Origin: Spirochaetae bacterium HGW-Spirochaetae-1
GTDB taxonomy: Bacteria > Spirochaetota > UBA4802 > UBA5550
Reading direction: 5' to 3'
NCBI GenBank assembly: GCA_002839375.1
Contig: PGXY01000010.1
Coordinates: 248,001 to 312,000 of the forward strand
Length of the DNA: 64,000 nucleotides
Both the position numbers and the translations under genes were made by a program. Below, piece after piece: positions 1-64,000 of this stretch (its first letter is position 1; every line of letters starts with the position of its first letter). The notes beneath the pieces are model-generated. The model saw nothing but the letters and a program-made list of their open reading frames with translations. It made no database searches and was not told where the DNA came from.

Positions 1-1284
1 GAGCTCATGACCTATCGCTGGCACGGACACATGGAAGGTGAGCCGGAACTGTATCGAACTGAAGAGGAGCGACAGGTCTATAAACAGGATGATCCCATTG
101 AAAAAATGAAAGGGTTTCTCCTCGGTGATGGAATTGCGGTGCAGTCTATTGAGGAAGTCACCTCCCGCGCGCAAAAGGATGTTGACGGGGCTGTTGAGTT
201 CGCCCGTTTATCAAAGGCTCCCGATATCGCGGACCTCATGACCTGCGTCTATTCCCCCGAGAGAGAACCGGTTTTTACGCAGGGGAATATACCCGTCATT
301 CCCGATACGGCCGTGGAAAAGTCCATGGCCCAGGCCATAAATGAAGCACTGGCCGGTGAAATGAAAAGAGACGGCACCGTGTTCATCTGGGGCGAGGATG
401 TGACCCTGGGTGGATATTTCAATGTTACGGAGGGACTGGTGGACGTATTCGGCCCGGACCGCATCATAGATACTCCCATCAGCGAATACGCCATCATCGG
501 CGGGGCCGTGGGTGCTGCCATGACGGGCCTTCGTCCCGTTCCGGAAATTCTTTTCTCCGATTTTCTCACGTGCTGCATGGACCCCATCGTGAACCAGGCC
601 GCCAAGCTGCGCTACATGACGGGCGGGCAGGTGAATATCCCCCTCACCATACGGACACCCGTGGGAAGCGGTATCGGCATGGCTGCACAACATTCGCAGT
701 CCATGGAACGCTTCTTTGCCGGGATACCGGGCCTCATGGTTGTGGCCCCGTCGGACCCCTTCAGTGCCATGGGTCTTCTCAGGGCCTGCATCCGGTCCGA
801 TAATCCAATTATATTTTTTGAACACAAGCTCCTCTATGCAGCCACGGGGCGTGTTCCCGACAGTGATTATATTCTTCCCATCGGAAAGGCCTTCGTGGTC
901 AGGGAAGGACGCGATGTTACCATCGTGTCACATCTTCTCGGTGTCAGCGTGGCCCGCGATGCCGCGGTAATTCTTGAATCGAAGGGGATCAGCGCCGAGG
1001 TCATAGACCTGTGCACCCTGTATCCCATGGACACCGATACAATCATGGAGTCCCTGGCGAAAACAGGGCGCCTGGTGACGATAGAGGAGGGCAATGCCAC
1101 GGGAGGCATCGGCGCCGAGGTCATCGCCCGTGCTGTCACGACGGGTTTCGGACTGCTCAGGACAGCGCCCCTGAGGATCGCGGCTCCAGAGTGCCCCATT
1201 CCCTATGCGCGGAACCTGGAGAATGCCATGATGCCCGATCCCGAAGATGCGGCGGTGAAAATAGCTGCCATGTTCCGGCAATAA
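1..1284 (+). CDS. 2-oxoacid (pyruvate-type) dehydrogenase E1, fused alpha/beta subunits, 5' truncated
   Basis: The frame is open from base 1, so the N-terminal part lies outside the window. The first ~90 visible residues resemble the end of an E1 alpha subunit (TYRWHGH, then a D-P-I segment). After a short linker comes a full E1 beta subunit: the GEDV region, the SEYAIIGGAVGAA segment, and the C-terminal transketolase-like domain with VTIEEG. E1 uses thiamine diphosphate to decarboxylate a 2-oxoacid and acylate lipoyl-E2. Alpha/beta fusions are known in several bacterial lineages. The substrate (pyruvate or branched-chain oxoacid) cannot be decided from this fragment. No E2 or E3 gene is visible in the window. 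Confidence 0.9.
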   Translation, partial: ELMTYRWHGHMEGEPELYRTEEERQVYKQDDPIEKMKGFLLGDGIAVQSIEEVTSRAQKDVDGAVEFARLSKAPDIADLMTCVYSPEREPVFTQGNIPVIPDTAVEKSMAQAINEALAGEMKRDGTVFIWGEDVTLGGYFNVTEGLVDVFGPDRIIDTPISEYAIIGGAVGAAMTGLRPVPEILFSDFLTCCMDPIVNQAAKLRYMTGGQVNIPLTIRTPVGSGIGMAAQHSQSMERFFAGIPGLMVVAPSDPFSAMGLLRACIRSDNPIIFFEHKLLYAATGRVPDSDYILPIGKAFVVREGRDVTIVSHLLGVSVARDAAVILESKGISAEVIDLCTLYPMDTDTIMESLAKTGRLVTIEEGNATGGIGAEVIARAVTTGFGLLRTAPLRIAAPECPIPYARNLENAMMPDPEDAAVKIAAMFRQ

Positions 1285-1320
1285 TAAATTATGACTCTTC
1301 CCGGAATTTTAAGAAAAGAT

Positions 1321-1533
1321 TTGCCACAGAGTCACAGAGGCACGGAGAATTATTCCTTTTACTATATCCTTTACTGCTCTTTCAATTGAATAACAATAAT
1401 CAGGATTTTTGTTAACAATAAAATGGAATAACATATATTTTCCCATGTTTGTGATACCATCAGGAACATTCATACAATGATTTATAAGGTTTATTTTTAA
1501 AAACTCAGTGCCTCGGTGTCTCTGTGGCGACAT
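1321..1533. repeat. Intergenic inverted repeat with CACAGAG-type degenerate units (copy 1)
   Basis: The 309-base gap after the dehydrogenase holds two inverted arms. The left arm (about 1322-1349) contains CCACAGAG-TCACAGAG-GCACGGAG; the right arm (about 1505-1531) is its reverse complement with about four differences. The arms enclose about 150 bases of AT-rich sequence with no convincing gene. A related element lies at 15801-15945. Such CACAGAG/CGCAAAG-type intergenic repeats occur in many bacterial genomes. They could be non-autonomous mobile elements or folded RNA, but I see no transposase or target duplication. Confidence 0.6.
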
Positions 1534-1593
1534 ATTTCTTTGATTTTATTTTAATATAATTTAATTACAATAATTCGGAATGATCCTGACTCA

Positions 1594-3387
1594 TCAATTA
1601 TACAGGGCCTGGATTTCCTCATGATACTTCCTGGCCACGATATCACGCTTGAGCTTTAAGGTCTGCGTCAGGGTGCCGTTCTCCACGGAGAAACCGTCCC
1701 TGACCACGAGGAGTTTGCGCGGGATCTCGTAGCTCCCGTATTTATCCTCGAGCTGTTTCCGTATGCTGTCGTGGATAAATTGCATGACGACGGGAGATTC
1801 CAGCATGTCCTCGGGAGACGATTCAATGTTGTTTTTCTCAAGTATGCTCTGAAGCTGTTTCAGGTCGGGAACAACCAGTCCTATCGTGTAAGATTTGCCC
1901 TCACCGTAAATCATGATGTTCTCAATAAACGGCGCCAGGCGGATATCCTCCTCAATGGACGAGGGGAAGACATATTTGCCGTTTTCCAGCTTAAACTGTT
2001 CTTTTATTCTTCCGGTTATGTGAAGGAAACCTTCACTGTCGAATTTACCGCGATCGCCGGTGCGGAGTCCGCCGTCAACGGTCATAACAAGACGTGTCTC
2101 CTCGGGTTTATTGTGGTAACCCTTCATGACATTGGGGCCGTAAACCACGATCTCACCGTCGCCATTTTCCGGATCACCTTTTGATATGTCTATTTTTACC
2201 GTCACGTTATCTATAACCTTTCCGGCCGTTCCCAGTTTGAAGTCATAGGACCGGTTCATGGTTATACCCGGCGAGGTTTCCGTCATACCATAGCAGTCAT
2301 AGACCGGTATACCGATGGAAAAAAAGAACTCGGCGATGTTCCTGTTCATAATGGCGCTTCCTGTCATGGATCCTTTCAGTCTCCCTCCGAAACGTTTTCT
2401 TATCTGAAAAAAAATGAACAGGTCGGCGGCACGGTAAAGCACTGACTCAATGATGCCCGGACCATTATTTTCCCCGGCCCTGAATTTTCTTGCGGCGATA
2501 TCAAAAGCGGCCCGTGCCATGCGCGCGCGGAATACACCCCCGGACTGAATTTTTTCCATGATGCCCATGTATATCATGTTGAAAACCTTTGGTACGGCTA
2601 TAAGCACCGTGGGCTTCACCAGGGCGATGTCCTCGAGCACGGTTTTGATACTTTCCATGAAACAGATGCAGGAGCCCGTCAGAATCATGGAGTAGAGTTC
2701 CACGGTCTGGCCGAAGGTATGGGCCCAGGGAAGAATGGAGAGACTCACCTCGTCGCTGCCGATTTCAGGATAGGCTTTCCTTCCGCCGTGAATATTGCTC
2801 GTTATATTGCCATGGGATAGAAGGACTCCCTTGGGTTCACCCGTGGTCCCCGAAGTGTAAATAAGCATGGCCGTATCATCGGGACCGGGGTGCAGGGACG
2901 GACTGGATTTCATGGAACCCTGGATTTCCAGGGCACGCAGGGAATTGCCCTCGGTCCCTTCAATCAGGAAGACATATTCCAGTGTGGGTATGGAAAGTAT
3001 GTAATGGCGTACCTGGTGATAAATAGACAGGTCAGAGACAAAAAGGACCTTGAGTCCGCTGTCTTTTATTATATATTTCCATGTCTTCGGCAGCTCCGCT
3101 TCATACATGGGAATGAAACGTGCTCCCAGGCCGTAGGTGGCGAAAGCGGCAATGGCCCATTCGGGACGGTTGTTTGATATGATGCCCACGGAATCGTTCT
3201 TTCCAACACCGATGCCGGCAAGTCCGCTGCGGAGATTGTCCACGCGTTCACTGATCGACCGGTATGAGAGCCGGTTGTATGTTTTTGTTTTTTTATCTTT
3301 GATGCCGAAAAGCGGTTTTTGCGGGAAATCAGCCGCGCTCTTTTCAAAGAGTTCTACGAGATTGTCGGGTTTTTCATACACGTACAT
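1594..3387 (-). CDS. Long-chain acyl-CoA synthetase (AMP-forming), FadD15-like
   Basis: A 597-residue ANL-superfamily enzyme that activates a fatty acid with ATP and CoA. The P-loop motif YTSGTTGEPKG is at about residues 177-187. Downstream are the adenylate-binding YGMTETSPG motif and the TGDRG...ITGR hinge before the C-terminal subdomain. An earlier in-frame ATG lies at 3399, but the bases just after it (GGAGGAAGG) form a strong ribosome-binding site for the ATG at 3387, so I chose the shorter start. The gene stands alone between the intergenic repeat and the AraC regulator. The length is normal for the bacterial long-chain family. Chain length specificity is not readable. Confidence 0.92.
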   Translation of the reverse strand: MYVYEKPDNLVELFEKSAADFPQKPLFGIKDKKTKTYNRLSYRSISERVDNLRSGLAGIGVGKNDSVGIISNNRPEWAIAAFATYGLGARFIPMYEAELPKTWKYIIKDSGLKVLFVSDLSIYHQVRHYILSIPTLEYVFLIEGTEGNSLRALEIQGSMKSSPSLHPGPDDTAMLIYTSGTTGEPKGVLLSHGNITSNIHGGRKAYPEIGSDEVSLSILPWAHTFGQTVELYSMILTGSCICFMESIKTVLEDIALVKPTVLIAVPKVFNMIYMGIMEKIQSGGVFRARMARAAFDIAARKFRAGENNGPGIIESVLYRAADLFIFFQIRKRFGGRLKGSMTGSAIMNRNIAEFFFSIGIPVYDCYGMTETSPGITMNRSYDFKLGTAGKVIDNVTVKIDISKGDPENGDGEIVVYGPNVMKGYHNKPEETRLVMTVDGGLRTGDRGKFDSEGFLHITGRIKEQFKLENGKYVFPSSIEEDIRLAPFIENIMIYGEGKSYTIGLVVPDLKQLQSILEKNNIESSPEDMLESPVVMQFIHDSIRKQLEDKYGSYEIPRKLLVVRDGFSVENGTLTQTLKLKRDIVARKYHEEIQALYN

Positions 3388-3545
3388 GCCTTCCTCCATA
3401 ATGTCTGAAAAATACCCGGTTTGTCGCCGGGTAGTATAAAAATAACGGAAAATTATGGAGTTATCTAATCATAGATGCAGTTTGAAGATATTGGCAATGG
3501 TCATTTTTACATATGTGAAAATGACAGGTCCACGGGAAGAGGAAT

Positions 3546-5126
3546 TTATCGTACCGATGCGGCCAGTTCCTCGCGGTATTCCGTGGGTGTTTTCCCTTTA
3601 ATATATTTAAATACGCGGTTGAAGGTGGAGAGACTTTCGAAACCGACGGCATAGGCAATTTCAATGATTTTTGTATCATTATCATTGAGCATTCTCACGG
3701 CTTCTTCGATGCGCAGGTTGTTTATATATTCATTTATTTTGCTACCCGTATATGTCTTAAAGAGGCTGCTCATGTAATTGGGATTCATGTCAATGGCCGA
3801 GGCCAGGCCTTCGCGCGACAGATCCGAGGTGTAATTATCCTTAATAAATTGTATGATGCGGTCGAGTTTTTCCCGGGTAGTTTCATTTATATTGTTTTTA
3901 TTTGCCGCTGCATCGGTTTTTTTCAGGTTTCCGTAAATGGCCTCGAGCTGCAGATTTTTTTTCATCACCTCCCTGGCGAAGAACAGGACAAACAGGAGCA
4001 GAAAAAAAGGAGAACAGAAGGTAACGAGCATGAGCACCAGGCGCGAACCGGTGAAGGAGAGTACTAATTCAATGGCTGCAATGGAGACGCCTCCCAGGGA
4101 TATTATCCTCATCATATGTAAACGGAACCGGTCGGGCTTGATCTGATCAAGACGCCTGATGAGATAGAGATACAGCGGTGTCATGATCGCGAGATTCGCC
4201 ACTCCCAGCGAATCGCCGATGTATGTGGTAATTACGGGCTCTTCTTTAAAGTAAATACTTGAAATGAGTATAATAAGGATGGCGCCCAGGACCGGGGGGA
4301 TGGCCCGCCAGTTTATATCCGCGATAAAGACGCCATACATGGATTGAATGATGAGAATCAGTGCTAGGGAAAAGAACTGTATGGCCGAGTGGTGAATGAA
4401 TTTTACGACTGATATGCTCACATCGCTGTAGGGGAAATACAGTGAGGCGACGAATATGATATAGAACAGCACGGCAAAGGAACTGTAGAGGTATAACCAC
4501 TCCTTTCTGTTCCAGAGATAGAAAATAATTAAAATGAAGAGAATAAGGAAGGATATCGTAACCAGTTCAAAAGGCAGATGAATGAAAATAAAATCGGTGA
4601 TGAGTGTTATGGCCTGGAAGCTTTTTTTCTGCCGCAGTGATACCGGTGAACTGATTCCCGCCACTTCATTGCTGAAGGTCCCCAGGTGAATGTATATTTC
4701 ATTTTTACCCTTCCTGAGGATTCCATGGGGAATTTTATAATTTCTTCTTATGGGAAGAATGCTTATATCATGGGGAGAATTTTCACCGATAAGATGGCCG
4801 TTCAGGAAAACGCGGTCGGTATAAAAAACCCGTCCCATGCTGATTCCGTAAAAGAGGGAAGTATCCTCATTAATGGTAAACGTGCTTCGCAGCCAGACAT
4901 ATTGAAAACCATTGATTGGGGGATAGTCAAGATAGAGTCTGACGGGAATCTCCGCTGGTTTCCACTCTTTCGCCTGCTGTGCGATTTCCAGGCCCGGGTC
5001 CTGCCTGTACAGTATTTCCCAGGGGCCGATGACACGCGACGGCATTTTGTCGGAGCAGGACATGGACAGTGCTGTCATGGCCCCTATTAACAGAATTTTC
5101 TTGATGATATTTATTTTCATATTCAT
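3546..5126 (-). CDS. 7TM (DISM-type) membrane protein with C-terminal AraC DNA-binding domain
   Basis: The protein starts with a lipoprotein-like signal (KINIIKKILLIGAMTALS, then MSC). A beta-rich extracytoplasmic region follows to about residue 170, then seven hydrophobic segments (about 175-375) and a C-terminal AraC/XylS double helix-turn-helix (about 410-515). The second helix-turn-helix has AYAVGFESLSTFNRVFK and the family's GKTPTEYR ending. The layout suggests a sensor that binds an extracellular ligand and regulates transcription while membrane-anchored. A start at 5120 is equally possible; upstream in-frame codons to 5201 would bury the signal peptide. Ligand and target genes are unknown. 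No clear ribosome-binding site is visible. Confidence 0.8.
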   Translation of the reverse strand: MNMKINIIKKILLIGAMTALSMSCSDKMPSRVIGPWEILYRQDPGLEIAQQAKEWKPAEIPVRLYLDYPPINGFQYVWLRSTFTINEDTSLFYGISMGRVFYTDRVFLNGHLIGENSPHDISILPIRRNYKIPHGILRKGKNEIYIHLGTFSNEVAGISSPVSLRQKKSFQAITLITDFIFIHLPFELVTISFLILFILIIFYLWNRKEWLYLYSSFAVLFYIIFVASLYFPYSDVSISVVKFIHHSAIQFFSLALILIIQSMYGVFIADINWRAIPPVLGAILIILISSIYFKEEPVITTYIGDSLGVANLAIMTPLYLYLIRRLDQIKPDRFRLHMMRIISLGGVSIAAIELVLSFTGSRLVLMLVTFCSPFFLLLFVLFFAREVMKKNLQLEAIYGNLKKTDAAANKNNINETTREKLDRIIQFIKDNYTSDLSREGLASAIDMNPNYMSSLFKTYTGSKINEYINNLRIEEAVRMLNDNDTKIIEIAYAVGFESLSTFNRVFKYIKGKTPTEYREELAASVR

Positions 5127-5382
5127 TGTGTTGAGATACTGATCTGATCCGGGGTCAGAGCATGGTAAAGAATCAATATTTCCCGGGGCCATACTATCCA
5201 ATACAGGGCTTTTGCAGTCAAGAAAAAAGATAATTGACTTTTAATCTGAATCATTTACTATCCGTTCTATTGTGATCGGTGAATTCTATTCTTTTCAGGG
5301 TCAGGGGATTTTCTTTAGCCTGATACTAATAAATGATCCATGCAGAACCGATATTTAAAAAAAGGAAACCACCAATAAAGCT

Positions 5383-5736
5383 ATGATCGATATTTCTGTG
5401 GAAAAACACGGTTCAACCTCGGTAATGCATATCCAGGGCAAGTTTTATACCGATTCCATTGAGAAGGTAAAAAACATATGGAATGCCCTGGTTAATGAGT
5501 CTCCCCATGTCATAGCCATTGACTGCAGAGAACTGCGGGGCGTGGATTCCTCGGCGGTGGGAACAATGGTCTTATTCCTTAATTTCGCCATGGATAAAAA
5601 TATCAAGCTTGTTTTTTATGATCTGAGCCCTGAAGTGAAAAAGGTTTTTAATGCCGCCAAGCTCAACAGTTTTTTTACCATCACGACAAAACGGAATTTC
5701 GAAAGGCAGTTTTTTTCTTTTTCACTGTCTCACTGA
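5383..5736 (+). CDS. STAS-domain anti-anti-sigma factor-like protein
   Basis: A 117-residue protein that is essentially one STAS domain. It has the conserved segment with D-S-S-A-V-G (residues about 55-61), where the serine is the usual phosphorylation site. In RsbV/SpoIIAA systems this serine is dephosphorylated by a SpoIIE/RsbU-type PP2C phosphatase; one is encoded at 16372-17715. No anti-sigma kinase is visible nearby, so the partner circuit is inferred. A weak AAGGAAA ribosome-binding site lies upstream. Confidence 0.85.
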   Translation: MIDISVEKHGSTSVMHIQGKFYTDSIEKVKNIWNALVNESPHVIAIDCRELRGVDSSAVGTMVLFLNFAMDKNIKLVFYDLSPEVKKVFNAAKLNSFFTITTKRNFERQFFSFSLSH

Positions 5737-5768
5737 AAGAGCCCTTGCCTGTTCTGTATTTTTGGTTT

Positions 5769-6257
5769 TCAGTCCTTAGCCGCAGCTTTTTTTCCCGAAA
5801 TATATTCATCTTCCAGCTTTTCAGCGAGGGATTTATAGTACCCGTTCGAAAGGGTCTTGTATACGTTGAAACCTTCCAGCTTTAATGTCCGGAGTATCCT
5901 CTGGAACTGGCTTTGATCTTCTTCCGATTGATATATTTCAGTGCAGATGCCATGTCTCTGACCATAACCGCATTTCATGCATGAGGGATTATGCCGTTTG
6001 GAAACTGTTATTTCATGGTTATAATTATTAAAATAGCAGAAGGGGCATAATTCATAGTTAATACCCGAGGCATTGTGTTTTTGAATTCTCTTGTCCATCT
6101 TGATCCATATTTTTTCGGCTTCGTCCTCGTTCCAGCTCATTATCTCTTCCCTGTCCCCTTCTAGAAAATACCAGTCTTTGGGAATTGTTGTCATCTCTTC
6201 CAGGTGAATTGATTTTAATTCCATGAAAGACGAGAGAAGCTTATTGTAATTTTTCAT
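5769..6257 (-). CDS. Small zinc-ribbon protein of unknown function
   Basis: A 162-residue hypothetical protein. The start at 6257 follows a clear AAGGGGTGG ribosome-binding site; an upstream in-frame ATG at 6299 has none. The middle has two paired-cysteine knuckles (CPFC and CMKC, about 17 residues apart) plus a further Cys after GQRHGI, which suggests a structural zinc site. The N-terminal third is acidic and rich in Trp/Met; the C-terminus ends in a basic lysine-rich tail. I do not recognise the family. It converges on the STAS gene with about 30 bases between them. Confidence 0.7.
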   Translation of the reverse strand: MKNYNKLLSSFMELKSIHLEEMTTIPKDWYFLEGDREEIMSWNEDEAEKIWIKMDKRIQKHNASGINYELCPFCYFNNYNHEITVSKRHNPSCMKCGYGQRHGICTEIYQSEEDQSQFQRILRTLKLEGFNVYKTLSNGYYKSLAEKLEDEYISGKKAAAKD

Positions 6258-6640
6258 TTGTCCACCCCTTGAAATTGTGCCCATATGCTGAGAACTCATC
6301 GGGCAAATACCGGTTTATGTCAATAATAAATCACTCCACCATACCGATGGAGATTCCTGATATCAGAATTTAACATATAATTAATGCGGAAACCCCTTCC
6401 CTTAGGGTATATACTTATATACATTATATGCTTAATAATAATATAAGTATTTTTTCAGACTTTTATAGTATACTTTTTTTCCTTTGTGTTAAATATGTTA
6501 AATTATCAAAAAATCACCTGGAAAAGACTAATTTCTGTCAGTATGAGTATAATAATTATTGCCATTATAAAAACATGGGATATAATATACACATATTGAA
6601 CACATGATTTTATGTTTTGTAACAAGCAGTCAAATTACTT

Positions 6641-6708
6641 CCGGTGGACCCATTTCTTTTCATGTTCTCTGGCAACGGGTAGCAGCACGGTAAAATCCCG
6701 TTCACCGG
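6641..6708 (+). ncRNA. Possible structured RNA in the long leader upstream of the mbh operon
   Basis: The ~780-base gap 6258-7036 holds no convincing gene. Within it, CCGGTG (6641-6646) pairs with CACCGG (6703-6708), and AACGGG (6674-6679) pairs with CCCGTT (6697-6702). The two closing helices are directly adjacent on the 3' side. This nested pairing in otherwise AT-rich DNA suggests a folded RNA or a cis-regulatory leader of the hydrogenase/antiporter operon, about 330 bases upstream of its first start codon. I could not match it to a known riboswitch class. No terminator is visible between it and the operon. Confidence 0.3.
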
Positions 6709-6906
6709 ATTTTAAACTGAACTATTCGTTTCATTGCAGATTTTCGGATTGTCAATTCTTTTATAGAGAACATGACAAATAATTCTTATCATTTTACAAA
6801 AGTTTTTATGGGGGAAACCCCTATAAAATAATTAGGTAATGCACTGTTCAATAAAAGGCAGTATTGCCTATTGCAAAAAAAGCTGAAATGGAGTTAGCTT
6901 ATTTAT

Positions 6907-6941
6907 CGTAATAATATAGAATAAAGGTCTATATTATTACG
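6907..6941. promoter_or_regulatory. Perfect 13-bp inverted repeat upstream of mbh operon
   Basis: CGTAATAATATAG (6907-6919) and its exact reverse complement (6929-6941) surround a 9-base loop. There is no T-run after it, so it is not a typical terminator. It lies about 95 bases before the first operon gene and could be an operator or an mRNA-stabilising hairpin. Confidence 0.45.
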
Positions 6942-7036
6942 AGTGGTTACTCAGAGTCTTTTATGCGTCGATCTATTCCGACATCCGGTGACAGGTATTC
7001 CGTGATGTCTTAAATATATTAATATCAGGATTTCCT

Positions 7037-7552
7037 ATGAAAACTTTGTTTTGTTCAACAACAAGTCTAATTCTCTATCTCGCGCTCACGGCAGGCAGCG
7101 GGGAAGTGCTGCTATTCTGGTCGATTGAGGAACTCGTCGTAGGAGTTATTGTAAGTATTTTTGTCGGCCTGGTGTCCTCATTTATTATTCCCGATTCTGT
7201 CGTGGGGGAGATTGCGAATCCACTCAAATGGATTGCCGCTACATTTTATATGGTGGGCCCCTTTCTCCTGGCGCTGCTCATGGCCAACATAGAGGTACTT
7301 TACCGTATCATGACCGGGAATATACACCCGGCCATTGTGAAGGTTGAATCGGACCTGAAAAGCGAAACCGGCACCTACTTCTTTGCCAATTCCATAACAC
7401 TCTCTCCGGGAACTCTTACGATTGCCGTAGATGAGGAGACCCATGCAGTATATGTCCACTGTCTTGAGTGGAAAAAAGAAAAGGGTGTCAAGGCCGAACC
7501 GAATGATGTGTGCCTTTTTGCTTATTTCTGGATGAAAAAAATATTTGGATGA
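7037..7552 (+). CDS. mbhA: MrpE/MnhE-like antiporter subunit (MbhA)
   Basis: A 171-residue membrane protein of the MrpE family. It has N-terminal hydrophobic helices and the family's soluble C-terminal part with GT..FA.SITLSPGT..V and H-x-L-E-W. It opens a run of genes ordered as in archaeal Mbh complexes, where MrpEFG-type subunits form the sodium-translocating module. In Mrp antiporters this subunit is needed for assembly and its precise role is unsettled. No strong ribosome-binding site precedes the ATG, so the exact start is moderately sure. The stop is close to the next gene. Confidence 0.9.
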   Translation: MKTLFCSTTSLILYLALTAGSGEVLLFWSIEELVVGVIVSIFVGLVSSFIIPDSVVGEIANPLKWIAATFYMVGPFLLALLMANIEVLYRIMTGNIHPAIVKVESDLKSETGTYFFANSITLSPGTLTIAVDEETHAVYVHCLEWKKEKGVKAEPNDVCLFAYFWMKKIFG

Positions 7553-7565
7553 AAAGGGAGAAAGC

Positions 7566-7829
7566 ATGCAGGAGTTATTAATAGTAACGGCACTGGTCAT
7601 AAGCATCCTCATATTATTCATGGTTGTCAGGATTGCTTTCAGTAAAAATGTCCCCGAGAGGATCGTTGCGCTCGATACCATCAATACCATAGTCATTGTA
7701 CTCATGATTGTTTTGGGAGAGTACACGCGCAAGGCCCTTTATATTGATATAGGAATAGTGTACGGCATTATTTCATTTATCGGGACACTGTATATCGCCC
7801 GTTATCTCAGAGAGGAGAAGTCTAAATAA
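7566..7829 (+). CDS. mbhB: MrpF/MnhF-like antiporter subunit (MbhB)
   Basis: An 87-residue protein with three predicted membrane helices and the MrpF signature around R-I-V-A-L-D-T-I-N. The start at 7566 follows AAAGGGAGAAAG, a good ribosome-binding site; an upstream start at 7545 would overlap mbhA and lacks one. The stop TAA shares bases with the ATG of mbhC, implying translational coupling. It is part of the small-subunit core of the cation-translocating module. Confidence 0.9.
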   Translation: MQELLIVTALVISILILFMVVRIAFSKNVPERIVALDTINTIVIVLMIVLGEYTRKALYIDIGIVYGIISFIGTLYIARYLREEKSK

Positions 7830-8191
7830 TGGAAATAACCGCATATGTTCTTATAGGGATAGGTCTTTTTATTTCTTCCATGAGTGTCGTTGGACTCATG
7901 AGGTTCCCCGATATCTACACGAGACTGCATGCCGCGACGAAGACCACTACTTTCGGCAGCATTTTTATCGTGGCGGGGATCATTCTCAGGAATTTCGTGC
8001 ATACCGACAATGCAAGCATCATTATCATGGTGCATGCCATGCTGGCCCTCCTGGTCATCATTTTTACCAATCCAATAAGCGCTCATGCCATTGCCAGGGC
8101 CTCGCTGCTGTCGGGTATCAAACCTTTTGGTGTAAAAATAAATGAATTTGAAGAGCAGCAGAAAAAGTTTAATAAGGAGAACAGGCTGTGA
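7829..8191 (+). CDS. mbhC: MrpG/MnhG-like antiporter subunit (MbhC)
   Basis: A 120-residue protein with three hydrophobic segments and the MrpG motif MRFPDIYTRLHAATK (about residues 25-39). The ATG overlaps the previous stop. The C-terminus is hydrophilic and somewhat longer than minimal MrpG proteins. With MbhA and MbhB it forms the EFG part of an Mrp-like Na+/H+ exchanger inside the larger hydrogenase complex. Confidence 0.92.
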   Translation: MEITAYVLIGIGLFISSMSVVGLMRFPDIYTRLHAATKTTTFGSIFIVAGIILRNFVHTDNASIIIMVHAMLALLVIIFTNPISAHAIARASLLSGIKPFGVKINEFEEQQKKFNKENRL

Positions 8192-8433
8192 TTACTTCGG
8201 TCATATTTATCATACTATGCATTGTCATTATTGTGACTGCCATGCTGACCCTTTATTTCAGGGATCTGCTGGCCAGTGTTGTCAGCTATTCAGTCATGAG
8301 TCTCGTGTTAACCGTCGTATTTCTCCATCTCGACGCACCTGACGTGGCGATCGCCGAGGCGGGAATCGGCGCGGCGCTCACCACCTGTATTTTTGTAATT
8401 GCCGTCAGGCTTACCAGGAGGCGTGAAGAATGA
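8188..8433 (+). CDS. mbhD: MbhD-like subunit (DUF4040)
   Basis: An 81-residue membrane protein starting with GTG in a four-base overlap with mbhC. It has about three helices and the DUF4040 signature APDVAIAEAGIGAALTT. This domain corresponds to a piece of MrpA/NuoJ-like subunits, which in Mbh is encoded as a separate small protein. It ends in an overlap with the next gene. Confidence 0.88.
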   Translation: MITSVIFIILCIVIIVTAMLTLYFRDLLASVVSYSVMSLVLTVVFLHLDAPDVAIAEAGIGAALTTCIFVIAVRLTRRREE

Positions 8434-9272
8434 AGATCGCAAGCTTTTTATCATTGTTTCTCATCGCGGGATTTCTCTTCGTTGGCATAAACAGGCTTCA
8501 TCCCGTAGGACAGCCCCTGGGGAACCAGAATGTTTTCATCGACCGCACCGGGGAGCTGACGGATATCACCTATGTCGACACCATGGACGATTATTATCTC
8601 CGCAACGGCCAGCGTGAAACGGGATCGAATAATATCGTTGCCAGCGTAGTTTTTGATTATCGCGGATTCGACACCATGGGAGAAGCCAGTGTACTTTTCC
8701 TGGTTGTCACCAGTATATCCATGCTTCTCTATCCGTCCATACGGCTGAAGCGGGACACGGTGGAACTGCGTGATCCCCGGACAGGGTTCCCCATGGACAT
8801 GACCCGGATCGTCTCGAACGGAACGTATCTCATGTTTCCCCTCATCCTGGCCTTCGGAGCGTACCTGGTAATACACGGTCACCTGTCTCCCGGCGGCGGT
8901 TTTCAGGGCGGAGCGGTCATGGCATCGGGGACGGCGCTGCTCATCATAAGTTCCTATATCACCAGCCATCTGCACAGGACATACAATATATTTTCATTTT
9001 TTGAATCACTGGGCCTCACAATTTTCATCGGCATCGGTTTCGCCGGCATCGGCGTTACCTTCCTGTCAAACTTCCTGGCAAACGGGTCACCGGCCTTCTT
9101 CGGCAGAGTGATTGATCTGGGACCTAATTCCGGTTATCTGAATTCCGCGGGATTGCTTCCCTTTCTCAGTCTGGCCATAGGGATGGAGGTTTTTTTCGGT
9201 TTGAGCATAATACTGGTTTCCATGTTTCACCTTGCACGCAAGGAAAAAGATGAAAAGGGAATGATCAAGTGA
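8430..9272 (+). CDS. Fused MbhE-like and MrpB/MbhF-like subunit
   Basis: A 280-residue membrane protein that combines two Mbh subunits. The N-terminal ~115 residues carry the MbhE-type VVFDYRGFDTMGEA motif between hydrophobic segments. The rest is an MrpB/MnhB domain with HGHLSPGGGFQGG. In Pyrococcus these are two separate genes, mbhE and mbhF. The overlap with mbhD and position before the MrpC-like gene fit the canonical order. The fusion is real as far as I can see, with no stop or frameshift between the parts. Confidence 0.88.
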   Translation: MKIASFLSLFLIAGFLFVGINRLHPVGQPLGNQNVFIDRTGELTDITYVDTMDDYYLRNGQRETGSNNIVASVVFDYRGFDTMGEASVLFLVVTSISMLLYPSIRLKRDTVELRDPRTGFPMDMTRIVSNGTYLMFPLILAFGAYLVIHGHLSPGGGFQGGAVMASGTALLIISSYITSHLHRTYNIFSFFESLGLTIFIGIGFAGIGVTFLSNFLANGSPAFFGRVIDLGPNSGYLNSAGLLPFLSLAIGMEVFFGLSIILVSMFHLARKEKDEKGMIK

Positions 9273-9288
9273 TCAAGGAGTAATTACC

Positions 9289-9648
9289 GTGAGCGATTTT
9301 TTTCTATATGTAACCGTGGTTTTACTGATATTTCTCGGGGTTGTCGCCCTTTTGTATAAACGAAATCTCATTAAAATCGTTCTGGCGATAAACATCGTCG
9401 AAAGCGGCATAAACCTGTTTTTTCTTACCCTGGGGTACCGTCCCGAGGGTACGGCGCCGATTTTCACTCTCGCGCCGGCACTGTCCGATCTCAAAATGGT
9501 CCTGCCCACGCCTCAGGCGCTGATTCTGACCAATATCGTTATCGGGTTCGCAACCTCGGCTCTCATGCTGACCTTTGCGATTCTTACCTACAGGAACAAC
9601 AGGACATTGGATATTTTCAAACTGAGAGGCGTGAAAGATCATGAGTAA
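9289..9648 (+). CDS. mbhG: MrpC/NuoK-like subunit (MbhG)
   Basis: A 119-residue protein beginning with GTG. It has three membrane helices and the NuoK/MrpC fold signature (N-I-V-E-S-G-I-N, and ALILTNIVIGFATSAL). A GATCAAGGAG ribosome-binding site is 6-7 bases upstream. NuoK-like subunits contain acidic residues in membrane helices used in ion translocation. The stop overlaps mbhH by eight bases. Confidence 0.9.
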   Translation: MSDFFLYVTVVLLIFLGVVALLYKRNLIKIVLAINIVESGINLFFLTLGYRPEGTAPIFTLAPALSDLKMVLPTPQALILTNIVIGFATSALMLTFAILTYRNNRTLDIFKLRGVKDHE

Positions 9649-11197
9649 GCATTTACCCATTCTCATCATAACGATTCCTCTGCTGACGGCATTCATGATG
9701 CCCATCGCGGCACGGATAGGGATAAAGGTCAGGAACGTACTGATGCTGATTGCCATCCTGGCCGTTAATATCATGCTTTTATCCCTTATTCCCGATGTTG
9801 CCCTTAATTTCGGAACCATATTCTACACTGTCGGAGCTCCCAATCCCCTGGCAATCAATCCTGAAGGCCTGGCCTTCCCGATCCGTATCATTTTAAAAAT
9901 TGACGGATTTTCTCTGTTTATGGGAATCATATCGGGTACGGTAGCCCTCGTGGCCTTTCTCTATTCCTGGAAATTCATCAAAGAGGACGGCAAGAAAACC
10001 TATTATTTCATACTGATGCTTCTCATGCTCGTGGGAATGATCGGCCTGGAATTTACCAATGACCTGTTCAACTTTTTTGTATTCATGGAGATTCTTTCCA
10101 TTTCATGTGCGGCTCTGGTAGCGTACGAAACCGAGGAAAAGCATCCTCCCTACGCGGGATATAAATACATGCTCATCAGTGCCATTGCCACAAGCTTCCT
10201 GCTTCTCGGTATAGGCCTGCTGTATGCACAATACGGTTCTTTCAACATGGATTATATCCATAACGAGATGAACCATTCACTCCTGGACAAAATGGCGCTC
10301 ATCTTCATGCTGATTCCCCTGGCCATGAAGGCCGGGGCAATCCCCATGCACATGTGGGTTCCCGACACCTATTCCGAGGCTCCTGCGCCGGTGACGGCCA
10401 TGCTTGTTACGGCCAGCCAGGCCAGCCTTTACGGGGTTTTCCGGTTTTCTTTCTCAGTTTTCGGGAATCCCATCAGCAGTATATCGATTAATTATAATTC
10501 CCTTGGCTGGGTCATAATAATACTGGGCGTGCTCTCAATGTTTGTCGGCGTTGCCATGGCACTGGTACAGCATGACATAAAACGTCTCATGGCCTTTCAC
10601 GCCGTTTCTCAGACGGGATACATGCTCCTGGGGGTTGGCGTGGGAATCGCGGTGTATGCTGCCGGAGACAAAGGCGCGGCCTTCGAGTCTTTCGGTAAAG
10701 TTGCCATGATCGGCGGTATTTTTCATATCATGAATCATGCTTTTTACAAGGGGCTGCTCTTCCTGACCTCGGGCGTTATTGTCCGCCGGTTCGGCACGCG
10801 CAACCTTGATAAAATGATAGGCCTTGCCCATCGTGATACCTTCACGGCCGTGGCGTTCATAATCGGCGCCCTGGCAATCGCAGGGATTCCGCCCTTCAAC
10901 GGTTTCGCGTCAAAACTGCTTATTTATGAATCGGTCTATAAATTCAGCCCGCTCCTGTCCATAATCGCCATGTTCGTGTCGGTACTTACTCTGGCGTCCT
11001 TTGTGAAGGTCTTCTACAGTGCCTTTCTCGGGCCGCGGCGTGACGATCTGATAATTAACGCTGAGCCCATTTCCGCCGGGATGAAGATAGGTATGGGGAT
11101 TCTCTGTGTACTGGTGGTACTCATGGGTCTTTTTCCGGAAGTGGTTATTGATGTCCTGGTGGAGCCTGCCATTGCCGGGCTGGTCACAATTAGATAG
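9641..11197 (+). CDS. mbhH: MrpD/NuoN-like ion-translocating subunit (MbhH)
   Basis: A 518-residue polytopic protein of the proton-conducting membrane transporter family, with about 14 hydrophobic segments. Recognisable marks include the EILSIS segment (about residues 145-150), the PLAMKAGAIPMH stretch with a conserved membrane lysine, and the WVPDTYSEAPAPVTA motif (about 243-257). It is the large antiporter-like subunit of the complex, expected to couple electron transfer to Na+ or H+ movement. Only one such large subunit is encoded, as in archaeal Mbh; full Mrp or Complex I systems have two or three. Confidence 0.93.
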   Translation: MSKHLPILIITIPLLTAFMMPIAARIGIKVRNVLMLIAILAVNIMLLSLIPDVALNFGTIFYTVGAPNPLAINPEGLAFPIRIILKIDGFSLFMGIISGTVALVAFLYSWKFIKEDGKKTYYFILMLLMLVGMIGLEFTNDLFNFFVFMEILSISCAALVAYETEEKHPPYAGYKYMLISAIATSFLLLGIGLLYAQYGSFNMDYIHNEMNHSLLDKMALIFMLIPLAMKAGAIPMHMWVPDTYSEAPAPVTAMLVTASQASLYGVFRFSFSVFGNPISSISINYNSLGWVIIILGVLSMFVGVAMALVQHDIKRLMAFHAVSQTGYMLLGVGVGIAVYAAGDKGAAFESFGKVAMIGGIFHIMNHAFYKGLLFLTSGVIVRRFGTRNLDKMIGLAHRDTFTAVAFIIGALAIAGIPPFNGFASKLLIYESVYKFSPLLSIIAMFVSVLTLASFVKVFYSAFLGPRRDDLIINAEPISAGMKIGMGILCVLVVLMGLFPEVVIDVLVEPAIAGLVTIR

Positions 11198-11209
11198 GGA
11201 GATTGTCAA

Positions 11210-11563
11210 ATGAATATCATAAATTTTTTAACGCTGAACATGGCGGGTGTGTACTGGAACCCGGTTCTTCTGGTCATTCTCTTCTGCATCCTGCTTCTCA
11301 TTGTTGTTGTCTGGGGGCGGATATTTTTCCGGAGGGACTATAACAGGGACACGGGACAGGTCAAACCCTTCAATTCCGGCTTGCTCGATGAAGTCAATTA
11401 TAATGTGCAGTCTTCGAATCTCTACTGGGGGTTTCGCAAGGCGCTGGATTCTTTATACAAGGTAATGATAAAGAATCATGACGGAGACCTGAACAATTAC
11501 CTGAAATGGATGGTAATCATCATTGCCGCCTGCCTGCTTCTGATCAGTGGAGGATTATTGTAA
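11210..11563 (+). CDS. mbhI: MbhI-like hydrogenase membrane subunit
   Basis: A 117-residue protein with an N-terminal helix (about residues 16-37), a hydrophilic middle containing YNVQSSNLYWGFR, and a C-terminal helix. In Mbh the I subunit bridges the antiporter module to the hydrogenase module. A GGGAG ribosome-binding site precedes the start. The stop overlaps the start of mbhJ (TAATG). I assign it mainly from position, size and topology. Confidence 0.75.
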   Translation: MNIINFLTLNMAGVYWNPVLLVILFCILLLIVVVWGRIFFRRDYNRDTGQVKPFNSGLLDEVNYNVQSSNLYWGFRKALDSLYKVMIKNHDGDLNNYLKWMVIIIAACLLLISGGLL

Positions 11564-12012
11564 TGAAAAAAAGCGGTTTAAAAAATCTCAAGCGATCCCT
11601 CTGGGTGTTTCATCTCAATACCGGATCGTGCAACGCCTGTGATATAGAAATTCTTGCCACGCTCATGCCGCGTTACGACGCGGAGCGCTTCGGTATCAAG
11701 CTGGTGGGAACACCGCGGCATGCCGATATCCTTCTCGTGACCGGGACGATGACGGAAAAAATACGGGACAAGATCATACGGGTCTATGAGCAGGTTCCCG
11801 ATCCGAAACTGGTTATGGTAATAGGGGGATGCGGCTGCACCAAGGGCGTCTTCCAGGAATCCTATGCCATGGCCGGGCCCGTGGACATGTTTCTTCCCGT
11901 CGATGTCTATGTGCCGGGTTGTCCGCCGAGACCTGAAGCGATAATATACGGTGTGGCCAGGGCCTGGGAGAAATTGGAAAAACTGGAGAAAAAAGATGAA
12001 ATTGCATCCTGA
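11563..12012 (+). CDS. mbhJ: [NiFe] hydrogenase small subunit, NuoB-like (MbhJ)
   Basis: A 149-residue NuoB/HycG-type protein carrying the proximal [4Fe-4S] cluster. Visible ligands are C23 and C26 (SCNAC), C90 with a second Cys at 92 (GGCGC), and C120 (VPGCPPRPE). The start at 11563 overlaps the previous stop; in-frame upstream codons lie inside mbhI. It passes electrons from the ferredoxin-like MbhN to the NiFe site in MbhL. Confidence 0.93.
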   Translation: MKKSGLKNLKRSLWVFHLNTGSCNACDIEILATLMPRYDAERFGIKLVGTPRHADILLVTGTMTEKIRDKIIRVYEQVPDPKLVMVIGGCGCTKGVFQESYAMAGPVDMFLPVDVYVPGCPPRPEAIIYGVARAWEKLEKLEKKDEIAS

Positions 12013-12532
12013 TTATATAGCCGACAGGCTGAAATATGTATTCGGCGAGGATATTCATGCCTCAAGGATTGTAGAGCGGGAACAGGGGGTGACAAGAAAG
12101 GTGACCCAGCGGGTTCTTCACGTCACAATGGCGCGGCGGGTTTTTCACCGGGCACTGACGCTTCTGAAGAATGAATTTGCACAGCCCCATATCTCGTGCC
12201 CCATGGCTTCCAAGGAGTATGATGAGGGGATGGAACTGATTTACCCCTTTACGCTTTTTTCAGGTGAGGGGGAGTTCAACGAGATTCCCGTCGTTATTAC
12301 CGTGTTCATTCCTTACAAGGATTTAAGGATACGGACCGTTTCCGATGTGGTGCCGGGGATTCTTTACATGGAGAGGGAGACCAGGGAAATGCTGGGAGTC
12401 ATGTTCGAGGATACTCCCGATGACCGGAGGCTCTTTACGCCATTGTCGCTTCCACGCGATATGCATCCCATGAGGAACGGCTTTATTGACCCGGCAATAA
12501 AAAACAACGCCGGCAAGGAAGGTGTCAAATGA
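11996..12532 (+). CDS. mbhK: Hydrogenase/NuoC-like 30-kDa subunit (MbhK)
   Basis: A 178-residue protein of the Complex I 30-kDa family. The end has the characteristic EREVxDMFG-type region, here ERETREMLGVMFEDTPDDRRL, followed by LPRDMHPMR. The ATG at 11996 overlaps mbhJ by 17 bases. It scaffolds the contact between MbhJ and MbhL at the peripheral arm. The four-base ATGA overlap with mbhL suggests coupled translation. Confidence 0.9.
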   Translation: MKLHPDYIADRLKYVFGEDIHASRIVEREQGVTRKVTQRVLHVTMARRVFHRALTLLKNEFAQPHISCPMASKEYDEGMELIYPFTLFSGEGEFNEIPVVITVFIPYKDLRIRTVSDVVPGILYMERETREMLGVMFEDTPDDRRLFTPLSLPRDMHPMRNGFIDPAIKNNAGKEGVK

Positions 12533-13764
12533 GTCTTCAGACATATACATTGAATATAGGGCCCACGCATCCGGCCTTCAAGGAACCGGTACAGTTTAAA
12601 TTCGAGATTGATGGAGAAATAGTCGTTAAAACCGACATCGAGTTCGGATATACCCACCGCGGAATAGAAAGCGTTGCCCGGTCGCGGAATTTTATCGAGG
12701 TCATTTATCTCCTGGAGCGAGTATGCGGGATATGCTCCGTATCGCATCCCATGGCTTACTGCATGGCGGTTGAACAGGCCGCAGGCATAGAAGTTCCGGG
12801 ACGGGCACAATACATCCGCACCATAATCGGAGAACTGGAGAGGCTCCATTCTCACCTGCTCTGGGCCGGCGTGGCTGCCCATGAGATCGGTTTCGATACG
12901 CTTTTCATGTATACCTGGAATGTCCGCGAGGATGTTCTCGATCTGCTGGAACTGGTTACAGGAAACCGGGTCAACTATGCCATGCTCACCATTGGCGGTG
13001 TGCGCAGGGACATAACCGAAGAGCTTGTTCCGGTCATCAGGGAGGTCCTGGACCATTACCGCTCCCTCTACAACAGGATGAGTGAGATTATGCTGCATGA
13101 CGAATCGGTGCGTATGCGCTGTGAGGATGTGGGAGTGCTCACCTATGAAGACGCATTGAGATTCTGCGCCGTGGGACCCACGGCACGGGCATCGGGTCTG
13201 AACAAGGATGTCAGGGTCGATTATCCCATGAACGCCTATCCGGACATGGAATGGCTGCGGCCCGTGAGCCCCCGGGACCTGGGACGCGAGCCCCATGGTG
13301 ATGTCTATGACAGGGTCATCGTCAGGGTCCTGGAAATTCAGCAGTCCATCGAGATTATTGAATACTGTCTTGATCATATGCCGGAAGGACCGATTGCCGA
13401 AGAAACCAATTCCGTGAAGATCATCAACAAGCTGAAAAAGATGCAGGGTGAGGGCATGGGACGATACGAGGCTCCGCGCGGTGAGGTGTCCCATTATGAC
13501 ATTCTCGATAACAGGGAAGGGCCGGCTCAGCTGAAGGTGAAAGCTCCCACCTATTCGAATATGCAGACATGGGTTACCATGCTCGAGGGAGCGGAAATTG
13601 CCGATATTCCCATCGTGGTGGCTTCCATCGATCCCTGTATAGCCTGCGCTGACCGGATGACGTTCACAAAAGGAAACGGAAAAATTGTGACACTGACGTC
13701 GGCTGATCTGCATAAGATGAGTATTGAGAAAATGAACGAGGTGCGTAGAAAATGCAATCGATAG
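12529..13764 (+). CDS. mbhL: [NiFe] hydrogenase large subunit, group 4 Mbh-type (MbhL)
   Basis: A 411-residue catalytic subunit. Both nickel-binding pairs are present: C66/C69 in RVCGICSVSH and C370/C373 in DPCIACADR. This distinguishes it from NuoD and from Mbs sulfane reductase subunits, which lack part of the set. The enzyme would evolve H2 from reduced ferredoxin or run in reverse. About 35 residues follow R376 in the second motif; this tail is a candidate for removal by a maturation protease such as the one at 15285-15737. It overlaps mbhM by 13 bases. Confidence 0.95.
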   Translation: MSLQTYTLNIGPTHPAFKEPVQFKFEIDGEIVVKTDIEFGYTHRGIESVARSRNFIEVIYLLERVCGICSVSHPMAYCMAVEQAAGIEVPGRAQYIRTIIGELERLHSHLLWAGVAAHEIGFDTLFMYTWNVREDVLDLLELVTGNRVNYAMLTIGGVRRDITEELVPVIREVLDHYRSLYNRMSEIMLHDESVRMRCEDVGVLTYEDALRFCAVGPTARASGLNKDVRVDYPMNAYPDMEWLRPVSPRDLGREPHGDVYDRVIVRVLEIQQSIEIIEYCLDHMPEGPIAEETNSVKIINKLKKMQGEGMGRYEAPRGEVSHYDILDNREGPAQLKVKAPTYSNMQTWVTMLEGAEIADIPIVVASIDPCIACADRMTFTKGNGKIVTLTSADLHKMSIEKMNEVRRKCNR

Positions 13765-14786
13765 TTGTACTGATAGCGGCGTCTATTCTAATATTTGTTC
13801 TGAGCATATACGTGGGGTTGTTTCTCAAGGGTATAGACAGGAAAGCGGCTGCCTATTACCAGTCCCGTATCGGGCCTTCGCTGCGGCAGCCCTTCTGGGA
13901 TCTGAAAAAGCTCATGCTGAAGCAGACAATCATTCCTGAAAACGCCGTGGGCTGGATTTTCAAGGGAGCACCGGCAATTTCCCTTGTCTCGTCGGCCGTT
14001 CTTCTCATATATATTGTCATGCCTTATTTCATGTACCTGGCCGGGTATCACGATTTCTTTCTCTATGCCGGGGATATTATCCTTGTTGTATATCTGCTTA
14101 TGATTCCCGCCATTGCCATGGTTGCCGGAGGTTTTGCTTCGGGATCCCCCTATGCATCCATCGGTGCGCAGCGCGAGATGGTTATTCTCATGACAACCGA
14201 GCTGCCCCTGGCCATCATTGCCGTGGCCTTTGCCTGGAAGGTGTCTAATATCGATCCCAGGATAGCGCCCTTTGCCCTGGTTTCCTTTTCACAGCATCCG
14301 CTGTGGATCGGCATGGGTCCCCTGGGGATAATGGGCGGGACCATGCTGGCCATCACCATGGCGGTGATAATCCCGGCTGAACTGGCAAAGATACCCTTTG
14401 ACCAGGCCGAGGCGGAAACGGAGATTGCCGACGGGCTCCTGGCCGAGTATTCGGGCAAGTACCTGGCCTTCTTCCATCTTGCCGATGCCGTGAAGGTCCT
14501 GGCCATCACCTCCCTGGCCGTGATCCTGTTCTTTCCGCAGGGGGTCAAGGAGCTGTGCGGATGCAGCCTGGTTATCGGCTCCGTGGACCTTACCCTGGCC
14601 GCCGATATCCTGCTTTTTCTTTTAAAACATGTGCTGATATATTTTTTCACGGTGACAACGGTGAGGATTGCCATGGCCCGGTTCAAGATATCCCATGTGG
14701 CCAGGATTTTTGTCATTGGAATGACCGCCACGAGCCTTGCGGGATTTTTTCTGATTTATCTGGATACGATTATCATTAAATTTTAA
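13752..14786 (+). CDS. mbhM: NuoH/HyfC-like membrane anchor subunit (MbhM)
   Basis: A 344-residue polytopic protein of the respiratory-chain NADH dehydrogenase subunit 1 family. It has the family's QSRIGP motif near the N-terminus and the PFDQAEAETEIADG loop (about residues 215-228), followed by E-Y-S-G-K. It anchors the hydrogenase module in the membrane and links it to the ion channel subunits. It has about eight helices, as in homologues. Confidence 0.93.
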   Translation: MQSIVVLIAASILIFVLSIYVGLFLKGIDRKAAAYYQSRIGPSLRQPFWDLKKLMLKQTIIPENAVGWIFKGAPAISLVSSAVLLIYIVMPYFMYLAGYHDFFLYAGDIILVVYLLMIPAIAMVAGGFASGSPYASIGAQREMVILMTTELPLAIIAVAFAWKVSNIDPRIAPFALVSFSQHPLWIGMGPLGIMGGTMLAITMAVIIPAELAKIPFDQAEAETEIADGLLAEYSGKYLAFFHLADAVKVLAITSLAVILFFPQGVKELCGCSLVIGSVDLTLAADILLFLLKHVLIYFFTVTTVRIAMARFKISHVARIFVIGMTATSLAGFFLIYLDTIIIKF

Positions 14787-14808
14787 GCTTCAAGACCAGG
14801 AGAGCGCC

Positions 14809-15282
14809 ATGTTCAGCAGTATTTATCAGGTTATGGAAAACTTCTTCCTGAAGAAGGCCACCAATATATTCCCCGTGAAGCACACGCCCCGGTCCATCAT
14901 CAAGGTCCTGGAAAAAGGGAACATTCACGGGCCCGTGCCCGTGCCACGGGGATTCCGGGGAAAGCCTCTTTTCGATTATGAAAAATGTATCGGATGCAGT
15001 ATGTGCGAGAAGGTATGTCCTGCCCGGGCCATCGAGATGTACCCCGTCGTTGCCAATGAAAAAAAATCAAAGAGAGTGGTGATATATCTCTCGCGCTGTA
15101 CCTATTGTTCCGAATGCGCCGAAGTGTGTCCCAGAGAGGCCATAGTCATGTCCCAGGACTTCATGACGGCCGATTATGACAAGTATGGCGATTCCCTTGT
15201 CGTGGGGATAGGGGAGCGCAGGCTTCACGAGGTCCATGAAGAACCCGCACCGGCACAGGACGTGCAGAAAGAGGGCGACTGA
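14809..15282 (+). CDS. mbhN: Two-cluster [4Fe-4S] ferredoxin-like subunit, NuoI-like (MbhN)
   Basis: A 157-residue protein with two Cx2Cx2Cx3C motifs: CIGCSMCEKVCP (about residues 63-74) and CTYCSECAEVCP (about 97-108). It is the electron entry point from soluble ferredoxin to the hydrogenase. A CCAGGAGAGC ribosome-binding site precedes the ATG. It is the last gene of the operon, ending two bases before the convergent protease gene. Confidence 0.93.
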   Translation: MFSSIYQVMENFFLKKATNIFPVKHTPRSIIKVLEKGNIHGPVPVPRGFRGKPLFDYEKCIGCSMCEKVCPARAIEMYPVVANEKKSKRVVIYLSRCTYCSECAEVCPREAIVMSQDFMTADYDKYGDSLVVGIGERRLHEVHEEPAPAQDVQKEGD

Positions 15283-15284
15283 TT

Positions 15285-15737
15285 TCAGGAGCCCCTGGCC
15301 GGGGGGATGCTCATGATTTCTCCCGAGTGCAGATGTTCCATGAGGCGATCAATGCCGTCTGCCACGGCCCCGCTCAATCCCTCGCCGAATTCGGTTGTCC
15401 CCGGCTGGATGCCGATAAACAGTATTTCTCCCGCATGTGGTTTCAGGTAATCGACGAGGAAAGCAAGAGGCGCAGCATGAGTGTTGAATCCCGAATCCTG
15501 CGATAAAAGGTGCAGCGGCACCCGTCGCAGTGTGCCCGGCTCCTCTCCCAGATCGCAGGCGTCCACGATGACAAGAAGGTCGGGGTGCTCCCTTTTGATC
15601 ACTCCCGTATAATTTTCCGGTATATCGGCGCCGTCAATGGAAAGCCAGCCCTCATGTACAAAGCGGTCAGCCGTGCAGCTTCCGGCGCCGTCGTCGCTGC
15701 GGAGCCTGTTGCCGATGCCGAGGAGTATATTTTTCAT
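15285..15737 (-). CDS. Hydrogenase maturation protease, HycI-type
   Basis: A 150-residue protease with the family motif GIGNRLRSDDGAG at residues 7-19 and VDACDLGEEPG at about 58-68; the acidic residues in these motifs bind the nickel of the immature large subunit. HycI-like enzymes cut the C-terminal extension after nickel insertion. Convergent placement directly after mbhN and the tail on MbhL support this substrate. It is transcribed from the opposite strand, so it needs its own promoter. Confidence 0.9.
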   Translation of the reverse strand: MKNILLGIGNRLRSDDGAGSCTADRFVHEGWLSIDGADIPENYTGVIKREHPDLLVIVDACDLGEEPGTLRRVPLHLLSQDSGFNTHAAPLAFLVDYLKPHAGEILFIGIQPGTTEFGEGLSGAVADGIDRLMEHLHSGEIMSIPPARGS

Positions 15738-15800
15738 GGCTCATTCCGTATTGTCGGGATTTTGCATCAATACCTGAAATCAGGTGAAAATTAAAGAGTG

Positions 15801-15945
15801 TATCACGCAAAGGCGCTAAGACGCAAAGCGTTTTATTGGAAACAATGAAAATATATCATTTCCTGATTTAAGTATTGCTGGAGAGATTCAAATAAAAATA
15901 TTTAAAAAAACTTCGCGCCTCTGCGTCTCTGCGTGAATTATTATT
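15801..15945. repeat. Intergenic inverted repeat with CGCAAAG/CGCAGAG-type units (copy 2)
   Basis: The left arm (about 15804-15829) reads CACGCAAAGGCGCTAAGACG and continues with CAAAG; the right arm (about 15910-15936) is an imperfect reverse complement ending in TCTGCGTGAA. About 80 AT-rich bases lie between. The design is like the element at 1321-1533. It occupies most of the 350-base gap between the protease gene and the OsmC pseudogene. Confidence 0.6.
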
Positions 15946-16087
15946 CACTTTCTTTACCCGATTATAGTCAATGCAAATTGAATAGTTTTAAATATTTTGC
16001 CCTATCCCCGTATTTATTCAATTCATTTTTTATTCCGATATATATTTGTATCCAGACTTTGAGAGTTGAACGGCAGGGGGGAATGTC

Positions 16088-16371
16088 ATGAAACACAGCG
16101 TCACCTGTAACTGGATGGGGAAGGTAGCCTTTGAAAGTGAGATAAACGGCCACCGGATAATCCTTGACGCATCAAAGGACAGCGGCGGAGAAAACCGCGG
16201 ACCTATTCCTCCATCGCCATTATATATGAATTCAGTGAAGAAGACAGGAAGCATGACGATAAAATCAGGAAAGCCGTTAACCTGTCCCAGGAGAAGTACT
16301 GCGGGGTGAGCGCCATGCTCCGGAAGGCATCGGAACTGTCCTTTGAAATAGCCTATATTCCGCCGCTATAA
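16088..16371 (+). pseudogene. OsmC-family peroxiredoxin-like gene, internally deleted and frameshifted
   Basis: The first frame encodes an OsmC-like N-terminus (about 40 residues ending GGENRGPIP). From about 16212 the family's C-terminal half continues one frame over, starting SIAIIYEFSEED and including KYCGVSAMLRKAS, to the stop at 16369-16371. Roughly 40-50 residues normally found between these blocks, including the first reactive cysteine, are missing. So a deletion has joined two blocks out of frame. OsmC proteins reduce organic hydroperoxides; this copy cannot. Confidence 0.85.
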
Positions 16372-17715
16372 TCAGAAGATTTCCATGCCGATGATGCAGA
16401 TATCGTCATTGAAGTGCATGTCGCCCCGGAAAAGTATTACTTCCTCGTAAATGTTCCGTATGAAATCACTGATGGGCAGGCCGACGATGACAGGCAGTAT
16501 TTCTTTCAGCTTGTCCTCAAAAAATATCCCATCTTCATTTTCAGCCTCGGTAAGACCGTCGGTGAAGAAGAGAAGCTTATCACCATCTTTGAGGTCGATG
16601 GTCTTTTCCTCGAATGACAGGTTCCGGAAAGATCCCAGGAGTTTGCCCCGGCTTATCAATGGATAGAACGTCTCACCCTTTTCACTGATGTGCAGGGGAT
16701 ACTGGTGACCGGCCCGGGCATAGGTGAGGCGGTTGTTCCCGGGATCGAAGATACAGTAGAAAGCCGTAAGAAACAGGTCATTCGTGAGATAGATAAGCTT
16801 TTCGTTGATATACTGGAAGAGCTTTTCCGGTGATTGCAGTTTGTCGCCCGAGGTTTCAATGAGCGTCTTGATCATGGCCGTTACCAGGGCGGCATAGATG
16901 CCGTGCCCCGAAACATCCCCGATAAAAATACCTATTTTATCATCGGGCAGCTTGATAAAGTCGAAGAAATCTCCTCCCACCTGTTCCATCGGTTTATAGA
17001 TAGTTTTAAAACCGAATCTGTCGTGTACGGGAGGCCTGAGGGGAATCAGGTGCTGCTGAATATCCCGTGCCATCTTCAGTTCGTGCTGAATCCTGATATT
17101 GTTGCTTTCAATTATAGAATTCTTCAACTCCAGTTCCCCGGCGGCTTTGAATGCATCAAAGCGGACCCTGTTTATCATCGCACCGATAATCAGTGCCGCC
17201 AGTATGGCGATGATTGGATTGGAAAGGGCAATGATAAATTCCCTGCCGGGATGGAAGGTTACATAGACCGATGACATGAAAAATACAAGGGGGAAAAAAT
17301 AAACAAAAAATAGATACACCGCTCCCCTGCGGGCAATAGCGAGGATGCCGAAAATGACCACGATCATGCCCAAAAGGGAATCAGTGAAAAGGGCCGTGCC
17401 CCAGCACAGAAAGGCGAGCCCGCTCATCATGAACATGGTGCTGGAAAAAAACACGAAAAAAAAGGCTTCGACAAGAAGAGAAAAATTTTTCAGCGGTGAT
17501 ATAATGATAATGATGAGGAATAGGGCCGGAATAATGGGGATGAGCCGCCAGAATAAAATTGAATCCGGCAGGCCGGCGATAAAAAGGTCCTGGTAGAGAA
17601 AATAAAGAAAGCCGGCAATGCCGAGGGAACTTATCAGTATGCCGTTTTTCAGAATATACTCAACGTGAACTGCCTGAAACTTTTCTTTTATACTTATTCC
17701 CGATGTTTCAATCAT
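16372..17715 (-). CDS. Membrane-bound SpoIIE/RsbU-type PP2C phosphatase
   Basis: A 447-residue protein with six to seven hydrophobic segments in the first ~200 residues and a C-terminal SpoIIE-family PP2C domain. Metal-binding acidic motifs are visible: EQVGGDFFDFIKL, then FIGDVSGHGIYAALV, and LLFFTDGLTEAEN near the end. Such enzymes dephosphorylate STAS proteins to release sigma factors; the protein at 5383-5736 is a possible substrate. The signal sensed by the membrane part is unknown. Its 3' end abuts the OsmC remnant. Confidence 0.9.
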   Translation of the reverse strand: MIETSGISIKEKFQAVHVEYILKNGILISSLGIAGFLYFLYQDLFIAGLPDSILFWRLIPIIPALFLIIIIISPLKNFSLLVEAFFFVFFSSTMFMMSGLAFLCWGTALFTDSLLGMIVVIFGILAIARRGAVYLFFVYFFPLVFFMSSVYVTFHPGREFIIALSNPIIAILAALIIGAMINRVRFDAFKAAGELELKNSIIESNNIRIQHELKMARDIQQHLIPLRPPVHDRFGFKTIYKPMEQVGGDFFDFIKLPDDKIGIFIGDVSGHGIYAALVTAMIKTLIETSGDKLQSPEKLFQYINEKLIYLTNDLFLTAFYCIFDPGNNRLTYARAGHQYPLHISEKGETFYPLISRGKLLGSFRNLSFEEKTIDLKDGDKLLFFTDGLTEAENEDGIFFEDKLKEILPVIVGLPISDFIRNIYEEVILFRGDMHFNDDICIIGMEIF

Positions 17716-17953
17716 ATCTTTTCAGAGTACTTTACGGATTTTATCACTTTACGGATTTTATACCGGAGCATTCCATATCCCCTTTGATGCTATCTTGACC
17801 ATATAATAAAATGGTTCTGCCATTCAAGTAAATTAATTTTTCAAATGGAATAATCGTTTTCCGGCGAAAGATGCGGATAAAAAAATATTTTCTTGATAAT
17901 TCAGAGCCTGCTGCTATACTTTATGCATATTGAGAAGAAAGAGGAGCAGGGGA

Positions 17954-18559
17954 ATGAAAATAGTTATCGTGATGATCAGCAGTATATTCATTGTCATGGG
18001 GTGCGCTTCAACACCGGAGAAGGCCTCTGATAAATGCATCAGCGGCGACTGCCAGAACGGCAAGGGAATTTTCGTATCGGCATCGGGGTCCCGGTATGAA
18101 GGATCTTTCAAGGAAGGCTATCCTCACGGAATGGGAAAACTCATTTCGGTCAAGGGGAGCGTCTATGAGGGAGAGTTCAGCGAGGGAACCTTTCATGGCA
18201 AGGGCGTTTATACGCAGAAGAGCGGTACTGTTTATAAAGGCGATTTCAAGGGCGGGAAATACAACGGCATGGGGACCGTTACCTATCCCGATGGCACGAC
18301 ATATACGGGAGAGTGGTTTGATGATAAGCCTCATGGCAAGGGAAAGCTGAAATCATCGAATGGAGACAGCTATGAGGGCGAGTTCAAGAACGGCCAGTTC
18401 GACGGATACGGCGTGCTTGTTGAGGCGGGCGGCGACCGGTACGTTGGGCAATGGAAAAATCACAAGAAAGACGGCCGGGGAAGATACACTTTTGCCGACG
18501 GTGAAGTCTGGGACGGCGAATTCCAGCAGGATAAATTTATCGGGAAGAAAAAGCGGTAA
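17954..18559 (+). CDS. MORN-repeat lipoprotein
   Basis: A 201-residue protein with a lipoprotein signal (KIVIVMISSIFIVMGC); the mature protein would begin at the Cys. From about residue 40 it consists of seven MORN repeats of ~23 residues (units such as YEGEFSEGTFHGKGVY). MORN repeats form elongated beta-sheets that bind proteins or lipids, so a surface or periplasmic scaffold role is possible. The start at 17954 has a strong GAGGAGCAGGGG ribosome-binding site; 17930 is in frame but unsupported. Confidence 0.88.
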   Translation: MKIVIVMISSIFIVMGCASTPEKASDKCISGDCQNGKGIFVSASGSRYEGSFKEGYPHGMGKLISVKGSVYEGEFSEGTFHGKGVYTQKSGTVYKGDFKGGKYNGMGTVTYPDGTTYTGEWFDDKPHGKGKLKSSNGDSYEGEFKNGQFDGYGVLVEAGGDRYVGQWKNHKKDGRGRYTFADGEVWDGEFQQDKFIGKKKR

Positions 18560-18585
18560 CTACCGTCTCCGGGACGGAGCCGGTT

Positions 18586-19224
18586 TTACGAGATATACGA
18601 GGCGCTGATGGGCTGAACCAGGTATTTTTGGTTGAGGACATTGGCGCTTTCCAGCAAACCTTTCAGAATCACATCCAGGGCCGCGTCGAACATGGCTTCC
18701 ACGGTTTTGCCTTCCATCTTGACATATGTCTTATGCACGAACATGATGTAAACACTGTAGATAAAATCCGTCAGATGATCCACGTCAACGGGACGGAAGC
18801 GTCCCGCATCGATCCCCTTTTGCAGCAGACCCTTGAGTATATTCATGGATTCAATATTGATACGGTAAAAGTGGTCTTCCTCGGGGTAGAGGGGGAATAT
18901 GGCCGGATCATTGATTACGACATTGCGCATATCCTCGTCGAGGGAGAGATATTCATAGGATTTACGGCAGATGGTAATGAGCTGGTCCACGATGTCAGGG
19001 ATATTCTCTATGCTAGTGATGACATTGCGCTGCCATCGCCGCAGACCATGGGCCACGGTCTTCTCGTAAAGGTCGCGCTTGTCCCGGACATAGAGGTAGA
19101 GGTTTCCCTTGGTCATGCCCAGTTCCGTGGCGATATCCTCCACGGTGGTTTTCTTGTAGCCGAACCGGGCGAAGATTTTCAGTGAAGTTTCCAGCAGTCT
19201 TTCGGTCTTGTCCTTTTTGTTCAT
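18586..19224 (-). CDS. TetR-family transcriptional regulator
   Basis: A 212-residue regulator. The N-terminal TetR helix-turn-helix is clear (FGYKKTTVEDIATELGMTK, about residues 18-36, then NLYLYVRDKRDLY). The C-terminal ligand domain is helical and not informative. It is divergent from the PadR operon, and palindromes in the gap could serve either regulator. The effector is unknown. Confidence 0.9.
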   Translation of the reverse strand: MNKKDKTERLLETSLKIFARFGYKKTTVEDIATELGMTKGNLYLYVRDKRDLYEKTVAHGLRRWQRNVITSIENIPDIVDQLITICRKSYEYLSLDEDMRNVVINDPAIFPLYPEEDHFYRINIESMNILKGLLQKGIDAGRFRPVDVDHLTDFIYSVYIMFVHKTYVKMEGKTVEAMFDAALDVILKGLLESANVLNQKYLVQPISASYIS

Positions 19225-19294
19225 TCATATATCTCACTGAACATATATGGACATGTCAATGAAAAAATTCAGCATTGATTCATTTCAAAATTAC

Positions 19295-19337
19295 TTGACA
19301 GAGGGAGGCTTATTATCTAATGTACCTTACAAGTAAG
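19295..19337 (+). promoter_or_regulatory. Promoter and operator for the PadR - ferredoxin - MBL operon
   Basis: TTGACA at 19295-19300 is followed after 17 bases by TAATGT at 19318-19323. Directly downstream, CTTAC-AA-GTAAG (19326-19337) is a perfect short palindrome inside ACCTTACAAGTAAGATA. Its position over the transcription start suggests repression, most simply by the PadR protein encoded next. Confidence 0.6.
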
Positions 19338-19356
19338 ATATATTAGAGGAAAGTAT

Positions 19357-19902
19357 ATGTCGGTGAAACATCTTATCATGGGAGCCTTAATCCAGAATCC
19401 CGATTATGGGTACAATATGAGAAATCGCTTTTTCAGCAGAATTCTCACGGAATTCGGACTCAATGACGGACAGCTCTATCCAGCCCTGAAACAAATGGAA
19501 GCCGATGAACTCATCGAAAAGGAAATAGAATACCAGGACAGCGGGCCCAACCGGCACAAATATCATATCACCGAAAAGGGGCGTCGGGAGTTCTTCGCGT
19601 GGCTTGAGTCCTCCGAGGGGGAGGAGCGGGCCTATCGCTACGAGGCTATCCGCAGCGATCCCTTCCTGAACCGCTGTATTTATCTTAATCATCTGGAAAA
19701 AACAAAGGCTGTTGAAAAAATAGAAAGGCAGATAGCGCTGGTGGAGGACACCGTTCTGGATTTCAGGAAGGCCCTGGAAAACATGACGGCCCGGAAACTT
19801 GACAGGATAAAAATAAAGATCGTGGAATACAGCCTGAGAAACCAGGAGACACGGCTCCAATGGCTTCGGGAACTGCACGACGAAATAAACAAACAGGGGT
19901 AA
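19357..19902 (+). CDS. PadR-family transcriptional regulator
   Basis: A 181-residue protein with an N-terminal PadR winged helix (LIMGALIQNPDYGYNM, then NDGQLYPALKQMEADELIE) and a C-terminal helical dimerisation domain typical of the longer PadR class. An AGAGGAAAG ribosome-binding site precedes the ATG. It is the first gene of a three-gene unit with the ferredoxin-like and metallo-beta-lactamase genes, five bases before the next start. Autoregulation through the palindrome at 19326-19337 is likely. Confidence 0.9.
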   Translation: MSVKHLIMGALIQNPDYGYNMRNRFFSRILTEFGLNDGQLYPALKQMEADELIEKEIEYQDSGPNRHKYHITEKGRREFFAWLESSEGEERAYRYEAIRSDPFLNRCIYLNHLEKTKAVEKIERQIALVEDTVLDFRKALENMTARKLDRIKIKIVEYSLRNQETRLQWLRELHDEINKQG

Positions 19903-19907
19903 GTATT

Positions 19908-20990
19908 ATGGATAACTATGAACAGCTGCGCCTGGTGCTTGATACGCATCCTTCACGGGCGCCGGAATCGCCGGTCTTCGATAAAATACTGAGGATGCTT
20001 TTTTCTCAGGAGGATGCTGCTATTGCCGTTCATATGAGTTTCAAACTCAAAAAAGCTACCGAGATAGCACTGGCCGCGGGGCTTTCCCCTGAAGAGGCGG
20101 GAAAGCGCCTGGAATCCATGGCCGACCGGGTCATCATTTTTGCCCGCGAAAAGGACGGCGAAATGCTCTATTCGCTCCTGCCCACCATTCCGGGCATCTT
20201 CGAGTTTCCCTTTATGAAGGGAGCCAATACGCCGGAGCTCCGGGAAATAGGGCGGCTCTGGGAGGAATATCACGCCGGGGCCCTGGGCAACGCCTTTGCC
20301 GGAAATCCAACACCGGGCGTACGGGTATTTCCCCTGGCGGAGTCGCTGAAGGGGAACTCGTCGGTTCTTGCCCATGAGGAGGCACAGGCCATAATCGCAG
20401 GAAGTGAATATATTTGTCTCACCAATTGTGCCTGCCGGGAGAGCGCGGGACACTGTGATGCTCCCCGTGACGTATGCATGGGATTCGGCACCGGTGGAAG
20501 GTTTCTTGTCGACAGGGGATACGCGCGGCAGATCTCCCGGGAAGAGGCCCTGCGGGTCCTGGAGCGGGCTGCTGAAGCGGGACTTGTCCATGTGACGGAC
20601 AATCATGCCGGTTCGCCCGGTATCATATGCAATTGCTGCCCCTGCTGCTGCACGGTTCTCCGGGGAAGGACGCAGCTTAATCATCCCCACGCCGTGAGTC
20701 CCAGTTCCTTCGCGGCCCTGGTGGACGAAGAAAAATGTACTGCCTGCGGAATATGTTCCGACGAGCGGTGCCCGGTGAAGGCGATCACAATGGCAGGCAA
20801 TGCTGCCCGGGTTGACGCCGATGCATGCATCGGGTGCGGTCTCTGTGTCACGGCATGCCCCGCCGAGGCCATAACCATGATGCCGCGGGCCCAGGCGCCG
20901 GTGATCCCTGCCAATGTGAAGGAAATGGGCCTGAAGATCATGCAGGAAAAGGGCATCCTGAAGGAATTCCTGGAAAGGGGACAAAAGTAA
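19908..20990 (+). CDS. Cysteine-rich 4Fe-4S ferredoxin-domain protein
   Basis: A 360-residue protein. The N-terminal ~170 residues are helical and resemble the regulator-like region found in this kind of iron-sulfur protein. A middle cysteine cluster follows (TNCACRES, then CNCCPCCC). The C-terminus has two ferredoxin motifs: CTACGICSDERCP and CIGCGLCVTACP. The start at 19908 was chosen because upstream in-frame codons lie inside padR. The stop overlaps the next ATG. It may be a redox partner of the following metallohydrolase; the substrate is unknown. Confidence 0.8.
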   Translation: MDNYEQLRLVLDTHPSRAPESPVFDKILRMLFSQEDAAIAVHMSFKLKKATEIALAAGLSPEEAGKRLESMADRVIIFAREKDGEMLYSLLPTIPGIFEFPFMKGANTPELREIGRLWEEYHAGALGNAFAGNPTPGVRVFPLAESLKGNSSVLAHEEAQAIIAGSEYICLTNCACRESAGHCDAPRDVCMGFGTGGRFLVDRGYARQISREEALRVLERAAEAGLVHVTDNHAGSPGIICNCCPCCCTVLRGRTQLNHPHAVSPSSFAALVDEEKCTACGICSDERCPVKAITMAGNAARVDADACIGCGLCVTACPAEAITMMPRAQAPVIPANVKEMGLKIMQEKGILKEFLERGQK

Positions 20991-21805
20991 TGGCATTTAT
21001 TACGAAAAGCATGGAACTCATACGGCACGACGATGTTACCTGTGTCCAGGGACGTTTGAAAAACCGCTTCATGGGAGGCCTGGCAGTCAGTTTTTATCAT
21101 CTGGAAAATTGCCTCATCGATACCGGCACATCCTCCATGGCCGACCTGTACCTGGATTTTTTCCGCAGTTATCCCATAGACCAGGCGGCACTGACCCATG
21201 TTCACGAGGACCATGCGGGCCTGGCCCCGTGGATACAGTCCAACCTGGACGTGCCCGTGTACCTCCATGCCGGTGATCATGAAGAAGCGACGCGGGGAAC
21301 GCGTCTCTACCTGTACCGGAAAATGGTCTGGGGAAACCGGGCTCCCTTTGCTGCCGACCCGCTGCCGGAACGTATCGAAACGGGCCGCCACACTCTACAG
21401 GTCATTCATACACCGGGGCACAGTCCCAATCACGTTGTGTATCTGGAAAAAAACAGGGGATGGCTTTTCACCGGCGATCTCTATATCGGACCGAAGCAGA
21501 ACGTGTCCTTTCTCGAGGAAAACACTCTCGACGCCATTGCTTCAATAAAGAAGATACTTGCAATGGACTGGGACACGATTTTCTGCGCCCATGCCGGGAT
21601 TCAAACTGACGGAAAGAAAAAGTTTATGCGAAAACTCCAGTTTTTCGAGGATATCCGGGGAAATGTTGAAGATCTTTATGGGCAGGGAATATCCCTGAAG
21701 GAGATCAACAGGCGGCTCTTTCCCAAAAAGGACCTGTGGGAGCGGTTATCTCACGGGGAATGGACTTCCTACCGCATGATCAGCACCTGTCTTCAAGAAA
21801 ATTGA
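20990..21805 (+). CDS. Metallo-beta-lactamase-fold hydrolase
   Basis: A 271-residue protein with the binuclear metal motif THVHEDHAG (about residues 67-75), a later HTPGHSPNH, and the acidic ligand in FTGDLY. The start codon overlaps the preceding stop (TAATG); in-frame upstream codons belong to the ferredoxin gene. The C-terminal ~60 residues form a helical appendage. The family includes glyoxalase II-like and other thioester or lactone hydrolases; the substrate cannot be named. It is the last host gene before tRNA-His. Confidence 0.88.
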   Translation: MAFITKSMELIRHDDVTCVQGRLKNRFMGGLAVSFYHLENCLIDTGTSSMADLYLDFFRSYPIDQAALTHVHEDHAGLAPWIQSNLDVPVYLHAGDHEEATRGTRLYLYRKMVWGNRAPFAADPLPERIETGRHTLQVIHTPGHSPNHVVYLEKNRGWLFTGDLYIGPKQNVSFLEENTLDAIASIKKILAMDWDTIFCAHAGIQTDGKKKFMRKLQFFEDIRGNVEDLYGQGISLKEINRRLFPKKDLWERLSHGEWTSYRMISTCLQEN

Positions 21806-21890
21806 GGCGGGATAAAAATTGAGCGGCAAAAGTATATTTTATTGACAAATTGATGTTTCACAAAATAATGTCACATCGCGTTTGAGATGG

Positions 21891-21920
21891 TTGACAAATC
21901 AGGCCGTCTCTATGTATATT
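21891..21920 (+). promoter_or_regulatory. Promoter of tRNA-His
   Basis: TTGACA (21891-21896), an 18-base spacer and TATATT (21915-21920) lie just before the tRNA. A second TTGACA at 21842-21847 with TAATGT at 21866 may be a further upstream promoter. Confidence 0.6.
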
Positions 21921-21934
21921 GACACATCAAACAT

Positions 21935-22008
21935 GGTGGAAGTAGCTCAGTTGGCAGAGCCCAGGATTGTGATTCCTGTGGTCGCGGGTTCGAGCCCCGT
22001 CTTCCACC
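21935..22008 (+). tRNA. tRNA-His (anticodon GTG)
   Basis: A complete cloverleaf can be drawn. The acceptor stem GTGGAAG/CTTCCAC carries an encoded extra G at -1 opposite C73, the identity mark of tRNA-His. The D-arm is GCTC AGTTGGCA GAGC, the anticodon stem CAGGA/TCCTG with loop TTGTGAT, and the T-arm begins CGGGTTCGAG. CCA is not fully encoded. It is the attachment gene of the prophage, whose left end begins directly after it. Confidence 0.97.
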
Positions 22009-23551
22009 CATCGCGGGACAGATTCGAACCCGCATTTGCAGGGATGTCTGCGCAACGCAGCACATCCCTGTTTAGTATATAGCGGTAGGGAATTTTCCAC
22101 GATATGCTTGCTGCTGTGGCCTCATCGTTTATGGATATCGATTCCGCCATGCTTTTTAGCGCCTCGATGCGTTCCTCGCTGCCGGCAGATTGATACAGGT
22201 GCAGGAATTTCCTACACTTTTCAATGGTGTTTGATACCTCAAAAATAAAGGCCTCTTTATCCACTCTGATTTTCTGGTGTTGTTTTTCCAGCTGTTCGAT
22301 CTGTTTGCGGTTCTGCTGCATCCGGCGCTGGACGGTCTGCGGGTCGAATCCCTCATACAGCTTTTCGAGCAGGTCATCGTTTTCCCGTTCAAGTTTCATG
22401 ATCAATTTGGATATTTTCTCCTTCTCTTTCCCCTGATTTTTGTCCTTCACTTCAACGGAGTCCCTGAAAAGTTTTTCCAGGTACTGAGCGCCGTCATATG
22501 TAAGAATAAAACCTTCCAGAGCTTGATCAATGAGAAGAGAAAGTTTTTCTTCTTTGAATTGTGCCTTCAGGTAACGGTTTGTATAATAAATGTAATTTCC
22601 TGAGTTATGGGCGCCACAGTGCATCTCTCCTGTCAGGAGCCGATCCTTGTATCGCAGCAACCCGGAATAATCGAACTCAAAGGTCCGTGTGCGGGTCGAT
22701 TTATATTTAATTTTCAGTTTTTCGAGGCGTGATTCAAATCTCTCCAGGGTTATATATGGCTCATGGGTGCCCTGCCATATCTGGTCCTGATATTCGAAAG
22801 CACCGGTATAAAAGATGCTTGTCAACATGCGGTTAAGGGTCGTTTTGTTCCATTGCCCGCCACGGGAGGTTTTAAGACCCTGGTCATTGAGTTCATCGAC
22901 CAGATTTCGGATTGAAACAGTCCCATTGTCATATCGATCAAAAATATAATGCACCTGGTGTTTTGTGGCCTCATCGATGACGTGCTTTTTCTGGTCTTTA
23001 TCGTATATGTATCCAAGAGGCGGGGTGCATATTGGTGCGATCCCCTTTTTGGCTTTATAGAGAAACGTGGAGCGGGATTCAAAAGATATTTTGTCGCTCC
23101 AGTATTTTGCCATGGCCATATTGATGCCCAGGACGAACTCTTCAGTGTGATTCGAGTTCGCGTCAAATCGCTTACGGTCCTCGTAAAAATGGATCACGAA
23201 TTTCCGGTTTTTTACCAGATCCATGATGAGGACCAGGTCGTTATAGTTGCGGCTCATGCGGTCAGTATTTTTAAATACCAGGTGTGTGATATTATAGGTC
23301 CGGGCCGCCTTGATCATTGTGTTGAATATCCGGCGTCCTTCTTTCCTGGCTGATTCGGCAACGGTGAACTGGTGAATGATGCAAAGGTCCTGATCTTTGC
23401 AGTACTGTTCTGCCTGGGTTTTCTGGTTGGCCAGGGAGAGGCCCGTCTCTGCCTGGTCGAGGGTCGAGACTCGGTCATATACGAAGCAGGGGATTTTATC
23501 CCGGCAGGCGCTGAGATTATCAATGATTTGTTGCTGCAGGCTGATGTCCAT
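21947..23551 (-). CDS. Large serine recombinase (prophage integrase)
   Basis: A 534-residue serine recombinase. The resolvase domain has YDRVSTLDQAETGLSL with catalytic Ser29 and NTDRMSR. A recombinase domain follows (PPLGYIYD..., about residues 175-275), then a coiled coil rich in Glu/Lys/Gln (about 385-440). The usual zinc-ribbon cysteines are mostly absent: the GLLRCGxCG position reads GLLRYKDR, with one later Cys. It lies at the left end of the prophage. Its last ~20 codons lie antisense in tRNA-His, with the TGA at 21947-21949, so the C-terminus is host-encoded in the lysogen. Confidence 0.92.
   Translation of the reverse strand: MDISLQQQIIDNLSACRDKIPCFVYDRVSTLDQAETGLSLANQKTQAEQYCKDQDLCIIHQFTVAESARKEGRRIFNTMIKAARTYNITHLVFKNTDRMSRNYNDLVLIMDLVKNRKFVIHFYEDRKRFDANSNHTEEFVLGINMAMAKYWSDKISFESRSTFLYKAKKGIAPICTPPLGYIYDKDQKKHVIDEATKHQVHYIFDRYDNGTVSIRNLVDELNDQGLKTSRGGQWNKTTLNRMLTSIFYTGAFEYQDQIWQGTHEPYITLERFESRLEKLKIKYKSTRTRTFEFDYSGLLRYKDRLLTGEMHCGAHNSGNYIYYTNRYLKAQFKEEKLSLLIDQALEGFILTYDGAQYLEKLFRDSVEVKDKNQGKEKEKISKLIMKLERENDDLLEKLYEGFDPQTVQRRMQQNRKQIEQLEKQHQKIRVDKEAFIFEVSNTIEKCRKFLHLYQSAGSEERIEALKSMAESISINDEATAASISWKIPYRYILNRDVLRCADIPANAGSNLSRDGWKTGLEPATTGITILGSAN
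21996..22030. other. attL: prophage/host junction at the tRNA-His 3' end
   Basis: The host half CCCGTCTTCC joins the shared core ACCCAT (22006-22011), then the phage arm CGCGGGACAGATTCGAACC (22012-22030). The phage arm is the inverted counterpart of the arm at attR (61760-61777). ACCCAT recurs at 61784-61789, preceded by CCCGTC at the same spacing in both places. Assignment is by inference from this geometry. Confidence 0.7.
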
Positions 23552-23689
23552 AATTCACCTTTTAAATATATTACTCATGCATATATTAAATAGAAATAGA
23601 GTCAAACTATTTTTACTGTTTGCTGTAATGTTGTGTTTGATTGAAAGTTGAAAAGGAGTCTGACGGTAAAATAAGTTGATAAAAAAGTG

Positions 23690-23718
23690 TTGACTATTGA
23701 ACTTTTTTTCACTATAAA
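23690..23718 (+). promoter_or_regulatory. Promoter upstream of HsdR-N-like gene
   Basis: TTGACT (23690-23695), a spacer of exactly 17 bases and TATAAA (23713-23718), followed by the start codon 26 bases later. The preceding AAAAAAGTGTTGA recurs at about 27730-27745 before another accessory gene. Confidence 0.65.
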
Positions 23719-23744
23719 AAGCAAAAAGCGTAAAGGAGAGAGAA

Positions 23745-24575
23745 ATGGCGAATATACCCAAGAAGGTCATTGATCGTTTTAACGTAATGGTGAAGAAGTA
23801 TCAGAAACTTCTTCAGAATGCCAAGGATAAAGACATCAATGAGGCTGATACAGTAACCATCATTGCCAACATCCTGCATGAAGTCTTTGGCTATGACCAG
23901 TACGAAGAAATAACCAAAGAGTTTGCCATCAAGAATACATACTGTGACCTGGCGATCAAAATTGACAAAGAAGTGAAGTTTTTGATTGAGGCAAAGGCTA
24001 TTGGTATCAAGCTAAGCGAAAATCATATCAACCAGGCGACTAATTATGGCGCCAATAAGGGTATTGAGTGGGTTATTCTCACCAACGGTATCCACTGGAT
24101 CGTGTACAAGATGACATATACTAAAAGAATTGTGCACAACCAGATATGCGATATTGACTTCCTTGAACTCAATCCCAAAAAAGCCAGTGTCCAGGAACAG
24201 CTTTTTATCCTCTGCAAGGAAGGTCTCTCAAAGGATGCCATCGAGGAGTTCCATGCATACAAACGTGTGGTGAACAAGTTCTACATCAGTGCGATTATTC
24301 TCAGTGATACAGTGCAGGATGTGATAAAACGCGAATTGAAGAAGAGCTCTCCCGGTCTGAAACTTGATGACCAGGAGGTTGATTCCATCATTAAGTATGA
24401 AGTCCTGAAAAGAGATGGGGTAGACAGTGAGGAAGCACTCGATGCAATCGAACAGTACCGGGTGCTGACAAAGAAAGCAGCAAAGAAGGTCGTGAAGAAA
24501 AAGCCGATTGAGAAGGCAAAAAATACAAATGAAGTAGAATTTGACATTTCCCGTGGGGGAAATACTACAATATAA
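23745..24575 (+). CDS. Type I restriction HsdR N-terminal-like nuclease domain protein
   Basis: A 276-residue protein. Residues ~30-145 form the PD-(D/E)XK nuclease domain seen at the N-terminus of HsdR: an acidic residue in TYCDLAIKI, then FLIEAKAIG giving the E-x-K pair, followed by a Q-x3-Y segment. There is no helicase part, so this is not a full restriction subunit. The C-terminal half is helical and ends in a lysine-rich stretch. A promoter and an AAAGGAGAGA ribosome-binding site precede it. A defence or superinfection-exclusion role is possible but not shown. Confidence 0.75.
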   Translation: MANIPKKVIDRFNVMVKKYQKLLQNAKDKDINEADTVTIIANILHEVFGYDQYEEITKEFAIKNTYCDLAIKIDKEVKFLIEAKAIGIKLSENHINQATNYGANKGIEWVILTNGIHWIVYKMTYTKRIVHNQICDIDFLELNPKKASVQEQLFILCKEGLSKDAIEEFHAYKRVVNKFYISAIILSDTVQDVIKRELKKSSPGLKLDDQEVDSIIKYEVLKRDGVDSEEALDAIEQYRVLTKKAAKKVVKKKPIEKAKNTNEVEFDISRGGNTTI

Positions 24576-24595
24576 AAATGAAATAAGGAGGTTTT

Positions 24596-24778
24596 ATGGC
24601 TGCGAAATTTGAAATTTATCAAGATAAGAAAGGTGAATATCGCTTTAGATTAAAAGCAGGTAATGGGGAAATTATTGCAACAGGTGAGGGTTATAAACAG
24701 AAAGCAAGTTGTATAAATGGAATAGAATCAGTAAAACGAAATGCTCCTTCTGCGGATATTGTTGATTTAACAGAATAA
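24596..24778 (+). CDS. YegP-like DUF1508 single-repeat protein
   Basis: A 60-residue protein matching one DUF1508/YegP repeat: FEIYQDKKGEYRFRLKAGNG followed by the IxxGExYxxKxxCxNGIxSVK pattern. Many family members have two repeats; this has one. Function is not established. It follows the nuclease-like gene by 20 bases with an AAGGAGG ribosome-binding site, so they are co-transcribed, and it ends in a shared terminator. Confidence 0.88.
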   Translation: MAAKFEIYQDKKGEYRFRLKAGNGEIIATGEGYKQKASCINGIESVKRNAPSADIVDLTE

Positions 24779-24784
24779 TTACTC

Positions 24785-24816
24785 AATCCCCGGTTGATCC
24801 TTCACCGGGGATTTTT
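24785..24816. terminator. Bidirectional intrinsic terminator
   Basis: AATCCCCGGT (24785-24794) and ACCGGGGATT (24804-24813) form a perfect 10-bp stem with a 9-base loop and a T-run to 24816. It separates the YegP-like gene from the convergent XRE gene. Confidence 0.9.
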
Positions 24817-25111
24817 ACTCCCCCAGCTTCCTTAAAAAATCCATAACCGCCTTCCTGGTTTTAGCATTCAATCGATTATAATATTCCAGGATCATTAATT
24901 CTTCGTCCTTCAGTTCCGGCTTTCCGAAAAAATCATTTAACGTATAATTCAGTTCCCGTAGGATTTTCACAATCTCGTCCAGAGGTGGATACTCACTGTT
25001 TTCCCAGAACGAAATATTTCTCTGGCTGACGCCGGGTAATCGGTCGGCCAGCTGCTGCTGTGTCAGTCCAAAATGCTCCCGTATTGATTTTAGTTTTTCT
25101 CCCCAGTGCAT
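24815..25111 (-). CDS. XRE-family helix-turn-helix regulator
   Basis: A 98-residue protein with an N-terminal lambda-repressor-like domain: IREHFGLTQQQLADRL, then VSQRNISFWENSEYPP as the recognition part. The C-terminal ~35 residues are helical (EELMILEYYNRLNAKTRKAV). It is divergent from the PAS-HTH gene at 25231 and ends in the terminator at 24785-24816. It may be one half of a small regulatory switch, separate from the main repressor at 30877-31257. Confidence 0.88.
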   Translation of the reverse strand: MHWGEKLKSIREHFGLTQQQLADRLPGVSQRNISFWENSEYPPLDEIVKILRELNYTLNDFFGKPELKDEELMILEYYNRLNAKTRKAVMDFLRKLGE

Positions 25112-25187
25112 TATTCTATTAAAATTAAACTATTCCAGTGGACAAACGAAAATTGACGGAGGGTGATTTTTTATCGTGAACAGTAGA

Positions 25188-25208
25188 CATATAATGTATA
25201 ATTATATG
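25188..25208. promoter_or_regulatory. 8-bp inverted repeat overlapping a TATAAT box
   Basis: CATATAAT (25188-25195) and ATTATATG (25201-25208) flank GTATA. The left arm contains TATAAT at 25190-25195, and the PAS-HTH gene starts 22 bases after the repeat. It is a likely operator for a divergent regulator, but no good -35 box is seen. Confidence 0.5.
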
Positions 25209-25230
25209 GCGTACAGAAAAAGGGTGTATA

Positions 25231-25818
25231 ATGGATGATCTGTTTGAAATATCTCACAAATACATGCAGATGGGAAATGATATGATCATGGTTCATCGGA
25301 ACGGGATAATTCAATGGGCTAATCATAGATTCCTGAAAATTATGGGATATAATCTCCTTGAAGTTGTAGGGCGTCATTGCATAGAATTTGTGGCAGATGA
25401 ATTCAGGAAGATATCGCTGGAACGGATCACCCGGGGATTCTCTGGAAAGGATACTGTAAATAAACCTATTGAGGTCCGGTACCGGAGAGCCGATGGGTCT
25501 GAGTTCTGGGCGATGACAGTCTCTGCTCCAATTGACATTGATATAGGGCCGGCTGTCCTGGTTGTCGGCCGTGACATTACAGAGCGAAAAAACGATGAGG
25601 AGCTGATTAAAAATGTCATTATTTTTCTGCTTCCGAAACAGCTGGGGCGTCTCTTTGACCTGATGATCCAGGGGAAGTCCAGGGAGGAAATAATCAGGAT
25701 AATGGACCTGGATAATGATACCATAAGTCGTTATGTTCGAAGGATCAGGAAACGAATCCAACTGGCTGATAATGACTCTCTCTTTAACCGGTTTCTGTGC
25801 TTTTTCCGTGATAAATAG
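25231..25818 (+). CDS. PAS-domain protein with C-terminal helix-turn-helix-like region
   Basis: A 195-residue protein. A PAS domain occupies about residues 10-120 (WANHRFLKIMGYN, and the closing VVGRDITERK). After a short helix, residues ~130-185 resemble a LuxR/sigma-like helix-turn-helix (MIQGKSREEIIRIMDLDNDTIS). It would be a one-component sensor-regulator with a small-molecule or redox cue. An AAAGGGTG ribosome-binding site precedes the start. Prophage PAS regulators are unusual; it may couple the element to host physiology. Confidence 0.75.
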   Translation: MDDLFEISHKYMQMGNDMIMVHRNGIIQWANHRFLKIMGYNLLEVVGRHCIEFVADEFRKISLERITRGFSGKDTVNKPIEVRYRRADGSEFWAMTVSAPIDIDIGPAVLVVGRDITERKNDEELIKNVIIFLLPKQLGRLFDLMIQGKSREEIIRIMDLDNDTISRYVRRIRKRIQLADNDSLFNRFLCFFRDK

Positions 25819-25819
25819 G

Positions 25820-25862
25820 CGGACAAATTTTGTCCGGAATTAAATTATCCTAATATAGGATA
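25820..25862. promoter_or_regulatory. Two adjacent perfect palindromes
   Basis: CGGACAAA-T-TTTGTCCG (25820-25836) and TATCCTA-ATA-TAGGATA (25846-25862) lie directly after the PAS-HTH stop. The first lacks a T-run and is a poor terminator; either may be an operator. A TTGACA at 25867-25872 follows, so they may control the genes from 25934 on. Confidence 0.45.
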
Positions 25863-25933
25863 GAGTTTGACATAAGTACACTTTTAATATTTTGTTTTGC
25901 ATAGGGAGGGAACACCGATAGAGGGGTGGGCCC

Positions 25934-26095
25934 ATGGAAGATTTTAAAAAAAGCAATGACTTAATCAGGGAAGAAGAGTTGCTGAATGAGGAGATAAAGG
26001 CGTTACTGTCAATTATTGAGGAGAATCAGAAATCTAAGGAAGTTCTCAAAAAATTGGCTGGTGATGCTCTTAATAAGAAAATATATGACCGATAA
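25934..26095 (+). CDS. Small acidic helical protein of unknown function
   Basis: A 53-residue highly charged protein (EDFKKSNDLIREEELLNEE...), predicted to be one or two amphipathic helices. A GAGGGGTGGG sequence lies before the ATG. It precedes the TcmP gene by 29 bases and is probably co-transcribed with it. I do not recognise a family; it could be a regulatory partner. Confidence 0.6.
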   Translation: MEDFKKSNDLIREEELLNEEIKALLSIIEENQKSKEVLKKLAGDALNKKIYDR

Positions 26096-26124
26096 TATAC
26101 TATATTAGAATATTGGAGGTTTAT

Positions 26125-26946
26125 ATGTCAGAGTTTGATTTTAAACCAGACGAAATTGGAAGATGGTCTGAAGATAAACTTGAGATTCTTGAAAAATACT
26201 TTGCAGCATACTCAAAAATTTTAAGCAAATATCATTTTAAATATAGTTACATTGATGCTTTTAGTGGTGCTGGCGTTCATGTTTCCAAGGAAACCGGAGA
26301 GATTATTAGTGGCAGTCCGTTAAGGGCACTTAAAATACGACCTCCCTTTCATGAATATCATTTTATCGATATCGATAACTTAAAACTTACTCATTTACAA
26401 AATGCGGCATGTGACAATCCAGGCGTATTCTGTCATGAAGGGAACTGTAACGAAATTTTACTTAAAGAAGTTTTGCCTAACATTAGATACGATAGGTATG
26501 AAAGAGCAATTTGCCTTTTTGATCCGTATGGTTTACATTTAAATTGGGAAGTAATTGAATATGCCGGGAATAGTAAGGCTATGGAAATATTTCTAAATTT
26601 TCCGATTGCAGATATGAACAGAAATGTTTTATGGGAGAATCATGAAGGAGTGTCTGAGGATCAGAAGTTAAGAATGAATAAATTCTGGGGAAATGATTCC
26701 TGGAAAAATGCGGCATACGAGGTTACTCCTGGATTGTTTGACGATATAATAGAAAAAACAAATAATAAAGCAGTTGCGGATGCTTTTAAAAAAAGGTTGA
26801 AGGCTGTTGCCGGTTTTAAATATGTCGCTGAACCGGTACCAATGAAAAATTCAAGAAATGCGATAGTATATTACCTTTTTTTTGCTTCCCAGAATGAAAA
26901 GGGTTGCAAAATTGCAAATGATATATTCAATACATACAGGAAGTAG
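26125..26946 (+). CDS. tcmP: Three-Cys-motif partner protein (TcmP)
   Basis: A 273-residue protein of the TcmP family, named for always lying next to a three-Cys-motif protein. Recognisable marks are KPDEIGRWSEDKLEIL at the N-terminus, YIDAFSGAGVH (about residues 46-56), and CLFDPYGLHLNW (about 130-141). The S-G-A-G and D-P-Y elements resemble a Rossmann-type methyltransferase-like fold, but the reaction is not established. The ATG at 26125 follows GGAGG; a TTG twelve bases earlier is not needed. Three bases separate it from the partner gene. Confidence 0.88.
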   Translation: MSEFDFKPDEIGRWSEDKLEILEKYFAAYSKILSKYHFKYSYIDAFSGAGVHVSKETGEIISGSPLRALKIRPPFHEYHFIDIDNLKLTHLQNAACDNPGVFCHEGNCNEILLKEVLPNIRYDRYERAICLFDPYGLHLNWEVIEYAGNSKAMEIFLNFPIADMNRNVLWENHEGVSEDQKLRMNKFWGNDSWKNAAYEVTPGLFDDIIEKTNNKAVADAFKKRLKAVAGFKYVAEPVPMKNSRNAIVYYLFFASQNEKGCKIANDIFNTYRK

Positions 26947-26949
26947 ATC

Positions 26950-27666
26950 ATGGCGATTGATACTCACATTGAATGGACCGACTCGACTTGGAATCCCTGG
27001 AGAGGATGCAGAAAGATTTCGGCTGGTTGTAAAAACTGTTATATGTTCAGAGATCAGAAACGGTTCGGACAGGATCCAGAGAAAATTATACGCGCAAAAG
27101 ATACAACTTTCAAGGCCCCTTTGAAATGGAATACAGCAAGAATGGTCTTTACTTGTTCTTGGTCTGATTTTTTTATTGAAGAGGCTGATTTATGGCGCGA
27201 CGAGGCATGGGATATTATTAAAAATACACCACATCTTACTTATCAGATTCTCACTAAGCGTCCTGAAAATATAATGGATAGGCTGCCGCTTGATTGGGGA
27301 TATGGATGGCATAATGTATGGCTGGGAGTTACTGTTGAAGATCAGAGATCAGTTGATGTGAGAATTCCGTTACTTATGCAAAATAACTCTAAAATAAAAT
27401 TTCTGAGTTGCGAACCTCTTCTTGAAAATTTGGAAATATTCAAATGGTTAAAAGCCTATCCGATCGACTGGGTAATTGTTGGCGGGGAAAGCGGCCCTGG
27501 AGCCAGGGTAATGAAATCGGAGTGGGTTAGATCATTAAAAGAACAATGCGCTCAGTCTTCTACTTCCTTTTTCTTTAAGCAGTGGGGTGGTTTTAACAAG
27601 AAAAAAGCCGGAAGGCTTCTTGATGGGCATGAGTATTCAGAACTGCCACAATTGGCCTGCATATAA
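26950..27666 (+). CDS. DUF5131 / phage Gp37-Gp68-like three-Cys-motif protein
   Basis: A 238-residue protein with the family opening IEWTDSTWNPWRGC and cysteines C20-x6-C27-x2-C30. This spacing recalls a radical-SAM-like or iron-sulfur site, but the biochemical role is unknown. Further family marks are QILTKRPE, VWLGVTVEDQ, FLSCEPLLE, and VGGESGPGARVM. It directly follows TcmP, the usual pairing for these families, often on phages and mobile elements. The low GC compared with structural genes suggests recent acquisition. Confidence 0.9.
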   Translation: MAIDTHIEWTDSTWNPWRGCRKISAGCKNCYMFRDQKRFGQDPEKIIRAKDTTFKAPLKWNTARMVFTCSWSDFFIEEADLWRDEAWDIIKNTPHLTYQILTKRPENIMDRLPLDWGYGWHNVWLGVTVEDQRSVDVRIPLLMQNNSKIKFLSCEPLLENLEIFKWLKAYPIDWVIVGGESGPGARVMKSEWVRSLKEQCAQSSTSFFFKQWGGFNKKKAGRLLDGHEYSELPQLACI

Positions 27667-27825
27667 ATTCTTTATTGATTATAACTCCTCTGACCTGAAA
27701 TTATTATTTAATTCATCTCTTTTGACCAATTAAAAAAAAGTGTTGATTTGTCTATAATGGTAGAATAATAGTGTTATATTTGCAAGTCAATATCATTTTA
27801 AAATTAAAAATGAAGGAGGAATAAT

Positions 27826-28035
27826 ATGTTACCCAAACGCCTTAAAGAAGTAAAAATGCAAATTGAAAAGAAAAGTTTTCACCAAAGGACAAAAAAAGAG
27901 CTGGAGTTGCTCGAAGAGTTAATAGCACTTGATAATGTATTAGATTATCAAGTTATGAGAAAAGCAATGCTCGAGGATGGTGGTCCTGTAGCTATAACAT
28001 CAGGTCCAGGGAATTGTCCTTGTTGTGGCAAATAA
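27826..28035 (+). CDS. Small hypothetical protein ending in CPCCGK
   Basis: A 69-residue basic, helical protein. The C-terminus GNCPCCGK has three cysteines like half a zinc knuckle. A GAAGGAGGAA ribosome-binding site precedes the ATG, and the upstream 150 bases are AT-rich with promoter-like boxes (TTGATT, then TAATAG 17 bases on). The next gene begins two bases after its stop. I do not recognise the family; the pairing suggests a functional unit. Confidence 0.65.
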   Translation: MLPKRLKEVKMQIEKKSFHQRTKKELELLEELIALDNVLDYQVMRKAMLEDGGPVAITSGPGNCPCCGK

Positions 28036-28037
28036 AT

Positions 28038-28799
28038 ATGGGTAGTAAAGGCTATTTCATTGTATATCAAGATAATGATGATTTAAGAGACATTCATTAT
28101 CAACAAATTAAATTAAGACTTGGTCAAGATATACCCGAAGATCAATTGGAGTTACGTGATCAAGTTGATAAGACTTTAACTGTATTGAAAATGATTTTTG
28201 AAGATGATGATAAAAAATACTTCACCTACTTTCGGCAACTTTTATCTCTTTCGCAGTTGGGATTAGTTGGCAATTCGGCTAATCCCAAGTTGGCCATGAG
28301 AGCATTAAATACAATGAAAGATGACATCCTTTCTCTTGAAGGAGGGAAAGTGAAAAATATATATATGTTACAGTTAGGAAAGGCTGCTTTGAAGTTATCT
28401 ATATTACCATTTGCATTATTTTTTATTGTGCTCTACTTTGGTTTTAGCAGCACAATTCCTTATTATTTATGTTCAATTATTGGATCATTACTGGGAGTAT
28501 GGTTATCATTTGGCATACGTAAAATCTATTTAAAATTTGAAGATTTAAATATTTTAGAAAAAGACAGATTGAACCCATATTTAAGGCTATTTTTTTCTGT
28601 AGCATTAACAATTGTTATATGTCTTTTAATAACAACTCAGGCTGCGGTTTTTGAAATAGGAGGACTTTCTACTAAAAACTATCTCTCAAAATATGAAATA
28701 TCATTTTTAGTAGGAGTTTTTTGTGGTATAAGTGAGAAAGCATTATCGATAAAGGTAGGGCAACAAGCTGCAGAATTTTTAGGTTTAAAAACTTTATAA
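28038..28799 (+). CDS. Hypothetical membrane protein with soluble N-terminal domain
   Basis: A 253-residue protein. The first ~115 residues are soluble and charged; then come hydrophobic segments at about 119-140, 145-162, 185-208 and 218-232. The start at 28038 is two bases past the preceding stop, and the upstream in-frame TTG at 28014 lies inside that gene. I do not recognise the family. A soluble sensor joined to membrane helices, paired with a small cysteine protein, recalls phage-exclusion effectors, but nothing here proves it. Confidence 0.65.
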   Translation: MGSKGYFIVYQDNDDLRDIHYQQIKLRLGQDIPEDQLELRDQVDKTLTVLKMIFEDDDKKYFTYFRQLLSLSQLGLVGNSANPKLAMRALNTMKDDILSLEGGKVKNIYMLQLGKAALKLSILPFALFFIVLYFGFSSTIPYYLCSIIGSLLGVWLSFGIRKIYLKFEDLNILEKDRLNPYLRLFFSVALTIVICLLITTQAAVFEIGGLSTKNYLSKYEISFLVGVFCGISEKALSIKVGQQAAEFLGLKTL

Positions 28800-28818
28800 T
28801 TTTTATTTTATAAAATCC

Positions 28819-28880
28819 TCATTTCCCCAGCGTACCAGCCAGCGGTATCCCCGCCGCCAGGAGGGCGGTCCTCATAATAA
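28819..28880 (-). repeat. Remnant of an XRE gene 3' end (copy B)
   Basis: Read on the minus strand this encodes MRTALLAAGIPLAGTLGK and a stop, very like the last residues of the XRE repressor at 30877 (MKTALLSAGIPLEGALGK). No helix-turn-helix part is attached. A third copy lies at 29771-29808. Confidence 0.8.
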
Positions 28881-28896
28881 GGCATTTGCAACTATA

Positions 28897-29409
28897 TTAT
28901 TTTTGTTTCGATGATTTTATTTTTTTTGCCAGGAGAGTGTTCTCAATGTTGACGTCATTGATGTAATCAATGTGTTTTTTCGCCGGGGGGATGCGAAAAG
29001 AGAACCATGTTTTACCATCGGCATTAGTGATAGAAAAGTCGCCAAGTCTGATTAAATCCATTCCGATCAAGACGTCACAACTATTGAGGTTTGAGGGCTG
29101 GCTTACCTGAACATCGCCAATTATTACATGGTTAGGCAGATATATATCAACTAAATACACGTTCGCAATTTCAACTAGGTTTACACTTGATATTTGTGTT
29201 TTTGATATAGGAACCAGTTTCAAATCACTCACAATACGCGCGCTTATACAGGTGTTTGTCGCACCGGTATCCCATACTGCTTTTGCGGTAATAGGTGTTG
29301 TGAGTTGCCCGGCTGGTATTATTTTTTTGCTTGGGGAAATCAGAATTTGGTTTGATAGTTCTCTTAATAAACCATCCGCTGCTTTAGTGGTGAACGCTGT
29401 AGGTATCAT
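28897..29409 (-). CDS. Retropepsin-like aspartic protease
   Basis: A 170-residue single-domain protease. The catalytic motif is AVWDTGATNTCIS (DTGA at about residues 47-50) and the family's closing hydrophobic-G segment is DVLIGMDLIRLGDFSI (about 110-125). Such proteins act as dimers. There is no membrane anchor or signal. The small gene at 29413-29643 lies just upstream with a three-base gap, so the two are one unit. The substrate is unknown; the small partner is a candidate. Confidence 0.85.
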   Translation of the reverse strand: MIPTAFTTKAADGLLRELSNQILISPSKKIIPAGQLTTPITAKAVWDTGATNTCISARIVSDLKLVPISKTQISSVNLVEIANVYLVDIYLPNHVIIGDVQVSQPSNLNSCDVLIGMDLIRLGDFSITNADGKTWFSFRIPPAKKHIDYINDVNIENTLLAKKIKSSKQK

Positions 29410-29412
29410 CGA

Positions 29413-29643
29413 TTATACGGCTACACGTGTATGGAAATGCTGAATTGTTTTTTCTTCAGGGACGCATTCTTGGACCAGAAATGAGCCAACAGGATATTTT
29501 TGAGTAGTTATAGTAAGAGCATCCTGGATGGTATCGTATACTCCCAATACATCATTATCTTTGATAACAATAAATTTGCCTTTATACTTTTCGACAAATT
29601 CTTTCCGGTGTTCATTAAAATAACTATACTCTTTATCCAACAT
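29413..29643 (-). CDS. Small conserved partner of the retropepsin-like protease
   Basis: A 76-residue protein starting at MLDKEYSYFNEHRKE. It contains KYKGKFIVIKDNDVLGVYD and ends in QHFHTRVAV. Small proteins with this general sequence accompany retropepsin-like genes in other genomes as I recall (DUF5678-like), but I cannot verify that here. Upstream in-frame codons to 29730 look like non-coding DNA. It may be the protease's substrate, inhibitor or chaperone. Confidence 0.7.
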   Translation of the reverse strand: MLDKEYSYFNEHRKEFVEKYKGKFIVIKDNDVLGVYDTIQDALTITTQKYPVGSFLVQECVPEEKTIQHFHTRVAV

Positions 29644-29770
29644 ATCGATAACCACGTTTAGATGCAATTTTATAATACAAATATACAGAATACAGTGTGT
29701 TATTTCAAGGCATTCATGTGGTGGTGTCAAGTAAATTATAGATTTCTATATAATTTTGAAGAATTGGAGA

Positions 29771-29808
29771 TCACTTCCCCAGCGGGATCCCCGCTGACAG
29801 GAGGGGAA
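29771..29808 (-). repeat. Remnant of an XRE gene 3' end (copy C)
   Basis: On the minus strand this encodes VPLLSAGIPLGK and a stop, matching the XRE C-terminus with the EGAL residues deleted. It sits between two pairs of accessory genes. The 29644-29848 gap holds nothing else I can support. Confidence 0.75.
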
Positions 29809-29848
29809 CCTTCACTTGCCGTAAAAGCTCAATAGCCACCGGAATAAA

Positions 29849-30124
29849 TTATATAAAATTCGATAATATCTGAAGAATAAAACCTATTGTAAGTGCTGCC
29901 AATCCAAGTTTCATTCTGAAATATTTTTGCTTTTCCCATTTTTTAAAGTCTTCTGTTTCGACTGGTGGTGGACCGGCTGACATGTCTGAACACGTAATAA
30001 TACAAACTGGTTCATGCTTTTTCCCGTGAAATTGTCTTACCACCTCCCAGGCTACAAACCAGGCACCAATTATATCAAATACAAGACCCAATGAATTGAC
30101 ACATTGTGAAGAGCAAATTTGCAT
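29849..30124 (-). CDS. Small two-helix membrane protein
   Basis: A 91-residue protein with a hydrophobic segment at about residues 9-27 (including IGAWFVAWEVV) and another at the C-terminus (LGLAALTIGFILQILSNFI). Between them is a hydrophilic loop with SAGPPPVETED and a KWEKQKYF stretch. No family recognised. It follows the secreted-protein gene at 30159 by about 34 bases on the same strand. Confidence 0.6.
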   Translation of the reverse strand: MQICSSQCVNSLGLVFDIIGAWFVAWEVVRQFHGKKHEPVCIITCSDMSAGPPPVETEDFKKWEKQKYFRMKLGLAALTIGFILQILSNFI

Positions 30125-30158
30125 AAATAGTAATCCTTCTTTATGGTTTTAGTTTTAC

Positions 30159-30776
30159 TCAAAGAACCTTTTCAGCAATCGATGCTTCAGTCTGTTTCAT
30201 CAATTCAGTGTCCAGGTAGGTGATCTCAATAGTATACCTTTTTGTTATTTCATCGATAAAACACTCTGTGGTAATTGCAGCAGGATTAGTACTCCATTCA
30301 TCAGTAAATATTACACTTCCCTGGTATTTTTTTAGCTGCTCAATATAATTGCCTTTCCCAAATCTTGTTTTCAATTTATTATATTCATTATAAACGGCTT
30401 TTGCATTTTGGCATCTTTCTTTGTACACAATCCGGCTGACAACACTACCGAGAAGGGGGTTGTCGAGACCAATTAATTTAACATCTTCAGTAATTGTGCA
30501 TGCTTTTGTGAGGGTTATGTAAATATTTTTTTCACCAAATTTTGTTGGAAAATTCTGGAGTGATATTCCAATTATGATACTTTCGTTGTCTTGAGTTTTA
30601 TGAGTATAATCAAAATGCACTGATTGTAGCCAATTACGATTTATGGTATAATCAGAAGCGAGTTTTTTGGCATCTTCGAAAGTCATTCCAAGGTAAAAAC
30701 CACCATAGCCAATTTTGTTATCAGCAAATAAAAAACAGGTTGAAAGAATCAATAATGATGTTGCGAGTCGTTTCAT
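30159..30776 (-). CDS. Hypothetical secreted protein
   Basis: A 205-residue protein with a Sec signal peptide (KRLATSLLILSTCFLFA, cleaved near ADN). The mature part begins YGGFYLGMTFEDAKKLA, a layout common in periplasmic proteins of unknown function, and contains about four cysteines that may form disulfides. The start at 30776 gives the best signal peptide. Together with the next gene it may be a lysogenic-conversion unit. Confidence 0.65.
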   Translation of the reverse strand: MKRLATSLLILSTCFLFADNKIGYGGFYLGMTFEDAKKLASDYTINRNWLQSVHFDYTHKTQDNESIIIGISLQNFPTKFGEKNIYITLTKACTITEDVKLIGLDNPLLGSVVSRIVYKERCQNAKAVYNEYNKLKTRFGKGNYIEQLKKYQGSVIFTDEWSTNPAAITTECFIDEITKRYTIEITYLDTELMKQTEASIAEKVL

Positions 30777-30876
30777 GGTTGGCCTCTTAAGTTGCAATTA
30801 TAAACTACATTGCAAAAAAAGAGCATTAAGTCAATAAGAATATCAGCCGGGTTTTTCTATTATTGTCTTGAGATAA

Positions 30877-31257
30877 TCACTTCCCCAGCGCGCCCTCCAG
30901 CGGGATCCCCGCCGAAAGTAATGCTGTCTTCATAATCTCCACAAATGACCGCTTTATAGACACCCGGATTGCAGGTTCGATCCGGGTGTTCAGTATTTTC
31001 AGGATTTCGGCGTCGTCGGGAGTGATGTATGGAGGAATATAGTTTTTCAACTTTACTGGATCATCAAGAAAAAATTCCCACATTGGTTTGTTAAAATAAT
31101 TACATACTTTTTCTATGGCATCGAGTGGAGGGTATGCCGATTTTTCCCATGCTGAAACAGTCCCTTGGCGGACGTTTAGTTTTTCGGCCAAATCCTTCTG
31201 GCTGAAATTAGAATCCTTTCTCAAATTTTTAAGTAATTCTCCGTAATTCACTGCCAA
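30877..31257 (-). CDS. XRE-family prophage repressor candidate
   Basis: A 126-residue protein. The N-terminal helix-turn-helix is clear (NFSQKDLAEKLNVRQGTVSAWEKSAYPP, about residues 17-44). The C-terminal half is helical and ends MKTALLSAGIPLEGALGK. It faces the early operon across a 157-base gap with a perfect palindrome and a strong promoter, the layout of a CI-like lysogeny control region. No peptidase (LexA/CI-type) domain is present, so induction would not use RecA cleavage. Confidence 0.85.
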   Translation of the reverse strand: MAVNYGELLKNLRKDSNFSQKDLAEKLNVRQGTVSAWEKSAYPPLDAIEKVCNYFNKPMWEFFLDDPVKLKNYIPPYITPDDAEILKILNTRIEPAIRVSIKRSFVEIMKTALLSAGIPLEGALGK

Positions 31258-31300
31258 TTCCTTTTGTTAATACTTAAATATCATGTATAATGTCGTTTGT

Positions 31301-31322
31301 AAAACTAAAAATATTTAGTTTT
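31301..31322. promoter_or_regulatory. Perfect 9-bp operator palindrome
   Basis: AAAACTAAA (31301-31309), spacer AATA, and TTTAGTTTT (31314-31322) lie between the XRE repressor and the early operon, just upstream of the TTGACA box at 31334. It is the best candidate binding site for the repressor. Confidence 0.65.
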
Positions 31323-31333
31323 TTATTTTTTTA

Positions 31334-31362
31334 TTGACAAAAAACAAAATACAAAGTATCAA
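31334..31362 (+). promoter_or_regulatory. Early operon promoter
   Basis: TTGACA (31334-31339), a 17-base spacer, and TATCAA (31357-31362), with the first gene starting at 31415. The operator palindrome is directly upstream. Confidence 0.65.
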
Positions 31363-31414
31363 GGTGACATAAATAACAATAAAAGCGTATATTAAAGTAG
31401 TTGGTTAAAATATC

Positions 31415-31594
31415 ATGAACGGTAATAAAATATCCATCCAAGAGCCAGTCAGAAAGGCGATTACTTTCTGGATCAATCCAGATGTTTCAGCAGCTTTTAA
31501 AGCCAAATGTGCACAGGAGCAGGAGAAAATGCAGGATGTTGCCGCCCGGCTGATGCGTCAATACGTGGATAACAGTGAGAGTGGCGCCGCATGA
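31415..31594 (+). CDS. Small ribbon-helix-helix-like protein
   Basis: A 59-residue protein with KAITFWINPDVSAAFKAKC, a beta-strand followed by two helices as in CopG/Arc-type regulators. It is the first gene of the early operon and could be a Cro- or Arc-like transcription regulator. The stop overlaps the next start (ATGA). Confidence 0.7.
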   Translation: MNGNKISIQEPVRKAITFWINPDVSAAFKAKCAQEQEKMQDVAARLMRQYVDNSESGAA

Positions 31595-31776
31595 TCCCCA
31601 TGGTGGAAAATCAAATGGCGGTATGGCTGATTTGCATCGGGACAAGTGTCCGGCGGCGGGTTGACAGGGCCATGGTCAGGACCCGAGATGCTTTGGAAAC
31701 CAGACTTTCCGGCGTTAATCATGAAAAGCGCCATGAGCTTGAATTTTTGATAAAAAGGCTCTACAGGGGAAACTGA
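31591..31776 (+). CDS. Small basic hypothetical protein
   Basis: A 61-residue protein with a short hydrophobic segment (MAVWLICIGTSV) followed by a strongly basic helical region (RRRVDRAMVRTRDALETRL). It overlaps its neighbours by four and one bases, so it is translated as part of the operon. The function is unknown. A start at the next ATG (31600) is also possible. Confidence 0.6.
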   Translation: MIPMVENQMAVWLICIGTSVRRRVDRAMVRTRDALETRLSGVNHEKRHELEFLIKRLYRGN

Positions 31777-31949
31777 TGCCGGAAGAAAGAGATCCACGTA
31801 TCCCCACCGATCCCAGCGTACTTGAAGCTCACAGGGGGAAAATCCTCTGGCTGGCCGACTGGTGTGATCGGGTTGAAAAACGCCTGATAAAAGAGGGGAA
31901 GCTGCCGCCAGAAGGTCTGGTGCTTCCTCCGTTGAGGAGCGAGAAGTGA
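31776..31949 (+). CDS. Small hypothetical early protein
   Basis: A 57-residue protein (starts PEERDPRIPTDPS, with KILWLADWCDRVEKRLI as an amphipathic helix). The ATG shares a base with the previous stop, and its own stop overlaps the following GTG start. The tight coupling supports it as real. No family recognised. Confidence 0.65.
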   Translation: MPEERDPRIPTDPSVLEAHRGKILWLADWCDRVEKRLIKEGKLPPEGLVLPPLRSEK

Positions 31950-32191
31950 TCCGTACCGTTTATATCTGCGATGTATGCAAATCGGAATTTGTCGATGATT
32001 CGCGCATCGAGCCGTTCCCGGCGTCCATTCCTGTTTATGAGGATGCGGTCAAGGACGGTGAAACGGTGAAATGTATCGGCCTCCTGGAGACTGAGCATAT
32101 ATGTATGAATTGTCTGCAGGTCATGGCTGGAATGATGGATGTGTTCCTGGCTACAAGGATAAAGATAACGGAGGTCCAGATTGATAATTGA
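31946..32191 (+). CDS. Small zinc-knuckle early protein
   Basis: An 81-residue protein starting with GTG in a GTGA overlap. It carries C-x2-C near the N-terminus (YICDVCKS) and a second Cys pair later (HICMNC), suggesting one zinc site. It overlaps the next gene by 11 bases. The function is unknown; small zinc proteins are common in phage early regions. Confidence 0.65.
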   Translation: MIRTVYICDVCKSEFVDDSRIEPFPASIPVYEDAVKDGETVKCIGLLETEHICMNCLQVMAGMMDVFLATRIKITEVQIDN

Positions 32192-32411
32192 TGTGGAACT
32201 GAGTGATGAAGCTTATGAGCGGATAGGGCGCATCGCAGATATATTGAAAACTACACGGGGCGTGGTGTTGTCATGGTACGTTCACGATCTGGTTTCATCG
32301 GAGCCGAATAGTGGCAGCGACGAACGCCGTATGGCGAAAGAATATCTGCTTCGGTCCCTGGTAGGTGATGCTCATGATCAGGTTGATGAATTTTTAAGCG
32401 GTTTATATTAG
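32181..32411 (+). CDS. Small helical early protein (TTG start)
   Basis: A 76-residue protein. The TTG at 32181 is preceded by GGAGG at the right distance, which decides the start. The sequence VELSDEAYERIGRIADILKT resembles a ribbon-helix-helix opening, but the rest does not help. Same-strand overlap with the preceding gene supports co-translation. Confidence 0.6.
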   Translation: MIIDVELSDEAYERIGRIADILKTTRGVVLSWYVHDLVSSEPNSGSDERRMAKEYLLRSLVGDAHDQVDEFLSGLY

Positions 32412-32449
32412 CGGGATTGATATTCCGGTACGAAATGGAGGTGGGAATA

Positions 32450-32734
32450 ATGATGAATCAGGATCAGGCTCAATATAATGCACCGGTTCGCGTGCCCGGC
32501 CTCGATTTCCGGGCGGAACTCAATGGTATTGTGAAGCGGTATGCCGAGAAGCAGGGATATCCCTATCGGCATGTATGGAACATCTATTATTCGGCCCTGC
32601 AGGATCATCTGCGCTTCGATGTGCGCGGTACTGCTGATGCACTTCACATGAGGCCGCTGGATTTTATCGAACAGAAACGGCTGACCGAGGCTGCCATACA
32701 TGTGGCCGGGGAAATTTTCGGCCGTTGGTTATAA
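32450..32734 (+). CDS. Hypothetical phage early protein
   Basis: A 94-residue protein beginning MMNQDQAQYN after a GGAGGTGGG ribosome-binding site. It has a helical core (LDFRAELNGIVKRYAEKQGY, then YYSALQDHLRFDV). I do not recognise the family. An upstream in-frame start at 32417 lacks a ribosome-binding site. Confidence 0.6.
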   Translation: MMNQDQAQYNAPVRVPGLDFRAELNGIVKRYAEKQGYPYRHVWNIYYSALQDHLRFDVRGTADALHMRPLDFIEQKRLTEAAIHVAGEIFGRWL

Positions 32735-32751
32735 AAACAGGGAGGGAAGTT

Positions 32752-32934
32752 ATGCGATATTTTTATCACATCCAGACCGAGAAAAAGCTCCGGGGCATAA
32801 AGCCCACGAGCGTCACCGGGCCATGGTTCCGGCGAACATATTTTTATGATCTTACGGCACCGGCACTGTTTAAAAAGGCGCTCAGTCAGCTGGGTAAAAC
32901 ACCGCTGAAATGCATCGCGGGAGGCCGGATATGA
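32752..32934 (+). CDS. Small basic hypothetical protein
   Basis: A 60-residue basic protein (RYFYHIQTEKKLRGIKP...). A GGGAGGGAAG ribosome-binding site lies before the ATG. Its stop overlaps the next ATG by four bases. Function unknown. Confidence 0.6.
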   Translation: MRYFYHIQTEKKLRGIKPTSVTGPWFRRTYFYDLTAPALFKKALSQLGKTPLKCIAGGRI

Positions 32935-33308
32935 GCGAAGACTACATTATTGTCCGGACTGAAACGTTGGACGGCGGTCTTTTTGCCGAGCGGATCAATG
33001 ACGCCATACAGGAATGCCTGGCGAATATTTACGATCCAAATGTGGAGCAGGAGAAGGTGCGGGAGGTCCAGGCGATTATCAAACTGAAGCCATCAAGCAG
33101 TGATTCCCGGAAAGTGGCTGTTTTTACCCAGGTGAAAACGAAGCTGTCCCAACCAACTCCCAGCGAGACAATCATTTTCGCCGGGACCAAAGATGGTGAG
33201 TATGTGGCGTACGAGCAAAATCTCAATCAGGGCAATTTCTCTTTTGATGGAGAGGGGGGAGCCGCAGGAGATAATATCGTAAAAATGAAAACAGGAGGCG
33301 GAGAATGA
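32931..33308 (+). CDS. Hypothetical phage early protein
   Basis: A 125-residue acidic protein. It has a beta-rich centre (VQAIIKLKPSSSDSRKVAVF, then ETIIFAGTKDGEYVAYEQNL) that resembles phage proteins of unknown function found before recombination or replication genes. It overlaps the genes on both sides by four bases. Confidence 0.65.
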   Translation: MSEDYIIVRTETLDGGLFAERINDAIQECLANIYDPNVEQEKVREVQAIIKLKPSSSDSRKVAVFTQVKTKLSQPTPSETIIFAGTKDGEYVAYEQNLNQGNFSFDGEGGAAGDNIVKMKTGGGE

Positions 33309-34021
33309 TAGATAGATCATTTGTTGAAAAAATAGAGGAACTCGCGGCACTCAAGACAATTGAGATTAACGGTGAAACATATTCAAGTAGAGTACTTGAA
33401 CTGGTAAAACCCGACTATGAACCGGCTCCTGAGCCTCTGCTTATAGGCACACTCACGGGCCTTGTGGATTATTTGCAAAATAATCACGACAACGCGAAGC
33501 AATATATGCTCCATGTTTTGTCCGAGGACGTGGTCAGGCTATACGGAGAATATGAACCCCAGTTCGGCAGGAGGAAGCACTATCTGACGGCCACTTACGG
33601 GATGAAGGGATTTAAATTCGGGCAGTATCATGATCAGGAATCGTTTATAATTCAATTACAGGCCATGTTTGCCGATGCCGGCGATAGAGCCGATGTGATG
33701 AAAGATGCCGGGAAAGTCGCTGGCGAGTCGCGGCTTAATCAGAGCGATGATGGTATTACACAGCAGGTAACGGTAAAAGAAAGTATTGGAAGGATGGTTG
33801 ATAAACCTCTCATGAATCCGGTTCAACTCGCGCCATATCGGACATTCCCTGAAATTGACCAGATCGTATCGCCATTTGTTTTCCGTATGAAAAAAACTGA
33901 CATGGGAATTGCTTTTGCATTGTTCGAGTGTGATGGGGACAAATGGAAGCTTGACGCCATCCATGCCATCAGGAATTACCTGAAAGAGAAACTCGGTGAT
34001 AAGGCCTCGATTATAGCATAG
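33305..34021 (+). CDS. Hypothetical phage protein, last gene of the early operon
   Basis: A 238-residue protein. The segment LIGTLTGLVDYLQNNHDN and the later RTFPEIDQIVSPFVFRMK are features I associate with unannotated phage proteins of this size, but no function is known to me. It could be a structural or DNA-binding factor. It overlaps the preceding gene (ATGA) and is followed by the non-coding GC-rich stretch. Confidence 0.65.
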   Translation: MIDRSFVEKIEELAALKTIEINGETYSSRVLELVKPDYEPAPEPLLIGTLTGLVDYLQNNHDNAKQYMLHVLSEDVVRLYGEYEPQFGRRKHYLTATYGMKGFKFGQYHDQESFIIQLQAMFADAGDRADVMKDAGKVAGESRLNQSDDGITQQVTVKESIGRMVDKPLMNPVQLAPYRTFPEIDQIVSPFVFRMKKTDMGIAFALFECDGDKWKLDAIHAIRNYLKEKLGDKASIIA

Positions 34022-34034
34022 AACCCAAGTTGTC

Positions 34035-34328
34035 TCCATGGCCCGGAAGGGTGGCGGAGGGAGGTCGGCAGCGGACCGCGGGGAGCTGCCGAAAGCGCGT
34101 AAAACGCGACACAAGACGCGGACGCCGGGGACGTTAAAATAAAATTTAAGTTTTTGTTGCACGGGATGTTCTGGATTAAGGTTCCGATATTCCCAGGATG
34201 GTCGGCCCGTCACGGCCGTGAATCATGGATAACGAGTAATATGCCGACGGCGGGGTCGGCCGGTCTCATAAAATACCTCCTTGTCTTGATATACGCCGGT
34301 TCTCCGGGGCGTTGTACCGGGGAGACAC
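34035..34328 (+). ncRNA. GC-rich structured non-coding region preceding the prophage tRNA
   Basis: The 34022-34328 gap has no credible reading frame with codon use like its neighbours and is much richer in GC than the flanks. Several perfect short hairpins follow one another: GGCAGC/GCTGCC (34067-34090), CGCGT-AAA-ACGCG (34096-34108), GCCGAC/GTCGGC (34243-34260), ACGCC/GGCGT (34293-34312). It runs directly into tRNA-Met. A phage-encoded structured RNA co-transcribed with the tRNA is my best guess. It cannot be matched to a family by eye. Confidence 0.4.
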
Positions 34329-34403
34329 AGCGCGGTGGAGCAGTCTGGTAAGCTCGTCTGGCTCATAACCAGGAGGTCGGGGGTTCGAATCCCTCCTGCG
34401 CTA
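34329..34403 (+). tRNA. Prophage tRNA-Met (anticodon CAT)
   Basis: A complete 75-base cloverleaf: acceptor AGCGCGG/CTGCGCT (one G-T pair), D-arm GAGC AGTCTGGTAA GCTC, anticodon stem TCTGG/CCAGG with loop CTCATAA, T-arm GGGGG TTCGAAT CCCTC, discriminator A, no encoded CCA. Position 1-72 is paired and the anticodon stem lacks three G-C pairs, so it is not a bacterial initiator. It could also be an Ile tRNA read after lysidine modification. The TOPRIM gene starts 15 bases downstream. Confidence 0.93.
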
Positions 34404-34417
34404 CATACGAAGGAATT

Positions 34418-35335
34418 ATGGCAAAGATAAAATTCAGAGAAATACGATTGAGCAAGGCAAATTTTAACCGCCTTGATATTATCAATCAGATTATTGAAGA
34501 ATATCAGAGTGACGGTTACACGCTCACCCTGCGTCAGTTGTATTATCAGCTGGTCAGCCGGGATATCATACCCAACAAACAGAGTGAATATGCCAAGCTT
34601 TCAACGGTATTAAAAGAAGGCCGCATGGCCGGCATAGTCGATTGGAGTGCAATAGAAGACAGGTTACGTAAGCCATCATCTCCTGCGTCATTTGATAGCC
34701 CGGAAAATATTTTACAGGCAGCTATTCAGCAATATGAATTACCGCGACAAAAAGGGCAGGATATATATCTGGAGGTATTTGTTGAGAAAGATGCTCTCAG
34801 CGGAGTGTTAAAACGTATTACGGAAAGATATCATGTCCCTATATCGGTGAACCGGGGATATGCCAGTGCATCGTCCATGTTTGACGCCTATCAACGGTTT
34901 TCATCTGCTATTGAACACGGGCAGTCTGTCAAAGTCTTATATCTGGGTGATTATGATCCCAGCGGTATAGATATGATCCGTGACATCCGGGACAGAATTG
35001 CCGAATTCGCCATGGGAGAGTATGGGTATTACAGCATCGAGGAGGCTTTGGTTGAGTTTAATTTTTCCATAGAGCCCATTGCTTTAACCCGAGAGCAGAT
35101 AAAAAAATATAAACCGCCTCCAAACCCGGCGAAAGTGACAGATCCACGGGCAAAAGAATTTATCAGGAATCATGGATCGAAAAGCTGGGAGGTTGATGCT
35201 CTCAGGCCTGATGTCTTGAGTAGACTGCTTGATGATGCGATCCGTAGTAATATAGACGAGGATGTATTCAATGAAGTAATCGAAAGGGAAGAAAGTGATA
35301 AGGTAAAACTTAAATCACTGATGAGTTATTTATAA
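34418..35335 (+). CDS. TOPRIM-domain protein, Spo11/TopoVI-A-like
   Basis: A 305-residue phage protein. An N-terminal helical or winged-helix part (LTLRQLYYQLVSRDIIPNKQ, about residues 36-55) is followed by a TOPRIM core. The conserved glutamate is in IYLEVFVEKDALS (about 117-129) and the D-x-D motif is YLGDYDPSGIDM (about 175-186). This fold occurs in Spo11/topoisomerase VI A and in phage proteins of unknown role. I see no clear catalytic tyrosine context, so nicking or topoisomerase activity is unproven. It sits in the replication region. Confidence 0.75.
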   Translation: MAKIKFREIRLSKANFNRLDIINQIIEEYQSDGYTLTLRQLYYQLVSRDIIPNKQSEYAKLSTVLKEGRMAGIVDWSAIEDRLRKPSSPASFDSPENILQAAIQQYELPRQKGQDIYLEVFVEKDALSGVLKRITERYHVPISVNRGYASASSMFDAYQRFSSAIEHGQSVKVLYLGDYDPSGIDMIRDIRDRIAEFAMGEYGYYSIEEALVEFNFSIEPIALTREQIKKYKPPPNPAKVTDPRAKEFIRNHGSKSWEVDALRPDVLSRLLDDAIRSNIDEDVFNEVIEREESDKVKLKSLMSYL

Positions 35336-35364
35336 CAAATTGCAGGATGCCTTAAGGAGACATA

Positions 35365-36387
35365 ATGCGTTTTAGTTTTGAAAGATGGAATCTTATCAGG
35401 GCCAATGAACTCGGTCTCAAGTTTGACGACCTGGCCATAATTACATATTTCGTGGATTTCACCACTTCCGGAAAAATGGATTCTATCATACATCAGGGGA
35501 AAGTCTATTATTGGGTTTCCTATTATAATATCGTTAAAGAGTATCCCATGCTTACAATAAAATCTCGTGATGGGGTATATCGCCGGTTTAAGAAATATGT
35601 TGATGTTGGTATCCTGCATGCAGTTCTTGAGCCCGGTACACAACGACCACACTATTGCCTTGATCCTGATATGTATTTTTCTCTCCTCTCTTATACCTCT
35701 CAAGTGAACTTGCAGTCTGAAAAATCAATATCTGATGAATCTGGAAATAAGGGGAAGGATAAAGGGGTCGGATTTTTTTCCGAAGGTGTCGGAAATAATT
35801 CCGAACATAGCTCGGAGGAAAATCCGAACGAGGCTCGGAAAAATTTCCGAACAGATCCTACTACTATACATGATCCTATTACTATTGATCCGTATTGTAT
35901 AGTAACGCTCGCCCAGAACGACAAATTATATCAGCACTGGTGGGGGAAGTATTGCGAAGGAATCCCGGATAATGCTGAATATCGTGCGGCATCATACAGA
36001 AAATTGGTCGAGTTCGCGACGAAATACAAACCGAGCGTGGATCAATTGATATATGCACTCAAAGAGTCAGTCGATAAGGGACATGCCGGACATGATTATT
36101 ATCTCGCGGGAATTCTGAATAATATTAACCTTAACCGGTATGTCGATGCTGATATTCCGGTTGAATTACAGGTAGAAAACCTGGTTAAAAAGCGACTCAC
36201 CGATATGGACGAATATCTCCGCCATTATGAATTTGACCATCAGAACATGAAAGTACTCTATTCGCTTACAGGAATTGATGACGCATATATACGACGCATA
36301 TTCACAGGGGTTGAAGAGGACCTTGCACGTCAATGCCAGATAGATTATCAGTTTTTGGATAAATCTTTTTTACGGAAAACAGGATGA
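35365..36387 (+). CDS. Phage replication initiator-like protein (O/DnaD type)
   Basis: A 340-residue protein. The N-terminal ~110 residues contain a winged-helix-like part (ELGLKFDDLAIITYFVD, then SRDGVYRRFKKYVDVGILH). A linker rich in Glu, Asn and Ser follows (about 120-165), then a C-terminal helical domain. This layout is typical of phage O-like initiators that recruit the host helicase. The linker DNA repeats CGGAA-containing motifs, which in O genes often double as the replication origin. Lies between the TOPRIM gene and small late-early genes. Confidence 0.65.
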   Translation: MRFSFERWNLIRANELGLKFDDLAIITYFVDFTTSGKMDSIIHQGKVYYWVSYYNIVKEYPMLTIKSRDGVYRRFKKYVDVGILHAVLEPGTQRPHYCLDPDMYFSLLSYTSQVNLQSEKSISDESGNKGKDKGVGFFSEGVGNNSEHSSEENPNEARKNFRTDPTTIHDPITIDPYCIVTLAQNDKLYQHWWGKYCEGIPDNAEYRAASYRKLVEFATKYKPSVDQLIYALKESVDKGHAGHDYYLAGILNNINLNRYVDADIPVELQVENLVKKRLTDMDEYLRHYEFDHQNMKVLYSLTGIDDAYIRRIFTGVEEDLARQCQIDYQFLDKSFLRKTG

Positions 36388-36399
36388 AGGAGGGTGGTG

Positions 36400-36492
36400 A
36401 TGATGACAGAGAAAGAATTATTGATCGTAACATTTGCCATTCTGGCTCTCATCGTTGTGATGTATATCGGATTTGGGGAGGTGAAGTCATGA
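36400..36492 (+). CDS. Very small single-helix membrane peptide
   Basis: A 30-residue peptide (TEKELLIVTFAILALIVVMY...) that is mostly one hydrophobic helix. AAGGAGGGTGG precedes the start and the stop overlaps the next gene (ATGA), which supports translation. Function unknown. Confidence 0.5.
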   Translation: MMTEKELLIVTFAILALIVVMYIGFGEVKS

Positions 36493-36668
36493 GTGGTGTG
36501 ACTATTGTTATGTGCCCGGCATGCGGGACTGAATGCGGCAGGGAGCATGCTGATCTTATCCAGCAGGTGGACATAGCCCAGGCGCGTGCTATGCTGCGAG
36601 AGGTTGAAGACAAAGAACGAATCCTCAACCTGTGGAAATATGTGGGCTTTATCACCGTTGAGTTTTAA
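36489..36668 (+). CDS. Small zinc-ribbon-like protein
   Basis: A 59-residue protein with MCPACGTECGREH near the N-terminus, three cysteines and a histidine that could bind zinc, followed by a charged helix. The ATG at 36489 has a GGGGAGG ribosome-binding site; an upstream in-frame start at 36384 covers the membrane peptide gene. Function unknown. Confidence 0.65.
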   Translation: MSGVTIVMCPACGTECGREHADLIQQVDIAQARAMLREVEDKERILNLWKYVGFITVEF

Positions 36669-36689
36669 GGGAATTAAGGGGAATTTTAA

Positions 36690-36989
36690 ATGTACCAGAT
36701 AAATCAATTTTATTGGCCTATCAATGACTGGGAATCAGTGAGTTTTCTGCCGCTCATGAACCTGAAATGGTCAGAGGACATGCCGAATGAATTCTGTCAT
36801 ACATGCCCGATGGCCAGTTATGCACATCCTCTAGTGGAGACGGAGCCGAACTCATTCAGAAAATTATGCACGATATCGGTTGTGAAAAACGGGCTGCTAA
36901 AATTGAAAGATGTATTCAGTGATAATGGCGGGTGCTTTCAGAAGAGCACTGATTATGATGATGCATCAAGTATGCTGGGGATGGTGTGA
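36690..36989 (+). CDS. Cysteine-containing hypothetical protein
   Basis: A 99-residue protein with a CHTCPMA segment and two further cysteines (KLCTI, GGCFQ), possibly a small zinc protein. No family recognised. Its stop overlaps the start of the methyltransferase, so the two are co-translated. Confidence 0.6.
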   Translation: MYQINQFYWPINDWESVSFLPLMNLKWSEDMPNEFCHTCPMASYAHPLVETEPNSFRKLCTISVVKNGLLKLKDVFSDNGGCFQKSTDYDDASSMLGMV

Positions 36990-38536
36990 TGAATCATAGA
37001 TATAATGACAGTGGTAATTTTGTTACATTCGGAGATTTATTTGCTGGAGGTGGTGGAGTTACTACCGGGGCACTATCGGTCCCAGGGATCCGCGTACTGT
37101 GGGCGCTCAATCATGATGAGATAGCGATCAAGACACATGCCAGGAATCATCCTGAAACAAAACATTTTCAGGCCGATATCAGGCAACAGGATGAAAAGGA
37201 GCTGGATCAAGTTGATATACTATGGGCAAGCCTGGAATGTACGAATTATTCCAATGCAAAAGGCGGCCAACCTAGAGATGCCGACAGCCGCACGTTGGCT
37301 TGGGAGTTACCACGCTATATCAAGCACTGCCGCCCTTCAGTCATTATTATTGAAAATGTAAGGGAGTTTCTTGCATGGGGACCACTGACAGAAAAAGGGA
37401 AACCGGTGAGCAGGCAAAAAGGGGAGGATTTTTCCCGGTGGATAAAGGCTGTTAAAGAGTTGGGATATGAAAATGTAGACTGGAGAATATTGAACGCTGC
37501 CGACTTCGGGTGTCATACCAGGCGGGAACGTTTGTTTATAGTATTTACCAGGGATGTGTCTATCAACTGGAAAGAGGCTACTCATCACCCGGGAGGGAAT
37601 AATCTGTTCGGTCTACAGAAATGGCGGCCGGTGAAAGAGTGTATTGATCTGAATGATCATGGCCGATCTATATTTGGCCGCAAAAAGCCTTTGTCAGATA
37701 ATACCCTGCGGCGCATCGCCGGAGGGATAAAAAGGTTTTATCCGGATATGTGTTTCCTGATGAAATACTATAATTCATCATGCAATCCTGAATCACAAAA
37801 CCAGAGCGTTGATGAGCCCTGCCACTCGGTGACGACAAAGGATAGATTTGCTCTCGTAAATATTGAGAAGAAGCATTTTATAACAGAATACTATGGGCGA
37901 GATAATGCTACGGCAAGCATAGATAAACCTTGTCATTCAATCACAACAGCTAATCGTCATGCCTTAGTGTCTATCGAGAAAAAGCAATTCATTACAGATC
38001 ATGTCTGGGGTGGGAATTCTCAGCTAGTGGAATATCCCATGAAGACGCAAATGACTAGGCAGACAAAGCAGCTGATAACGTGCCAGTTTATTTCGGAGAC
38101 CTATAATAGCAACGGAACGCCTGAAGCGAATGATAAAAGTATAGAAAAGCCTGCTGGGTCTATAACAACCTGTGAGAAATTCCAATTCATCTCTGCATAT
38201 TTTAACAGTTCCGGACGACCTGAGACACAGAATCAGAGCTTGGATAAACCACTCAATACAATCATGACAGCGAATAAGTATGCACTGATATCCGGCTTTG
38301 ATTTTGATATAAAAATGAGATTTCTCACGCCTGATGAACTGGCAAAGATTACCGGGTTTCCGGAGGGATACTTTGATCATGCTGGTCTGAATATATCCAA
38401 AAAATACCAGGTCAAGATGATAGGCAATGCAGTACCGGTAAATCTGGCAGCTGCTGTCATTGAACCGATGAAGAATGTTTTAGAAACATTCAGGGAAAGA
38501 ATATCGTTATCATTAAATTATGATGCAGTTGGTTGA
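36989..38536 (+). CDS. DNA cytosine-5 methyltransferase with internal tandem repeats
   Basis: A 515-residue C5-type methyltransferase. Motif I is DLFAGGGGVTTGA (about residues 11-23). Motif IV is LWASLECTNYSNAKGG, with the catalytic Cys in an E-C-T context in place of the usual P-C-Q. Motif VI is IIENVREF, and the C-terminus has the family's LTPDELAKITGFPEGY and VKMIGNAVPVNLA. The region at residues ~256-433, where the target recognition domain should lie, is about five degenerate repeats with a [HS]S[IV]TT core. It is probably a phage self-protection enzyme; no cognate nuclease is seen. Confidence 0.9.
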   Translation: MNHRYNDSGNFVTFGDLFAGGGGVTTGALSVPGIRVLWALNHDEIAIKTHARNHPETKHFQADIRQQDEKELDQVDILWASLECTNYSNAKGGQPRDADSRTLAWELPRYIKHCRPSVIIIENVREFLAWGPLTEKGKPVSRQKGEDFSRWIKAVKELGYENVDWRILNAADFGCHTRRERLFIVFTRDVSINWKEATHHPGGNNLFGLQKWRPVKECIDLNDHGRSIFGRKKPLSDNTLRRIAGGIKRFYPDMCFLMKYYNSSCNPESQNQSVDEPCHSVTTKDRFALVNIEKKHFITEYYGRDNATASIDKPCHSITTANRHALVSIEKKQFITDHVWGGNSQLVEYPMKTQMTRQTKQLITCQFISETYNSNGTPEANDKSIEKPAGSITTCEKFQFISAYFNSSGRPETQNQSLDKPLNTIMTANKYALISGFDFDIKMRFLTPDELAKITGFPEGYFDHAGLNISKKYQVKMIGNAVPVNLAAAVIEPMKNVLETFRERISLSLNYDAVG

Positions 38537-38551
38537 TTTTAAGAGGATCAA

Positions 38552-38713
38552 ATGAATTCACATACAGTTTTTTTCGATACGGATGAAGAAAAGGAATTAT
38601 TTCAAAGATGGCTTTATCATATCCATTACAAGACGGGATTGAAATATGGAAAGATAGTCAACATGGCCATGATGGAATACAATATGAAGATTGAGGGAAA
38701 GAAAGCTGAATAA
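38552..38713 (+). CDS. Small hypothetical protein
   Basis: A 53-residue protein (FFDTDEEKELFQRWLYHIHY...) with an acidic start and a basic, helical end. An AAGAGGAT ribosome-binding site precedes the ATG. It follows the methyltransferase by 15 bases. No family recognised. Confidence 0.6.
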   Translation: MNSHTVFFDTDEEKELFQRWLYHIHYKTGLKYGKIVNMAMMEYNMKIEGKKAE

Positions 38714-38724
38714 TGAGAGAAGCC

Positions 38725-38768
38725 GGAAGTGCACCAACACTTCCGACATCCCGCTGCGAGCGCGGGAT
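38725..38768. promoter_or_regulatory. Two consecutive perfect hairpins
   Basis: GGAAGTG/CACTTCC (38725-38744) is followed by ATCCCGC/GCGGGAT (38748-38768). There is no T-run, so they are not a classic terminator; they may protect mRNA ends or act in regulation between the two methyltransferase units. Confidence 0.5.
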
Positions 38769-38836
38769 ACAGTAAACTGCTACTCTCAGAATATATATCG
38801 TTCATTACATCGAATTTAAAAAGGAGTTTTTAAAAC

Positions 38837-39622
38837 ATGGATAGTCCGCTCGCGTATATTGGTGGTAAAAGTAAACTGTCGGAATCGATCATTGAAATGA
38901 TCCCGGATCATAAAACATACTGTGAGGTTTTTGCCGGGGGGTTGTGGGTGTTTTTCAGGAAGGACCCTTCCATGTATGAGGTGATCAACGATCTGGATTG
39001 TGACCTGATTGCCTTTTACCGGGTGATACAGAATCACCTGGAGGAATTTTTAAAGCAGTTTAAGTACCTCCTGGTGTCCCGGGAACAGTGGAAGGACTGG
39101 AAGGACCAGCTGGAGACCAGGGGCCTCACGGATATCCAGAAGGCGGCACGGTATTATTATGTACAGCGGTTATCCTATGCCGGGAAGGTGAAGGGGCGGT
39201 CCTTCGGGACTACTCCGGAAAGCAGGCCCCGGATTAACCTTCTGAGGATGGAAGAGGAGCTGTCTGAAGTGCATCTCAGATTCTCCCAGGTGATGATCGA
39301 GAATCTTTCATGGGAAAAGGTGGTGGAGAAATATGATAAACCGGCGACGTTCTTTTACCTTGATCCGCCGTATTATTCAGATCCCTGTTATAAACATAAC
39401 TTTGAATTCGGGGACTATGTCAGGATGAATGAGGTCCTGCAGGGAATAGCCGGGAAGTTCATTCTCAGCATCAATGATCATCCGAAGATCAGGGATGCTT
39501 TCAGTGGTTTTAATATCAAGCCGGTGGAGCTGCTATATACGGTTGGTGATAAGTGCAGCGAGGGAAAGGAGTTGATCATCAGTAATTATGAGATTAAGGC
39601 AAAGCAGCAGACATTATTTTGA
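38837..39622 (+). CDS. DNA adenine N6-methyltransferase (Dam/D12 class)
   Basis: A 261-residue enzyme. The AdoMet-binding motif is YIGGKSKL at the N-terminus with EVFAGGLWVFF, and the catalytic motif is FFYLDPPYY (about residues 170-178). Order and length match the D12 class. The phage probably methylates its own DNA to evade restriction or regulate timing. An AAAAAGGAG ribosome-binding site precedes it. The target sequence cannot be read from the protein by eye. Confidence 0.92.
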   Translation: MDSPLAYIGGKSKLSESIIEMIPDHKTYCEVFAGGLWVFFRKDPSMYEVINDLDCDLIAFYRVIQNHLEEFLKQFKYLLVSREQWKDWKDQLETRGLTDIQKAARYYYVQRLSYAGKVKGRSFGTTPESRPRINLLRMEEELSEVHLRFSQVMIENLSWEKVVEKYDKPATFFYLDPPYYSDPCYKHNFEFGDYVRMNEVLQGIAGKFILSINDHPKIRDAFSGFNIKPVELLYTVGDKCSEGKELIISNYEIKAKQQTLF

Positions 39623-39624
39623 TG

Positions 39625-39683
39625 AAATATTTAGCAAAAATGCTAAATATTTGCTTGACTTAATTTAGCAAATATGCTAAATT
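39625..39683 (+). promoter_or_regulatory. Promoter overlapped by two TTTAGCA operators
   Basis: Operator 1 has 12-bp perfect arms (AAATATTTAGCA, 39625-39636; TGCTAAATATTT, 39641-39652) and operator 2 has 9-bp perfect arms (AATTTAGCA, 39662-39670; TGCTAAATT, 39675-39683). Both have four-base spacers. Their centres are 34 bp apart. TTGACT (39655-39660), 17 bases, and TAAATT (39678-39683) form the promoter, with operator 2 over spacer and -10. This is a clear autorepression layout for the next two genes. Confidence 0.8.
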
Positions 39684-39713
39684 GTGGGTACATCAAACAG
39701 CGGAGGCAAGCAA

Positions 39714-39938
39714 ATGACGGAACTAAAAAAGGAACTCACAAGAATGGATGAAGTAATAGGGAAACTAAAACAAGCAGAATTCGAATTAAGGATGCTGGCA
39801 AAAGAGACGGGAGATAATTATTACAATGAAATTCGAAGACGAGTAAAAGAAATATTGATCATTGATGATGACCCGGAATCAGGCTTTGAGTCTCTTTTTG
39901 AAAGTAAAAGAAGAATGTATAAGGCAATTACAAAATGA
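39714..39938 (+). CDS. Small helical protein, first gene of an autoregulated pair
   Basis: A 74-residue charged, helical protein (ELKKELTRMDEVIGKLKQAE...). The ATG at 39714 follows CGGAGGC; a GTG at 39684 overlaps the operator and is unlikely. It overlaps the next gene by four bases. Not recognised. The small size, pairing and double-operator promoter fit a toxin-antitoxin module or a phage regulatory pair. Confidence 0.65.
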   Translation: MTELKKELTRMDEVIGKLKQAEFELRMLAKETGDNYYNEIRRRVKEILIIDDDPESGFESLFESKRRMYKAITK

Positions 39939-40141
39939 AAATAAAAGATATACGAAAACTTGAAGAGGGTCTTGCTCAACTAGAGCAAGACCTTATCGAT
40001 AGAATAATCGAGATTGGTACAGGAGAAGCAAAAATCCTGACAGGTGAAAAGCAGCCTTCTCTTTCTCAGTTTATCAAGGGAACTCGGAAATACAGTTATG
40101 AGAAAATTATTGAGTTGGCAAAAATAATATTTGAGGATTAG
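39935..40141 (+). CDS. Small helix-turn-helix-like protein, second gene of the pair
   Basis: A 68-residue protein. The last half (PSLSQFIKGTRKYSYEKIIELAKII) resembles the recognition part of a Cro/XRE-like domain, though it is short. It may be the protein that binds the TTTAGCA palindromes upstream. It overlaps the first gene by four bases, a typical toxin-antitoxin arrangement. Function is unproven. Confidence 0.6.
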   Translation: MKIKDIRKLEEGLAQLEQDLIDRIIEIGTGEAKILTGEKQPSLSQFIKGTRKYSYEKIIELAKIIFED

Positions 40142-40143
40142 TC

Positions 40144-40464
40144 ATGAATCTGGTAATCATTGAAAGCCCGTATGCGGGGGACATCGATAAAAATACGGAA
40201 TATGCCAGGCTGTGCGTCCTGGACAGCCTTCATCGCGGCGAGTCTCCCTATGCCTCACATCTGTTTTTCACCCAGCCGGGGATCCTTGATGACGCTGTTC
40301 CAGCAGAGAGGGCCCTGGGCATTGAGGCGGGCCTCCGCTGGGGTGAGAAGGCTGATAAAACTGTAGTATATACGGATATAGGGATCAGTCAGGGGATGAG
40401 GATCGGGATTGAAAGAGCGGAGAAGGCCGGGAGACCCGTGGAGTTCAGGAGGCTGTGGGAGTAA
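40144..40464 (+). CDS. DUF7768-like phage protein (deoxyribosyltransferase-like fold)
   Basis: A 106-residue protein beginning LVIIESPYAGDIDKNTEYAR, followed by ARLCVLDSLHRGESPYASH and KTVVYTDIGISQGMRIGIERA. It is familiar from phages and resembles nucleoside 2-deoxyribosyltransferase-like proteins. Activity is not established. It starts two bases after the previous stop. Confidence 0.8.
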   Translation: MNLVIIESPYAGDIDKNTEYARLCVLDSLHRGESPYASHLFFTQPGILDDAVPAERALGIEAGLRWGEKADKTVVYTDIGISQGMRIGIERAEKAGRPVEFRRLWE

Positions 40465-40576
40465 TTTGTTTTAGCGGTATAGAAGGGCAATAATAGGATT
40501 ATAACGTCAAAAAAGAGTTGATATTTGCAGGGAATATGCTCTACCGGAATAATCAAAATAAAATTGGGAGGCTATT

Positions 40577-41323
40577 ATGAAATTACAATTTAAAAAAATG
40601 TATTCTTTTATTGCATTCTTTTCAGCACTAATTTATTTCTCTCCACTGCTTATTGCCCAAGAAAAAGCAGTAAAGAATTTAACACTAGATCCAAATACTG
40701 GGACATATTATGATCCAGATTGGGCTACTGAAATAGTACTTGTTCCAATTTTTGAAAACGACAAAAAACGAATGGATAAAAACGCGGAAACAAGAAGAAT
40801 TGACTTAGTATATGGAGAAAAAATTGATATCGGTATAAATACGGATGGCCTCATGGTTTTTGGAGAGGTTATTCCGAAAAATGGCAGTTCAAAATTTGTA
40901 TATGGTGGTGGTGGCTCATTTGGATTTGCTTTTAATCGGAGGATTATGAACCCCTATTGTTCTATAAAGGATGAAGGTGTTGATGCTAAAACTGGGAAAC
41001 AAAAATATATAACTACTATCGACCCGGATAGAGCAAATTTATTATATTTAACATTTGGCATGGGTGTGACAGCTCTTGGATTAACTGATGCAGATCAAAA
41101 TCCGGTTTCAATGACTGTAGGAGTCACAGGTATATTAGGACTCCGTTATGACTATGTATGGTTTAACGGAGCTAGGCAAGAAGATAGACGAACGTTTTCA
41201 ATTGGAATCGGTATTATTGGCGGCTATGGTGGTATTATGCCAGGCAAGAATGGGGATGAAACTGGAATACAACCGGCTGGGATAATAGGCGGTTACATTT
41301 CTTTATCTTTAAAATTTCAGTAG
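40577..41323 (+). CDS. Hypothetical secreted or outer-membrane protein
   Basis: A 248-residue protein with an N-terminal signal (KLQFKKMYSFIAFFSALIYF..., cleavage near IAQ). The mature part is beta-rich with glycine-rich strands (GGGGSFGFAFNRR, LTFGMGVTALGL, GIGIIGGYGGIM), and ends in a terminal Phe-Gln, suggesting an outer-membrane barrel-like protein. A GGGAGG ribosome-binding site is present. Low GC and location before the packaging genes suggest a moron acting in lysogenic conversion. Confidence 0.65.
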   Translation: MKLQFKKMYSFIAFFSALIYFSPLLIAQEKAVKNLTLDPNTGTYYDPDWATEIVLVPIFENDKKRMDKNAETRRIDLVYGEKIDIGINTDGLMVFGEVIPKNGSSKFVYGGGGSFGFAFNRRIMNPYCSIKDEGVDAKTGKQKYITTIDPDRANLLYLTFGMGVTALGLTDADQNPVSMTVGVTGILGLRYDYVWFNGARQEDRRTFSIGIGIIGGYGGIMPGKNGDETGIQPAGIIGGYISLSLKFQ

Positions 41324-41387
41324 AGATATAGTAAAAAATTTATTTTAGATTTGGAAATTAATTGACAAATTAAGAAATATAATATTT

Positions 41388-41513
41388 ATGAATAAAGTAA
41401 TCGAAATAATTAAGCATTTGATACAGGATAAATTTTCCGGGGCTATTGTCATCAGGTTTAACCAGGGCGGCATCCGGGGAATAAAAAAAATCACTGAGGA
41501 GAATATTTCTTAA
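41388..41513 (+). CDS. Small DUF2292-like protein
   Basis: A 41-residue protein (NKVIEIIKHLIQDKFSGAIV, then IRFNQGGIRGIKKITEEN). The pattern of a helix followed by strands with F-x-G-x-I and G-G-I matches DUF2292, a family common in phages and Firmicutes. No clear ribosome-binding site. It is too short for certainty, but the similarity is good. Confidence 0.65.
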   Translation: MNKVIEIIKHLIQDKFSGAIVIRFNQGGIRGIKKITEENIS

Positions 41514-41556
41514 TTAACACATAACGGATTCTTTTTAATCCTACTAAGTAGACTAT

Positions 41557-41625
41557 TAAAAAGCCCGTAATTTCCCTTTGTCTCACGTGCCACGTGAGGC
41601 TTTTGGAGATTGCGGGCTTTTTTTG
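41557..41625. terminator. Large hairpin terminator containing a perfect inner palindrome
   Basis: The outer stem GCCCGTAATTTCC (41563-41575) pairs with GGAGATTGCGGGC (41605-41617), with two G-T pairs, preceded by an A-run and followed by eight Ts. Within its loop, CTCACGTG-C-CACGTGAG (41582-41598) is a second perfect hairpin. It ends 16 bases before the terminase small subunit start, separating early and packaging genes. Confidence 0.75.
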
Positions 41626-41640
41626 TGCCTGGAAAAAGCA

Positions 41641-42246
41641 ATGAAAGAAAATGATCTGAAAATCATCGAAGAGATACTGGGGAAGGGGAGCACCAACCAT
41701 TTCCGGCAGTCCGTTGGGCAGAACCAGGAGATAACCCTGTTTCCTGAATTGGATATCCTCATTGATTATCAGCCGTCTGACCGTTGTTCCAAGTCGGTGA
41801 AGGAACTCAGGAAGAACATTATCAGGTCCCTCATGCTGGCCGGGATACAGAGCCGCATGATTATTGAGTATTGCACGGTTCATTTCCATGTGAGCGAGAA
41901 GGCGGTGAGGAAGTACATCACCGAGATCAATAAAGAGTTCGAGGAAGCGAAAACCAAGGATGTGAACCGGCACCGGGCAGTGCAGCAGGAGCGAATGGAA
42001 AACGCACTAGCTGAATGCATTGCTAATGGGAATATGAAATACAGGTATGCCCTACTGAAAGAACTCAATGATTTTCATGGCCTGAAGATAGCGAAACATG
42101 AGCACAGCGGGCCGGACGGCGGGCCAATAGCAATGCAGAATAATCTGGATTTGTCGAAACTCACCACTGATGAATTGAAGACACTCGTTGATCTGCATGA
42201 TAAAGCGAAAAGGGGGAAGGATGAAGCGGATACTGTTCCTGATTAG
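41641..42246 (+). CDS. Terminase small subunit
   Basis: A 201-residue protein. It has an N-terminal helical region with a helix-turn-helix-like DNA-binding part (LMLAGIQSRMIIEYCTVHFH...KAVRKYI) and a C-terminal region ending in charged helices. It recognises the packaging site on phage DNA and works with the large subunit directly downstream. The start at 41641 was chosen because upstream in-frame codons lie in the terminator. No strong ribosome-binding site is visible. Confidence 0.75.
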   Translation: MKENDLKIIEEILGKGSTNHFRQSVGQNQEITLFPELDILIDYQPSDRCSKSVKELRKNIIRSLMLAGIQSRMIIEYCTVHFHVSEKAVRKYITEINKEFEEAKTKDVNRHRAVQQERMENALAECIANGNMKYRYALLKELNDFHGLKIAKHEHSGPDGGPIAMQNNLDLSKLTTDELKTLVDLHDKAKRGKDEADTVPD

Positions 42247-43741
42247 CTTCATAATACTCATTATGAATGCTCTGGCATTTGCGTTCAACATAAATGATTT
42301 GAGAATAGAGCTGGCCCGGAGGGACTTCTGGGAGTTCTGCAAAATCAACTCGCCGGAATTCTACCGGGAAGACCGGGTATTTCTACGTGAGTATTGTCAG
42401 ACCCTGCAGGCTCTGTATGAAGGCCGCATTGTGAAGTTTTCCCCCGAGGATCCCTGGCAGATCGTTGATCAAAAGGCCCTGCAGGATCACATTAAATGCA
42501 CCCGCCTCATGATCAATGTGCCGCCCCGGCACGGAAAATCACGGACTCTGGTTCTTTTTACCAGCTGGGTGTTCGGGCATGACAACGAATCCCGGGTGAT
42601 TACCTGCTCCTATAACGATGAGGAGGCCAAGGATTTCTCGAAGTACACCAGGGACACAATCATGGAAGAGAAATCCGATGTTGATGCGAATGATATCGTT
42701 TTTTCAGATATATTCCCGGGAACGAAAGTAAAACATGGCGATGCCGGTTTCGGTAAATGGGCGCTGGATGGACAGTTCTTTAATTACAAAGGCGCAGGAA
42801 TAGGCGGCGCCGTCACTGGAAAGGGCGGGAAGATACTCATCGTCGATGACCCGGTCAAAGGCGATGAGATCGCCTATTCAGAGACGGCCCTGAATAAAAT
42901 ATGGAAGTGGTACACGGGAACATTCCTCTCCAGGAGGGAAGAGGGCGCGATTGAGATCATGAATCACACCCGCTGGTCGGACCTTGACCCCTGCGGGAGG
43001 ATTCTCGCCGGGCCTGATGGCCACAGCTGGTATGTGTTCAAGCGTGAAGCGTACGACAGTGTCTCGAACATGATGCTCTGCCCGGACCTTCTTTCCCGGG
43101 AATCATATGAATACCTGAAGCGCAACGCGGACCGGGCCATATTCATGGCCAACTATCACCAGGTCACCATCGATGACAAAGACAGGCTTTATCGTGAGCT
43201 GAAGACATACAGTGATATTCCCGGGGAATTTGAGCGGATCATCAGTTATACGGACACGGCAGATGAGGGAGACGATTATCTCTGCTCAATCGTTGCCGGA
43301 GAATACCGGAAGGAACTATGGATACTCGACGTACTGTACACGAAAGCGGGTATGGAAGTCACAGAGCCGCAGACTGCTGAATTCTTTGTACAGAATGATG
43401 TACGGCACAGTAAGATCGAGTCAAATAACGGCGGTCGTGGATTTGCCAGGGCGGTGGAGCGTATTCTCTGGGAGGAGTACGGCACCCGGCGTGTTCATAT
43501 TACCTGGTTCCATCAGACAAAAAACAAACTGGCACGAATACTCACTGAATCTAACTACATCATGCAGCATGTCTATTTTCCTCATAACTGGCATGAGCGA
43601 TGGCCTGAGTTTTTTAAGGATATCATGCGATTCAAAAAGGAATCGAAAAACGTATATTTTGATGCACCTGACGCACTGACCGGTCTGGCCGAGATGGTTA
43701 ACCAGGGCGTCAGAGAAATGCAGGCACACAGAGCAACGTAA
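42221..43741 (+). CDS. Terminase large subunit
   Basis: A 506-residue ATPase-nuclease. The Walker A motif is VPPRHGKSR (about residues 105-113), the Walker B ILIVDDP (about 206-212), and the nuclease domain begins at SYTDTADEGDDYL. It packages DNA into the prohead. The start at 42221 has an AGGGGGAAGG ribosome-binding site but gives a hydrophobic N-terminus; the ATG at 42266 would give a conventional one without a ribosome-binding site. It overlaps the small subunit gene by 26 bases. Confidence 0.93.
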   Translation: MKRILFLISFIILIMNALAFAFNINDLRIELARRDFWEFCKINSPEFYREDRVFLREYCQTLQALYEGRIVKFSPEDPWQIVDQKALQDHIKCTRLMINVPPRHGKSRTLVLFTSWVFGHDNESRVITCSYNDEEAKDFSKYTRDTIMEEKSDVDANDIVFSDIFPGTKVKHGDAGFGKWALDGQFFNYKGAGIGGAVTGKGGKILIVDDPVKGDEIAYSETALNKIWKWYTGTFLSRREEGAIEIMNHTRWSDLDPCGRILAGPDGHSWYVFKREAYDSVSNMMLCPDLLSRESYEYLKRNADRAIFMANYHQVTIDDKDRLYRELKTYSDIPGEFERIISYTDTADEGDDYLCSIVAGEYRKELWILDVLYTKAGMEVTEPQTAEFFVQNDVRHSKIESNNGGRGFARAVERILWEEYGTRRVHITWFHQTKNKLARILTESNYIMQHVYFPHNWHERWPEFFKDIMRFKKESKNVYFDAPDALTGLAEMVNQGVREMQAHRAT

Positions 43742-45192
43742 TGGCAGACAACTATAACATAATACAGATACGGCGGCACGATAAGCTGGATAAGTGGAGT
43801 GGTGTATTCAAGCTGAATCACGACAGCTACGTGTCGGGCCGCGTATACCGTGACGGCAACTATCTCCATAAAGGGAAAAATGAGTTCAGCAAGTTTTACA
43901 AACAACGCCAGGAGATCGCTACTCCACGAAACGACATCCAGCCGGTCATTGATATTCTCATTGGATACGTGTACTCAACAGAGCCGGAGAGAAATATTGA
44001 TGGTGATGTAAAAAACGCTCTCTTCAGTGTGGCCAAGGGGAAGGATTATGCGAGGTTTACCCGGAACGTGGCACGGCAGTTGAAGCTATACCCGTTCGTT
44101 GTCTTGGTTGATTCTCCTTCCGATGTGCAGGATTTCAAAACCAAATATGAGAAAGACAAGTATGGGAAAAATCCGTATTGCCTGGTATACCGGTATGATG
44201 AGATTCGAGATTTTAGTCTTGACGATAATGGCCGGTTCACATGGCTCCTCCTGGATAATTCTTATGTGGATAAAACCGATCCCTTGGGGAAAGAGAAAAA
44301 GATTACCAGGTACACTCTCTGGATGGTGAAAAATGGAGCGGTCAGTGTGCGTGACTTTATCATCAAGGATAAAAAGGTTGAGCCGCAGGAAGAGATGCCA
44401 CTGGCGATTGCGGAAATACCGGCGATAATCGCGGGGAAAGATTTTTTCGATGAGGATATTGTCGAGACCAACCTCATCGAGAACTGTTCCGAGATCAGTA
44501 AAAAGCTATATAACATAGATTCCCTGATCGACTCGATCCTCTACGACGGTGCGTTTAAAGTTCTCAGATACCCGCTCACTGATTTCGTGAAAGAACTGCC
44601 CAAAGGACTGAAAAGTGAGGGCCTCGGGTCAGTCGCAGTCCTGGAGTTTGACGGGATGTGTTCCAATGCCCCTGATTTCATAAGGGCTGAAGTTGATAAT
44701 ATCCAGCCGTATCTCGATAAAGCGAAAGAAATGGTAAAAGAATTCTTCAAGCAGTTCGGCATGAAGGATACCTCCGAGACCGAGACCAAATACTGGGGCG
44801 ACAGCGGTGTCGCCAAGTCTATCGATTTCCAGAAAACGAAAGGGATACTCCTGTCTATCGCTGATGAGATGGAAATCATCGAGAATGAGATTGTCCGCTA
44901 TATCGGTATGTGGATGAACAAGAGCGTGGAATCAAAGAGTGCTGATAAGAAGATCACATACAACAAGGATTTCGATCCCGATGAGCTCAATGATGATCTC
45001 AACCGGCTGTACCAGGCGATGGAATTGCCATATGAGACGATTACAAAATACGCGGTTGAACAGATTGTGAGGAAGCTCTTCCCGAAGGCGGATAAAAAAG
45101 TAATCGAGGCAATGATTAAAGAAATTCATGAAGGGGTGAAAACTCCGAAAGTGAAATTCGATGATGATAAAAACGACGGTGGCGAGTCGTAA
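43741..45192 (+). CDS. Portal protein
   Basis: A 483-residue protein forming the dodecameric portal. The N-terminal half contains the family-like FYKQRQEIATPRNDIQPVID and YPFVVLVDSP segments; the region around DSLIDSILYDGAFKVL and the C-terminal helical part fit the SPP1-gp6-like portal class. The ATG shares a base with the terminase stop (TAATG). The placement after terminase and before the scaffold is canonical. Confidence 0.85.
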   Translation: MADNYNIIQIRRHDKLDKWSGVFKLNHDSYVSGRVYRDGNYLHKGKNEFSKFYKQRQEIATPRNDIQPVIDILIGYVYSTEPERNIDGDVKNALFSVAKGKDYARFTRNVARQLKLYPFVVLVDSPSDVQDFKTKYEKDKYGKNPYCLVYRYDEIRDFSLDDNGRFTWLLLDNSYVDKTDPLGKEKKITRYTLWMVKNGAVSVRDFIIKDKKVEPQEEMPLAIAEIPAIIAGKDFFDEDIVETNLIENCSEISKKLYNIDSLIDSILYDGAFKVLRYPLTDFVKELPKGLKSEGLGSVAVLEFDGMCSNAPDFIRAEVDNIQPYLDKAKEMVKEFFKQFGMKDTSETETKYWGDSGVAKSIDFQKTKGILLSIADEMEIIENEIVRYIGMWMNKSVESKSADKKITYNKDFDPDELNDDLNRLYQAMELPYETITKYAVEQIVRKLFPKADKKVIEAMIKEIHEGVKTPKVKFDDDKNDGGES

Positions 45193-45299
45193 AACAGGCC
45201 GTTGTCTTTCCGGCAGGCAGACAAAAAAGAACCGGCCGACACAATGCACTCATGCAATAAATGAGAGATCCACGGATCAGAAAAGAAGAGGTGAAGGAT

Positions 45300-46040
45300 A
45301 TGCTCAGAATAATGAATCAGTTTGTTTTTGCGGGAATTGTGGCCTGTTTTCTAGACCCTGACGATGGGGGCGGATCGGGTGGTGGTAGTGAGGACGTTGT
45401 TGTCCATAAGGGGCCCGATAATAAGACCTTTCAACTGCCCAAATGGGTGGATCAGGATTATTCGGCGCGCATCAAGAACGAGAAGAAACAGCTGGAAGAT
45501 AATCTGACAAAGAAGTTTGGCGAAGAAAAATCCGAGCTTCAAAAGCAGCTCGATGAAGTCAATACGAAACTGGCAGATATCGAGAACGCCAGTCTCTCGG
45601 ATCAGCAGAAGCGTGATAAAGAGTATGAGCGACTGACAAAGGAGAATACTACCTATGCAGGACAGGCAAAAACTCTTTCTGAGGAAAACGAGACCTTGAA
45701 AGGCCGTATCAAAGGCATGCATATAAAATCGGCAGTCCTGGGAGCGATACCCGTTGAGGCGGCTGAGTTCGCCAAACAGGTAGAGGTTCTTTTTATGCAT
45801 GAGCATGGCAGCGCGATCCAGTATGTGGAGGACGGCGACGAGGTGAAGGTATTTTTTAAGGATGGCGACAAAGACGTTGCGGTTGCCGATGTCATGAAGA
45901 CCTTCATTGAGGCAAACCCAAATTTTGTTGGAAACAAACAGATTCCCGGGCATGATTCACGGAAGAAAAAGACTGGTTCCAGTAGTGAACCGGCGAACAC
46001 AGTCCAGGGGGCACTCAAAACTGCCCTAGAAGGTTTTTAA
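45300..46040 (+). CDS. Capsid scaffolding protein
   Basis: A 246-residue protein with a Gly-rich linker (DDGGGSGGGSE, about residues 20-30), a long coiled coil (KKQLEDNLTKKFGEEKSELQ..., about 60-140) and a C-terminal basic tail. This is the usual shape of scaffolds that direct capsid assembly and are then removed. The start at 45300 follows GAGGTGAAGG. It lies directly before the major capsid gene. Confidence 0.8.
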   Translation: MLRIMNQFVFAGIVACFLDPDDGGGSGGGSEDVVVHKGPDNKTFQLPKWVDQDYSARIKNEKKQLEDNLTKKFGEEKSELQKQLDEVNTKLADIENASLSDQQKRDKEYERLTKENTTYAGQAKTLSEENETLKGRIKGMHIKSAVLGAIPVEAAEFAKQVEVLFMHEHGSAIQYVEDGDEVKVFFKDGDKDVAVADVMKTFIEANPNFVGNKQIPGHDSRKKKTGSSSEPANTVQGALKTALEGF

Positions 46041-46069
46041 AAAATTAAAGATAATTAAGGAGCAATTAT

Positions 46070-47164
46070 ATGATTATTACAGGCGAAATAACAACCTACG
46101 ATGTCCCCGATAACGCACGGGACGTTTCCGCGGCATTCAACCTTATTGCCATGCCTCACACGCCTTTACTCAACAAAGTGCCGCTCGGAAATTCATGCGA
46201 AAACGTGAAGCATGAGTGGTATGACGACAAGCGTCTGCCTATTGCAACCACCCTGGGAGCTGCCTTTACCAGCGGTGGCGCATCGCTCACGGTTGCCAGT
46301 TCCGCCGGGCTTCGGATCGGCTCGATTGTGCAGGTTGGGACTTCTGTATATCGGGTGACCGGTATAACGGATTCGACGCATGTGGCCGTTACAGCAATCG
46401 CAAGCGATGCCAATCACGACAGTGGCGTAAAGGTTTCTTTCCTGGGAAACGCCAGAACAGAGAATTCAGCGAAGCAGGACGGCGATTCGGCCCAGACTGA
46501 GGAACGCTATAATGTGACCCAGATATTCGACGATTTTGTCGAGATGTCGGGCAGTGAAATGGCGACCAAGAAGCATGCACCCGAGGCATCTGACCTTCCC
46601 GGTCAGGTAAGAAAGAAGCTGGAGCGGGCATATTACCAGCTCGCCATGGCACTGTGCAAAAATCCGCGTGTCGCCCCTTCAACAAAAGCAGATCCCCGCA
46701 TCATGGGCGGTGTTGAATGGTTTATAGCTCAGAATGGATATGTCCCGTCTTCGGCGGCATTTTCCACGGACAATTTTGATGCTTTTCTTCTGGAGCTTCA
46801 AAACAACGGCCTCGATGTGTTTGAGATATGGATCAATCCTACCGACATGGCACGGTTTTCTGGACTTGATTCAACAAAGATTCAGATTCAGTGGGGCTCA
46901 AAAGAGCGCGGGACTCCCATCGTCGAGAAGTATTTCTCCAAACACGGCATCATCTGTGACGTGTTCATGGATCCCTGCATGACCGCAGGCAAGATCGATG
47001 TGTTTAAGTCGGCAGACATCGAGGTCAAGTCTCTGGCTGGCAGGCAGTTTCAGGTAAAAAACATGCCTGAAACCACTGACGGGACTGTTAAGAGGCTGCT
47101 CGGTGAATATACTGCCAGGTTCACGAATTCTTCCCTGTGGGGACGGTTTACTCCTTCTGCATAA
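46070..47164 (+). CDS. Major capsid protein, SU10-type (DUF5309)
   Basis: A 364-residue protein with the DUF5309/SU10 marks: YDVPDNARDVSAAF at the N-terminus, VEMSGSEMATKKHAPEASD (about residues 157-175), and the C-terminal LLGEYTARFTNSSLWGRF. It would form the HK97-fold shell. An inserted domain with glycine- and valine-rich beta-strands (about 60-120) looks like a surface Ig-like insertion. An AAGGAGC ribosome-binding site precedes it; a GC hairpin follows. Confidence 0.9.
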   Translation: MIITGEITTYDVPDNARDVSAAFNLIAMPHTPLLNKVPLGNSCENVKHEWYDDKRLPIATTLGAAFTSGGASLTVASSAGLRIGSIVQVGTSVYRVTGITDSTHVAVTAIASDANHDSGVKVSFLGNARTENSAKQDGDSAQTEERYNVTQIFDDFVEMSGSEMATKKHAPEASDLPGQVRKKLERAYYQLAMALCKNPRVAPSTKADPRIMGGVEWFIAQNGYVPSSAAFSTDNFDAFLLELQNNGLDVFEIWINPTDMARFSGLDSTKIQIQWGSKERGTPIVEKYFSKHGIICDVFMDPCMTAGKIDVFKSADIEVKSLAGRQFQVKNMPETTDGTVKRLLGEYTARFTNSSLWGRFTPSA

Positions 47165-47173
47165 AGTTTTGAA

Positions 47174-47198
47174 CGCCGGGTGGTAATGCCGCCCGGCG
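47174..47198 (+). terminator. GC-rich hairpin after major capsid gene
   Basis: CGCCGGG (47174-47180) pairs with CCCGGCG (47192-47198), extended by three inner pairs around a TAATG loop, then TATTTT. It may partially terminate or set the high capsid mRNA level. Confidence 0.6.
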
Positions 47199-47218
47199 GT
47201 ATTTTAAAGAGGTGCACC

Positions 47219-47407
47219 GTGACAGCAGAACAGAAAAGAGAACAGGAATGGCAGGCTGAGTGTGATGCCAGGAGTCTCCGGGAGGCCGAGGAAGTGAAGG
47301 CCGATCAGGGAAGATTTGAGCGGGCTAAGGCAGCCATGAAAAAGGAAGTCGGTAAAAATGAAAAGATCAATACAATACTGAAAGGTATTCTGGAGGAAAA
47401 ACAATGA
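47219..47407 (+). CDS. Small charged protein after capsid
   Basis: A 62-residue protein starting with GTG after AAAGAGGTG. It is highly charged and helical (REQEWQAECDARSLREAEEV). It overlaps the following gene by four bases. Possibly a head decoration or completion factor by position; not recognised. Confidence 0.6.
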   Translation: MTAEQKREQEWQAECDARSLREAEEVKADQGRFERAKAAMKKEVGKNEKINTILKGILEEKQ

Positions 47408-47757
47408 AAAAGATAAAACACGCTGTGAAAGGCGGTAAAGACGTGATCTGTAAAGGACAGATATATAAGCCCGATAAAGATGGTTTTGTGTATCTACCCG
47501 AGGAGATGAAGAATCAGGACGTGGTTCCGGTTACTGAAGGAGGGGGTGGCGGAAATGTTGATCTTTTCGGAAAGCAGAATCCCACGACTACGGGTCCCGA
47601 CGCGGCAGCCATTGAGGAGATGAAGAAAGAGCTCGCTGAGATGGACAAAGAGAAAATGAACAAGGTGGCCAAGGAGATGGGCATTGAAAATCCTGACAAG
47701 ATGAAAAAGGACGATCTTATCGAAGCCCTGATCAAGAAGGTGCAATCCGGAAATTAA
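47404..47757 (+). CDS. Head-associated protein with SAP/Rho-N-like C-terminus
   Basis: A 117-residue protein. The N-terminal part (VICKGQIYKPDKDGFVYLPEE) resembles small beta-rich capsid-associated proteins. A glycine and Thr-rich linker leads to a C-terminal helical motif (KVAKEMGIENPDKMKKDDLI) like Rho N-terminal/LEM-type domains that appear in phage head genes. Role inferred from position. Confidence 0.6.
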   Translation: MKKIKHAVKGGKDVICKGQIYKPDKDGFVYLPEEMKNQDVVPVTEGGGGGNVDLFGKQNPTTTGPDAAAIEEMKKELAEMDKEKMNKVAKEMGIENPDKMKKDDLIEALIKKVQSGN

Positions 47758-47762
47758 CGGCC

Positions 47763-48824
47763 ATGTCCATCGAATACATCAATAAAAATTTCAAGCGTCT
47801 CGAAGAAGAGATCAAAAAGCAGAAGAAATACAAGTATTCTGACATCTATGATGATGATCTCTTCCGCGAGATGTATAAACTCCTGAATGCCGGGAAAATT
47901 GAGGAGGCGGTCCGGTTGTGGAATTCTCGGACTCCCTCGGAAATGATGTATTTGTGGGGTAAAACCATCCTGGACTTTATGGTTTGGTCAACCGAAGGAG
48001 TGAAGACGGCCGGGGAGATTAACCTCCTCAGTCAGAAGATATCATTTACCACCAGGGAAGTGACCGCTCTCCTGTATGGGAATCAGAAGTATTTCACCAC
48101 GGAGATTCTCGGAAATTACTTTTTTGATGTATACAAGATCGAAAACGCCGCGCTGAAAAAACGCATCCTCGATGCGTCGCTGGCACAGTTTGAACATCAC
48201 ATCAGCGGGGCCATGGCGAACACTCCCGCGAGGATCCTGAACGATATCCGGAATTTTCAGCGGGACCTGCATTATTATCATGAATCGATCCGGAATATCG
48301 AGAACCTTGATCAGTACCTCGATGATGTGCAGCGGGCATTCAAAGACCAGATGCGGAAGAAATATCCGTCCTTCTACAAGGCCATGGAGGACGGGAAGGT
48401 CCTGAAGTCCCGGTGGTACGGTCCGGACAATAACAAGGTGAAAAGCTACACCCTGGATGAATACACAGACATGATGACCAGGCCCACGATCCTCAATATT
48501 GACCGGGCGGCCGCCCAGGGGTATGCCCACAGCATGGGACACCGGGTCGTCGAGTTCTATGAGCGGGATCACCGGATGATCAAATCGGAAGAACGGGAGA
48601 TATGCAAACACATCCTGCATAAAAAGATTCATGGGAAATCCCTTCTGGCCCTTGATGATGAGACCTCCCTTCTTCTGGGTATCCGCACCGTTGCCCAGGC
48701 TCAGGCCGATGGGTCTATGTACATCCACTGCCGGCACAGCATTAAACCGGTTGATGACCAGTTTCACCATGAGCTGGAGAAGGTTATATTCCTGTTAAAA
48801 CAAACAGTCGAGGAGAGTGCCTGA
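47763..48824 (+). CDS. Minor head protein (SPP1 gp7-like)
   Basis: A 353-residue, mostly helical protein. The C-terminus contains MYIHCRHSIKPVD, resembling the Cys-Arg-His motif of phage Mu-F/SPP1-gp7-type minor head proteins. These bind the portal and are packaged in a few copies. The stop overlaps the next start (TGATG). The N-terminal helical region is not recognised. Confidence 0.7.
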   Translation: MSIEYINKNFKRLEEEIKKQKKYKYSDIYDDDLFREMYKLLNAGKIEEAVRLWNSRTPSEMMYLWGKTILDFMVWSTEGVKTAGEINLLSQKISFTTREVTALLYGNQKYFTTEILGNYFFDVYKIENAALKKRILDASLAQFEHHISGAMANTPARILNDIRNFQRDLHYYHESIRNIENLDQYLDDVQRAFKDQMRKKYPSFYKAMEDGKVLKSRWYGPDNNKVKSYTLDEYTDMMTRPTILNIDRAAAQGYAHSMGHRVVEFYERDHRMIKSEEREICKHILHKKIHGKSLLALDDETSLLLGIRTVAQAQADGSMYIHCRHSIKPVDDQFHHELEKVIFLLKQTVEESA

Positions 48825-49279
48825 TGTTGTCTGAAAATAACACCATCCCTGATATAAAGAAGCGCCTGGAGAGCTTTGAATATTACGGCCTCGATGATGA
48901 TGCTGAGTTTGATGAACAGCTGGCCCTGTGTGTTGAGGATGTCATGTATGAGCGTATGGTCCCGGTCATCGGTAGTGTGCGGTATGATGAGATTGCGGCC
49001 ATGGATAAAACGGACCTCTCAGAGTATGAGGATCATATATATCGAGCTGAGATTTTTTATAGTGTTGCCGAGTTCCTCCGTAAACAGGTGCAGTCCGAGC
49101 GCAGTAAAGAACGCCGGGTGTCTGAAGAGAGAACGGGGAATCAGAAGGCATATGTGGAGAAGGACTTCATTGATGACGCTGTTCGCTCACTGGGGCGTGC
49201 AGGGTATAACAGGACCGTATCGATCAGCCGGTTTGGTATAGCCGAAACATGGCATTATGAGGATCCCGATGATTATTGA
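48824..49279 (+). CDS. Head-tail connector / head completion protein
   Basis: A 151-residue helical protein with the pattern of connector adaptors (YDEIAAMDKTDLSEYEDHIY, then SVAEFLRKQ). Position after the minor head gene and before the gp10-like protein matches the adaptor slot. It starts one base into the preceding stop. I do not recognise a named family with certainty. Confidence 0.65.
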   Translation: MLSENNTIPDIKKRLESFEYYGLDDDAEFDEQLALCVEDVMYERMVPVIGSVRYDEIAAMDKTDLSEYEDHIYRAEIFYSVAEFLRKQVQSERSKERRVSEERTGNQKAYVEKDFIDDAVRSLGRAGYNRTVSISRFGIAETWHYEDPDDY

Positions 49280-49754
49280 GCAAGCGCCAAACAGTAAAAC
49301 CAGTCTGAAGGCTGCACAGGAATGGGTGGGGACCCCGTTGCACCGGTCCCAGGACGCGCAGGGGCTTTATGAGCAGCTGGTTCCTGAACTGCGTCAGGCG
49401 GTGGCCTATGGGTTCAGCGACGCGAACCCGAACAACTGGGCGGAACTCTCCCCGGGATGGCTGGATGAGAAACGGGAACGGGGATGGCCCGAGACTATCG
49501 GGGTGGCAACCGGTGCCTTGAAGAGAGCAGCAACGGTCAATGCCCAGATCGCAGTGACAAAAACACACCTGACCTGGGGAATAAACGAAAATGAGTCGTC
49601 ACCGGGGCACGGGATAGATGGATGGACCGTAGGTGATTATGCGCGTGATTTCCATGCAGTACGGCCCATTTTTAAAAGCACCATGGCATTTCTGCGGTCG
49701 GTATATAAGAAGGCCGCTCAAAAATGGTTAACGGAGCAGATGTCCAATGTCTGA
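49269..49754 (+). CDS. HK97-gp10-like / virion morphogenesis protein
   Basis: A 161-residue protein. WLDEKRERGWPETIGVATGALKRA followed by WGINENESSPGH is like the neck or tail-terminator-interacting proteins of the gpG/gp10 group. The ATG at 49269 is seven bases after an AGGA; an earlier ATG at 49257 is possible. It overlaps the connector gene. Confidence 0.7.
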   Translation: MIIEQAPNSKTSLKAAQEWVGTPLHRSQDAQGLYEQLVPELRQAVAYGFSDANPNNWAELSPGWLDEKRERGWPETIGVATGALKRAATVNAQIAVTKTHLTWGINENESSPGHGIDGWTVGDYARDFHAVRPIFKSTMAFLRSVYKKAAQKWLTEQMSNV

Positions 49755-50214
49755 TGTTATCGATCTGGTAAAAGCTATTAAAACGCAGCTGGCGGCAGCT
49801 CCAGGCCTTGCGTATGTGAAGCACTTTGACACCTCTGAGAACGAGAATGACCTGGTTAAAAAAGGAAAGTTTCCCTGGGTGAATGTCAAGATCACGAACA
49901 GGAGAACTACAATTGCCGGGAGTCTATCCAGGCGAACGCATAAGAGGATTATTTGTAATGTGATAATTACCTTCTCGGTGCGGGACGTGTCTTTTAAGAA
50001 CGCCATGGAAGGGGGAACTGATATAAAGGGCATATGGGATTTACAGAATGATATCGATACGGCGCTGGATGCTGATCTGTCATTCGGGGATTTGGTTAAT
50101 AAAAGTCCTTATGATCCGGACACGGCCACTGATGCAGTATCAATCGACAGCGGCCGGTTCTGGATAGGGCGGGGCGCGACAAAATTCAACGTCTTTTCAG
50201 ACGTCAATATTTAA
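49747..50214 (+). CDS. Tail completion / tail terminator protein
   Basis: A 155-residue protein with a beta-rich core (KFPWVNVKITNRRTTIAG, then KRIICNVIITFSVRD). Position between the gp10-like and tail tube proteins is the usual tail terminator slot, where a ring caps the tail tube. It overlaps the previous gene by eight bases. Confidence 0.65.
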   Translation: MSDVIDLVKAIKTQLAAAPGLAYVKHFDTSENENDLVKKGKFPWVNVKITNRRTTIAGSLSRRTHKRIICNVIITFSVRDVSFKNAMEGGTDIKGIWDLQNDIDTALDADLSFGDLVNKSPYDPDTATDAVSIDSGRFWIGRGATKFNVFSDVNI

Positions 50215-50229
50215 GATGAGGTGAATGCA

Positions 50230-51081
50230 ATGAAAAGTGTGCGCAGTTATTCAGGCGTATTGGATGTGATGATTGCCGAGATCGCAAGCGGGAAACCCCG
50301 GGCTCATATCCGGGGCATGGGGGATTTTTCTTTTGAGCGCAGCGAGGAAAAGGCTAAGCTGGTGGTGGGTAAAAAAACGTATGCAACGAAAACGACCAAG
50401 ATCACCAGGAATGTGAAAATCCAGATGAAGGAGTATTATGCCGAGCTCAATCAGCTCATGACGGGCGGGGCGCTTACGAAATATGCGTCCAACGCAGCAG
50501 GCGAAGTTGTGGAAAAGGCGAATATTCTGGGAACATCTATTCTGGCCGCTACTACTGGAATCGCATCCATTGTGGTCGACCCCACCAATATAGCAAAACT
50601 CAAAGAGGGGTGGTATATTATTGAGGCCGTGGACACCGATTCAATCAACCTCTATGCGTATAGCAACCTGGATGACAAGGAGCTGCTGGACGAGAAGGGC
50701 CTCCTGACAGAGGACCCCGTAGACCTCACCTCGGCAGGTGAGGTTGATCTGACGGAACTTGGTCTCACCATAACCGGTGGATCGGGAACGATTGCCCTCA
50801 TTCCGGGAAACACAGCAAAATTCTATGTCAGGCCTCCATATTCCGAGGCGTGGGAACTCCTCATGTCAGGCGATGACGTTGTAGACGACGTCATGGTAAT
50901 CGTGACAATTCAGCGCGATAACGGTGTTACGGTTCTGTTCAATTTCCCGAAAGCGTCACCAGGCGGCATGTCCTTCAATGCCCCGGAAAACGATTATGGA
51001 ACCTGGGACCTGTCATTCGAGCCTCTGGATGATCCGATCACGAACAGTTACGCGTCCATGCGTGAGACTGTTAAATCATAG
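50230..51081 (+). CDS. Major tail (tube) protein
   Basis: A 283-residue protein. It has a beta-rich fold with an extra central insertion (about residues 95-200). The ATG at 50230 follows GATGAGGTGA. No tail-sheath gene precedes it, which supports a non-contractile tail. It lies directly before the frameshifted chaperone and the tape measure, the conserved order for the tube protein. Confidence 0.75.
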   Translation: MKSVRSYSGVLDVMIAEIASGKPRAHIRGMGDFSFERSEEKAKLVVGKKTYATKTTKITRNVKIQMKEYYAELNQLMTGGALTKYASNAAGEVVEKANILGTSILAATTGIASIVVDPTNIAKLKEGWYIIEAVDTDSINLYAYSNLDDKELLDEKGLLTEDPVDLTSAGEVDLTELGLTITGGSGTIALIPGNTAKFYVRPPYSEAWELLMSGDDVVDDVMVIVTIQRDNGVTVLFNFPKASPGGMSFNAPENDYGTWDLSFEPLDDPITNSYASMRETVKS

Positions 51082-51092
51082 TAGATAAACGA

Positions 51093-51114
51093 CCGGGCGG
51101 GGATCCCCGCCCGG
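51093..51114. promoter_or_regulatory. Perfect 22-bp GC palindrome after tail tube gene
   Basis: CCGGGCGGGG/CCCCGCCCGG with AT at the centre is fully self-complementary. There is no T-run. It is probably a hairpin that limits transcription or protects the tail tube mRNA, giving excess of the upstream product. Confidence 0.6.
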
Positions 51115-51130
51115 AGAAGCAGGAGGGAGT

Positions 51131-51559
51131 ATGCAGACAATTAAAATCGGCGGGGTTGACAGAGAAATAATACTTCGCCACCGACAAGTGAACCGGTTCA
51201 AGCGCCAGTATAACCGCATTTATTCATACCGGTTCAACAAGCTGGTGAATGATACCTATCCGGACAAAAAGGTCCTGAAGGGCATGAGCCAGGAAGAGAT
51301 GACTGAGCTGGTCAAGAAGAATGCTGAAATATTCAATCGTGCTTCATTCAGCATCCCGGACTGGTTCTGGTACAAGACGGTGTACCGGTCTCTGGTAAAG
51401 CGCGGCCTGTGGCCGGTCAGGCGGCCGTACCGGTCATGGCGGGAAATGGCACAGGATATTCGGAAAGATGAGTATTTCGCCATCGTCCACTTTGTGGCCT
51501 CGGAGATACTCGATCTCAATGTGCCCGTGGTGAATGTGGATAAAAAAAAAGAAATCTAA
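51131..51559 (+). CDS. Tail assembly chaperone, short product (gpG-like)
   Basis: A 142-residue protein rich in helices and basic residues (KRQYNRIYSYRFNKLV...). It ends with VVNVDKKKEI, where nine As (51542-51550) precede the stop. This is the conserved slot of the lambda G/GT pair, made by frameshifting before the tape measure gene. A CAGGAGGGAG ribosome-binding site precedes it. Confidence 0.8.
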   Translation: MQTIKIGGVDREIILRHRQVNRFKRQYNRIYSYRFNKLVNDTYPDKKVLKGMSQEEMTELVKKNAEIFNRASFSIPDWFWYKTVYRSLVKRGLWPVRRPYRSWREMAQDIRKDEYFAIVHFVASEILDLNVPVVNVDKKKEI

Positions 51560-51966
51560 AAGCGAAAGAGCAGCCTCCGGCCGAGCGGATCACTCGCTGG
51601 AAGGACTACATCGAGAACATTGATGAAGCTCACCGGCTGATGATATACAGCCTGAAGCGGTCCGGGTTTTCCCTGAGGGAGATCATGGGGATGGAGGTCA
51701 GGGAAAGCCGCTGGTACATGAGGCGGTACAACGATGACAAGATACAGGACGAAATACTGTTTTTGTCGGCTCATAAAATTGATGTAACGAATCCGACGCA
51801 GTGTCCGTCATCCAGGTGGCGTGATTGGCAGGACAGGAAGCGGGCGGAAGAAAAGAAAAATACGCAAAGGGTCTCGGAAGAACCGGACTCGGCGGTCATG
51901 GATATTATTACAAAAACCATACAGGATAATCTGAAAAGGAATGGCAGATCAAGTACTACAACTTGA
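51131..51966 (+). CDS. Tail assembly chaperone, long product by programmed -1 frameshift (gpGT-like)
   Basis: In the -1 frame the DNA is open from 51544 to the stop at 51964-51966, with no need for its own start. It encodes RNLKAKEQPPAERITRWKDY and about 120 further residues with RSGFSLREIMGMEVRESRW. Slipping on the A-run (51542-51550) would join the two into a ~280-residue protein, and the run is the only likely site since the zero-frame stop follows 6 bases later. The extension overlaps the tape measure start. Confidence 0.8.
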
Positions 51967-54085
51967 AGTCCGCCTGGAGAACGGCCAGCTAAAGGTCGCG
52001 ACGAAAGAGAGCCAGGAAGAAATAAAGGACTTTGCAAAAGAAACCGAGAAGGCCGGGAAGAAAAGTAAATCGGCCTTTGCCGGTATTGCCGACGGCGTGA
52101 ATATTGCCAAGGCCGCTGTCGCGGGATTCCTTGCCCTTGGTTTTATTAAAAGTCTGTATGATTTTGCCAAGGGGGCTCTTACCAGCTCCGCTGCCATGGA
52201 GAAGCATACCATCGCCCTAGGAACCATGCTGGGGTCGGCTGAAAAGGCAAAGTCTCTCCTGGGAGACCTTAAGAAATTTTCAGCGGCCACGCCTCTGCAG
52301 CTTCCCGGCCTGGTGGAAAATACCAAACAGCTCATCGCCTTCGGTACCGCCCAGAAGGATGTGATCCCTACTCTCCGGAACCTTGGAAACGCCGCTCAGG
52401 GGAACGAGGAAATCCTCGGTCGTCTCACCTTAGCCTATGGGAAATTGCAGGCCAAGGGTAAAGCCTCCATGGAAGAACTGAACATGTTCACCGAAGCCGG
52501 GGTCCCGCTCATGAAGGCCCTGGCAGAGCAGTATAATGTATCCACACAGGAACTGTACAAAATGGTGGAAACAGGGAAGGTTGCTTTTCCCGATGTCAAG
52601 AAAGCCTTGGAGGATATGACCAACGGGTCCGGTCAATTTGCTGGTATCATGGAAAAACAGGCCCAGTCCCTGGGAGGCCTCTGGTCTACGCTGAAGGACA
52701 ATATAGGCTTGGCCATGCAGGACATCGGCGACAACATGGCGCCGAACTTCAAAAAGCTCATCAACGCATTATCTGAATCCAGTATTGTGCTGCCGGGCAT
52801 TATTAAGATGTTTTCCATGGTGGGAACGGTCATCGGTAAGCTGGCCGGGGCTATTGCCATGGCAATTGAAGGTGTTGAATCTATAGGCCGGGCTCTGAGT
52901 GCGAAAAATCGTGCAAAAGAAATTGATCAGCTGGATAGCAGTATGCAGCGCCTTCAGCAGCGCATGAAGGCGGAACCAAAAAACGCTGAAGTATTAAAAA
53001 ACGCCTACGATGGACTCAAGAAGAAACTGCTCGAGGCTCGCATTGAGACAGAAAAATACCGGATGAAGCTGAATGAGGAGCGACCGAATAATGCTCTGAA
53101 GGATTTAAATTCATATTCGGATATGCTCAAGGATGTTGCGTTAAGCGAGGACCAGGCATCGGCTGCAGCCCTTAAACGCCGGGAAATTGCAGAGAAGGGA
53201 CATGCCCAGTCATTGATGAAGATCGCCGCGATAGAAGAGGAGAATAAAAAGCGTAAAGAACTTATTGCTACTTGGGAGAAGGAACTGGCTCTACTCAACG
53301 GACAATCGGGAATAATAACCAGGGATGTGGATATACGTGTTTCTAGTGGTGGGGATACTGGACAATCCGAGGCTGAAAAGCTGGCCGAGGAATATGCTCA
53401 GAAAAAGGCGTTATTGGATGAATTCAATTTTTATGAACTTTCTCAGCATGAATTTATGCAGCTGAAAAAGAATGAACGAGAGACACAGGCCGTAAACTAT
53501 TATGAACAGGTCCTCCGGGCCAAACTCGGCCTTGACAGCCGGTACGCCCAGGGGCTTGCCACGGTGACCAGCACCGCGTCAACGTTCATGGCTCAGGAAA
53601 ATATAGGGCTTTTCCGATTTGGGCAGGGGCTGGCAATAGCAAAGGCGACACAGGATACCGCCTCCGGCATAATGAAAACCTGGGCACAGTGGGGGTGGCC
53701 CCTCGGTCTCGTAGGTGCTGGCATTGTCGGTGCTGCCGGAGCGTTGAATATCGCGGATATTGCCAAACAGAAACCGCCACAACCTCCTGCGCAGAAGGTT
53801 AAAATTGAAACACCGGTCCTGGAGACAGGAGCATTTATTAAGGGGAGTTATGCCGGAACAATGGTCACTGTAGCGGAAAAAGGAAAGAGCGAGGCGGTGA
53901 TTCCATTTGAGAATGATGAGTACATGAACAAATTCCGGGAAGCTATGATGCTAGGAGGGATAAATATTTATATATCGGGTAATTTGATCGATTCCCAGAA
54001 CCTGCTTGAATTGGTCGATACGCTGCAGGATGAGCGAGCTCGTAACATGGGCGCGACAAAATATACACTGAAAACAGCTTATTAG
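51941..54085 (+). CDS. Tape measure protein
   Basis: A 714-residue protein. The N-terminus has FAKETEKAGKKSKSAFAGIA; residues ~80-230 carry the tape-measure domain (LGTMLGSAEKAKSLLGDLKK, EELNMFTEAGVPLMKALAEQ). A coiled coil follows (about 320-480), then hydrophobic segments (about 560-605). At about 1.5 angstrom per residue it implies a tail of roughly 100 nm, which is only a rule of thumb. It overlaps the chaperone extension by 26 bases. Confidence 0.92.
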   Translation: MADQVLQLEVRLENGQLKVATKESQEEIKDFAKETEKAGKKSKSAFAGIADGVNIAKAAVAGFLALGFIKSLYDFAKGALTSSAAMEKHTIALGTMLGSAEKAKSLLGDLKKFSAATPLQLPGLVENTKQLIAFGTAQKDVIPTLRNLGNAAQGNEEILGRLTLAYGKLQAKGKASMEELNMFTEAGVPLMKALAEQYNVSTQELYKMVETGKVAFPDVKKALEDMTNGSGQFAGIMEKQAQSLGGLWSTLKDNIGLAMQDIGDNMAPNFKKLINALSESSIVLPGIIKMFSMVGTVIGKLAGAIAMAIEGVESIGRALSAKNRAKEIDQLDSSMQRLQQRMKAEPKNAEVLKNAYDGLKKKLLEARIETEKYRMKLNEERPNNALKDLNSYSDMLKDVALSEDQASAAALKRREIAEKGHAQSLMKIAAIEEENKKRKELIATWEKELALLNGQSGIITRDVDIRVSSGGDTGQSEAEKLAEEYAQKKALLDEFNFYELSQHEFMQLKKNERETQAVNYYEQVLRAKLGLDSRYAQGLATVTSTASTFMAQENIGLFRFGQGLAIAKATQDTASGIMKTWAQWGWPLGLVGAGIVGAAGALNIADIAKQKPPQPPAQKVKIETPVLETGAFIKGSYAGTMVTVAEKGKSEAVIPFENDEYMNKFREAMMLGGINIYISGNLIDSQNLLELVDTLQDERARNMGATKYTLKTAY

Positions 54086-54096
54086 GTAGATAAACA

Positions 54097-56427
54097 ATGA
54101 TTATTCATAATGATGATAAGATAAAAATTGAATATAATGAGCAGTTTAACAGCAGCGCAATCCCTCAGAATGCTGTGGGAGCCACTGCATCGACCACTCT
54201 CCGGACGCTGGATTTTACGCCATCTAATGACAATGCCATATTTGTGAGTAAAACTGGTAGCGACAGCGGTGTGGGAACACTGGCTGATCCGGTTCTGACA
54301 ATAAATAGGGCCAACGAACTGGTTGATGTGACGCATGCCAGGATAGTTATTCTGGATTCAGAGAATTATAATATTTATTACTTAAAAACTAATGAGAATC
54401 TAGCTGGTATGTATGCAGCAATTGGCGAGACACCAACACTCAGCATGACTGGTGTGAATGCCGTTATCGGAAGAACGCTTTATAGTCAAAATGAATACTC
54501 TCCGGGGCTGGCAGCGTGTTATCTCTCCGATGGTAATCTTTTCCTGTTATGGCATCCAAGTGAACAAGGTTATCTAACGTTTCGTGTTGTCGATAAAGAT
54601 GACTTTTCTGATATTATTGCTCCTACTACGATTCCTATTTATACATATAATGACGAGAATTTTGCATGCTGTCTGACAGCTGATGGGAATGTTTTTGTGA
54701 TTCACAATCAAGACAACTATATGCATTACCTGGTTATAAGCACCACGACATGGCAGGTGATTTATGACTCGGGTTCGTTAGAATATTATCACTATAACAA
54801 ACCAGTGCTCTTAGATAATGGAAATATTCTTCTTATCACATATTATGCAAATGGTACCAATAATGGTATGTACTATGCGATTATCAATGGATCTACGTAC
54901 GCTCTGGGTTCTTTAACATTGATTAAGGTGGGTGTATCGGCAAGAGCCGTGGCGATTGATCCTGACGGCAACATCTCTATTGTGTATGGAGACGGCTCTA
55001 CATATTCAAATCCTGTCATATATTATCGAAAATACACTCAGGCCATGGTTGCAGTTGTGGGTGAGACATTGCTTTCTTCAAGTGGCATGTTTGTGTGGGG
55101 GCTGGCTACATGGGATGATTATATGGTTCTCATGTATACTAAAGCAATGACAACAGATATTTTAGCAATATACTATAAAATTATAAACTCATCGTATCTG
55201 GAAGTATATCCGGAACGAAGTGTTACGACTGGAGCACTCAGGCTCGCGATTGATGTGATGCCAAGAATATGCGCGAGTGGTTATGGCACGTTCGCTTTAG
55301 TATGGAATGAGGCACTTTCTGGTGCAGGCGATGGACCAGTATACTACTGTGTTGGGCGGATGATACCTGCATATGTGATATCACAAAGCGATTTGAAATA
55401 TGATGGTTTTAAAATTACCGTACCAACGGCAGAAGCTGGAATGGAGCGACTATTTTTGCAAGGTGGCGATTTAACGATTAAGCATACCACTGTACATGAT
55501 ATCCCTGAGTTTTCAACAGGAAATTGTATGGCTCTCACGCTTAACAAAGGGAGGCATGCATTTACATTTCAGAATGTCCTTATGAGGAAAAATATCCTGA
55601 ACATGCTCCTGGAGTCGGATGATGTTATTGTTAATCAGTCCATATTTTTCGCAAACCGTAAAAATCCGTCCCTTGAAATCGATGGCGCCGGAGCGGGAAT
55701 TAGCCTAACTAAAAATACCTTCTTCAATAACTATGGCGCGATAAAGCTTTTGAATAACGACGGAAATGAAATTGTTAATGACTCGATATTCCACGACAAC
55801 CTCAATTATGATGTGAACGCAGAAACAGCCCTGACTGTAAATAATAGTATTTCCACTGGCCTCATGATCGTTGCTGTGCTCAATTTCGCGAACTGCCTGC
55901 AGGCCGATCCCCGATTCATTAATGATGGATTCATTGATGAAAATGATCTGAATGTCGATATCCGACTTAGAGTCCTGGGATATCCCTGTGATTCTCCGGC
56001 GTATAAATTTGCCTCGGACGGGGAAAACTCCGGCGCCATTGATGTTCTATATAACTATGTGGCATCCACCTATGATACATGTCTCATACAAAAGCCGGAG
56101 AAGTTCATTGTTGAATACCGTCCTGTGGGGGCCGTTAAAAACATCATGATTGATGGCACGGTGAACACGGCCAAGCAGGGGCAGATTATAGCGATCATTG
56201 CGGAATGGAAAGGCATACTGGAAGAGGACTGGGAGAGCCTGCATGACGTATGGCTGAAAGGAAAAATGGTGCGGTTGTATCCTGATCCTATTACCCATCC
56301 GGAACAGTACAGGGCGATGAGGATTGAATTCTCGAACATCCAGGGAAGTACGGATTATTACGGGCTGGATGGTGACGGGAAGCAGAACATAAAAATGGTG
56401 TTCGCGGCCAGGTATCTCGATGTATAA
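54097..56427 (+). CDS. Tail-associated protein with beta-helix region (tail spike-like)
   Basis: A 776-residue protein. Residues ~45-85 have the DUF1565-like start NAIFVSKTGSDSGVGTLADP, as in right-handed beta-helix proteins. The middle contains beta-strand repeats (FALVWNEA, NILLITYYANG, NISIVYGDG) like a propeller, then beta-helix units at about 470-620 (DDVIVNQSIFF, NEIVNDSIFHDN). The last ~110 residues differ and probably attach to the tail tip. A glycan-binding or degrading spike is possible. It overlaps the next gene by eight bases. Confidence 0.7.
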   Translation: MIIHNDDKIKIEYNEQFNSSAIPQNAVGATASTTLRTLDFTPSNDNAIFVSKTGSDSGVGTLADPVLTINRANELVDVTHARIVILDSENYNIYYLKTNENLAGMYAAIGETPTLSMTGVNAVIGRTLYSQNEYSPGLAACYLSDGNLFLLWHPSEQGYLTFRVVDKDDFSDIIAPTTIPIYTYNDENFACCLTADGNVFVIHNQDNYMHYLVISTTTWQVIYDSGSLEYYHYNKPVLLDNGNILLITYYANGTNNGMYYAIINGSTYALGSLTLIKVGVSARAVAIDPDGNISIVYGDGSTYSNPVIYYRKYTQAMVAVVGETLLSSSGMFVWGLATWDDYMVLMYTKAMTTDILAIYYKIINSSYLEVYPERSVTTGALRLAIDVMPRICASGYGTFALVWNEALSGAGDGPVYYCVGRMIPAYVISQSDLKYDGFKITVPTAEAGMERLFLQGGDLTIKHTTVHDIPEFSTGNCMALTLNKGRHAFTFQNVLMRKNILNMLLESDDVIVNQSIFFANRKNPSLEIDGAGAGISLTKNTFFNNYGAIKLLNNDGNEIVNDSIFHDNLNYDVNAETALTVNNSISTGLMIVAVLNFANCLQADPRFINDGFIDENDLNVDIRLRVLGYPCDSPAYKFASDGENSGAIDVLYNYVASTYDTCLIQKPEKFIVEYRPVGAVKNIMIDGTVNTAKQGQIIAIIAEWKGILEEDWESLHDVWLKGKMVRLYPDPITHPEQYRAMRIEFSNIQGSTDYYGLDGDGKQNIKMVFAARYLDV

Positions 56428-58273
56428 CATATCGGTCATAAAAAACGGCGTCTCGCATGTGATTCCGGAGTCGGACGTTATCAAGGTCCAGCGCCGGGAT
56501 TCCGAGACCATCAGCTTTAATTTCACGAATATGATATCCGCGACGATGTCCGTTATCCTGGACAACGCCGAACACAAATATGATGATGATTACGAGGGAA
56601 CGCTGTTTTATTCCGGCTGGTATGATGCGACGCTGCTTATCAGCGATGAGCTGGATGATGTCATCTGGCGCGGCCGCATAAAAAATATTGAGAAAAGCAC
56701 CAACGCCCAGTTGGTGGTAAAATCGGCAAACTTCATCAAGGAGATCGTTGATGCCGATTGTTCCATTTCGTATGGCGTTGAAACGGATATCACCCCGGCA
56801 AAAATAATTTATTATCTGCTTACCAGTATCGTTAATATTCCAGAAGAGTTTCTGAAGCTAAAAACATTTGAAGATGCCGATGATATCCAGACTGAGAATA
56901 GCTGTTTTGTTGAAATTAAATACTCCGAAGAGTCCACGAAAAAATGTGGGTCAATTATAAAGGAACTATGCCGCCTTACCAGCTCTTATCTGTACATTGA
57001 GAACGACATCATTCGGTACCACCAGGACAGGCTGTATACCGGTGTACTGGGGGAACATGTCAGGGAATCGGACATCAGGGAGGCCGGGTATAAGACGGAA
57101 TATTATACTGATGATATCAGCAACAATTATTATATCGCATATAAAAACGTAACGGCAGTGGCATATGCGAACCCCGGCACAATTGAGGATTATATTCAGG
57201 AATCACGGGATGCCTATGGATCAAAAACATTCCGCGTTCCTGATGATGATATGGATTCAGCTCTCGCCGCGGATTTTAGAATTTTATTAAAAACACAGGC
57301 GGGGGCAGCGTGGTGTGGTAGCTGTAAAATAGAGAGGAACCATCAATTCCTACAGCTGGCGACGATTGAACTGAATGGAGAAAAACAGTATATACCGCTC
57401 AATAGTCAAATAGACCTTACTTATAACAGTTTTAGCCGGGAGCCGCTCCGGGTCATCGAAAAAAAGCCTGATAAAGATAATAACCGGGTAACGATGAAGT
57501 GCCTGTTTCTCAATAAGCCTTACAGATTTATTGACAGGGATATTACGCCACCAGTACCGGTTGAGATAGTGAAGGCCTGTTTTCTCGACGAGGACACGGT
57601 CCGAATATGGTTCTTCCCTTCGGTATCCAGTGACGCGACCCGGTATGAACTGGAGATCGGCGAGCACGAGGGTTTTTATGATGAGATCACTAGTCAGGGG
57701 CTCAGTCCGGTTATCCTTGATCCCGAAGAAGACGTGATACTGTACTATGCCGATATATCGGGCCTTGTTAAAAACCAGTATTACATGCGTATCATCTGCT
57801 ATGATAATAAAATGAATGAATCACTTCCCTCGAATGTGTTTTCTGTCCTGCGGGTTGAGGATGCCGAAGATTACGAGTCGCGCTACAGGATCGACGGGGA
57901 TGTCTTTTTGGGCGTATCGTCACTACTGAACAGACAGACCGGCGATGTTCTCCCTGAAGAGTTTGTGAGATATGATGATGTCAACTACAGCGACGGAGTG
58001 TATGGGTATCATTCGGTGTATTATAGCAGGCCGTTCGGGTCGGCAAAGGGGTTTGATACATTGAAATTTAAGGCCGGGACTCTATATTTACAGAAGGTTT
58101 ATATTCAGTATCGGGAACTGCTCAATGGAGTTTTCCAGGCCTGGAGCGGTGTGTTTTCCAGTGATAATATTATCATGGTGAAATGCAACGGCGAGCGCCG
58201 GATTCAGTTGCGGTATTTGATTGGCGGGAATGACATAAATATAACTCTGAAAGAAGTGCGGGAGGTGGCATAA
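56420..58273 (+). CDS. Tail tip / baseplate hub-like protein
   Basis: A 617-residue protein. The first ~380 residues resemble hub or distal-tail-like proteins (SFNFTNMISATMSVIL, later LTYNSFSREPLRVIEK). Residues ~395-480 look like a fibronectin type III module (ATRYELEIGEHEGFYDE). It follows the tail spike-like gene and overlaps the next start (TAATG). No lytic domain is recognised. The exact role in the tail tip is an inference. Confidence 0.7.
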   Translation: MYNISVIKNGVSHVIPESDVIKVQRRDSETISFNFTNMISATMSVILDNAEHKYDDDYEGTLFYSGWYDATLLISDELDDVIWRGRIKNIEKSTNAQLVVKSANFIKEIVDADCSISYGVETDITPAKIIYYLLTSIVNIPEEFLKLKTFEDADDIQTENSCFVEIKYSEESTKKCGSIIKELCRLTSSYLYIENDIIRYHQDRLYTGVLGEHVRESDIREAGYKTEYYTDDISNNYYIAYKNVTAVAYANPGTIEDYIQESRDAYGSKTFRVPDDDMDSALAADFRILLKTQAGAAWCGSCKIERNHQFLQLATIELNGEKQYIPLNSQIDLTYNSFSREPLRVIEKKPDKDNNRVTMKCLFLNKPYRFIDRDITPPVPVEIVKACFLDEDTVRIWFFPSVSSDATRYELEIGEHEGFYDEITSQGLSPVILDPEEDVILYYADISGLVKNQYYMRIICYDNKMNESLPSNVFSVLRVEDAEDYESRYRIDGDVFLGVSSLLNRQTGDVLPEEFVRYDDVNYSDGVYGYHSVYYSRPFGSAKGFDTLKFKAGTLYLQKVYIQYRELLNGVFQAWSGVFSSDNIIMVKCNGERRIQLRYLIGGNDINITLKEVREVA

Positions 58274-59193
58274 TGGCCGCGTGGGATAAATTGTTGAGCA
58301 TTTTAGGTATGACGGACCGAGTCGCGCATGTTGATAGCAACAGCGTCGATGATTATAACATGATGAAAAACGCGTTTCAGGAATTGTGCGGGGACGGGAG
58401 TGCTCCTCCGAGCAGGAACCTTAAAGAAATAAATGATACTATTGATGAATTTGCTGTAATTATTGGGCAAACAATCATGTATGATGGTATTGATGATCCT
58501 GATAATTTTTTTCTGTGTGATGGTGCTGCTTATTCGAGGGAAACCTACACGTTGTTATATAACAGAATTACAAAAAGCAAAGGATCATGTACTATTAGCA
58601 TCGCATCTCCGGCAGTGGTCACACTTAACGCTCATGGTCTCCAGACCGGGGCCCGTATCGAATTATCGACAACAGGGGCACTGCCTACTGGGATCACAGC
58701 ATATACCAATTATTATATAGGCCGGATTGATGATAATACATTTTATCTCTATGATACATATGTAAATGCAGTTGCAGGAGGAACGACCGGGCGGATTAAT
58801 ACCAGTGGATCACAGTCGGGAACCCATACTCTCCGATATGTGCCCCATGGGACACCTAATTCGACTGAATTTTATGTGCCAAACCGACAGGGTGTGGTTT
58901 CTAAAGGAGTTGGCTCTCAGATGATAAACGGTCGTGTCAAAACAGGGCCGGGTTTTGGTGGGGTGGAGGAAGACCGGTTCCAAAAATTCAAAATGGATGT
59001 TGGGGTCGCGCCATTATATACAAGAACTGTTTCGCTTGCAGCAGGAGCGACTTCGGTGTATGTCTATGACGGTACTGGAACGAAGAAGTATATTGATATT
59101 TTTCTTGATGATGGAACAAACGGAACACCGCGTACAGGTACGACAACGCGGGAAAACTCACTCGGAACGAAATTCTATATCAGGTATCAATAG
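58273..59193 (+). CDS. Tail collar-domain fibre protein
   Basis: A 306-residue protein. The segment FFLCDGAAYSRETYTLLYNR (about residues 76-95) is the phage tail collar motif. Beta-rich receptor-binding-like repeats follow (TGARIELSTTGALPTGITAY), then FYVPNRQGVVSKGVG. The C-terminal end has a Thr-rich beta region. It is probably the receptor-binding fibre. No separate chaperone gene is seen. Confidence 0.8.
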   Translation: MAAWDKLLSILGMTDRVAHVDSNSVDDYNMMKNAFQELCGDGSAPPSRNLKEINDTIDEFAVIIGQTIMYDGIDDPDNFFLCDGAAYSRETYTLLYNRITKSKGSCTISIASPAVVTLNAHGLQTGARIELSTTGALPTGITAYTNYYIGRIDDNTFYLYDTYVNAVAGGTTGRINTSGSQSGTHTLRYVPHGTPNSTEFYVPNRQGVVSKGVGSQMINGRVKTGPGFGGVEEDRFQKFKMDVGVAPLYTRTVSLAAGATSVYVYDGTGTKKYIDIFLDDGTNGTPRTGTTTRENSLGTKFYIRYQ

Positions 59194-59205
59194 GGAAGAG
59201 ACATA

Positions 59206-59451
59206 ATGCAGGACGATATATTAAAACTCTGGCCTGTGATTCTCTCTGTGGTGGGCCTCATTGTATGGCTTGTTCGCTTGGAAATGAAGGTGCGATTTGC
59301 TGAACAGAATATCATCAAACTTAATATGGACAACAGAAAACAGTTCGAAGGACTGGCGAGTAGTTTGGAAAAATTCAGCTGCACAACACTGGAGCTTTCA
59401 CAAAGCATATCTGAATTAAAGGGTATTATATCAGAAATGAGGAGAGGGTAA
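59206..59451 (+). CDS. Small membrane-anchored coiled-coil protein (XhlA-like)
   Basis: An 81-residue protein with an N-terminal hydrophobic helix (WPVILSVVGLIVWLV) and a C-terminal coiled coil (KQFEGLASSLEKFSC..., SISELKGIISEMRR). This resembles holin-associated XhlA-like proteins. It begins the lysis cassette. An AAGAGAC sequence precedes the ATG. Confidence 0.65.
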   Translation: MQDDILKLWPVILSVVGLIVWLVRLEMKVRFAEQNIIKLNMDNRKQFEGLASSLEKFSCTTLELSQSISELKGIISEMRRG

Positions 59452-59453
59452 AT

Positions 59454-59684
59454 GTGGAGAAGATTGAGCGTTTATACGTCTATCTTAAAAGTACATATTT
59501 TCTGCTCATTGCTCGTTATAGAGGCAATGTGGATCAAAAGACAATGGAAGAGATTGGCAAAAAAACGGGGACATGTGTCAGGTCAGCTATTGATGAAGCC
59601 CTACAGAATCCCTTCTATGACGACAAAGAAGATCGTGACGGAGCCTTCAGCGCATTCAAACGCGGTCTGAATGCAGTAGAATAG
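59454..59684 (+). CDS. Small hypothetical protein in lysis region
   Basis: A 76-residue protein starting with GTG after GGAGAGGG. It is helical and charged (YVYLKSTYFLLIARYRG, then NVDQKTMEEIGKKTGTCVRS). The out-of-frame ATG at 59452 gives an alternative reading that I reject for composition. Function unknown. Confidence 0.6.
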   Translation: MEKIERLYVYLKSTYFLLIARYRGNVDQKTMEEIGKKTGTCVRSAIDEALQNPFYDDKEDRDGAFSAFKRGLNAVE

Positions 59685-59700
59685 TGATCAGAGGTGTGCT

Positions 59701-60294
59701 ATGAATAATAGGGTCAAATACAATTCACAGCGTGATAATATCAACTTCGGAGGGAAGTTCCCAGGATTCTGGCAATGTTTCAGCACCTGCAGCTGGATGC
59801 TCATATCATTCATGGCCGGGACATCTCCGGGTGATGACGGACTGGCCCTGTATCTTGATGATGTTGAAGTATCCATCGGAAAGCCTGGTGTCGGAGAGAT
59901 AATCAGGAGGAAATATAACTGGATCAAAGGTCATACGTCTTTCTGGTGGCTGGTTCAGCAGGCCGGAATAGAAAAATGGTTAAAGGACTTTGGGGTAGGA
60001 GGCAGAGCGGTTTTTCGGGACATGGATATAGGCTTCAATTCCATAAGGGATTTGCTTGAATCCGGTCCGATCATCTTGGGGACGAATAAAATCGGAGGCC
60101 TGCCGGGAGGGCACATTATTCTGGTTACCGGATACACTGATAAGGGTTTCATAGTCAATGATCCCTATGGGGATGCGTTGACCGGGTATAATTCAGACAA
60201 CGGTGATTCGGTGGTTTATCCGGATGAATACCTGAAGAAATACTCTGCCGATAATGGCAGAATTCGATGTTTGTATTGGAGGAGTAATGGCTAA
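59701..60294 (+). CDS. C39-like papain-fold peptidase (candidate endolysin)
   Basis: A 197-residue protein with the peptidase C39-like pattern. SQRDN (residues 9-13) precedes WQCFSTCSWM, where C26 is the likely nucleophile. The histidine is in GGHIILVTGY (about 137-146) and the aspartate in VNDPYGDAL. In phages such enzymes can cut peptidoglycan cross-links. Position in the lysis region supports an endolysin role, though no cell-wall-binding domain or signal is present. Confidence 0.75.
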   Translation: MNNRVKYNSQRDNINFGGKFPGFWQCFSTCSWMLISFMAGTSPGDDGLALYLDDVEVSIGKPGVGEIIRRKYNWIKGHTSFWWLVQQAGIEKWLKDFGVGGRAVFRDMDIGFNSIRDLLESGPIILGTNKIGGLPGGHIILVTGYTDKGFIVNDPYGDALTGYNSDNGDSVVYPDEYLKKYSADNGRIRCLYWRSNG

Positions 60295-60526
60295 AAAAAA
60301 CGAAGTAGATAATAAGTGGGAGTTTCTTGATAAACTGCTTGGTTATACCAGGAAACACTGGTGGAAAGTTGTATTGATCTTGTTGGCCGCAGGCGTTGCG
60401 TTCTCCGGCTGGAAGTGCCCGACCCCCTGGGGAACAATTGAAAAAACAAAGGTCTATGAGCGGGAACGTAGAGAGGGTAAATATAATTATCCTTCTGGGC
60501 CAGTCATGGATCCGCGAGGTTACTGA
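60287..60526 (+). CDS. Small single-pass membrane protein
   Basis: A 79-residue protein. The ATG at 60287 follows GGAGGAG. One helix (WWKVVLILLAAGVAFSGW) is followed by a basic hydrophilic tail (ERERREGKYNYPSG). It overlaps the peptidase gene. It may be a holin or a spanin component; the evidence is only topology and position. Confidence 0.65.
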   Translation: MAKKNEVDNKWEFLDKLLGYTRKHWWKVVLILLAAGVAFSGWKCPTPWGTIEKTKVYERERREGKYNYPSGPVMDPRGY

Positions 60527-60528
60527 TC

Positions 60529-60777
60529 ATGAAGAAATTTAAAAATCAACTGGTGCATTGCTCTATAGGGATTCTTGTGGCTCTGGTTTTTGTGTTCTGG
60601 ATACAGCCTATATGGGCAGTTATCTTTATATCATTATTTATAGCTCTGACCATTGAGATATGTCAGTTCCTGTACAATGACGGCCGTCAATGGAAGGTTG
60701 CGGACAGGATCCTCGATGTGTCATCTTACCTGGTGGGAGCTGGGATTGTTTTAGTATTATATCTTGTGAGGTGGTAA
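60529..60777 (+). CDS. Small polytopic membrane protein (holin-like / VanZ-like)
   Basis: An 82-residue protein with three predicted helices (IGILVALVFVFW, IWAVIFISLFIALTIEICQF, YLVGAGIVLVLYLV) and short charged ends. It is of holin size and lies in the lysis cassette. The last part is like VanZ-family proteins (EICQF, DRILDV). It may set lysis timing. Two bases separate it from the previous stop. Confidence 0.65.
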   Translation: MKKFKNQLVHCSIGILVALVFVFWIQPIWAVIFISLFIALTIEICQFLYNDGRQWKVADRILDVSSYLVGAGIVLVLYLVRW

Positions 60778-60778
60778 A

Positions 60779-61120
60779 ATGGGAGTATCTCGAATTATTC
60801 AGATCGTAGAGATCATTCTGATTCTTTGTATTATTGTTTTTTTGAGTCTCACGGTTTCATGTAAATCGTTTGAACCGGTATGGATAAAGGATTTGCCGCC
60901 GGAATGCAATATGAGTTTAAACATGATGAAGCTATATTACGACAGTAAGGACAAATCAGGAGCAATACCGGGAACGGAACTATGCTATAAAAAATTACAT
61001 CGGCTTAATTGCCAGGTGGAGACTTTTGGATGGAGAGATGATGGAGTTCCGAATCCAGTAGAATACGGGGATCCAAAAAAATACCGGGATTTTTCACAAT
61101 GCCTGGCGGAATTAAAATAA
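60779..61120 (+). CDS. Signal-anchored or lipoprotein-like protein in lysis region
   Basis: A 113-residue protein. A hydrophobic segment (IILILCIIVFLSLTVSC) ends in a lipobox-like SC at residue 28. The rest is hydrophilic with four cysteines. It could be an outer spanin lipoprotein, or a secreted protein. It is one base past the previous stop. Confidence 0.6.
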   Translation: MGVSRIIQIVEIILILCIIVFLSLTVSCKSFEPVWIKDLPPECNMSLNMMKLYYDSKDKSGAIPGTELCYKKLHRLNCQVETFGWRDDGVPNPVEYGDPKKYRDFSQCLAELK

Positions 61121-61133
61121 TCAAGATTTACAC

Positions 61134-61162
61134 TTGACACTAATACCAGAAATTAATATATT
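61134..61162 (+). promoter_or_regulatory. Promoter for terminal lipoprotein genes
   Basis: TTGACA (61134-61139), a 17-base spacer and TATATT (61157-61162). A GTAGGTGTG ribosome-binding-like site and the ATG at 61190 follow. A separate promoter at the prophage end fits expression in the lysogen. Confidence 0.7.
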
Positions 61163-61189
61163 ATATAAATTAATATAGGTAGGTGTGTC

Positions 61190-61597
61190 ATGCAGAGATT
61201 ATGGATTCTGTTGTTTTTTGTTGGGTTCGCTGCAAGCTGTGAATATTTCGATTCTATGGATATCGAAAGAAACAGTCTTGAATACATTGTGCAGAGTTCC
61301 GACATGACCCAGGCAACTATAACCATAGAAAACTATTACCGATATGATGGTGACACATCAGGAGATTACGGACCAGCTATTTATGCTCCGGACGGTGGTG
61401 ATCCAAATCTCCCATTTAGTTTAAGCCATGATGTTGACCTGATGAATAATGAGTCCTATTATATGATTCTTAATGCCGAGATTTCCGGAACTGGGAATAT
61501 ACAGGTGATCATCAAGAATGATGGCGTTGTATTATGTGATCAGAGTGCCTCGGGCCTGAATGCGGTTGTTGAGTGTAGTGCGAGGATTAAGCATTGA
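61190..61597 (+). CDS. Prophage-encoded lipoprotein
   Basis: A 135-residue protein with a lipoprotein signal (QRLWILLFFVGFAASC), mature N-terminus at Cys17. The mature part is acidic and beta-rich (TQATITIENYYRYDGDTSGD...). Its own promoter and end position suggest a lysogenic-conversion gene that changes the host surface, for example by blocking other phages. No family recognised. Confidence 0.7.
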   Translation: MQRLWILLFFVGFAASCEYFDSMDIERNSLEYIVQSSDMTQATITIENYYRYDGDTSGDYGPAIYAPDGGDPNLPFSLSHDVDLMNNESYYMILNAEISGTGNIQVIIKNDGVVLCDQSASGLNAVVECSARIKH

Positions 61598-61719
61598 TGA
61601 AAAAACAAAAAACCAAACCAGAGAAAGATATTAAAAAAGACCTGGATAAACAAATGTCTCATCATTGGTCACGGTATCTGTCCAGCCTCAGAAAAAAACA
61701 GAAAAAAGAATCACGTTAA
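61597..61719 (+). CDS. Small basic protein at prophage right end
   Basis: A 40-residue Lys-rich protein (KKQKTKPEKDIKKDLDKQM, then SHHWSRYLSSLRKKQKK). The ATG overlaps the lipoprotein stop. It is the last gene of the prophage; its stop codon is about 65 bases from the right attachment core. Confidence 0.55.
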   Translation: MKKQKTKPEKDIKKDLDKQMSHHWSRYLSSLRKKQKKESR

Positions 61720-61759
61720 GCTACGAACCGCATCTGCCATTCAGCTGATACTGCATAAA

Positions 61760-61789
61760 GGTTTGAAATCTGTCCCGTCAGGTACCCAT
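61760..61789. other. attR: right prophage/host junction
   Basis: The phage arm GGTTTGAAATCTGTCCCG (61760-61777) is the inverted, near-perfect match of the arm at 22014-22030. The shared core ACCCAT (61784-61789) follows, preceded by CCCGTC at the same spacing as in tRNA-His. To its right is an A-run and terminator that would restore a natural tRNA terminator in the uninfected chromosome. Confidence 0.7.
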
Positions 61790-61790
61790 A

Positions 61791-61823
61791 AAAAAACTCC
61801 ACTCAATCCAGTGGAGTTTTTTT
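61791..61823. terminator. Bidirectional terminator at the right junction
   Basis: AAAAAACTCCACT (61791-61803) and AGTGGAGTTTTTT (61810-61822) form a perfect 13-bp arm with loop CAATCC. It serves the histidine kinase on the minus strand, whose stop lies inside it, and probably tRNA-His in the prophage-free chromosome. Confidence 0.85.
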
Positions 61824-63128
61824 ATGCGGCAGATCAGGAAGCAGGCACTGATCCATGAGCTGCGGTATTTCGAATATAAATTCAGCCCATTTGCCATGTA
61901 TCGAATCAGCCCATATGCGGCCGCCGTGAAGCAGAATTATTTTCCATGTTACATAGAGCCCTATGCCATGGCCTTTCCTGTCGGATAATTCGGGGGTATG
62001 CAGAACGGAAAATCTCTTGAAGAGGTGGATCTTTTCACTTTCGGGAAAGCCCGGTCCCTCATTCCATACCGATACCCTGACCCTGCCCGCATCTGCGCTG
62101 ATATCCAGTTTTATGGTCGCCTGCTGCTCGGAGTATTTAACGGCATTGCTCAGCAGATTGGTCAGAACGATTTTCATCAGTTCGGGATCGCATTTGGTAA
62201 CGGGGATATCCTGCGCTATGTTTTCCTGAAAATCGATCTGTTTTTCCTGGAGCATTACGGCGACTATTTCACGCGAATGAAAAACGACATCGCGGTAGAA
62301 GTCGACGTTCTTCGGCTTGAGCTGGAACTGGCCTGTTTCTATTGAAGCCAGGCTGAGGTATTCACCGGCCAGGCTGAGGAGATATTCGGCCTTTTTTACT
62401 ATCCGGTCTACGGCCTGTTTCTGTTTATCGGCAATCTCACCATAATATCCCTGGGAAAGCGTCTGTGCCGTCATGACGATTGATGCCAGGGGATTTTTAA
62501 GTTCGTGGCTCACGAAACTCAGCATTTCCATGTAGGAGGAAATGGCGTATGAAAGCTGTTGAATATGGTACGCCTTTTCAACGGCCTGACCGAGCCGGTG
62601 GGCATACGCCATGTGCAGGCTGACCTGGTGCCGGCTGTAGGCATTGGTCCGGCGTGACCGGCACATGAACATGCCGATATACCGGTCTTCGGATTTTAAA
62701 GGGCATACCATGGATGACCTGATGCCTTCCCTGAGGAGCATGTGAGCCGATTCACTCATGGGATTGTTCCGGACATGTAATTCCATGTCATTGATGACGC
62801 TGGGCATTCCGGAAAGAAAAACCCTCTGGATCGATCCGCCGATTATATCGGAAGCGAAGCCTTTTTTAAGATAGACCGGTTCATAGTCGGCCCGGACGAA
62901 ATGGATTTCCATGCGCTGGTTGTCCTCTTCGATGAAGGCCACATCGATCCTGTCGCAGGGAATAATTTTTTTTATTTCTTCAAAGATGAAATCGAGGATT
63001 TCGTCGAGATATCTGCTTCCGGCCACCTTCATGTTAATATGAGACAGCACGGACCTTTCTGCGTCGGAAAAGGAAGATTCCGGTATGAGGTCTGATTCAT
63101 CAAAAAAAAGGAGAGGATCTTTTTCCAT
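61803..63128 (-). CDS. GAF-domain sensor histidine kinase
   Basis: A 441-residue soluble kinase. A GAF domain spans about residues 20-190, followed by the H-box FVSHELKNPLAS (His at about 212), N-box LTNLLSNAVKYS and G boxes GPGFPES and GHGIGLYV. It would sense a small molecule and phosphorylate an absent response regulator. Its last residues and stop lie within the terminator at the prophage junction. No partner regulator is visible. Confidence 0.92.
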   Translation of the reverse strand: MEKDPLLFFDESDLIPESSFSDAERSVLSHINMKVAGSRYLDEILDFIFEEIKKIIPCDRIDVAFIEEDNQRMEIHFVRADYEPVYLKKGFASDIIGGSIQRVFLSGMPSVINDMELHVRNNPMSESAHMLLREGIRSSMVCPLKSEDRYIGMFMCRSRRTNAYSRHQVSLHMAYAHRLGQAVEKAYHIQQLSYAISSYMEMLSFVSHELKNPLASIVMTAQTLSQGYYGEIADKQKQAVDRIVKKAEYLLSLAGEYLSLASIETGQFQLKPKNVDFYRDVVFHSREIVAVMLQEKQIDFQENIAQDIPVTKCDPELMKIVLTNLLSNAVKYSEQQATIKLDISADAGRVRVSVWNEGPGFPESEKIHLFKRFSVLHTPELSDRKGHGIGLYVTWKIILLHGGRIWADSIHGKWAEFIFEIPQLMDQCLLPDLPHKKTPLD

Positions 63129-63215
63129 GGCACCTCGTTTTCATTTCTGGATTGCTGTTGTTTAGTATCGGCATTTTACCGTAAAACCGAAATGAAACAA
63201 TGACTTAAGCCGAAT

Positions 63216-64000
63216 TCAGCAAATCCGCGGCAGCTGTTCCTCCAGGAGCAGGGGCAGGATGCGCTTGCCGCCGATATCGGTTTCCACGTAGGCTTTGCCT
63301 TTGAATTCCCCGGTGATTTCACCGATGACGGCGGCATCTTTGCCATGGGCGTCCTCTTTAAGAATTTTCAGGATATCTCCGGCCCGGTCTTTTTCCACGA
63401 TGAATATGACTTTCCCTTCATTGGCGACGTACAGGGGGTCCAGGCCCAGGATGTCGCACATGCCGTGGACCTCTTCTTTTACCGGCAGGTTTTCTTCCAC
63501 GAGCATGGCGCTGAAGGGACGGTCTTTCACGATCTCGTTGAGTACCGAAGCTACACCGCCCCTGGTGGCATCGCGCATGAATTTTATTGATTCAGGAAAT
63601 TTTTTCGTGACTCCGGCGATCATGTGGTTCAGGTGCGCGCAGTCGGATTGCAGACCCCGGGAAAAGGAGAGCTGGTTCCGCTCGGCCATGATGGTCACGC
63701 CGTGATCGCCGATAGTGCCGTTGATGATGATTTTATCACCGATGGCGATCTCTCTTCTCTGTAACTCGTTTTCCAGGACGCCGATTCCCGTGGTGTTTAT
63801 ATAAATCCTGTCGCCTTTTCCCCGGGGAACGACCTTGGTGTCGCCCGTGACGATCTGCACACCGGCTGCATCGGCCTCTTTGCGCATGGATCGCATGATC
63901 TGCGTGAAGGTTTCCATGTCGAAGCCCTCTTCGAGGATGAGGCCGCACGAGAGATAGAGGGGGCGGGCGCCCATGACGGCCAGGTCATTGACCGTTCCGT
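63216..64000 (-). CDS. hypE: HypE, hydrogenase maturation protein, N-terminus beyond window
   Basis: At least 260 residues of HypE are visible; the frame is open through base 64000, where GTVNDLAVMGARPLYLS continues upstream. It ends in PRIC: the C-terminal Cys is the site that is carbamoylated and dehydrated to give the CN- ligand of the NiFe centre. Further marks are MRDATRGGVASVLNE and DPLYVANEGK. It supplies cyanide ligands to hydrogenases such as the Mbh-type enzyme in this window. Confidence 0.95.
   Translation of the reverse strand, partial: GTVNDLAVMGARPLYLSCGLILEEGFDMETFTQIMRSMRKEADAAGVQIVTGDTKVVPRGKGDRIYINTTGIGVLENELQRREIAIGDKIIINGTIGDHGVTIMAERNQLSFSRGLQSDCAHLNHMIAGVTKKFPESIKFMRDATRGGVASVLNEIVKDRPFSAMLVEENLPVKEEVHGMCDILGLDPLYVANEGKVIFIVEKDRAGDILKILKEDAHGKDAAVIGEITGEFKGKAYVETDIGGKRILPLLLEEQLPRIC

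Follow-up and report, generated by a model that had tools for sequence, protein, structure and literature searches.

The integrase of Myxococcus phage Mx8 belongs to the tyrosine family, and the attB sites of this phage are found at tRNA genes. The Mx8 attP is contained in the int coding sequence, and int acquires a new 3′ end upon integration (PMC6070905). Mycobacteriophages with integration-dependent immunity have a comparable arrangement, in which attP sits within a phage gene, the product made from the prophage has a different C-terminus and some attB sites overlap tRNA 3′ ends (PMC8092301). The ‘suicidal’ integrases of archaea (SSV, pTN3 and pT26-2) also carry the recombination site inside the integrase gene, as part of a compact module (PMC8371274). 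For serine integrases, it was stated in 2014 that none was known to target tRNA genes (PMC4383910), and tRNA goes unmentioned in the main text of a 2022 survey of thousands of serine recombinases (PMC10083194). Our own literature search, which reached few subscription titles, turned up neither serine integrases at tRNA genes nor int genes that end in tRNAs.

The window (the whole 64,000-nucleotide stretch of DNA analyzed here) holds a prophage at tRNA-His whose int gene resembles that of Mx8, in that attP lies inside the int frame and the C-terminus is changed on integration. The enzyme itself differs from Mx8 integrase: it is a serine recombinase that acts at short cores with a 2-bp crossover, and some 20 of its residues change. 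The window int is thus alike to the Mx8 type in layout and is not a member of it, as it is not a homologous tyrosine integrase. A nested attP in int with a changed C-terminus is already known, Mx8 being the clear precedent. The mycobacteriophage immunity systems share the attP within a gene and the altered C-terminus, but there the gene concerned encodes a repressor, integration depends on a tyrosine enzyme and the described mechanism is the loss of a degradation tag (PMC8092301). Archaeal suicidal integrases are likewise tyrosine recombinases, and their gene is split and inactivated, whereas in the window int only the end changes.

The predicted protein is a large serine recombinase (LSR), or serine integrase. 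An N-terminal resolvase domain is followed by a Recombinase domain (PF00239 and PF07508, both above their cut-offs), and the catalytic residues of the Y-x-R-V-S and D-R-x-x-R motifs are present and invariant in the alignment (Y25, R27, S29, R98 and R101). The C-terminal part, with its predicted zinc ribbon and coiled coil, matches the C-terminal domain of A118 integrase and the cryo-EM structures of serine integrases. The att sites are short, as in serine integrases, with a 6-bp core, inverted arms and an outer motif that lies about 4 bp farther from the core in attP than it does in attB. Both sequence and structure searches give the protein the same fold as the A118/Listeria innocua prophage serine integrase (PDB 4KIS), and it shares with A118 the half-site logic of the att sites, where the zinc-domain motif is shifted by about 5 bp between attP and attB (PMC3783163). 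Unlike the window integrase, A118 targets comK (PMC3556126), and no extension of the A118 enzyme through attP was seen. The match to the A118 integrase profile ends at a conserved tryptophan (position 477) and, because the homologous tryptophan is also where the match to the solved A118 chain stops, the window tail can be regarded as an extension. Structure prediction gives pLDDT values below 50 from residue 504 of the window protein, where there is almost no aligned sequence; the prediction for one relative, L018, is likewise of low confidence from residue 487.

A sequence-only reading of this DNA had proposed that the recombinase frame leaves the prophage and ends in the antisense of tRNA-His. 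This is the case: in the prophage state the minus-strand ORF 23551-21947 reaches its stop codon (21949-21947) within the tRNA, and the 534-aa lysogen form ends in NLSRDG followed by WKTGLEPATTGITILGSAN. Joining the prophage ends at ACCCAT (22006/61784) keeps the frame open as far as a stop at 61718-61716, exactly as had been claimed, and yields a 537-aa protein in which NLSRDG is followed by YLTGQISNLYAVSAEWQMRFVA. The open frame of the circle had been put at about 24 codons; the count is in fact 22, with the lysogen adding 19. The further proposal that the two enzyme forms differ only in their tails agrees with our reconstruction, since the first 515 residues are common to both and only the last 19 (lysogen) or 22 (circle) differ. 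In the joined form, the stop of int also overlaps a 40-aa lysine-rich ORF (window 61597-61719, plus strand) tail to tail, by a few bases (TTAA).

The features of the locus are collected in Table 1. The rebuilt attP is an inverted repeat with AATCTGTCCCG arms centered on the core, as expected for a serine integrase, and its center of symmetry would place the crossover dinucleotide at AC, 22006-22007. When the window was scanned for a second arm, position 61784 ranked first (z = 5.6, against 3.1 for the runner-up) with a P-arm matrix that was built from the P arms of these same loci. The hairpin beyond the far end adds support for a junction at 61784. A search for the empty site by way of the flanking gene gave best family matches without an adjacent tRNA-His, and no empty attB. 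Within the prophage, a tRNA-Met-type gene (CAT, window 34329-34404) adjoins the phage topoisomerase gene, and two other genes encode a protein that has a PAS domain and weakly matches the LuxR type (window 25231-25818) and a DUF5131 protein (window 26950-27666).

Table 1. Coordinates of the integrase gene, attachment sites, tRNA and hairpins in the window.
Feature	Position	Strand	Basis or remark
Large serine recombinase gene, lysogen form, 534 aa	21947..23551	-	ORF translation, domains, alignment, fold searches
Circle-only int 3′ end (YLTGQISNLYAVSAEWQMRFVA, stop 61718-61716)	61716..61785	-	Shares a few bases with the end of a small convergent ORF
tRNA-His (GTG), intact after integration	21936..22009	+	Sole tRNA-His copy found in genome search
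attL core ACCCAT	22006..22011		Recurrence at 61784-61789
attR core ACCCAT	61784..61789		Second copy of core, at the prophage far end
P half-site within int frame	22008..22033	-	GTTCG at 22029-22025 (-), offset common to 15/23 loci
P′ half-site (GGTTTGAAATCTGTCCCGTCAGGT)	61760..61783	+	Inverted copy of P half-site, 17/26 aligned positions equal
GGGTTCGA of tRNA T-arm, 12 nt from crossover	21986..21993	+	Putative B half-site zinc-domain motif, from the model in PMC3783163
Hairpin in phage DNA just behind tRNA, within int frame	22038..22071	+	-24 kcal/mol, z -7
Perfect hairpin with A and T runs, directly beyond attR	61790..61823		Folding, z -10
Prophage, ~39.8 kb	22006..61789		Terminase, portal, major head, tape measure, topoisomerase, methyltransferase and DNA-metabolism genes

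Relatives were sought in the family, order and phylum, in genome contigs (Spirochaetota assemblies, bar one distant match) and in viral contigs. About two dozen were found at roughly 25-70% identity, giving 23 non-redundant loci with the window included. At each of these 23 loci the LSR frame terminates inside the antisense of a tRNA or tmRNA 3′ end or right at its border, the targets being His, Asn, Arg, Trp, Leu, Val, Glu, Ser and ssrA. Such an ending is absent from most other serine recombinases of the phylum (L121 has it) and from 33 of the 36 in a wider viral-contig set, a count of 33 that includes the apparently unintegrated L018 and L019. The three exceptions in that set (L136, L162 and L178) are, like L121, distant serine recombinases ending in antisense tRNA-Asp, Glu or Asn, and have no GTTCG arm at the fixed offset described below. 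The viral contigs L018 and L019 place int amid phage genes with both attP arms inside the int frame; they appear to be unintegrated viral genomes and thereby to show the circle arrangement directly. The L018 core is ATGGGT, as in the tRNA-His group.

Single-sequence scans of the genome and viral contigs gave no close relatives of the window protein, and subfamily scans (A4 and A5) of the viral contigs gave no further close members; among known phages, the best places found by tblastn were below 27% identity. Far ends are convincing only for the window, for G199 and perhaps for G191, those of the other relatives being tentative predictions made with the P-arm matrix. Scans of G033, G019, G016, G015, G020, G017 and G136 gave no convincing attR, in some cases because the contig ends.

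At any one locus, a run of 22 codons without a stop arises by chance about once in three times. The open frame is therefore not beyond chance at a single site, while the pattern over the relatives is. Over the span from four codons past the conserved end to the inferred crossover, the int frame contains no stops in 364 codons, against 34 in 728 codons of the other two frames (p = 8e-7, which is optimistic, as are the p-values that follow, since the loci share ancestry and the counts are not fully independent). The signal comes from the long tails: for tails of at least 15 codons, stops occur in 0 of 9 loci in the int frame versus 14 of 18 in the other frames (p = 1.5e-4), and the tails shorter than 15 codons are not significant by themselves (p = 0.18). 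The P arm is stop-poor in all frames. Between L005 and L006 the pre-crossover tail has changed mostly synonymously (dN/dS about 0.25, compared with about 0.07 for the body), and the tail of the tRNA-Asn subgroup gives about 0.25-0.36. Based on the frame test and on this largely synonymous change, the part of the frame that precedes the crossover most likely encodes genuine protein.

The arm nested in the frame also carries a fixed motif. GTTCG (at least four of five bases) lies at exactly -22 to -18 from the crossover in 15 of the 23 loci, where chance would give 1.6% each; a clear copy at this offset is absent from L013, L014, L016, L037 and L042. GTTCG is the T-loop motif of the tRNA across the crossover, the tRNA copy being closer to the crossover by 4 bp. 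A118-type integrases have their zinc-domain motif 5 bp farther from the core in attP than it is in attB (PMC3783163), and by analogy we infer that the LSR family at these loci reads the tRNA T-arm.

As the genome search found a single tRNA-His, integration must leave it working, and the crossover falls at its last bases. The hairpin that follows the tRNA in the phage DNA is probably a replacement 3′-end structure for tRNA-His, here without a full T-run, and the one beyond attR is presumed to be the original tRNA-His terminator, displaced by about 39.8 kb by the prophage. Both were called by folding alone, a consensus terminator scan of the window having listed nothing, neither hairpin included. 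Over the 23 loci, the phage DNA behind the tRNA forms a hairpin with z below -2 relative to shuffles in 13, against 1 of 23 for controls from the int body (p = 1e-4), and terminators with T-runs are seen in about 10. These hairpins probably replace the tRNA terminator displaced by integration. Because the hairpin sits in the int tail, the same bases would serve the protein, attP and, probably, the tRNA 3′ end.

The best explanation for these patterns, to which we would assign a probability of about 0.72, appears to be a family of LSRs that targets tRNA 3′ ends with a nested attP, the swap of tails being incidental. A large serine integrase family would use the 3′ ends of numerous tRNA genes as integration sites, with its attP lying within the coding 3′ end of int. 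The T-arm (GTTCGA) would probably be read as a half-site motif, with the same motif some 4 bp further out in attP. With int pointing towards the tRNA and free of stops up to the crossover, its phage-encoded tail and stop would be traded, on integration, for codons from the antisense tRNA. The strand opposite the tail codons would carry the hairpin, which has the look of a replacement tRNA terminator in about half of the members. The tail swap as such is then likely to be a by-product of having attP nested within int in an LSR that targets tRNA genes, and the tail after the crossover may have no selected function. About two dozen serine integrases appear to target eight tRNA types plus tmRNA. 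Recognition of the T-arm, if true, would explain how one enzyme fold moves between tRNA targets and would make these compact integrases with predictable sites. With a nested attP, a protein tail and a hairpin all packed into a short stretch, the locus clearly illustrates how coding demands can overlap.

It seems unlikely to us that attP instead acts as a protein switch, with the circle form integrating and the tRNA-supplied lysogen tail altering stability, excision or the response to a directionality factor. A selected difference between the two forms in stability, specificity or directionality-factor response has precedents, as the specificity of Mx8 integrase changes after its C-terminus is swapped (PMC6070905) and mycobacteriophage repressors lose a degradation tag at attP (PMC8092301). 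In L018, L019 and the window circle the frame passes through attP from end to end, and the circle tails of the window and L018 end in hydrophobic residues plus A (RFVA and FLIA), which is loosely degron-like. The other circle ends (LWMAG, SRK and FHG) are not degron-like, however, and the tail is predicted to be disordered, though in the region with almost no aligned sequence. Past the crossover, the lysogen tails of relatives range from 0 to 34 codons with no common sequence or tRNA reading frame; L003 and L007 stop at the core itself, and a tentative attR for the L003 element gives the same stop in both states. Seven circle forms stay open for about 0, 12, 14, 22, 23, 24 and 39 codons past the crossover, which is what chance gives. 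One observation points the other way: of five circle forms, either reconstructed or natural, three have an int stop that shares a few bases with the stop of a convergent ORF. Compact phage genes normally end like this, a hint that int natively ends as it does in the circle. Among the relatives, the open frame as far as the crossover and the location of attP inside the gene are conserved, and nothing after the crossover is. A selected switch of this kind is therefore rather improbable, and the suggestion in the sequence-only reading that the tail tunes integration against excision, or protein stability, finds no support; the conservation of the circular-form tail that it offered as a check is not seen among the relatives.

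A crossing of attP by luck, with the functional end of the protein near residues 490-500 and the remainder as filler that happens to be free of stops, would fit the A118 profile match ending at the tryptophan, the unremarkable state of any single locus and the short-tail loci that are not significant. The contrast in stops between the int frame and its sister frames, which is strong for the long tails, and the mostly synonymous change before the crossover make this explanation quite improbable. Control at the RNA level is more doubtful still; here the lysogen int mRNA would overlap tRNA-His in antisense, or the hairpin would stabilize or end either transcript, and the protein tail would be incidental. 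The convergent genes, the single-copy tRNA-His with its presumed terminator displaced and the recurrence of hairpins behind the tRNA are consistent with such control, which would account for the hairpin but not for the avoidance of stops in the int frame.

Two of the related loci show what may be older events. At L012 (1161-1330) a second, partial tRNA copy lies behind the occupied tRNA-Asn, perhaps as a trace of repeated integrations, and at L008 (~390-690; G020:C64:20440-20736) the intact recombinase has the remnant of a second one upstream of it, suggestive of a decayed older element.

Follow-up and report, generated by a model that had tools for sequence, protein, structure and literature searches.

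The prophage locus and its GC-rich spacer

The window, that is, the whole stretch of 64,000 nucleotides that we analysed, is a segment of bacterial chromosome carrying a prophage. The left end of this prophage is a serine recombinase adjoining a tRNA-His gene, its left half contains a pair of genes of PHROG 997 and PHROG 1029 that closes at position 34021, and its terminase, portal, head and tape-measure genes lie to the right of the region described here, which comprises:

32910-33308, plus strand: gene of PHROG 997, labelled replication terminator (PHROGs, E 1.7e-12)
33305-34021, plus strand: gene of PHROG 1029, function unassigned (PHROGs, E 9.4e-62)
34022-34328, plus strand: GC-rich untranslated spacer of 307 nt (gene calls, composition and codon scores)
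34329-34404, plus strand: tRNA-Met (CAT), CCA not encoded (ARAGORN and Rfam)
34418-35335, plus strand: topoisomerase-like gene of PHROG 6247 (PHROGs, E 9.7e-92), with its ATG 13 bases past the tRNA

The product of the PHROG 1029 gene is presumably DUF2303-like. The stop codon of this gene ends at 34021 and the tRNA-Met begins at 34329, the spacer and the tRNA being separated by 0 nt; the stretch thus runs straight into the tRNA-Met, as an earlier sequence-only reading of this DNA had stated, and we confirm the feature as a GC-rich, untranslated spacer that directly adjoins a phage tRNA. This phage tRNA is a tRNA-Met, and the tRNA beside the recombinase is a tRNA-His, reported as whole by ARAGORN. 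The recombinase frame (21936-23551, minus strand) terminates within the tRNA-His gene, so that its last codons would come from tRNA sequence. No attachment-site repeats of at least 12 bases were common to positions 21901-22100 and the window rightward. Where the upstream gene ends, there is also a promoter-like site on the minus strand (34010-34038, 10/12, extended -10), which would read antisense to that gene and which could be due to chance, with five sites found versus 2.7 expected.

Composition and coding potential of the spacer

The unusually high GC content noted from the sequence was borne out by comparison with its surroundings: the spacer has a GC of 0.57 versus 0.441 for the prophage, a level reached by 0.8% of the 307-nt windows of the prophage and by 4.0% of those of the whole 64 kb. 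This composition is uneven, with a GC of 0.68 at 34022-34128, 0.34 in an A+T-rich middle (34129-34190) and 0.59 at 34191-34328. GC-rich inverted repeats enclosing an A+T-rich core, close to genes labelled replication terminator and topoisomerase, might evoke a phage replication origin or another DNA element; however, the direct repeats are short and imperfect (12-14 nt) and form no iteron array, and the GC skew does not change sign nearby. We therefore set the origin aside and consider it highly improbable.

The reading frames of the spacer contain from one to five stops and score from -0.57 to -0.16 bits per codon under prophage codon usage, on a scale where 67 pieces of prophage genes average +0.21 (minimum -0.33) and the shuffled spacer averages -0.50 (sd 0.14). 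The earlier statement that the spacer has no plausible frame consequently stands for most frames, by stops and codon scores, but not for frame +0, which has a single stop and whose score of -0.16 lies within the spread of real genes. The ORF in frame +0 matched nothing in Pfam and nothing significantly in PHROGs (best E 0.048), and the longest plus-strand frame gave a single tblastn match in phages, with an E of 9, which we take as chance. Pieces of several frames were likewise without Pfam or significant PHROGs matches, and a hidden protein gene was accordingly discarded. The score of frame +0, together with the foreign composition, would fit a decayed gene remnant brought in with the tRNA and having no present role, an explanation that we regard as unlikely, because no tested frame significantly matches a known family and because chance open frames are common in GC-rich DNA.

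The ACCTCCTT motif and a candidate frame on the minus strand

The sequence-only reading had also pointed to ACCTCCTT, which is indeed present at 34275-34282, its single occurrence on the plus strand, and had identified it with the anti-Shine-Dalgarno core of 16S rRNA, perhaps by chance. Around 1.6 matches to ACCTCCTT or its complement are expected by chance in 64 kb, and the opposite strand reads as a start site:

34275-34282, minus strand: AAGGAGGT, complement of ACCTCCTT and a full Shine-Dalgarno sequence, with an ATG 5 nt later
34210-34269, minus strand: candidate 19-codon frame after AAGGAGGT, from the start-site pattern

The resulting arrangement, AAGGAGGT-ATTTT-ATG, spans 34282-34267 on the minus strand and is a strong, textbook-like start site. 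From this readout and the chance counts, it is at least as likely that ACCTCCTT is due to chance, or is an opposite-strand start site, as that it is an anti-Shine-Dalgarno sequence.

The minus strand might thus hold a small gene for a leader or toxin-like peptide of 19 codons, ACCTCCTT being just the complement of its ribosome-binding site. There are two such start sites in the window versus 0.21 expected, the second one opening a frame of 60 codons, and 20 of the 29 sites found genome-wide lead into frames 60 or more codons long. Against this, the 29 sites of the genome compare with 25 for a reversed control pattern, the 19-codon frame is among the seven shortest of the 29, and no promoter-like site is listed upstream of it on the minus strand, at 34283-34477. 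With regard to a type I toxin-antitoxin locus, which would pair a short peptide frame having a strong start site with an antisense RNA, the start site and a frame of 19 codons were observed; the putative peptide shows, by eye, a run of only about eight hydrophobic residues, short of the membrane-spanning segment of a type I toxin. We find such a gene very doubtful.

Predicted structure of the spacer

At least four perfect hairpins had been noted in the spacer; we found six, each of at least 5 bp, and the minimum-energy fold of the spacer alone additionally predicts a helix joining its two ends:

34065-34092, plus strand: 8-bp perfect hairpin, with the strongest support of any local structure (pair probabilities 0.58-0.99)
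34096-34108, plus strand: 5-bp perfect hairpin
34134-34149, plus strand: 5-bp hairpin of A+T pairs, within the A+T-rich middle
34203-34218, plus strand: 5-bp perfect hairpin
34243-34260, plus strand: 6-bp perfect hairpin
34293-34312, plus strand: 5-bp perfect hairpin, competing with the end-to-end helix
34031-34056, plus strand: 5' side of the predicted end-to-end helix (minimum-energy fold)
34294-34327, plus strand: 3' side of the predicted end-to-end helix, stopping 1 nt short of the tRNA (minimum-energy fold)

Six hairpins were reached in 2% of 500 dinucleotide shuffles (mean 2.4; P 0.02) and in 5.2% of 154 real GC-matched windows of 307 nt (mean 2.8). The helix joining the two ends has 23 pairs, split into segments of 7, 3, 6, 2 and 5, and was equalled in 2.5% of 200 shuffles (P 0.025) and in 5.2% of 77 real windows; both P values are per-test and derive from overlapping measures. 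The folding energy, in turn, is ordinary: a stability above that of shuffled sequence is expected of a structured non-coding RNA, and we obtained z scores of -0.62 for the plus strand, -1.16 for the minus strand and +0.62 for the spacer plus tRNA, with values from -1.39 to +0.76 for 110-nt sub-windows of the spacer. When the tRNA is included in the fold, a different structure wins over the end-to-end helix. The excess of structure over chance is thus marginal, and the predicted structure is at most suggestive.

Search for relatives and comparison with known RNAs

Blastn comparisons retrieved no relative of the spacer from 50,697 phage records (one match, E 1) or from 72,556 plasmid records (two matches, E 0.9 and 3). 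Neither the other related genomes, 58 in number (best E 0.004), nor 391 other genomes of the phylum yielded a relative of the spacer DNA, six of the latter containing short patches with E up to 0.01. The match at E 0.004, of 44 nt in genome G015, lies inside an ORF and was taken as chance; the remaining five matches (E up to 0.01, own genome excluded) are patches of 19-34 nt. Two exact patterns of 25-26 bases taken from the spacer were absent from IMG/VR. Likewise, two single-sequence covariance models (R1, 34052-34133; R2, 34191-34328) found nothing significant beyond their own source when run on 147 other genomes, on 38 loci outside the window and on 80 further loci, the sole other match having an E of 0.29 (locus L052); being built on one sequence entered twice, these models have a sensitivity barely above that of a sequence search, and stricter filters applied in the genome search. 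Closer relatives may exist in metagenome contigs. Our literature searches found no description of such an element.

The Rfam scan proposed in the sequence-only reading returned no family beyond tRNA, which was the only match at the gathering score; a permissive scan (E up to 10) added weak matches lying on the tRNA. On these scans, at both thresholds, we rejected membership of the spacer in GOLLD or ROOL. According to PMC12286853, GOLLD RNAs are often longer than 800 nt, with a conserved 3' region, and one studied member lies downstream of a Met-tRNA. The spacer is like GOLLD in being non-coding, prophage-borne and near a phage tRNA, and unlike it in its size of 307 nt and in having no Rfam match. 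The prophage location near tRNAs is also that of ROOL, which is described with an elaborate conserved structure and pseudoknots, whereas the spacer matches no Rfam family. The suggestion of a GOLLD-like large non-coding RNA is therefore not upheld, given the length of 307 nt, the lack of any Rfam match other than tRNA, a folding energy at the level of shuffled sequence and the lack of relatives in the collections searched.

The tRNA cluster of phage T4 holds stable RNAs whose function is unassigned, which are transcribed with the tRNAs and freed by tRNA processing. The spacer would resemble them as a phage sequence transcribed together with a tRNA and set free when the tRNA is processed. In a rival explanation, the spacer could be a structured phage RNA in its own right, some 300 nt long, its ends paired by a helix, that RNase P would release from the tRNA and that would act as other large RNAs near phage tRNAs do. 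The segmented helix of 23 pairs, the six perfect hairpins, the direct contact with the tRNA and a GC well over the prophage level argue for it, as does an unrelated spacer at another locus (L096) that, by eye, is likewise closed by a 10-bp stem just before a tRNA. However, the folding energy is ordinary, helix and hairpin counts are matched in around 5% of real GC-matched windows, another fold wins with the tRNA included, and there is neither a homologue nor an Rfam family in the collections searched, so that we hold a dedicated RNA to be quite unlikely. A new structured RNA is, in all, possible but unproven. Its boldest form, a new class of phage RNAs of about 300 nt with paired ends and a 3' end matured by RNase P at the tRNA-Met, perhaps end-protected and acting at induction, appears to us very unlikely.

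Organization of related loci

The nearest genomic relative of the PHROG 1029 gene (39% protein identity; L031) comes from a different family within the same taxonomic order and has a partner gene upstream that is PHROG 997-like by position and reading. It contains neither the spacer nor the tRNA, and an open frame lies instead around 50 nt downstream of the PHROG 1029 homologue. By eye, the N-terminus of the protein encoded downstream is like that of a winged-helix replication protein, and it may be the counterpart of 35365-36387 in the window.

Single-query searches of IMG/VR with the proteins of 33305-34021 and 35365-36387 retrieved no relatives; an alignment of the 33305-34021 protein did recover them. 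The space after the PHROG 1029 homologue varies among these relatives, being longer than 100 nt in 10 of 80, as gauged by the crude criterion of ORFs of 40 codons. At another relative, L102, around 560 bases with a GC of 0.65 follow the homologue (2703-3261), with no 40-codon ORF and no Rfam match. At L096, one of these 10 relatives, the tRNA lies 74 bases downstream of the homologue, beyond the stem-closed spacer mentioned above; this tRNA (2807-2895) was called Tyr (GTA), its anticodon arm is enlarged by what appears to be an inserted small hairpin, and a CAT anticodon is possible by eye.

None of nine IMG/VR loci had a tRNA ahead of the topoisomerase-like gene. Among seven GTDB and three phylum loci with this gene, one (L040) has a cluster of six tRNAs oriented against the gene, on the other strand, and two (L033 and L037) have one distant tRNA each. 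In Flavobacterium phage FPSV-S1, the topoisomerase-like gene is preceded by a 310-nt gap, which was rejected as a parallel, being A+T-rich and without a tRNA.

A proposed spacer within a rightward phage operon

We give about even chances to the explanation that the sequence is a lineage-specific untranslated spacer within a rightward phage operon, and consider an ordinary operon spacer more likely than a new large RNA. This reading is based on the tight co-directional gene layout with no intrinsic terminator, the prophage-unlike composition, the nearest genomic relative having neither spacer nor tRNA, the variable gap at this site, folding at the level of shuffled sequence and the lack of homologues. 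A pure spacer does not, on the other hand, predict the six hairpins (P 0.02) or a helix stopping 1 nt before the tRNA (P 0.025).

The tight co-directional layout (0 nt and 13 nt on either side of the tRNA), with no intrinsic terminator found on the plus strand at 33200-34700, suggests that a single message would run across the upstream genes, the spacer, the tRNA and the topoisomerase-like gene. RNase P cuts the 5' end of tRNAs during their maturation, and GC-rich hairpins often slow 3'-to-5' decay. We infer that RNase P would cut this message at 34328/34329 and that 3' processing of the tRNA would occur at around 34404, so that the upstream message would terminate in the hairpin-rich spacer and may be protected by it from exonucleases; the topoisomerase message would then start just ahead of its ribosome-binding site. 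Hairpin-rich 3' untranslated regions are known to slow message decay, and the spacer resembles them in its GC-rich hairpins at the predicted 3' end of the upstream message, although here this end would come from tRNA processing and not from a terminator. The spacer and the tRNA-Met, perhaps with the topoisomerase-like gene, were probably inserted together between the PHROG 997/1029 pair and the gene that follows it in relatives, as judged from the one locus with 39% protein identity. A dedicated RNA function is unnecessary to account for the data.

If the sequence is no more than an operon spacer, its significance is limited to the annotation of the prophage and to the variability, among phages, of the site after the PHROG 997/1029 pair. 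If a discrete RNA were made, it would be a short addition to the small and poorly understood set of large RNAs located next to phage tRNAs, and whether tRNA processing matures it could be put to a direct test.

The tRNA-Met and its counterparts

The prophage tRNA-Met shows 79% identity with the host initiator tRNA versus 70-71% with the two other host tRNA-Met. By eye, it has an A11:U24-type D stem, A1:U72 as its first pair, and an anticodon stem in which U-A takes the place of one G-C pair out of three. Read with the identity rules that separate initiator from elongator tRNAs, these features are consistent with an initiator that may have turned towards elongation.

Of 13 other genome loci, two (L045 and L048) have a tRNA-Met shortly upstream of the PHROG 997/1029 pair. 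Including these, we found counterparts in four prophages or phages, around 390-480 bases upstream of the PHROG 1029 homologue and apparently just before the PHROG 997-like gene:

L045, 2593-2664: tRNA-Met
L048, 940-1015: tRNA-Met
L108, 1493-1577: tRNA-Met
L197, 1515-1586: tRNA-Met

In IMG/VR, 9 of 167 non-identical loci, after a crude de-duplication, contained a tRNA, and 5 of the 11 tRNAs in them were Met. The tRNA-Met of L045, L048 and L108 share 60-65% identity with that of the window, and at this level they look like separate acquisitions.
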